Virus record (IMG/VR): IMGVR_UViG_3300005519_000015
Coordinates: 1-22,936 of that record
Reading direction: 5' to 3' (one strand)
DNA length: 22,936 bases
From: a virus
Positions 1 to 22,936 of the stretch are shown one piece after another. The notes under the pieces were generated by a model. The model worked only from the letters and a program-made list of their open reading frames with translations. It made no database searches and was not told the origin of the DNA. Position 1 is the first letter of the stretch. Each line of letters opens with the position of its first letter. Position numbers and translations under genes: made by a program.

Positions 1-93
1 CTTCAGTTCCGACACCGGGTCTTGATCGACCCCGCCTACGTCAACGGCATCATCCAGTGCCGGATCGGTCGCAGCCATGTGCAGGCGAAATAG
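1..93 (+). CDS. C-terminal end of an unidentified gene (partial)
   Basis: The first reading frame is open from base 1 and stops at TAG 91-93, giving the last 30 residues of a protein ending in RIGRSHVQAK. About 25 of its 30 sense codons end in G or C, matching the codon bias of the neighbouring phage genes, so this frame rather than the other open frame is read as coding here. No family can be named from so short a piece. It lies 65 bases before the most likely start of the next gene. Confidence 0.6.
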   Translation, partial: LQFRHRVLIDPAYVNGIIQCRIGRSHVQAK

Positions 94-158
94 CCCCGGC
101 GGATAAATACTTGGCGCGAGAACTGAACCCGACCGTCCGCGCCGGTCCCAAGGAACTG

Positions 159-542
159 ATGCCCTTAGACGACACCATGGCCGCAGACATGCGCGCCGCA
201 CTCACTGACATCGAGAATCCCACTGGCACGGCTCGCGAAGCCTACGCTGCCAACCCCAGCGATACCGTCCTGGCCAACCACGATCTCGCTGGTGACACCC
301 GCCCGTTCCGCGTTGAGATCAGCAAGCTCACCCGCCTCACCGGGCATCCGGAAGGCCTGAACTGCATAGGAGTGGACGTCGGCCACATCCGCCCCGCGAT
401 GGAGATGCTCACGTACACGCTCGACCAAGCCGCCCAGCGTGGCGAGATCGCTGAGATCGCGGGCTTTACCGACGATATCGAAGACGATCGCCGCGTCATC
501 TGCGTCTGGTACTCGGCGCCCGCCGAAGGCGGTGATCAATGA
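159..542 (+). CDS. Hypothetical small phage protein (127 aa)
   Basis: The ATG at 159 is preceded by AAGGA at 150-154 and gives a 127-residue acidic protein (MPLDDTMAADMR... ending APAEGGDQ). The frame is open further upstream, so TTG 111 or GTG 57 are possible earlier starts, but they have weaker ribosome sites and would add sequence overlapping the previous gene. No membrane segment or catalytic motif is visible, and I do not recognise the family. Its TGA (540-542) overlaps the ATG of the next gene in the ATGA arrangement repeated through this cluster, which implies one transcript and coupled translation. Confidence 0.65.
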   Translation: MPLDDTMAADMRAALTDIENPTGTAREAYAANPSDTVLANHDLAGDTRPFRVEISKLTRLTGHPEGLNCIGVDVGHIRPAMEMLTYTLDQAAQRGEIAEIAGFTDDIEDDRRVICVWYSAPAEGGDQ

Positions 543-688
543 CCGCCCGCCTCTCCCCGCATGATCTCGCGGCGCTCGCCGCCAAGCCCCAACTGAACCG
601 TCGCGAACGTCGTGCCGCCCATGCCTTCCTGGCCCGGCATCCCGCCATCGTCGCCGAAGCCAAGGCGCGGATCGGAGGTGACGAATGA
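539..688 (+). CDS. Very small basic hypothetical protein (49 aa)
   Basis: ATG at 539 overlaps the stop of the upstream gene, and its own TGA (686-688) overlaps the ATG of the next gene at 685. The 49-residue product (MTARLSPHDLAALAAKPQ..., ending ARIGGDE) is Ala/Arg-rich and predicted mostly helical from composition. No family is recognised. Support comes from the two flanking ATGA overlaps, the GC-rich third codon positions and the absence of any other plausible coding frame here; there is no independent homology evidence. Confidence 0.55.
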   Translation: MTARLSPHDLAALAAKPQLNRRERRAAHAFLARHPAIVAEAKARIGGDE

Positions 689-879
689 CCCACGCATCTC
701 TCACCAAGTGCGTCGTTCTGCTCAGTTTCACCTCTGCCTTTTTGGGTTTCATTTTTCACGACGTCATTGGGTTCTGGCCGTCGTGGATGCCGTACGTCTG
801 CGCGTCCTTTGCGGAGATTGGCCTTGGTCTCACGCTACATGCAGCATGGCGCGAGTGGCTCCGGATGGGCGGCCAATGA
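685..879 (+). CDS. Small two-helix membrane protein (holin-like candidate)
   Basis: ATG 685 to TGA 877-879 encodes 64 residues with two hydrophobic stretches, roughly residues 9-24 and 34-55, separated by a short turn containing Asp, Pro and Trp. It ends in a positively charged tail (WREWLRMGGQ). GGAGGTG at 674-680 is a good ribosome site. Size and two-helix topology fit small phage holins, but no endolysin or spanin gene is nearby, so a lysis role is only a possibility; it could equally be a host-envelope modifier. It sits in the middle of the ATGA-coupled small-gene cluster. Confidence 0.6.
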   Translation: MTHASLTKCVVLLSFTSAFLGFIFHDVIGFWPSWMPYVCASFAEIGLGLTLHAAWREWLRMGGQ

Positions 880-992
880 TCCGCCGCATCCTCTCCCGCC
901 TGCTGGCGATCTTCCGCCGGAAGCCTGAGCCCAAGCCTCGCCCGACCGATCCCGCGACCGTCCTCACCATCATCGCCGCGTGTGATCCATGA
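876..992 (+). CDS. Very small basic, proline-rich protein (38 aa)
   Basis: ATG 876 overlaps the upstream stop, and TGA 990-992 overlaps the next ATG at 989, so the whole 38-codon frame is bracketed by coupled overlaps. The N-terminus (MIRRILSRLLAIFRRK) is an amphipathic, strongly basic helix, followed by a Pro/Lys-rich stretch and a hydrophobic end. This is the composition of a membrane-associating peptide, but no family is recognised. The call rests on gene arrangement and codon bias rather than homology. Confidence 0.45.
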   Translation: MIRRILSRLLAIFRRKPEPKPRPTDPATVLTIIAACDP

Positions 993-1594
993 AGCGTCGC
1001 CCCATCGATCCCGCCGCCCGTGAACGCCAGCGTCTACGAGAGCTTGAGAACCAGGCACGTGCGCGCGCTGAAGCCGATGCCGTCACCCGTGGCATCGCCG
1101 AGACGGCCTGCCTGGAGGCCCAACGGGGCGTCGAGTTCATCGTCCCCGAACAGCGTCGGGGCGAGCGTCAGAAGCCGATCCGCCGCCATACTGGCATCAC
1201 GCTACTGCACAGCCTGGGACGGATCAGCGACGACATGGCCCGCGTCGGAATCATCTACGGCCAGCTTTGGCGCGCTAATCGTGGCGACGTCTCGATCCCC
1301 AGCAATCTCAACCGTGGCTCCGGCGGTGGTGGCAACCATACTGTGACGATGCGCCTGCGGCTCGCCGAAGCCGAAGGTCGTGTCCAGGCCGGGCAAGCAT
1401 TGGCGCGCATGCGTGCCCGCCTATACTGGCGCTCCGACCTCATCGCGGCTTTGGATCTCATCTGTGGCCGCGAACTCACGCCGCGCCTTGCGACCCGCAA
1501 TGGTCGGGAAGCCGCTCGCCTGGAGGCGCTCGTCATCGAGGCGCTGACCATGCTGGCGCGGGACGGTCGGTCGGGATGCCTGGAGGCGGCATGA
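989..1594 (+). CDS. Conserved-type hypothetical protein, weakly DUF6456/HTH-like (201 aa)
   Basis: This gene encodes 201 residues from ATG 989. It has a very basic coiled-coil-like N-terminus (residues 1-45, many Arg/Glu) and a C-terminal helical region (about 70-195). The C-terminal pattern of a 'LGRISDDM' helix, a Gly-rich loop and then two long helices around 'LICGREL' recalls the DUF6456 type of alphaproteobacterial DNA-binding proteins. That resemblance comes from memory and is weak. A basic regulator placed just before the terminase block could act on late transcription or packaging. Its stop (1592-1594) overlaps the next start. Confidence 0.6.
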   Translation: MKRRPIDPAARERQRLRELENQARARAEADAVTRGIAETACLEAQRGVEFIVPEQRRGERQKPIRRHTGITLLHSLGRISDDMARVGIIYGQLWRANRGDVSIPSNLNRGSGGGGNHTVTMRLRLAEAEGRVQAGQALARMRARLYWRSDLIAALDLICGRELTPRLATRNGREAARLEALVIEALTMLARDGRSGCLEAA

Positions 1595-2040
1595 TGGAAT
1601 TCATCGTCGGCGGCCCCGGATCATCGCAGTTGTCGAGATGGTTCGAAGCGAGGGACCGCGCTGGACGCGCGCACAAACAGCTAAAAGAACTTTCGGTCTG
1701 GATCGGCGACGCCCCGGAAGAAGTATTGCGCCTGCGCCGTGAGGCAGAAGCCGAGATTTCCGCGACAGAAGCCACGATCGCCGCCATGCAACCGGTCATC
1801 GATCGGCTGAACCTCTTCTATCGCACTGGCGGGCTCGCGGGCATCCGTCGAGAACTTGAAGATTGGTCCGAAAATGTTCGTCACATGAAAATGAAGATCG
1901 GCCCGTACGGAAGTCCCCCTATGGCGAACGTGCGGTTCATGCACGAGTCTGACGCCACGCTCTTCCGCCTGACCTTCGGCGACCGGTGGGACATCACGGT
2001 CGCGGACGCCGGTGACGCCGAAACTGTCCTCCCAAGCTAA
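1591..2040 (+). CDS. Hypothetical protein with coiled coil (149 aa)
   Basis: The ATG at 1591 overlaps the previous stop as ATGA and has GGAGG at 1582-1586; ATG 1594 is an alternative with better spacing. The product has a Gly-rich N-terminus, a heptad-like helix at about residues 43-72 (PEEVLRLRREAEAEISATEA), and a mixed alpha/beta C-terminus ending in TVLPS. No enzymatic motif is visible and no family is recognised. It is the last gene of the small-gene cluster; a hairpin begins 13 bases after its stop, so transcription may be modulated here. Confidence 0.65.
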   Translation: MMEFIVGGPGSSQLSRWFEARDRAGRAHKQLKELSVWIGDAPEEVLRLRREAEAEISATEATIAAMQPVIDRLNLFYRTGGLAGIRRELEDWSENVRHMKMKIGPYGSPPMANVRFMHESDATLFRLTFGDRWDITVADAGDAETVLPS

Positions 2041-2220
2041 ATAGAAATGATCGCCCGGTAGTGTAGCCGCACGCTGCTACCGGGCTTTCACACCCAACAA
2101 TTCAACTCGATCACCGTGGAGCTTGCTCCGGTGGTCAGAGCCAGCCGGTTTTTTCAGTTTTCCGGCTGGCGGCGCCGTGGGGTGAGCTTCAAGGCTCACC
2201 CCCGGCCTTCCAGGAGACCA
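2041..2220 (+). promoter_or_regulatory. 180-base non-coding region with four tandem hairpins before terS
   Basis: Four inverted repeats fill this gap. The first has a 9-bp stem, 2053-2061 with 2077-2085, followed by three T. The second is 2109-2136: an outer 7-bp stem with one G-T pair, a 2-base bulge, and an inner GGAG/CTCC stem with a CTTG loop. The third has a 9-bp stem, 2140-2148 with 2162-2170, and a T-rich 13-base loop. The fourth has a 9-bp stem, 2179-2187 with 2194-2202, and loop TTCAAG. No convincing sigma-70 promoter is visible. Possible roles are a terminator set, a processing site, or a packaging recognition site beside terS; the sequence alone does not choose. Confidence 0.7.
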
Positions 2221-2658
2221 GTGACCAACTACCCTCAACTATCCCGGCAACAGAATTTGTTCGTCGGATATTACATCGAAACCGATAATGCCACTGAAGC
2301 CGCACGCCGCGCCGGGTACGCACACCTGCATGCCCACAAGCAAGCGCCGCGCCTTCTCAAGAAGCCGCAGATCGCTGAGGCGATCAAATTCGAGCGCGAG
2401 CGCCTTCGCGCCGTACACCGCGTAACCGCTGACCGAGTCATCGAAGAGATCGCCAAGATGGCGTTCGCGGAAGTAGACCCCAAGACCGGCATCAAAGGCT
2501 CGGACAAGGTTCAGGCGCTTTCACTGCTCGCGCGCCGGTTCGGCCTGTTGGTCGATAAGACCGAGATCACCGGCAAAGACGGCGCTCCGATCGCCACCAT
2601 CACGGCAGACGCCACGCCGGAACAAGCTGCTGAGGCGTACAAAAACCTCCTTCAGTAG
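2221..2658 (+). CDS. terS: Terminase small subunit (Terminase_2 / XtmA type)
   Basis: This gene encodes the DNA-recognition subunit of the packaging motor, which binds the genome at the packaging site and regulates the large subunit. GTG 2221 is chosen because AGGAG lies at 2212-2216. The frame stays open upstream to 2116, but that stretch forms the hairpins and reads unlike a terminase. The 145 residues show the Terminase_2 N-terminal helix-turn-helix pattern: LSRQQNLFVGYY, then NATEAARRAGY (about 23-33), then LLKKPQIAEAI. A long helical middle and an Ala/Glu-rich C-terminus (TPEQAAEAYKNLLQ) follow. Length is normal for the family. The stop TAG overlaps the GTG of terL by one base. Confidence 0.88.
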   Translation: MTNYPQLSRQQNLFVGYYIETDNATEAARRAGYAHLHAHKQAPRLLKKPQIAEAIKFERERLRAVHRVTADRVIEEIAKMAFAEVDPKTGIKGSDKVQALSLLARRFGLLVDKTEITGKDGAPIATITADATPEQAAEAYKNLLQ

Positions 2659-4166
2659 TGTCGGAGTATACCCCGCCGAGCGTCCCGGCTGTTCTCGCCG
2701 AGCGCGCGCAACGGCTTCAGAAATTCCGGGCTTCAGCGCCCGCTGAACAAGCCCAGGTCCTTGCCTTCTACCGGGACCACCCGGCGCAATTCATCACCGA
2801 CTGGGGGATGACGTTCGATCCCCGGAACGTCGAGATCGGCCTCCCGGCGTCGATCCCCTTCCTGTTGTTCCCACGACAGATCGAATTCGTCGATTGGACC
2901 TATGAGCGGTGGCGCTGCCGCGAACCCGGCCTCGCCGACAAGTCCCGCGACATGGGCGTGTCGTGGCTGATCGCAGCCATCGCGGTCCACATGTGGATTT
3001 TCTATGGTGGCACGATCGTCGCCTTCGGGTCGCGCAAAGAAGAACTCGTCGATGGCGATCCGAAGTCGCTGCTCTGGAAGGTGCGATACCTCATCGCCCA
3101 CCTTCCCCGTGACTTCCGCCCGGCTGGCTATGACGAGCGCAAGCACAGCCAGAAAATGCGGATCACCAACCCGGTCAACGGGTCGGTCATCAACGGCGAG
3201 TCCGGCGACAACATCGGACGCGGCGCCCGCGCATCGCTCTACTTCGTCGATGAAGCGGCGTTCCTAGAACAGCCGGACAAAATCGAGGCGGCGCTCAGTC
3301 AGGCGACGAACTGCCAGATCGACGTCAGCACTCCCAACGGCTCCGGCAACCCCTTCTATCGGAAGCGCCACAGCGGACGTGTCAGCGTCTTCACGCTCCA
3401 TTGGCGCGATGACCCCCGCAAGGATGCGGCTTGGTACGCCAAACAGGTCGCGGAACTCGACCCGATCGTCGTCGCGGCGGAGATCGACATCAACTACGAG
3501 GCCTCGGTCTCCAATGCCTGGATCGACGGCGCGCTAGTCGAAGCCGCGTTCCACCGTGGCCCGGCGGACGTCGAAGCCATCGGCCTGAAGATACTGGGCG
3601 TGGACGCTGCGCATTTCGGTGATGACACCTCGGTTGTCACCTATCGCCGTGGCCGTCTCGTCACCCCACAGTGGGTGTTCAAGGGCCAACTCGACGGCGT
3701 TGAACTTGCTGCCCGCGTCATCGCCATCGCGGACGATCTCGGTGGCGTCGATCAGATCGTCATCGAACTCGATGGGCCGGGCGTCAGTTGTCACGACCAG
3801 CTTCGGCAGTCGGACAAATACAGGTCGCGCGTCAAAGGCGTCCACACCGGCGCCCGCCGTGGCTCTGACGGTAAGCACTACAACCTTCGCGCTCAGATGT
3901 GGGCGCGCCTGAAGGAATGGCTCCAAGAAGAGCCGAACGTCCTGCCCCGTTGTGGCGAACTCAAAGCCGAACTGACGGCCATGAAGTACGCCTACAAGGA
4001 CGGTCTTCTCCTCATGGAGAAGAAATCCGAATTCAAGAAGCACGTCCACCGGTCGCCTGACCGCGCGGACAGCCTCGCCCTTACTTTTGCACACATGGAT
4101 GCGGCCCCGCCGCGACCGGCTTTCACCCCGCACCAGAGACACGGTGCGGCGTCGTGGATGCTGTGA
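2658..4166 (+). CDS. terL: Terminase large subunit (packaging ATPase/nuclease)
   Basis: This is the ATP-driven DNA-packaging motor and headful nuclease, which docks on the portal of the empty prohead. The 502-residue protein has an N-terminal ATPase: a Walker A-like KSRDMGVS (residues 95-102), a Walker B LYFVDEA (194-200, with E199 as likely catalytic Glu) and a coupling motif STPNGSG (224-230). It has a C-terminal RNase H-type nuclease: GVDAAHFGDD (D316), VIELDGPGV (D372) and RSPDRADSLALTF (D468 and D471). All expected catalytic acids are present, so it looks functional. Start is GTG 2658, overlapping the terS stop by one base, which implies translational coupling. The gene ends ten bases before the portal start. 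Confidence 0.95.
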   Translation: MSEYTPPSVPAVLAERAQRLQKFRASAPAEQAQVLAFYRDHPAQFITDWGMTFDPRNVEIGLPASIPFLLFPRQIEFVDWTYERWRCREPGLADKSRDMGVSWLIAAIAVHMWIFYGGTIVAFGSRKEELVDGDPKSLLWKVRYLIAHLPRDFRPAGYDERKHSQKMRITNPVNGSVINGESGDNIGRGARASLYFVDEAAFLEQPDKIEAALSQATNCQIDVSTPNGSGNPFYRKRHSGRVSVFTLHWRDDPRKDAAWYAKQVAELDPIVVAAEIDINYEASVSNAWIDGALVEAAFHRGPADVEAIGLKILGVDAAHFGDDTSVVTYRRGRLVTPQWVFKGQLDGVELAARVIAIADDLGGVDQIVIELDGPGVSCHDQLRQSDKYRSRVKGVHTGARRGSDGKHYNLRAQMWARLKEWLQEEPNVLPRCGELKAELTAMKYAYKDGLLLMEKKSEFKKHVHRSPDRADSLALTFAHMDAAPPRPAFTPHQRHGAASWML

Positions 4167-4175
4167 CTGGAGACG

Positions 4176-6128
4176 ATGACCGACGAGATCATCAAGGCCG
4201 CACAAGAGGCCTTTGAGGCCGCAGCCGAAGCTGAAGCCGACAACCGCCGCGAAGCCCAGGACGACATCCGCTTCGCGTTCCTTGACGGCCATCAATGGCC
4301 GGAAGCGATCCGCCGCGACCGTGAAGCCAACGGGTTGCCTTGTCATGAGGTGAACCGCCTACAGACCCCGATCAAGCAGGTGGTCAATGATGGACGGCTA
4401 AACAAGCCGAGCATTGTCGTGCACCCGGTGGACAGCGGGTCGGACCCCGAGACCGCTCAGATTTTCAACGGCCTGATCCGCCATATCGAGCAAAGCTCTA
4501 ATGCCGAGGTCGCATACGATACCGCCCTCGAATTCGCAGTCACGGCTGGTCTAGGCTACCTGCGGGTCAACACCCGGTATTCGGGCAAGAAATCCTTCGA
4601 CCAAGACCTTGTAATCGAGCGTGTCGCCGACCCGTTCTCGATCTACGGCGACCCCGAATCCACGGCCTGCGATTCCTCGGATTGGAACGTGGCCTTCGTC
4701 ACAGATTCCCTGACCAAGGCGGCGTTCGAAACCAAGTACGGCGGCGCCGATCCAATCGATTGGAAGACGGGCGGTTGGCGCGAATGCAAGTCGCCCTGGC
4801 TGGATGGCGACCGGGTTATGGTGGCCGAGTATTGGACCCGCGAGGAAGCCACCGAGACGATCCTGATGTTGTCGGACGGCCAAGTTGTCGAAGCCGACAT
4901 CTACTCCGCACAGAAGGAGATGTTCGACGCGCTGGGCCTGACTGTCGTCGGCGAGCGGGACGTCCCCAGCCACAAGGTCACACAGCGAATCTTGTCCGGT
5001 GCCGACGTGCTGGAGACCCGCGCCTGGGGCGGCTCCTACATCCCGATCATACCCTGCTTTGGAGAGGAACGATGGATCGATGGACGTCGCCATTACAAGG
5101 GCATCGTGAGGTCCGCCAAGGACAGCCAGCGGATGCTCAACTATTGGCGTTCGAAGTCCACCGAGGCCGTGGCAATGGCGCCGTTGACGCCGTTCATCGG
5201 TCCAGTCGGCGCCTTTGTGACCGACGCTGCCAAGTGGGCGACGGCCAATAGGTCGAGCCACGCCTACATCGAATATGACGGCGATACGCCGCCGCAGCGC
5301 CAGCCCTACGCGGGCGTCCCCGCCGGTGCGCTTCAAGAAGCTCTGAATGCCACCGACGACATCAAGTCGATCACCGGCATCTATGACGCCAGCCTAGGTG
5401 CGAGATCGAACGAGACCTCGGGCAAGGCCATCCAGGCGCGCCAGCGCGAAGGCGACGTCAGCACCTTCAACTACATCGACAACCTCAGCCGGGCGATCCG
5501 ACACACGGGCCGCATCCTTCTAGACCTCATTCCCAAGGTCTACGGCCAGCCCCGGATTCTCCGCATCCTAGGCCCGGACGGCAAGCCCGGCATGGTGCCG
5601 ATCAACCAGCCGACGACGGTCCCAGTGTTGGATGCGGACGGCCAGAAGGCCGGAATGATCGAGAAAATCTACGACATCGGTGCCGGGGAGTATGACCTTG
5701 TGGTCAAGTCTGGCCCGAGCTTCTCGACCCAGCGCGAAGAGGCCGCGACCCAGATGATCGAGATGATGCGGGCGAACCCCAGCATCGCGCCGATCATGGG
5801 CGATCTCATCGCTCAGAACATGGACTGGCCGGGCGCCGACGAGATCGCCCGCCGTCTGAAATCCATGCTGCCGCCGCAGGCGCAGGGCCAGAACCCGGAG
5901 ATCGAGCAAGCCAAGGCCGCGCTCCAGAAAATGGCCGCCCAGCTTCAGCAGATGCAGGCTGAGAACGCCGCGCTTCAAGCCGACAAGGCGCTGGAAGCCG
6001 AGAAGCTCCGGATCGAACAATTCAAAGCTGAGACTGACCGGATCGAGGCCGAAGCCCGCATTCGACAGGACCAGCTACAGACTTCAGCCCAGATCGCCGG
6101 ACTAACGTCTTTCGATCCGGGCCGTTGA
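4176..6128 (+). CDS. Portal protein (P22 gp1-like)
   Basis: This is the dodecameric ring at the capsid vertex through which DNA is packaged and ejected. The 650-residue product has the P22-portal pattern: an acidic Ala-rich N-terminus, the stretch VNRLQTPIKQVVNDGR near residue 60, RVADPFSIYGDPES near residue 155, a clip/stem region, and ITGIYDASLGARSNETSGKA around residue 400. Residues about 573-650 form a long Gln/Ala/Glu-rich coiled coil, equivalent to the barrel of P22-type portals that projects into the capsid. ATG 4176 follows a CTGGAGA ribosome site. It lies between terL and the scaffold, as in other P22-like phages. Confidence 0.93.
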   Translation: MTDEIIKAAQEAFEAAAEAEADNRREAQDDIRFAFLDGHQWPEAIRRDREANGLPCHEVNRLQTPIKQVVNDGRLNKPSIVVHPVDSGSDPETAQIFNGLIRHIEQSSNAEVAYDTALEFAVTAGLGYLRVNTRYSGKKSFDQDLVIERVADPFSIYGDPESTACDSSDWNVAFVTDSLTKAAFETKYGGADPIDWKTGGWRECKSPWLDGDRVMVAEYWTREEATETILMLSDGQVVEADIYSAQKEMFDALGLTVVGERDVPSHKVTQRILSGADVLETRAWGGSYIPIIPCFGEERWIDGRRHYKGIVRSAKDSQRMLNYWRSKSTEAVAMAPLTPFIGPVGAFVTDAAKWATANRSSHAYIEYDGDTPPQRQPYAGVPAGALQEALNATDDIKSITGIYDASLGARSNETSGKAIQARQREGDVSTFNYIDNLSRAIRHTGRILLDLIPKVYGQPRILRILGPDGKPGMVPINQPTTVPVLDADGQKAGMIEKIYDIGAGEYDLVVKSGPSFSTQREEAATQMIEMMRANPSIAPIMGDLIAQNMDWPGADEIARRLKSMLPPQAQGQNPEIEQAKAALQKMAAQLQQMQAENAALQADKALEAEKLRIEQFKAETDRIEAEARIRQDQLQTSAQIAGLTSFDPGR

Positions 6129-6165
6129 ACCGGGCAATGACGCCCAATCACCCCCAAAAGGATAA

Positions 6166-7059
6166 ATGATAGAAGATACGACCCAATCGGGAGCGGAAGA
6201 CGGCGGGCACGCTGACACTTCCGTCGAACAAGTCGTCACCGAAGCAGAGCTTCATGATGATGTAGGCCACGATCAAACGGACCCAACCGAATCCGAACAG
6301 GACGACGAGGGCAGCCCCGCTGACGAAGTCGAAATCGAGCTAGATGGCCAACGCTACAAGGTCCCCGCGACGCTGAAAGACGCGTTCACTAGGACCCAAG
6401 ATTACACGGCCAAGACCATGGCTCTCGCCGAAACCCGGCGCGCCGTCGAAGCCGAACGCCAAGCCATCGCGGCTGCGGCTGAGGCCCAAAAGGAACTGCT
6501 CGCCGAGACGTTTGAAGTCCATCGGTTAGAGAAGCTTCTCGCGGATCGCTACTATAACGGGCGGGTGAATTGGGATGCCTTGGAAGACGAGGACCCTGAA
6601 TACGCGGCTAGAGAGTTCCGGCGATTCACCGAGGCCCAGCGGGACTTGGACATCGCGAGAAACAATTTGAAGACGAAGGAAGAAAACCGTTCGAAGGAAC
6701 AGCAATCGCAGCGCGATCAGGCTCTTCGGCAGACGGGTGAAGTCCTCCGCAAAGAAATTCCCGGCTGGGGCCAGCCCCTCGCAGTCAAACTCATGGAGAC
6801 CGCCGCTCAGTACGGTGTGACCCACGAAGAACTTGCGAACGAGACCGATCCGCGCGTTTGGAAACTTCTCCACGCCGCGCATCTCGGTTCCCAAGCCAGC
6901 AACAAGCAGGCCGTCCAGGCCCGCGCTCAACAAGCCGCTCAGACGGCGCCCATCACGAAGGTCGGAGCCAAAGCGCCCCCGCCGTCGCCGATGTCGGAAC
7001 GTGCGAGCGTGGATGCGTGGATGAAGGCCCGCAACGAACAGGTCCGCAAGGGCCGCTAA
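6166..7059 (+). CDS. Capsid scaffolding protein
   Basis: This is a prohead assembly protein that directs coat polymerisation and leaves before or during packaging. The call rests on its position between portal and coat and on its character. The 297 residues have a very acidic N-terminus (1-60), a short 'IELDGQRYKVPATLKDAF' element (about 56-74), and long charged coiled-coil helices (about 80-130 and 145-195). An Ala/Gln-rich segment leads to a basic C-terminus (MKARNEQVRKGR), which resembles the basic coat-binding end of P22 scaffold. ATG 6166 has AAAAGGA at 6156-6162. No protease motif is present, so scaffold removal by self-cleavage is not suggested. Confidence 0.85.
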   Translation: MIEDTTQSGAEDGGHADTSVEQVVTEAELHDDVGHDQTDPTESEQDDEGSPADEVEIELDGQRYKVPATLKDAFTRTQDYTAKTMALAETRRAVEAERQAIAAAAEAQKELLAETFEVHRLEKLLADRYYNGRVNWDALEDEDPEYAAREFRRFTEAQRDLDIARNNLKTKEENRSKEQQSQRDQALRQTGEVLRKEIPGWGQPLAVKLMETAAQYGVTHEELANETDPRVWKLLHAAHLGSQASNKQAVQARAQQAAQTAPITKVGAKAPPPSPMSERASVDAWMKARNEQVRKGR

Positions 7060-7141
7060 CCAGTCCGCTCGTCGGACCACATAACCCCAAATAACGCGCG
7101 GCCCTGACGGCTGCGAGCGCCCAGCGGGCGCCATTTCTACT
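7060..7141 (+). promoter_or_regulatory. Coat-gene leader with three short hairpins and no clear ribosome site
   Basis: Between the scaffold stop and the coat start there are three consecutive hairpins. They are a 5-bp stem 7063-7067/7073-7077, a 6-bp stem 7098-7103/7109-7114 with one G-T pair, and a 6-bp stem 7117-7122/7126-7131 with loop AGC. The last ends ten bases before the TTG start, and the intervening CATTTCTACT has no purine-rich Shine-Dalgarno sequence. The arrangement suggests structured-leader control of coat translation or mRNA stability, but this is inference. Confidence 0.5.
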
Positions 7142-8323
7142 TTGGCTAATACCCTACTCACCCCCACGGCGGTTACCCGTGAGGCCCTTCGCATCCTCCA
7201 CCAAAAGCTGAACTTCGTTTCGACGATCGATCGCCAGTATGACGATCAGTTCGCGAAGACCGGCGCCAAGATCGGCGACAGCCTGAAAATCCGCCTGCCC
7301 AACAAGTATACCGTGGGCACCGGCGCGACGATCACCCCGCAAGACACGACCGAATCCTCGGTCACCTTGCAAGTCGCCACCCAGAAGCACGTCCCGATTC
7401 AGTTCTCTTCGGCTGAACAGACGATGAGCCTGGACGACTTCTCCAGCCGCATCCTCGAACCCGCCATGTCCGTGCTTGCCGCGAACATCGAGTACGACGT
7501 GATGTCGAACGTCTACAAGGACGTCTACAACTCGGTTTGGAACGGCGGCTCGGCTGCCACCCTGGCGAAGGTCGCGACCGGTCGCACCATGCTGCAAAAG
7601 GCATTGGCGCCGACGAACGATCGCTACGCCAACCTGAACCCTCAGGACATGCAGGACATCATCACGTCCGGCGCCACGCTGTTCAATCCGGGCAGCGAGA
7701 TCAGCAAGCAATACCGTGAAGGCTTCGTCGGTCGCCAAGGTGGTTTCGACTACCTGGAGAACTCGATGTGGTCGGCCCACACCCGTGGTGATGCAGCGTC
7801 CTACGTCTGCAACACCAGCACCGGCATCACGAGCGGTTCCAACACCGTGACGCTCTCGGGCGGGACCGGCACGATCAAGCAAGGCGACGTGTTCACGATC
7901 GCTGGCGTGTTCGCTGTCCACCCTGAGACCCGCGTGTCCACCGGCGTCCTGCAACAGTTCGTCGCCCTGGCTGACGGCACGACTTCGGTCACCGTCGCAC
8001 CGACCCCGATCACCTCGGGCGCCACGCAAACCGTGAGCATCGTCGGCGCGGGCGCGTCCAAGGCGGTGTCAGTGTTCGGCTCGGCTTCCACCGCTGTCGG
8101 TACCTCGCTGGCATATCAGAAGGGCGCCTTCGTCTTCGCGACGGCTGACCTGTATCTGCCGAAGGACACCGACTTCGCGGCCCGTGAGACCTTCGACGGC
8201 ATCAGCATGCGCGTTGCCCGTCAGTGGGACGTCACGACCGACAAGCTTGTTACGAGGCTCGATGTCCTCTACGGCTTCAAAACCGTACGACCTGAACTTG
8301 CGGTCCGCCTGCACAACAACTAA
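7142..8323 (+). CDS. Major capsid (coat) protein, P22 gp5-like
   Basis: This protein forms the icosahedral shell. The 393-residue product has the P22_CoatProtein pattern: an N-terminal arm MANTLLTPTAVTREALRIL, an HK97-type core with LDDFSSRILEPAMSVLAANIEYDV (about 97-120), and NLNPQDMQDII (165-174). A beta-rich insertion at about residues 215-305 includes GTIKQGDVFTIAGVFAVHP, comparable to the inserted I-domain of P22 coat. The C-terminus ends in a VLYGFKTVRPELAVRLHNN-type strand. The start is TTG 7142: the resulting N-terminus begins exactly where coat homologues are expected to begin, and no ATG lies nearby. A strong terminator follows the gene, fitting its need for independent high expression. 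Confidence 0.93.
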   Translation: MANTLLTPTAVTREALRILHQKLNFVSTIDRQYDDQFAKTGAKIGDSLKIRLPNKYTVGTGATITPQDTTESSVTLQVATQKHVPIQFSSAEQTMSLDDFSSRILEPAMSVLAANIEYDVMSNVYKDVYNSVWNGGSAATLAKVATGRTMLQKALAPTNDRYANLNPQDMQDIITSGATLFNPGSEISKQYREGFVGRQGGFDYLENSMWSAHTRGDAASYVCNTSTGITSGSNTVTLSGGTGTIKQGDVFTIAGVFAVHPETRVSTGVLQQFVALADGTTSVTVAPTPITSGATQTVSIVGAGASKAVSVFGSASTAVGTSLAYQKGAFVFATADLYLPKDTDFAARETFDGISMRVARQWDVTTDKLVTRLDVLYGFKTVRPELAVRLHNN

Positions 8324-8341
8324 TCCGAGCGAACGCTTGGA
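8324..8341 (+). other. Hairpin immediately after the coat stop codon
   Basis: A 7-bp stem (8324-8330 with 8335-8341, one G-T pair) with loop GAAC begins at the first base after the TAA of the coat gene. It is followed four bases later by the main terminator. It has no T-run of its own and may protect the coat mRNA 3' end or assist termination. Confidence 0.5.
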
Positions 8342-8345
8342 CACA

Positions 8346-8376
8346 GGGTCGCCCTTCGGGGCGGCCCTTTTCTTTT
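8346..8376 (+). terminator. Strong Rho-independent terminator after the coat gene
   Basis: A 9-bp GC-rich stem (8346-8354 with 8359-8367, one G-T pair) closes on a C(TTCG)G tetraloop, which is exceptionally stable in RNA. It is followed by TTTTCTTTT (8368-8376). This is a textbook intrinsic terminator. Because further structural genes follow on the same strand with no obvious promoter, it probably works as a partial terminator that lowers expression of downstream virion genes relative to coat. Confidence 0.9.
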
Positions 8377-8395
8377 CCACTTCCCAAGGAGGTCC

Positions 8396-8710
8396 GTGAA
8401 TCCGTTCCATTGGCTTGAATCCGCCACCGTAAAAATCGACGCCAGCACGACGAGCGCGAATGCCGCCTTGCTGAAGATGCCCACGGGCATCACCCAAATC
8501 CGGCTCTACAACAGCGGCTCCGTGCCGGTGTTCATCCGGAAGGGCACCGACTCCACCGTCACCGGCCTGATCTCAGATATGCCGATCGCGCCGGGCTCGG
8601 TCGAAGTCCTGACGCTCAACAACAACCCAACCGCGCCGATCACCCACGTCGCGGCAATCACTGCCAGCGGTACAGCCAGCCTGTACGTCACCGTGGGGCA
8701 AGGCCTCTAA
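8396..8710 (+). CDS. Small beta-rich virion protein (putative head decoration)
   Basis: GTG 8396 is preceded by a near-perfect ribosome site, AAGGAGG at 8386-8392, directly after the coat terminator. The 104-residue product is rich in Thr, Ser, Ile and Val, has almost no charged surface helices, and looks like a small beta-sandwich (VKIDASTTSANAALLKM, IRLYNSGSVPVFIRKG, VEVLTLNN, SLYVTVGQGL). Placement right after coat and the high-expression ribosome site fit a decoration or head-surface protein. No named family is recognised, so the role is inferred from context only. Confidence 0.65.
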   Translation: MNPFHWLESATVKIDASTTSANAALLKMPTGITQIRLYNSGSVPVFIRKGTDSTVTGLISDMPIAPGSVEVLTLNNNPTAPITHVAAITASGTASLYVTVGQGL

Positions 8711-8713
8711 GCG

Positions 8714-10639
8714 GTGGCCGTCCATCATGGTGGCCGTGGGCCGGGTCACTTGGCCCGGCTGCTCGGCACGACAGTCGCTGTCGATCCCGGTGTTCTGGAA
8801 TGGCCGAACTATCCGGTCACGATCACCGAAGACCTCTCGACCTTCGGCTCGTCCACTGAGACCGCGTTCGCGCCGACGCCAATCGAATGGCTGAAGACCG
8901 ACTACGCGCCGACCGCCAACTACGTGACCACGATCGGCACGCCCAGCGGCGCCCAGTGCTTCATGAACTGGGCCGCCGGGGGATCGAACTCGGACGGCAT
9001 GGTGACGGCGTTCACAGGCGCCCCAGCCCGCGTGAAAGCTGCGACCGGCAACCTTCTCATCGGCGGCGCCTATGAGAGCCAGAACAGCCCTGTCCCGCAC
9101 ATCATCGCGAACGTCGATACGATCGTCGCGGCGGCTGGTCACACCAACTACGTCATCGCGCCCAAGCATTCGGACGGCGCATCGATCTCAGCGTCGGGCG
9201 CTGGTCCTGACTGGCATCGCGCTCGCGAAATCTGTCGCCGCGTCGGCGCGCCGTCCTCGCCGTACTGGGGATGGATTAGCGACACCACGCTGTTCAATCG
9301 CCGGTTCTCGACACCGCGTGATTCCACAGACGTCGCGACCAAACTCACGGATCGCGTCCAGAATTCTTGGTGGGGTGGCACGCCCGCCGCGACCGCCCAC
9401 ACCGACCAAGCGCACATGCAGGGCGATGACGTCGCCATGGGCTACTACGGCGGCTCTCACGCCCGCGCCCAGTATGTCCAAGCGCCGTATTACGCGAGCC
9501 GGATCGCCGGGAACCCGGCCTTTATCCCGCATCAAAACCGCTACTCAGCGGAGACCACGAACCAGACCGCAGGCGGCTTTGTCTGCAACATCGCCACGCG
9601 CGGTAGCCTGACCGGGCACACAGCCGATGTTCTCTACACGGACAACACGTCGGCTTCCGCCGAGTGGTCGGTCTCGATCGTCAGCGGCGTCCTGAAGCTC
9701 TATCGGGCCGCGACCGCCACCTACAACACGAACGGCTACACGGTCCTCAAAGTCCGCATCATCCGGAACGGAAAGGCGAACTGGGCCTACGTCAAAATCT
9801 ACCTGCTGGACCTGACGCCAGACGGTTCGAAGTCCGCGTACCTGAATTCGCAGTGGCTGGTCCGTGAAGACGCCTTTGGCGGCAACATCACCGGCCCCGC
9901 CTACAGCTTCGCCATTTGCCTGCGCCCCCGTTGGGCGGCGGGCGACGCGGCGGCCAAGGTCGTCCGCACCACTGTCGGCTCCGGCGGCGGCGGGCCGTTC
10001 ATGCAGATCAAGGGATCGGCAAACCAGAACGTCGGCATGTCCATGCCGAACACATCGGCGGCCACCGGTTTCAACTTCGACCAACCGACGTCACAGGGCT
10101 TCACCAATGGGCGCGGCCTTCAGTGGCTGTTCGGCGCGTTCGACACCGCAACGGCTGGCGCAGCCACCGGCGGCGGGACCGGCAAGATTCGGACCGACAG
10201 CTTGGGCGTCAACACGCTGAGTGCGGTCTCGACGACTGGAACCGTCAACCTCGGCACCGACCTCAATATCGCGACGATCGGCAACCAGGTTTTCCCGACG
10301 ATCGGCTCATCGGTCGCGGCGGGCGGCAGCCTCATGAACGCGGACATCGTGTGCATCTGGGAAGCCCCCGGCTACGTCGATTGGGGCAACACCGCGATGC
10401 TCGATCTCGTCCGTGATCCGACCACGCGCAAGCCCGTCTTGGGCACAACGCGGGGCAGCGATGCGCCGGGCACCGTGAACGGATTGGCGCCCATCAACTG
10501 GATGCAGGGTCCGGCGGGGAATTGGGCCGCAGGCGCCAACCTCGCCAAGATCAACATCAACGACGGCACCTACTTCTGGGACGCGACCGACCGCGTGGAC
10601 CCCGAGGGCGGCGTCGCCATCACAACGGTAAATACCTAA
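8714..10639 (+). CDS. Fibre/spike-like protein with degenerate SGNH-hydrolase and lectin-like domains
   Basis: This 641-residue protein has two regions. Residues about 40-250 follow the SGNH/GDSL hydrolase order: TFGSSTET (G45-S47 in place of GDS, S47 as nucleophile candidate), NWAAGGSNSDG (85-95, block II Gly), LLIGGAYES (114-122, where GxND should be, Asn absent), and TDQAHMQGDD (D231 and H234 in a DxxH arrangement). Residues about 280-640 are beta-rich, with AYSFAICLRPRW and DIVCIWEAPGYVDW, and resemble LamG/concanavalin-type lectin folds. Glycan binding or deacetylation at the cell surface is a reasonable inference. GTG 8714, four bases after the previous stop, has only a weak AAGG ribosome site. 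The start is less certain than the body. Confidence 0.6.
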   Translation: MAVHHGGRGPGHLARLLGTTVAVDPGVLEWPNYPVTITEDLSTFGSSTETAFAPTPIEWLKTDYAPTANYVTTIGTPSGAQCFMNWAAGGSNSDGMVTAFTGAPARVKAATGNLLIGGAYESQNSPVPHIIANVDTIVAAAGHTNYVIAPKHSDGASISASGAGPDWHRAREICRRVGAPSSPYWGWISDTTLFNRRFSTPRDSTDVATKLTDRVQNSWWGGTPAATAHTDQAHMQGDDVAMGYYGGSHARAQYVQAPYYASRIAGNPAFIPHQNRYSAETTNQTAGGFVCNIATRGSLTGHTADVLYTDNTSASAEWSVSIVSGVLKLYRAATATYNTNGYTVLKVRIIRNGKANWAYVKIYLLDLTPDGSKSAYLNSQWLVREDAFGGNITGPAYSFAICLRPRWAAGDAAAKVVRTTVGSGGGGPFMQIKGSANQNVGMSMPNTSAATGFNFDQPTSQGFTNGRGLQWLFGAFDTATAGAATGGGTGKIRTDSLGVNTLSAVSTTGTVNLGTDLNIATIGNQVFPTIGSSVAAGGSLMNADIVCIWEAPGYVDWGNTAMLDLVRDPTTRKPVLGTTRGSDAPGTVNGLAPINWMQGPAGNWAAGANLAKININDGTYFWDATDRVDPEGGVAITTVNT

Positions 10640-10678
10640 CCCCACCCCCTGGGCGCTGACGCGCTCGCCTGGAGCCCT

Positions 10679-11317
10679 TTGAGTTTTGATTCCTACAGCG
10701 GCCTTCTGGCTGCCATCGCCAATTGGACTGAACGCCACGACCTGACCGACCACATTCCGGATTTCATCCGGCTTGCCGAAGCTCAGATCAACTGCGTGCT
10801 ACGCGTCCACCAAATGGAAGCCCGCGAGACGGTCAGCGTCAGCGCGGAATACCTGGCACTTCCCGCCACCTATCTCGATGGCTTGACGATCCGCCTCAGC
10901 GACGGCGCCTCTGTGTGGTCGCTCGATCCAGCACCCCGCGAGCTTCTCGACAGCGCCGGTGTGCAGCCGGGTCGCCCACGCGCCTTCTCGATCGTCGGAA
11001 ACGATATCCAATTCTATCCGGCGCCTGATCAGACCTATACGGCGCGGCTCACTCACTACGGGACGATCCCGCCGCTCACGGAAGCCAACCCCAGCAATTG
11101 GCTGTTGGAGGGGCGCCCCGACGCATACCTGTATGGAACGCTTCTCCAGGCTGCCGTCTATCTCGTGGATTCCGGCTTGGCCGCGACGGCGAGCGACGGC
11201 TTCAACAACGCCTTGGCGGGCGTCCGCCGCATGCAACGCTCGATGGCTGGCAAGCTCACAACCGATCTCGTCAGCCTGACGGGACGCGGCGGCTACGACA
11301 TCACGAGGGATCGCTGA
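10679..11317 (+). CDS. Head-tail adaptor protein (SU10/gp4-like adaptor family)
   Basis: This protein probably forms the ring beneath the portal that joins head and short tail. The 212 residues show the pattern common to this adaptor group in podoviruses: MSFDSYSGLLAAIANWTERHDL at the N-terminus, then IPDFIRLAEAQINCVLR (about 25-42), a beta-rich middle (LPATYLDGLTIRL, FSIVGNDIQFYPAP), and a C-terminal helical bundle beginning near ILL/YLYGTLLQAAVYL. TTG 10679 is chosen because GGAG lies at 10671-10674 and the N-terminus then matches the family. Its TGA overlaps the next ATG at 11317. Confidence 0.8.
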   Translation: MSFDSYSGLLAAIANWTERHDLTDHIPDFIRLAEAQINCVLRVHQMEARETVSVSAEYLALPATYLDGLTIRLSDGASVWSLDPAPRELLDSAGVQPGRPRAFSIVGNDIQFYPAPDQTYTARLTHYGTIPPLTEANPSNWLLEGRPDAYLYGTLLQAAVYLVDSGLAATASDGFNNALAGVRRMQRSMAGKLTTDLVSLTGRGGYDITRDR

Positions 11318-11544
11318 TGCGGTTCGTCTCGACGTCGTTAGACGGCTTGCGCTTGGAGCTAGAGGCCGCGTTCGCCGCGCTGGACAACCCCGGTGCGCCG
11401 ACCCGCGTCTATGCATGCGCGACCGCCGACATGCCCGCCGCAGCCGCTTATCCGAACTGCGTCCTGCGCAACACCACCCTCAACATCTTGGCCGTTTCGG
11501 ACGGCTCCGTTTGGCGTCGGCAAGACACCGGCGCTGCAATCTAA
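11317..11544 (+). CDS. Small conserved phage structural-module protein (75 aa)
   Basis: ATG 11317 overlaps the adaptor stop (TGATG), and the frame ends at TAA 11542-11544. The 75-residue protein has an N-terminal helix (LDGLRLELEAAFAAL) and then a beta-type pattern, AYPNCVLRNTTLNILAVSDGSVWRRQDTG cut into strands. This 'AYPNCVL...LAVSDG..W.R' pattern is seen in small proteins beside tail-fibre genes in many podovirus and siphovirus genomes, where no function is established. It could be a fibre-trimer accessory or a small fold capping the adaptor. The overlap suggests coupled expression with the adaptor. Confidence 0.7.
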   Translation: MRFVSTSLDGLRLELEAAFAALDNPGAPTRVYACATADMPAAAAYPNCVLRNTTLNILAVSDGSVWRRQDTGAAI

Positions 11545-11551
11545 GGAACGA

Positions 11552-12178
11552 ATGCCATCCAGCTACACGGGCCGCGACCGCTTCGAAAAGCAGTTCGTCG
11601 GCGAGAACATCAACACCTGGGGCGACCGCCTCAACAACAACTTCGACCTCATCGACGTCGCACTTGATGGCCTGACCGCGAAGGTTCTGACCGGCCCCGT
11701 CAACCTGACGTCGGCCAACGGCGCCGCCGACGAAGCCCGCGCCCGCATCCTTCGATTCACCGGGACCGGCGCCTTCACGGTCACGATCCCCAGCGTCGAG
11801 AAGCAGTATTTCGTCTGGAACGACGCCAGTGGCGCGATCACCGTGACCACGGGCGCCGGGACCACAGCCGTTGTCGGCGCGGGTGAGATCGCCGTCGTCA
11901 TCTGCGACGGGTCGAACGTGAAGCGTACGGGCCGGATCACCGGTCTGGCGATGCCCTCGGACGCCAGCGACGCAGCTTCTAAGGCCTACGTTGATGCTCA
12001 GACCTGGGCCGTGAACACCGGCATCCTTCCGGGTCAGCCCGGCAGTGCTGGCAAGTTCCTGACCACGGACGGCACGACCGCCTCGTGGGCGGCTCCCACC
12101 ACTTCGCAAATCTCAGATTTCGCGGCTGAGCGCGACGCCCTGAAGGCGTTCGCCATCGCCGCCGCCATTTCCCTCTAA
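11552..12178 (+). CDS. Short tail-fibre-like protein (208 aa)
   Basis: ATG 11552 has TAAGGAA just upstream, overlapping the previous stop. The N-terminal region contains FVGENINTWGDRLNNNFDLID (about residues 15-35, shown in two parts in homologues), a pattern that marks the virion-attachment end of many phage fibres. A beta-rich middle (FTVTIPSVEKQYFVWNDASG) is followed by the fibre repeat MPSDASDAASKAYVDAQ (134-150) and PGSAGKFLTTDGTTASW (about 163-179). These are hallmark fibre motifs of the 'A.tKaYVD' and 'GkfLtTdG..a.W' types. It lacks a receptor-binding head and could form a fibre stem or a truncated fibre whose tip is supplied by the neighbouring proteins. Confidence 0.8.
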   Translation: MPSSYTGRDRFEKQFVGENINTWGDRLNNNFDLIDVALDGLTAKVLTGPVNLTSANGAADEARARILRFTGTGAFTVTIPSVEKQYFVWNDASGAITVTTGAGTTAVVGAGEIAVVICDGSNVKRTGRITGLAMPSDASDAASKAYVDAQTWAVNTGILPGQPGSAGKFLTTDGTTASWAAPTTSQISDFAAERDALKAFAIAAAISL

Positions 12179-12196
12179 CCCCATTCCAAGGAGTTC

Positions 12197-12604
12197 ATGT
12201 CCGAAACACCCAACTCGATTATCACGCCGCAGCACGCCTTCTCGCGAACGGCTCTGACGACAGCGGCCAACACCGTCTTCACGTCGAATGCGGTCACGAT
12301 CACGCTTCTCGACCGCGCCGATAACATCAATGGCGCCCGCGTCACGCGGTTGTTCGCATTGCCGATCGCTAACGTCGCGACCACGGCGAACTTGCAGGTC
12401 TACGCCGCCAACGCGACCACGAAATACCTGATCGACAGTTCTCTGATGACGACCGTCGCGCCGGGCGCCTCGGTGGCGAATCCGAAAACCGACTTCGGCT
12501 TCAGCGAGATCAATCCGCTCGTCCTTCAAGCTGGCTGGGGCATTGAAGTCGCATCCGGCCAAGCCGTGCAGACCGTCTTCCGTTTGGAAGGTGGGCTCTA
12601 CTGA
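12197..12604 (+). CDS. Hypothetical beta-rich virion protein (135 aa)
   Basis: AAGGAG at 12187-12192 precedes ATG 12197. The product has no charged clusters and alternates polar and aliphatic residues: TTAANTVFTSNAVTITLL, GARVTRLFALPIANVATTANLQVYAANA, then PLVLQAGWGIEVASGQAVQTVF. The pattern of a strand-rich domain with an 'ARVTRLFALP...LQVY' core recurs in small phage structural proteins of unknown function that accompany fibre genes. No catalytic motif is present. It lies between the short fibre and the glycine-rich protein and its stop overlaps the latter's start, so a part in the same appendage is likely. Confidence 0.65.
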   Translation: MSETPNSIITPQHAFSRTALTTAANTVFTSNAVTITLLDRADNINGARVTRLFALPIANVATTANLQVYAANATTKYLIDSSLMTTVAPGASVANPKTDFGFSEINPLVLQAGWGIEVASGQAVQTVFRLEGGLY

Positions 12605-13347
12605 TGAACGGCCAGAACCTTCGGGGGCTCGTCGGTCAGGGCATGGACGGTCGCCGTCCCACGCAGAGCCAGCCGCCGGTGTATGCCGGAGCGTTTACGG
12701 GCACGGGCATGACGCCCGCCCAGTCGAAAGCGGTCCGCGCGTACGTTTACGTCATTGGCGCTGGTGGGTCTGGCGCGGGCGCGTTCGGAGCCGAAGCGGG
12801 TTCCGCTGGCGGCGGCGGCGGTGCGACGTACGACGAATTCGATCTCATGCCGGGCCAGCGCCTTTCGTACTCAGTCGCGACCGGCGCCATCAATGGCGGC
12901 CTCCCCAACGCCGCTGCGGACACGATTGTCACGTCGCCGTCTGGACGCTCGATCCGCGCGCAAGGCGGGCAAGGTCGCATTGGCGGACGCGGTATCGGCG
13001 GCAAGCGTAACTTCACGGGCGGCGACGGCGGTCTAAAGGCCGCCGCCGGTCCGGTGGGCACACCGGGAGGCGGGCCGCCGGGTGCTCCGGAAGGCGGCGA
13101 CGGTTCGCCGGGTGGTGGTGGCCAAGGCAGCTACGGCGGCGGGGGCGGTGGCGCAGCTAGCCCCGGCCTTCCTGCCGGAATTCTCGCCAGTCTCTATCCC
13201 CCAGGTTACGGCCAGAACGGCACGAACAGCGGCGGCATCGCCAAGGCTTCTCGTGGCGGCGGGGGCGGCGGAAACACCGACACCCTCTACGCGGGCGGCG
13301 ACGGTGGCGACGGCATCGTCGTGGTCGTGATGATGGAGGTGCACTGA
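12604..13347 (+). CDS. Glycine-rich tip/adhesin-like protein (247 aa)
   Basis: ATG 12604 overlaps the previous stop (TGATG). After residue 48 (VRAYVYVIGAGGSGAGAFG) the protein is dominated by Gly, with repeated GGGGG and GGxGG runs, interspersed Pro, and a final strand DGIVVVVMMEVH. A 'YVYVIGAGG...GGDGIVVV' frame around Gly-rich loops is typical of the glycine-rich domains found in phage fibre tips. These fold as polyglycine sandwiches whose loops decide receptor specificity. A receptor-binding or tip function is therefore likely but inferred. GC content is the highest in the window because of Gly codons (GGC/GGT). Confidence 0.72.
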   Translation: MNGQNLRGLVGQGMDGRRPTQSQPPVYAGAFTGTGMTPAQSKAVRAYVYVIGAGGSGAGAFGAEAGSAGGGGGATYDEFDLMPGQRLSYSVATGAINGGLPNAAADTIVTSPSGRSIRAQGGQGRIGGRGIGGKRNFTGGDGGLKAAAGPVGTPGGGPPGAPEGGDGSPGGGGQGSYGGGGGGAASPGLPAGILASLYPPGYGQNGTNSGGIAKASRGGGGGGNTDTLYAGGDGGDGIVVVVMMEVH

Positions 13348-13754
13348 TGGCCCTTTATCAACGCACCGTTCTGGCGACCGGCGAACACATCGGTGACCCG
13401 GCTCCCCTGCCCTTCGATCTCATCGGCTCGTTGACCGACGCTGATCTCGCGCACCTGTCTGACTTCGGTCCCGCCGAGCAATATGCAGGGCAAGGGTTCA
13501 TCCGCGTCGCTGATCCCGTCGTCCCGGCTCCGCGCTACATCCACAAGGCCGTCTTCCTTCAGCGTCTGCCCGCCGCTGTCCGCATTGCGATCCGGACCGC
13601 CAGCAAGACGGACGTGTTGATCGAAGACTTCCTGGACGTCCTGTACGCGACCGATCAGGTCGATCTCGACAACGAGAACCTGACGGCGGGCGTCGCCTAT
13701 ATGGAAACGGAGGGGCTGCTCACGAGCGATCAAGCCGCAGCCTTACTGGCTTGA
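13347..13754 (+). CDS. Conserved hypothetical protein near fibre genes (135 aa)
   Basis: ATG 13347 overlaps the upstream stop. The N-terminal half is a loose beta-type segment; the C-terminal half (about 68-135) is helical: YIHKAVFLQRLPAAVRIAI, then a loop, then VDLDNENLTAGVAYMETEGLLTSDQAAALL. The 'F..R......i......dl......v..le..GLlt..raa.iL' pattern recurs in small proteins following fibre genes in many phages. These may help fibre folding or attachment, but no function is established. The stop overlaps the next start at 13754. Confidence 0.65.
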   Translation: MALYQRTVLATGEHIGDPAPLPFDLIGSLTDADLAHLSDFGPAEQYAGQGFIRVADPVVPAPRYIHKAVFLQRLPAAVRIAIRTASKTDVLIEDFLDVLYATDQVDLDNENLTAGVAYMETEGLLTSDQAAALLA

Positions 13755-13975
13755 TGCCGCGAAAGCCGTGGCTCCAGCGGTTCGGTACGAGCCTGAGCCA
13801 ACTCGCCAACGTCATTTTCCTGAACGGCGATGAGGACGAATCCATTTCGTCGCGCGCCTGGAAGCTGAAGGCGGCGGGCCAACCGCACGCCGACCTCTAT
13901 GTCTCGATCATCGATTCCATCTTCGGCGACGGCCATTGCCGCCGCGCCGTGGAATGGGACGAAGGGAATGCTTGA
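13754..13975 (+). CDS. Small conserved phage protein (73 aa)
   Basis: ATG 13754 shares its first A with the stop of the upstream gene; TTG 13751 just before it is an unlikely start. The 73 residues contain the pattern DEDESISSRAWKLKAAGQP (about 26-44) followed by IIDSIFGDGHCRRAVEWDE (about 52-70). A 'DESxSxRAW ... IDxxF..GHC..A...E' signature is familiar from small proteins in many proteobacterial phages, where no activity is known. The invariant-looking His-Cys pair might bind metal, but that is speculative. The gene overlaps the next one by four bases (TTGA). Confidence 0.65.
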   Translation: MPRKPWLQRFGTSLSQLANVIFLNGDEDESISSRAWKLKAAGQPHADLYVSIIDSIFGDGHCRRAVEWDEGNA

Positions 13976-15759
13976 GAACCCCGCTCACGGTCCCGCCGGG
14001 CCTGTTCAGCGACACCACATCCCACTCCGCAAACTCGCGTTGGGCTGACGGTTCGAACGTCCGCTTCACCGACGAAGGTCAGGCCGAAACGATCGGCGGC
14101 TGGGAGAGCATCGTGCCCACCCTGCTGTCAGGCGTCTGCCGGGCCGTCTTCCCCTGGACGGACAATGCCGCGACGCTAAGCCTGGGGCTCGGGACACACA
14201 GCCATCTCCAGCTTTGGCAGGGCGGCGCCCTGTTCGACATCACGCCGACGCTGGCCATGCCGTCCGCCACGCTGGGCGCTGCGCCTCTGTCGGTCACGAG
14301 CGGTTCGCCGACCGTCACCGTCACGCATGCGAACCACGGTCTGACCACGGGCGACACCATCATCGTCACCGGCGCCACAGCCGTTGGCGGGATCACGCCG
14401 AACGGGACCTTCGTCGTCACCGTCACGGGCGTCGGCAGCTACACCTATGTGTTCGGATCGAACGCATCGTCTACGGCCACCGGCGGCGGATCGGCAGTCG
14501 TGGTCGCGCCTCAGAATCCGTTCCAGGCTGGCCAGATCGATGGGACCGGATCATCCGGCTACGGTACCGGCGGCTATGGCATCGGCGGCTTTGGTGAGCC
14601 GTCCTCGACCGATTTCTTCCCGCGTACGTGGTCGATGGGCGCTTGGGGTCAGAACCTCATCGCCTGCCCGCGCTTCGGAACCATCTACGCCTGGACGAAC
14701 GATCTCGGCGCCGACGCTCAGCCGCTGGCGAATGCCCCGCGCCAAGTCACACACATGCTGGTGGCGGGCACGCGCCAGATTTTTGCGCTCGGCTGCAATG
14801 AAGAGGCGAGCGGCAAGTTCAACCCGCTCTGCATCCGCCATTCCAGCGTCGGCCTCAACACCGAGTGGAACACCGGCACGGCCACCACGGCGCGCGAATA
14901 CGTGTTGCCGGGCGGCGGCAGAATTGTCGCTGGACGCCTGATCGGAGACCGCATCTTCGTCTGGACGAACGAGGCGCTGTTCCAAGGAACCTACGTCGGG
15001 AACGTCACCCAACCTTGGAGCTTCACCCGCGTGTCCAAAGGCGCGGGCCTCATTGGTCCCAATGCTGCGGTCGTCGTCGGTCAAACGGCATTTTGGGTCA
15101 GCCCAGACAGCCAATTCATGTCCTGCACGCTGGGGGGCGTACCCGCGCCAATCCCTTGTGCGATTCACAAGGATTTCGCCGACAACCTCGCCGCCAGCCA
15201 GTCGGACAAGATCGTCGTCAGCGGCATCGGGGCTCATGGCGAAATCCGGATCGACTATCCTGATGGCCGCGATGGAATCGAGAATTCCCGCTTCCTGTTG
15301 CTGAAGGTCAGCGGCCCCGTCGCGGGCGTTTGGTCTCGCGGCGAAATGGCTCGCACGGCCATGGTGGAAGCCGGGCCGTCTTCGTATCCGGCGGGCACGT
15401 CGCCAGACGGAAATCTCTACTGGCACGAGCGCGGCCACAGCGCGGACGGCGGCGTGTTGCCGTGGTTCGTGGAGACGTCCGACCAACAACTCGACGATCA
15501 AGTCTCGTACTTCGTCATGGGGTGTTGGCCAGACTTCAAGGACCAGCAAGGCCCGGTCTCGATGACGCTGACCTCACGGTTCAAGCCCAACGGTCCGGCT
15601 GTCGTCAAAGGCCCGTACGCCGTGGCTCCGACCGACGACAAAACCGATATGCGCGCCTCTGGCCGCTACTTCCAAATCCGCTTCAGCGGGGCATCTGCCC
15701 CCTCGTACTGCCGCATCGGCTCGCCTGTGTTCGACACGCGTCCGGGCGGACAGCGATAA
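13972..15759 (+). CDS. Tail nozzle/hub protein (P22 gp10-like, packaged-DNA stabilisation)
   Basis: This protein probably plugs the portal-adaptor channel and forms the tail nozzle. The 595-residue product begins RTPLTVPPGLFSDTTSHSAN, with ADGSNVRF and ETIGGWE nearby, an N-terminus characteristic of this group. It continues as a beta-propeller-like body with repeated strands and Trp-containing motifs (TWSMGAWGQNLIACP, GTIYAWTN, GDRIFVWTNEALFQG, GQTAFWVSPDSQF). Residues about 100-165 look like an inserted immunoglobulin-type domain (SGSPTVTVTHANHGLTTGDTI). TTG 13972 is chosen over the upstream in-frame ATG 13936 because GAAGGGA precedes it and it overlaps the previous stop as TTGA. Its place just before the ejection proteins supports the call. 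Confidence 0.8.
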   Translation: MRTPLTVPPGLFSDTTSHSANSRWADGSNVRFTDEGQAETIGGWESIVPTLLSGVCRAVFPWTDNAATLSLGLGTHSHLQLWQGGALFDITPTLAMPSATLGAAPLSVTSGSPTVTVTHANHGLTTGDTIIVTGATAVGGITPNGTFVVTVTGVGSYTYVFGSNASSTATGGGSAVVVAPQNPFQAGQIDGTGSSGYGTGGYGIGGFGEPSSTDFFPRTWSMGAWGQNLIACPRFGTIYAWTNDLGADAQPLANAPRQVTHMLVAGTRQIFALGCNEEASGKFNPLCIRHSSVGLNTEWNTGTATTAREYVLPGGGRIVAGRLIGDRIFVWTNEALFQGTYVGNVTQPWSFTRVSKGAGLIGPNAAVVVGQTAFWVSPDSQFMSCTLGGVPAPIPCAIHKDFADNLAASQSDKIVVSGIGAHGEIRIDYPDGRDGIENSRFLLLKVSGPVAGVWSRGEMARTAMVEAGPSSYPAGTSPDGNLYWHERGHSADGGVLPWFVETSDQQLDDQVSYFVMGCWPDFKDQQGPVSMTLTSRFKPNGPAVVKGPYAVAPTDDKTDMRASGRYFQIRFSGASAPSYCRIGSPVFDTRPGGQR

Positions 15760-15766
15760 GACCTCC

Positions 15767-15785
15767 GGCCCATAAATAGAGGGCC
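15767..15785 (+). other. Short hairpin between nozzle and ejection genes
   Basis: GGCCC (15767-15771) and GGGCC (15781-15785) enclose the AT-rich loop ATAAATAGA in the 41-base gap before the next ribosome site. It lacks a T-run and is too weak to call a terminator. It may be an mRNA processing or spacing element. Confidence 0.3.
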
Positions 15786-15800
15786 TAACTCAAGGAATTT

Positions 15801-16922
15801 ATGGGTTTATTCTCCAGCAAAAAGAAGACGACTGAAACTTCTAACCAAACGACCACGACGACCCCGACTGTACCGGACTGGATTCTCCAGCCGTCGCAGG
15901 GACTGGCCGGTCAGATCAGCGACCTGAGCAAGCTCGATCCCGCAAGCCTCGTTGCCGGGACGAATCCGCTGCTCAACCAAGCCGCAGCGGGCGCGACGAA
16001 CCTGACCTCGATGCCCTGGAACTTCGACACAGCCGCCACCTATGCGCGGCAGGCTGGCGATGCTGGACCGCAGTCCGTCCAAGCCGCCAGCGTGCTCGAT
16101 AATCTCGGCGCCTATAAGTCCGGCTATGAGAAGGAGGTTCGAGACGCCGCCCTAGCCGACTACGATTTCAGTGCGGGCATGACCCGTGCGCAAGATCAGC
16201 TTGCACGCGCTGGAGACGCAACGTTCGGCGGGTCCGGCGGCGCCATTCAGACCGCGCTTTCGAACGATGCGATCAACCGTGGGCGCGGATCGCTTTCGGC
16301 CAACCTGAACGATCAGGCCTTCACCCGTGCGACCGCATTGTCGGAAGCCGATGCCTCGCGGCGTCAGGCCGCCAGCCTCGCCAACGCCCAGTTCGCCGAA
16401 CAGGCGCTCGGCCGCCAGATGGATGCAGGCAAGCAACTCACCGATCTCTCGTCGCAGTACGCGGCCAATGAGCGGGCCAACACTCAGACACAGTTCGATC
16501 TAGGCCAGTTCATCCGGAGTATGCAGCAAGATTCCTTGAACGCCCCGCTGACGATGCTGGATACGCAGGCATCACTATTGGCCAAGCTGAACCCGGCCTT
16601 GTTCGCCGGTGAGACGTCCACCGGCACGAAGTCGGGCACGGCGACCACGACCAGCAGCGGTTCGCTTCTCAGCAAGCTCGGCCAAGCCGCGCAGGTCGCG
16701 GGCACGATCGCCGCCATGTCTGATGAGCGGCTGAAGACCAACATTCGCCGCATCGGCACCCGCGACGACGGTCTCCCCGTCTACGAGTTCGAATACCGGT
16801 TCGCGCCCGGCCAAACCCACGTGGGCGTCATGGCCCAAGAAGCCCAGGCCGTGAAGCCTGAGGCCGTGATGATCCACCCGACCGGATTCCTGATGGTCGA
16901 TTATTCGCGATTGGATTCCTGA
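15801..16922 (+). CDS. Putative ejection protein with C-terminal self-cleaving Peptidase_S74 domain
   Basis: ATG 15801 has AAGGA upstream. The 373-residue protein starts with a short KKKTTETSNQTTTTTPTVPDW segment. A long Ala/Gln-rich helical region follows (about 90-260, e.g. YDFSAGMTRAQDQLARAGDA, RRQAASLANAQFAEQALGRQ), as in virion proteins that are ejected with DNA. Residues 307-373 form an intramolecular chaperone domain: SDERLK holds the Ser307-Lys312 pair of the Peptidase_S74 self-cleavage site, followed by HVGVMAQEAQAVKPEAV and the end MVDYSRL. Cleavage before S307 would release a 67-residue chaperone. The domain usually sits on fibres and spikes, so a fibre role cannot be excluded. Its stop overlaps the next start. 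Confidence 0.72.
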   Translation: MGLFSSKKKTTETSNQTTTTTPTVPDWILQPSQGLAGQISDLSKLDPASLVAGTNPLLNQAAAGATNLTSMPWNFDTAATYARQAGDAGPQSVQAASVLDNLGAYKSGYEKEVRDAALADYDFSAGMTRAQDQLARAGDATFGGSGGAIQTALSNDAINRGRGSLSANLNDQAFTRATALSEADASRRQAASLANAQFAEQALGRQMDAGKQLTDLSSQYAANERANTQTQFDLGQFIRSMQQDSLNAPLTMLDTQASLLAKLNPALFAGETSTGTKSGTATTTSSGSLLSKLGQAAQVAGTIAAMSDERLKTNIRRIGTRDDGLPVYEFEYRFAPGQTHVGVMAQEAQAVKPEAVMIHPTGFLMVDYSRLDS

Positions 16923-18037
16923 TGTTCGGTATCAAACCCGGCGCGCTGAGCGACGCCTCGCTCTCCGATAAACTGTCCGCCCTCGGCTCCGCACTCAGCG
17001 GTGACATGGAGGGCGTTCAAGCCATTCGCGACCGACGCGAGCGCGAGAAGCTCGCCAGCATTCTGGCGGCTGAACTCGATAAGGGCCGCACGCTCCCGCA
17101 AGCCCAACCCGAACCTGAACCCGTGCGGGCGCCCCGCGTCGATCCCATGGGTCAGGCGTCAGCCGATGTCCTGTCCCGGCTCCAGAATTCTGGCGGCCTC
17201 ATGCAGGCTCAACAGGTCGCCGCACCCGCGATCGATCCCGTGTCGGTCCAGCTTCCCAAGGCTGATCCCCAGCAACGCGGTCTGTTCGATCGCATGCTAC
17301 CGATGCTCGTCCAGGCGGCGGGCCATGGCGTGGACATCAACGGTCTGACGTCGCTCATCCGCAACGAGGACTATGTTCGCGGCCTGCCGCAGCGCGACCA
17401 ATCCGCCGCGCGCGTCGATCCCCAAGGTGCGATTGCCGACGCCCGCGAACGGGCCAAGCCCAACATCCAGCGGGGCAATCCGGGCGACCGCTTCTTCGAC
17501 ATCCGCGATGGGGCTGCGACTGAGATCGCGGCCATCCCGGAACGCGCCGTGCGACCGAGCATGGATACCCTGACGGCTGAAGCCTATGGGCGTTACCAGC
17601 GTGGTCAGGCGACGCCAGAAGACAACCGTCTGATCACGCGCTGGGAAGCCGGGTCCGATGGATTCTATCGCGAACGAGCGCCGCAGCGTGAAGCCAAGCC
17701 GCCGTCACCGCGTCAGGCCGTAGAAGCCAAGATCGCAGCCGGTCAGTCCCTGACGGCTGGCGAGCAACAGCTTTGGGACGCTACTCACCGCCAGCCAACT
17801 GGTTCTTCCGGTGGCGGCGCGTACGGCGATGATGAAACGGTTTCGCCTGTTGCACCCCCGAAGCCAACCCCGCCGTCGAAGCCCAACCCCGCCCTGCCGA
17901 AGAAACCCGCGCCAGCCGCCCCGGCGGCACCCCGCGTTCAAGCCGGACCCGTCCGCGTAAAGAGCGCCGCTGAAGCACGAGCCCTGAAGCCCGGCACTGT
18001 GTTCATCACCCCGGATGGCCGCCGCAAGGTTCGCTGA
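16922..18037 (+). CDS. Putative second ejection/internal virion protein (371 aa)
   Basis: ATG 16922 overlaps the previous stop (TGATG). The N-terminal part (1-60) is helical and charged, and the middle (about 95-245) is a mixed helical region with [13 protein letters not shown] low-complexity Pro/Lys/Ala linker (about 305-345) leads to a conserved-looking tail, [25 protein letters not shown], which forms a small beta unit typical of phage internal proteins. There is no enzymatic motif. It lies between the S74 protein and the giant polyvalent protein, with overlaps on both sides, so a role in the same ejection assembly is likely but not shown by homology. Confidence 0.6.
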
Positions 18038-21000
18038 TGAGGGACGAGTGGGACGAATTCAAAGACGCCCCGGCGGACGAATTCGCAGAATTCCAAGACG
18101 CACCGCCGAAGCGTAGCAACACCGAACGGTTCACCGATAACGCCCGTGATGCCGCTGCTCGTAACCCCACCGTTGCGAGCGCCCGGAACACGCTGGCGAA
18201 TCCTGGCGCTGCCGTGCTGCCGGTCCGGCCCTTTACCCCACCCTCTCTGATCGACGCCCTGCCGGGTGGTCGCATGGGATTGGCGCTGGCGGGCAAGGTG
18301 GCCGACAGCCTCAACTTGCCCCTGCCCGCGATTCTGGACGCTAAGAAGGAACGCGAACGCCGCGACGCCTATGATCAGCGTTCAGCGGGCGATCCCTTCT
18401 ATGACGTGGACGGCGGACTCGTGGACAAGGCCCGCGCGGGTCTCGCCACCCTCGGTGGTCAGCTAGCCGGGGGGATCACCGATCCTCAGAATCTCGTTGC
18501 GCCGGGCAAGGGCGTCGTGACGCGTGTTCTCGGCGCGATCGGCGCCAACGCTGGCGGTGACGTTCAGACCCAGGCCGCCGACCTCAAGGCTGGCGTTCAA
18601 GACCGCTACAATGCGGTTCAGACCGTTGCTGCCGGTGGTCTCGGCGGCGTGATCCAAGGTGGTGCTGAAGGCGCCGCGCCGTTGGCTCGTGCCGCTGGCC
18701 GGGTCATTGCGCCCGTCGTCGATGATGCCAAGCGCGCCGCTGGGAATCTTGCCCGTGATGTCGGCGATCGGCTGGATCGTGTCGGTGATCGGCCCATCGC
18801 ATCGCGCGCCAACGATGGCGCCGATCCATACGCAGAATTCCATGACGCCCCTGCGCCCGCGAAACCCCAACCCGCCCAGCGCTCAACAGGATTCACCGAG
18901 GCCGATGCCCGGCGGATCGCGGGCGATCTTGGCGCGACCGTTACGAGCGGACGCCGCACCGCTGAGCACAACAGGGAAGTCGGCGGAAAGCCGAACTCCC
19001 GTCACCTCACCGGACAAGCCGTCGATCTCGTCCCCCGCCGGGGTCAGACCATGCGCGAGCTTGAAGCCAGCGTCCGGCAATCCATGCCCGGCGCCCGCGT
19101 CATCAACGAAGGCGATCACGTCCACGTCCAGTGGGGCGACCGTCCTGCCGCAGCGCCGCGTTCGCGTCCTCGCCCTGAATCCCTAGTCGATGACCTGGAG
19201 CGCGGTCTCATCGCAGATGACGTTGCGCGAACAAGCTCAACCGGTGGTATAGATGACGCCGATGTCCGACCCGCTGAACGATCCGGACGACCCGATGAAC
19301 CGGCTTCTGACCAAGGAAGAGCGGGCGGCGATCGTTTGGGCGACGATGCGCATGCGGAAACTGGGAATTCTTCCGAACTTGCCTTCGGCCACATCGACGA
19401 CAACCACGCGCGCCTCTACGACCTCGGCAAGAAAGCCGAAGTAGGCGAGACCGACGACGCCCTTGCCGACGACTTGGCGCGGCGGATGTCCGATCTCATG
19501 GATTGGACGGACGCTGGGCTAAACCGCCGGGAGCGCAGGGCGTTGGCGCGGGGCGAACCTGTCGCTCGTCGCCGCATGGTCGAAACGGCCCGCGAATACG
19601 CCCGCCAGTTTGACGAGCACGGGCCGGAGGCTCGGACCTCGTTCTACGATCCTGACAAATATCACGAGGCGATGGCGGCAAGCCGGGCCGCGCCGCGAGC
19701 CGGAAACCCGATCCCCGAACGAGCGACACCCCGCGCGCCGGAAGTCCAACAATCGGCGACCGACATCACCGATCGCGCCCTGGACCTGATCCGCCGTGGC
19801 CGCGACGTTCGCGAAGATCGCGGCCCCAGTCTGATGCAATGGCTGGAACGCCAAGGCCTGCGCAACGAGGGCGGCGAACTGTCCGCCATCGATGCTGATG
19901 TCTGGCATCGGGCCAAGCCGTTCCGCCAAAAGATGATCCGCCCTGAGGGCCGATCGCTGGATGACGCTGCCGTCGCCGCTCAAGAGGCGGGATTCCTGCC
20001 CCAACGTTTCGGCGACGCTGACACCCGCGCTCGCCCGCAAGACCTTCTCGACGCCATGCGGGAAGAATTGTCGGGCCGTCCCCGCTACGCCCGCGAAGAC
20101 ATCGACGGCGCCGAGTTGCGCCAGCATGCCGACGAGATCGAAGAGACCATGCATGCGGCGGGCATCGACCCGCGCGGCCTGACCAACGCTGAAGCAAAGG
20201 CGGCGATTGAGCGCTACTGGTCCAGCGATGTGGATGCTCCTCGGTCCGCAGTGCTTGCCAGCGGCGGAAAGACCGCACAGGCCCCGCTTTCGCGGTCTCG
20301 CGATTTCAAGCCCGTCACTGACGATGTGGCTGGCCCGTACAACGGCGAAACCGTCAGCGCCGTCATTGCAGATTTGCGCCGGTCACTGCGATCGGTTCAC
20401 CGCCAAGGGCGCTTGCGATCTCCGAAGGCCGCTGGCGAGTTCAACACTGAGAATTCAAGCTTACGCACCAAGCAGAGCAACGACCTACCGACGTTTGCGC
20501 ACGAACTTGGCCACCATATCGAGTTCGACTCCCGGCCCGCCAACGTCCGCGCGGCGATGGAGAAACACGCCAGACTTCTGAAGACCTTCGACTACGACCC
20601 CAAAAAGAAACGCCGATACGAAGGCTTCGCGGAATGGTTCCGCAAGTACGTGACCGACCCGGCTGAAGCCAAGGCGTTGGCGCCCGACTTCCACGCGGAT
20701 TTTGAAGCCGCGATGCGCAAGGACATGCCGAAGCAATTCGACGCGATCCTGAAGGCGCAGCGTGACTTTGAGACGATGGTGCGCGCGGCCCCCACCGAAG
20801 TTCTGAAGGGGCGTATGAAGCTGACCGACTCCAAAGATTGGAGTCAGCGCGTGATGGATGCTTTCCAAAAGGATGGCGTCAGCGGCGCCATCAGCGACTT
20901 CCTCGACAGCGTCTGGGCCAACCGTGTGGACCGGACGATGGTGTTCCAGTTTCTGACGCGGAAGCTCGACCGAGTTCACGCCCGTAACCACGGCAAGCCG

Positions 21001-22936
21001 ATGGAGATCAAGGACAGCGAGAACCCGCACGTCCAAGCCCGCTTGCTGGCTGAAAACGTCGAGAAAGGGCTGAACGACGTCTTCGAAGGCGTGACGCCAT
21101 ACCGTGGCGCCGAGCCCGAAGGACCCAGCCTCGCGGACGCTATCCGAGAGGCGTTCGGAAAAACCTGGACCACAGAGAACCGCGCCGACTTCGCCGCGTA
21201 CCTGATCTCGCGATCGTTGATCGACGACTGGAATTTGCACGCCAAGGGCGAGATGCCCGGCAAGCCCGACCTCTATTCGCGCGACTACCACCAAGCCGCC
21301 GTGGACAAATGGGACCGCGACCATCCGACGTTCGCGAAGGCGGCTGAGACCCTCTACGAGTTCGAACACAACCTTGCCCTCAAGGATGAGGCGGCAGGTT
21401 TCCGTAAGGCGGGCACCGCTGACGAATGGCGCCAGCGTCGGCCCAACTATGTGCCTGTAAAGCGCAGCGTCGCTGACAAGATCGCCAACGGCATGAATGA
21501 CCGGGCAGCGCCCGGCAATGGTTCGGGTGGCGACGGCATCAAGAAGCGCGGCGGTTCCGACCGCGACCCCATCGACCCGTTCATGTCGATCATGGAACGG
21601 TCGATCTCCCTGTCGCGTCGGATCGGTCTCAACGAGATCGCAGGTTCGATGCGCGGGCTGGCTGAACGCGCCGGGCTGGGTTCTGCCGAATACATCGAGC
21701 TTCTACCGAAGACCCAATTGAAGGCGTTCCAGGTCAACTTCCGCCAAGCCCTTGAGAAGAAAATGAAGGATGCCGACGACATCCTCGATTTCGACGAAGC
21801 GGCCAATCTGGCGGCAGCGGCTGAGCGCCTGATGACGGACAGCGATCTCGTCACGATCTTCAAAGCCATCGGCTTGCAGCCCCGTCCGGACGAACGCGTG
21901 ATCATCCATTGGCAGGACGGTGAGCCGAACCCTGTTCTGCTGGCTGACGGCAAGTTTGGTAAGGAACTCCACGAGGCCTTCACGGGGATGACGCCTCAAG
22001 TTCAGAGCAAGGTCGTCGATGCCATCGCGGCTGGAACGACGGCTCTGCGAATGGGTGCCCTGCGCCTCAACCCTGAATTCGCGCTGGTGAACCCTGTGCG
22101 CGACACCGTGTCGTTCGCGTTCAACCTGGAAGAGCCCTTTATCCCCGTGGTCTCCACGGTTCGCGGCGCCGTATCGCTGGCGACCGACAAAGGCTTGGTC
22201 AAACGGGCGCGCGCGGCTGGCTATCTCGGCGAGGGCATCGAGGGCATGGCAGCGGGTCTGAATCCCCGCAACGCCGCCGAAGCTGGACGAATGGTCGGAA
22301 AGCTGAGCGGCACGCCGCTGCGCGAAATGGTCTTCCCCATGCACAAGATTCCGTGGCGGCTCATCAAGGGTACAGCCACGGCGCTGGGCCGGATCGTGGA
22401 TTTCTCTGAACAGGCGACGCGCATCGAGGCTTATCGCCTGGGCGAAGTCGCCGCGAAGAAAGAGGGGCTGTCGCCATACGAGGCCAGCGTCAGAGGCGCC
22501 ATGACCCGCGACGCCTATGATCCGAAGGCGCGCGGCGCGAAGATGCTGACCGCAGCGCGGCTGGCATTCGTGTTGAACGCCTATCTCCAGGGTCTATCGA
22601 AATATTCGCGTATCCTGACCGGCAGCGGCTACGACCGCCCGCGCCTGGAACACATCGCGGGTCTCTTCAAGCCTGCGAAAACTGCCGCTCAGAAACGTCG
22701 CCAAGGCCACGCGCTGAAAGCCTGGACGTTGACCGCCGTGTTCGCGGCATACGCGGGGTACAATGCGTTCCTTCTCAAAGACGACGACGACTTCAAGTCG
22801 CTCAGTCCGTTCGTTCGCAGCACCAACGTCGTGATCCGGATCGCACCGGGTCGGGATGGCCTGTTGAAGCTGCCGATCAAGCCGCACGAGGTGGCGCCGC
22901 TTCTCAGCTTGGCGGAACGCATGGTGGAGGAACGTT
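18037..22936 (+). CDS. Giant polyvalent ejection protein with two metallopeptidase sites (partial, continues past window)
   Basis: The frame is open from ATG 18037 (overlapping the previous stop) to the last base, at least 1633 residues. Order: three EFxDAP-type repeats (F8, F19 and F268); an M15_3 peptidase (about 285-367) with [23 protein letters not shown] (H323, D330) and DHVHVQW (H363), the Zn ligands of peptidoglycan D,D-/L,D-peptidases; a disordered linker; and a gluzincin-like site [11 protein letters not shown] (H822, E823, H826) with EGFAEWFR (E862/E866). An LPD38-like region follows at about 1330-1530 ([21 protein letters not shown]), then a hydrophobic stretch at about 1559-1580. 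Such proteins travel in the capsid and enter the cell with the DNA. The M15 domain would open the cell wall; the second peptidase could process virion or host proteins. The coding-frame signal is odd at 19253-19381. Confidence 0.82.
19253..19444 (+). other. Nested +1-frame open frame inside the giant ejection gene
   Basis: A 63-codon frame ([19 protein letters not shown]...) lies in the +1 frame of the giant gene, with GGTGG before its ATG. Over 19262-19381, 32 of 40 codons of this frame end in G or C, against 16 of 40 in the main frame over 19261-19380; in the next 20 main-frame codons the value returns to 18 of 20. The first 40 residues look protein-like ([20 protein letters not shown]); the rest does not. 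This could be a small overlapping gene, or a trace of two compensating frameshifts in the main gene. It is not annotated as a gene because neither explanation is settled. Confidence 0.35.

Follow-up and report, generated by a model that had tools for sequence, protein, structure and literature searches.

Domain Architecture and Gene Context of P0001, a Putative Polyvalent Ejection Protein of a P22-like Phage with M15 Peptidase and Zincin-like Domains

Introduction

In phages P22 and T7, the last and largest ejection gene encodes gp16 (PMC8954989). T7 gp16 bears a wall hydrolase, a transglycosylase, and its N-terminal part (gp16-N) binds the C-terminal part of gp15, whereas the gp16 proteins of P22 and Sf6 are without a hydrolase domain of the T7 type (PMC8954989). 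Proteins of the gp16 type diverge fast and are said to have one transmembrane helix, and ejection proteins exchange their wall-hydrolase domains with one another (PMC8954989).

A second group of relevant systems is formed by the phage-type polyvalent proteins described by Iyer et al. 2017 (PMC5512222), which are large and multidomain and have a zincin as their hub. According to the same paper, LPD38 occurs only in phage-type polyvalent proteins, DD-peptidase domains are noted in a limited subset of them, and the zincin of P1 DdrB is inferred to act on its own chain, while N4 vRNAP, with a HExxH in its large C-terminal part, is packaged uncut.

Here, we describe P0001, encoded by the last gene of a 22,936-base virus record (the whole stretch of DNA analysed, hereafter the window). 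Like P22 and T7 gp16, P0001 is the last and largest product in its row of ejection-type genes; it carries an M15 peptidase domain plus a zincin, in contrast to the transglycosylase of T7 gp16, and no homology to gp16 was detected in it. It is also large and multidomain and contains a zincin, as polyvalent proteins do; the main text of PMC5512222 names no architecture of M15, zincin and LPD38 and does not mention P22. With N4 vRNAP, a giant ejected protein, P0001 shares the layout of a cargo enzyme, a HExxH domain and a long C-terminal part, but the cargo of N4 vRNAP is an RNA polymerase and its C-terminal part has no detectable homology to that of P0001.

Results and Discussion

Gene Context of P0001

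The genes of the window are arranged in the order TerS, TerL, portal, scaffold, coat and SU10-type adaptor, followed by tail and ejection genes. The head and packaging genes lie at 2116..11317 on the plus strand, as do all the features described below, and comprise TerS (2116), TerL (2658), a P22-like portal (4176; 658 bits with the P22-type portal profile), a scaffold (6166), a P22-like coat (7142) and the SU10-type adaptor (10679). Further downstream, a 607-aa virion structural protein (13936..15759; phrog_3287, E 8e-44) has relatives annotated as "stabilization protein". The final three genes encode a 373-aa ejection-type protein with a C-terminal S74 domain (15801..16922; phrog_4287 DNA ejection protein, E 2e-23), a 371-aa protein (16922..18037) and P0001 (18037..22936).

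The last three genes match the order 7-20-16 of P22. It should be noted that in P22 the stop codon of gene 20 overlaps the start codon of gene 16, and likewise the 371-aa gene overlaps the start of P0001 (TGATG). The 371-aa protein gave no family match in profile searches, and no phage homologue was found for it. P0001 is the last gene of the ejection cassette seen in this P22-like late operon, and the contig ends inside it. Its placement in the ejection-gene slot, suggested earlier by a reading of the sequence without database searches (the sequence-only reading), is supported by both the P22-like head genes and the gene order of the cassette. In Sinorhizobium phage phiM5, the proteins encoded at the corresponding position carry the annotation of internal virion proteins found in the particle proteome.

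The frame of P0001 (18037..22935) begins with ATG, contains 0 internal stops over 1633 aa and is still open at the contig end, in agreement with the uninterrupted frame described earlier; the rest of the protein lies beyond the contig. Based on the closest full-length relatives, a full length of about 1950 aa is expected. P0001 had no PHROG match in common with P22 gp16, and the N-termini of the two proteins differ. No strong transmembrane segment was found by hydropathy in the visible part.

Proteins with an S74 tail are common among related phages at the place of the 373-aa gene. In the 373-aa protein itself, the S74 auto-processing chaperone covers residues 307-356 (PF13884, 41.1 bits), with SDERLK at its start. 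The sequence-only reading had taken this protein, two genes upstream of P0001, as a sign of a proteolytically matured injection apparatus. The domain is real, but its value as evidence of processing was judged too weak and this argument was rejected.

The Zincin-like Domain

A second HExxH metallopeptidase had been proposed for P0001. The two segments concerned, HELGHHIEF at 822 (H822, E823, H826) and EGFAEWFR at 862 (E862, E866), are present, and the HExxH count expected by chance from the composition of P0001 is 0.04. The surrounding region, residues 766-943 (20332..20865), had no convincing Pfam match of its own, and MPTase-PolyVal (PF18818) did not match this segment at E up to 10. It is, nevertheless, homologous to gp01 of Vibrio phage VvAW1 (28% identity), and one scan of viral contigs gave homologues in 35 loci. 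H822, E823, H826, E862 and E866 were invariant in an alignment of 18 sequences and again in one of 31.

Structural models of this and the M15 domain were obtained with AlphaFold2; the alignments used for them contained sequences from the window and from contigs and no others. The zincin model (pLDDT 89.7, pTM 0.82) consists of an N-terminal helix, three strands, the HExxH helix (57-61, segment numbering) and a helix with both Glu residues (97 and 101), a layout that PMC5512222 describes for polyvalent-protein metallopeptidases. Foldseek probabilities against solved zincins reached 0.99. The nearest PDB entries were the LF-type catalytic domain, PPEP-1/Zmp1, Certhrax and PprI, and all of the 50 matches listed (VIA) were of the LF-type, PPEP/Zmp1, Certhrax or PprI kinds. 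Since their Z of about 8 is barely above the chance background, the invariance of the residues outweighs the fold match. Taking the homology, the invariant residues and the predicted fold together, we infer that residues 766-943 form a zincin-like metallopeptidase of clan MA, for which catalysis is predicted.

The C-terminal Part and Relatives of P0001

Upstream of the zincin lies an unnamed module with EGGELSAxDADV (19702..20217, residues 556-727), with 36-44% identity to the giant proteins of Pseudomonas phage UFJF_PfDIW6 and Cobetia phage Carin1. The giants of the loci L050-L070 have this module as well, and in all of these giants it is usually followed by a HExxH. Downstream of the zincin, a conserved C-terminal part (20866..22782) includes NYVP and a stretch, residues 1310-1525, matching phrog_9854 of unknown function. 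A profile of the C-terminal part gave no credible match in the PDB.

The start of LPD38 was found from residue 1583 on (22783..22935), corresponding to positions 1-46 of 189 in PF18857. The match is below the cut-off (E 0.041), with about 46 of the 189 positions inside the contig. We accept it because full-length relatives (L015, L031, L049, L071-L073, L075 and L077) have a full and strong LPD38 at the corresponding place, at an equal distance from the zincin. Thus, the LPD38-like pattern of the sequence-only reading reflects a real domain, located from 1583 to the end and not at 1300-1560. With M15, zincin and the start of LPD38 on one chain, the polyvalent character proposed for P0001 holds.

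Searches with exact peptide patterns gave no whole-protein relatives of P0001, none were found on plasmids, and bacterial genomes searched with the subfamily alignment yielded one distant locus only. In the C-terminal part, the IMG/VR loci L071-L076 are closest to P0001, with 26-29% identity along most of it. Their HExxH lies about 1130-1150 aa before the stop, compared with mostly about 1000 aa in the first relatives found. A resemblance by eye to L071-L076 in the N-terminal region 60-245 is not claimed, as BLASTP gave 0 matches there.

Judged by the sequences compared, the relatives combine a fixed C-terminal zincin-to-LPD38 part with variable N-termini. The N-terminal cargo is a methyltransferase in L046, Phage_lysozyme2 in L077, at the place where P0001 has M15, and a helicase/methylase in VvAW1 (by annotation, with a Helicase_C hint). 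VvAW1 is itself P22-like, and its gp01, as P0001, stands last in the late operon, behind the ejection genes. VvAW1 gp01 (3640 aa) is homologous to P0001 in the zincin and the C-terminal part, but is annotated as a DarB-like antirestriction protein/DNA methylase where P0001 carries M15; its M15-type endolysin, unlike in P0001, is a separate gene.

This variety of cargoes bears on the target of the zincin. It could be an effector that cuts host proteins in the cytoplasm, with M15 opening the wall and no self-processing taking place. Some of the nearest PDB folds do belong to zincins that are secreted or delivered, and the regulator protease IrrE/PprI is also among them; Iyer et al. give host targeting as one option (PMC5512222). 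However, the same zincin accompanies very different N-terminal cargoes (the DarB-like methylase/helicase of VvAW1 and others), which a general function of the chassis fits better than a single host target; we therefore regard an effector role as unlikely.

It is also conceivable, if improbable, that the zincin has lost its use as a protease and plays a structural or regulatory role within the C-terminal part, as the HExxH-bearing C-terminal domain of N4 vRNAP appears to do. That domain, in which a HExxH subdomain precedes about 1100 helical residues, inhibits the polymerase (PMC12633501), and relatives of P0001 likewise have a zincin followed by about 1000-1150 residues. On the other hand, homology to the N4 domain was not detected (hhalign probability 4-5%), and the invariance of HExxH and both downstream Glu residues in 31 diverse sequences would be unexpected without catalysis. 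A predicted protease is our preferred reading of this domain.

The M15 Domain

The Peptidase_M15_3 domain spans residues 284-368 (18886..19140), with H323, D330 and H363 as Zn ligands. As the sequence-only reading had reported, a 12-residue signature at 320 holds H323 and D330, and DHVHVQW at 360 holds H363. PF08291 matched residues 300-364 (E 3.1e-10, 40.6 bits against a cut-off of 23.2), and the region also matched the phrog_894 endolysin (E 5e-11). In a 39-sequence alignment, R, N, S, H, G, A, D and H were invariant, H323, D330 and H363 among them. The AlphaFold2 model (pLDDT 85, pTM 0.75) had the Zn DD-peptidase 1lbu as its best PDB match (Foldseek probability 1.00, Z 8.5, rmsd 3.2 over 93), and its next matches were Hedgehog, VldE, LysECD7, ChiX and VanY, which we take to be known or expected relatives within the M15/Hedgehog superfamily. 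The profile score, the invariant residues and the predicted fold all agree with the M15 peptidase proposed earlier. We assign residues 284-368 on these grounds to peptidase family M15, with peptidoglycan cleavage as the predicted activity.

In phages, relatives of this domain are mostly small ORFs of the solo, endolysin-like type (300 aa or less in 77 of 80), and in related phages M15 genes are located close to holins.

A match to M15_3 was present in 5 of 49 related records and lay inside the giant protein in 0 of 49. This absence could mean that P0001 acquired the domain recently and that the lineage makes no use of it. We consider this quite unlikely: no Zn ligand and none of the conserved Ser, Arg and Asn residues has been lost, and GC3 is uniform over the length of the gene. 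That the M15 domain is instead the phage endolysin or a lysis helper, and P0001 not an ejection protein, is very improbable, since, despite the solo size of most M15 relatives and the holin neighbours, the gene order is that of ejection cassettes and the closest M15 (73% identical over 64 residues) belongs to an ejection-type protein that shares its C-terminal tag with the gene upstream of P0001.

Position of the Wall Hydrolase within the Cassette

The protein with this closest M15 is a 522-aa product of L089/L090. Its gene stands after that of a phrog_598 DNA ejection protein, and it ends in the C-terminal tag of the 371-aa protein of the window. In two of the five records with an M15_3 match, M15 was found in the gene directly upstream of the giant, namely L169 (along with a transglycosylase/SLT-type match) and L170. 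The giants of L071-L077, unlike P0001, are without M15, and three of these loci (L072, L073 and L075) have an SLT transglycosylase in the gene upstream, as does UFJF_PfDIW6. In L071, L077, L046 and L015, no Pfam wall hydrolase was found in the upstream gene.

As far as can be read from gene and domain content, the wall hydrolase of the cassette shifts from one ejection gene to its neighbour, while the zincin-to-LPD38 part remains in place. Swapping of hydrolases has already been described (see Introduction); what is new is that M15 and a zincin occur together on a single chain in this slot.

A C-terminal Tag and a Tandem N-terminal Motif

The 371-aa protein ends in a 31-residue tag (17942..18034) with the consensus EAR.LPPGTRF.TPDGR.KVR. 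P0001 begins with a tandem aromatic motif of 20 letters at residues 4-24 (18046..18108), and a third copy, of 10 letters, is located shortly before the M15 domain (18823..18852, residues 263-272). In L077, a copy is likewise placed before the phage lysozyme.

A DNA pattern of the motif matched 20 contigs. In 12 of them, it lay within the first ~40 residues of a late gene, in two tandem copies, and wherever the upstream gene is present in these 12 contigs (11/11), it ends in a tag resembling LPPGTRF.TPDGR.KVR. Conversely, a pattern of the tag matched 58 contigs, and the match lay at most 30 residues from the ORF end in 56 of the 58, or in 54 of the 58 without the spurious L215 and L239; a stricter first pattern had given a single match. 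Tandem self-similarity within the first 80 residues (p <= 0.01, near-duplicates removed) was detected in 27 of the 37 genes that follow a tag versus 5 of 224 control ORFs, which were other, mechanically called ORFs of the same loci, in a sample that was drawn from pattern matches and is not representative of all phages. Several of the remaining 10 genes have one motif copy. The motif varies (DPFAEFxDAP, DPWAEF, NWDSIG, WDQFPDAP and others). Other phages have the cassette order of a DNA ejection protein (phrog_598), a tagged gene and a motif gene, and the cassette of the window agrees with it.

Other tandem N-terminal motifs, without the tag, occur in the related phages RHph_N2 and UFJF_PfDIW6. 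P22 has neither the tag nor the tandem motif, and its gp16 begins with another short domain. No isolated phages with the tag gene of L192, or with DNA close to L236, were found. Among the papers searched, none has the motif strings in a phage context, and the tag/motif pair is apparently undescribed.

The pairing of gp16-N with gp15 in T7 suggests that tag and motif may likewise bind each other. Such binding could take place in the head or during conduit building, in the way that gp16-N stitches gp15-C. It is possible, although we propose it only tentatively, that adjacent ejection genes in many short-tailed phages bear matched tags, and that the gp20-like C-terminal tag binds the gp16-like N-terminal motifs and thereby loads the downstream cargo.

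Proposed Mechanism

Based on the above results, we consider it rather likely that P0001 is a polyvalent last and largest ejection protein of the P22-like kind, whose M15 domain cuts the wall and whose zincin-to-LPD38 part is carried inward. P0001 would be packed in the head, with the tandem N-terminal motif probably docking it to its tagged neighbour, and would leave through the tail before the DNA. Its position in the gene order argues for delivery into the host with the DNA. In the presumed order of events, P0001 then helps to form a conduit through the envelope, and en route M15 would cut peptide links of the peptidoglycan, a step for which relatives may use a transglycosylase or a phage lysozyme from the same cassette. 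The zincin-to-LPD38 part would travel on, towards the inner membrane or the cytoplasm. There, the zincin would most likely cleave the polyprotein itself and, less likely, a host protein. It need not process anything, since N4 vRNAP with its HExxH is packaged uncut.

Conclusions

The tag/motif pair is a simple signature by which ejection genes can be recognised in sequences, and it is possibly their docking rule. If the proposed binding is true, any cargo placed after the motif, here M15 and the zincin, would be loaded into the ejection machine. The window presents a P22-like phage with a predicted peptide-cutting wall hydrolase and a predicted second protease on its largest ejection-slot protein. 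P0001 may thus bear both on wall crossing by P22-like phages and on the role of the zincin that is so common in polyvalent proteins, and both could be addressed in one protein by two point mutations, H323A and E823A.

Architecture of the Ejection Genes

The tag-to-motif junction between the 371-aa gene and the gene of P0001, the giant ejection-slot protein, was located at positions 17942–18108. At such junctions, one ejection gene carries a C-terminal tag (EAR.LPPGTRF.TPDGR.KVR), and tandem aromatic motifs are found at the start of the next gene. This arrangement was present in the window, in the phage loci L173, L174, L177, L180, L182, L183, L185–L188 and L192, and in further tag-pattern loci. 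Tandem motifs, scored as N-terminal tandem self-similarity, opened 27 of the 37 genes following a tagged gene versus 5 of 224 other ORFs of the same loci. The tag and the aromatic motifs may form a docking pair.

In L089 (5344–6912) and L090, an ejection-type protein of 522 aa bears the C-terminal tag and contains an M15 domain that shares 73% identity with the one in P0001; the following gene starts with MSDPYAAFSRKADADPYAGI. In L213, a small M15-type protein is encoded directly 3′ of a tagged ejection gene; its zinc motif is interrupted by an insertion (SYHMRRDAAGNPMARDS), as in L091 and L093, and this protein is possibly a divergent or inactive form.

An ejection-type protein (15801–16922), rather than a fibre, carries the S74 auto-processing chaperone domain (SDERLK) at its C-terminus. 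Sulfitobacter phage phiGT1 and Rhizobium phage RHph_N2 have structural proteins with an S74 tail at a similar place.

A conserved unnamed module, EGGELSAxDADV (19702–20217; P0001 residues 556–727), is common to giant proteins from otherwise different phages, with HExxH usually lying downstream. Additional short N-terminal tandem repeats, apparently unrelated, were observed in giant or ejection proteins of L048, L015, L077, L002 and L012 (units LPEGFxLI, SLLAEIDAAL, AFDDITSRYG, NRYDELL and SFDDLIP).

The gp16-slot proteins of P22 (gene 16, L243:11484–13313), phiM5 (L010:15280–16824) and L045 are opened by a short domain of the FPDGT..EDI..A type instead of tandem motifs. Proteins in the gp16 slot thus appear to be fitted with one of several N-terminal adaptors.
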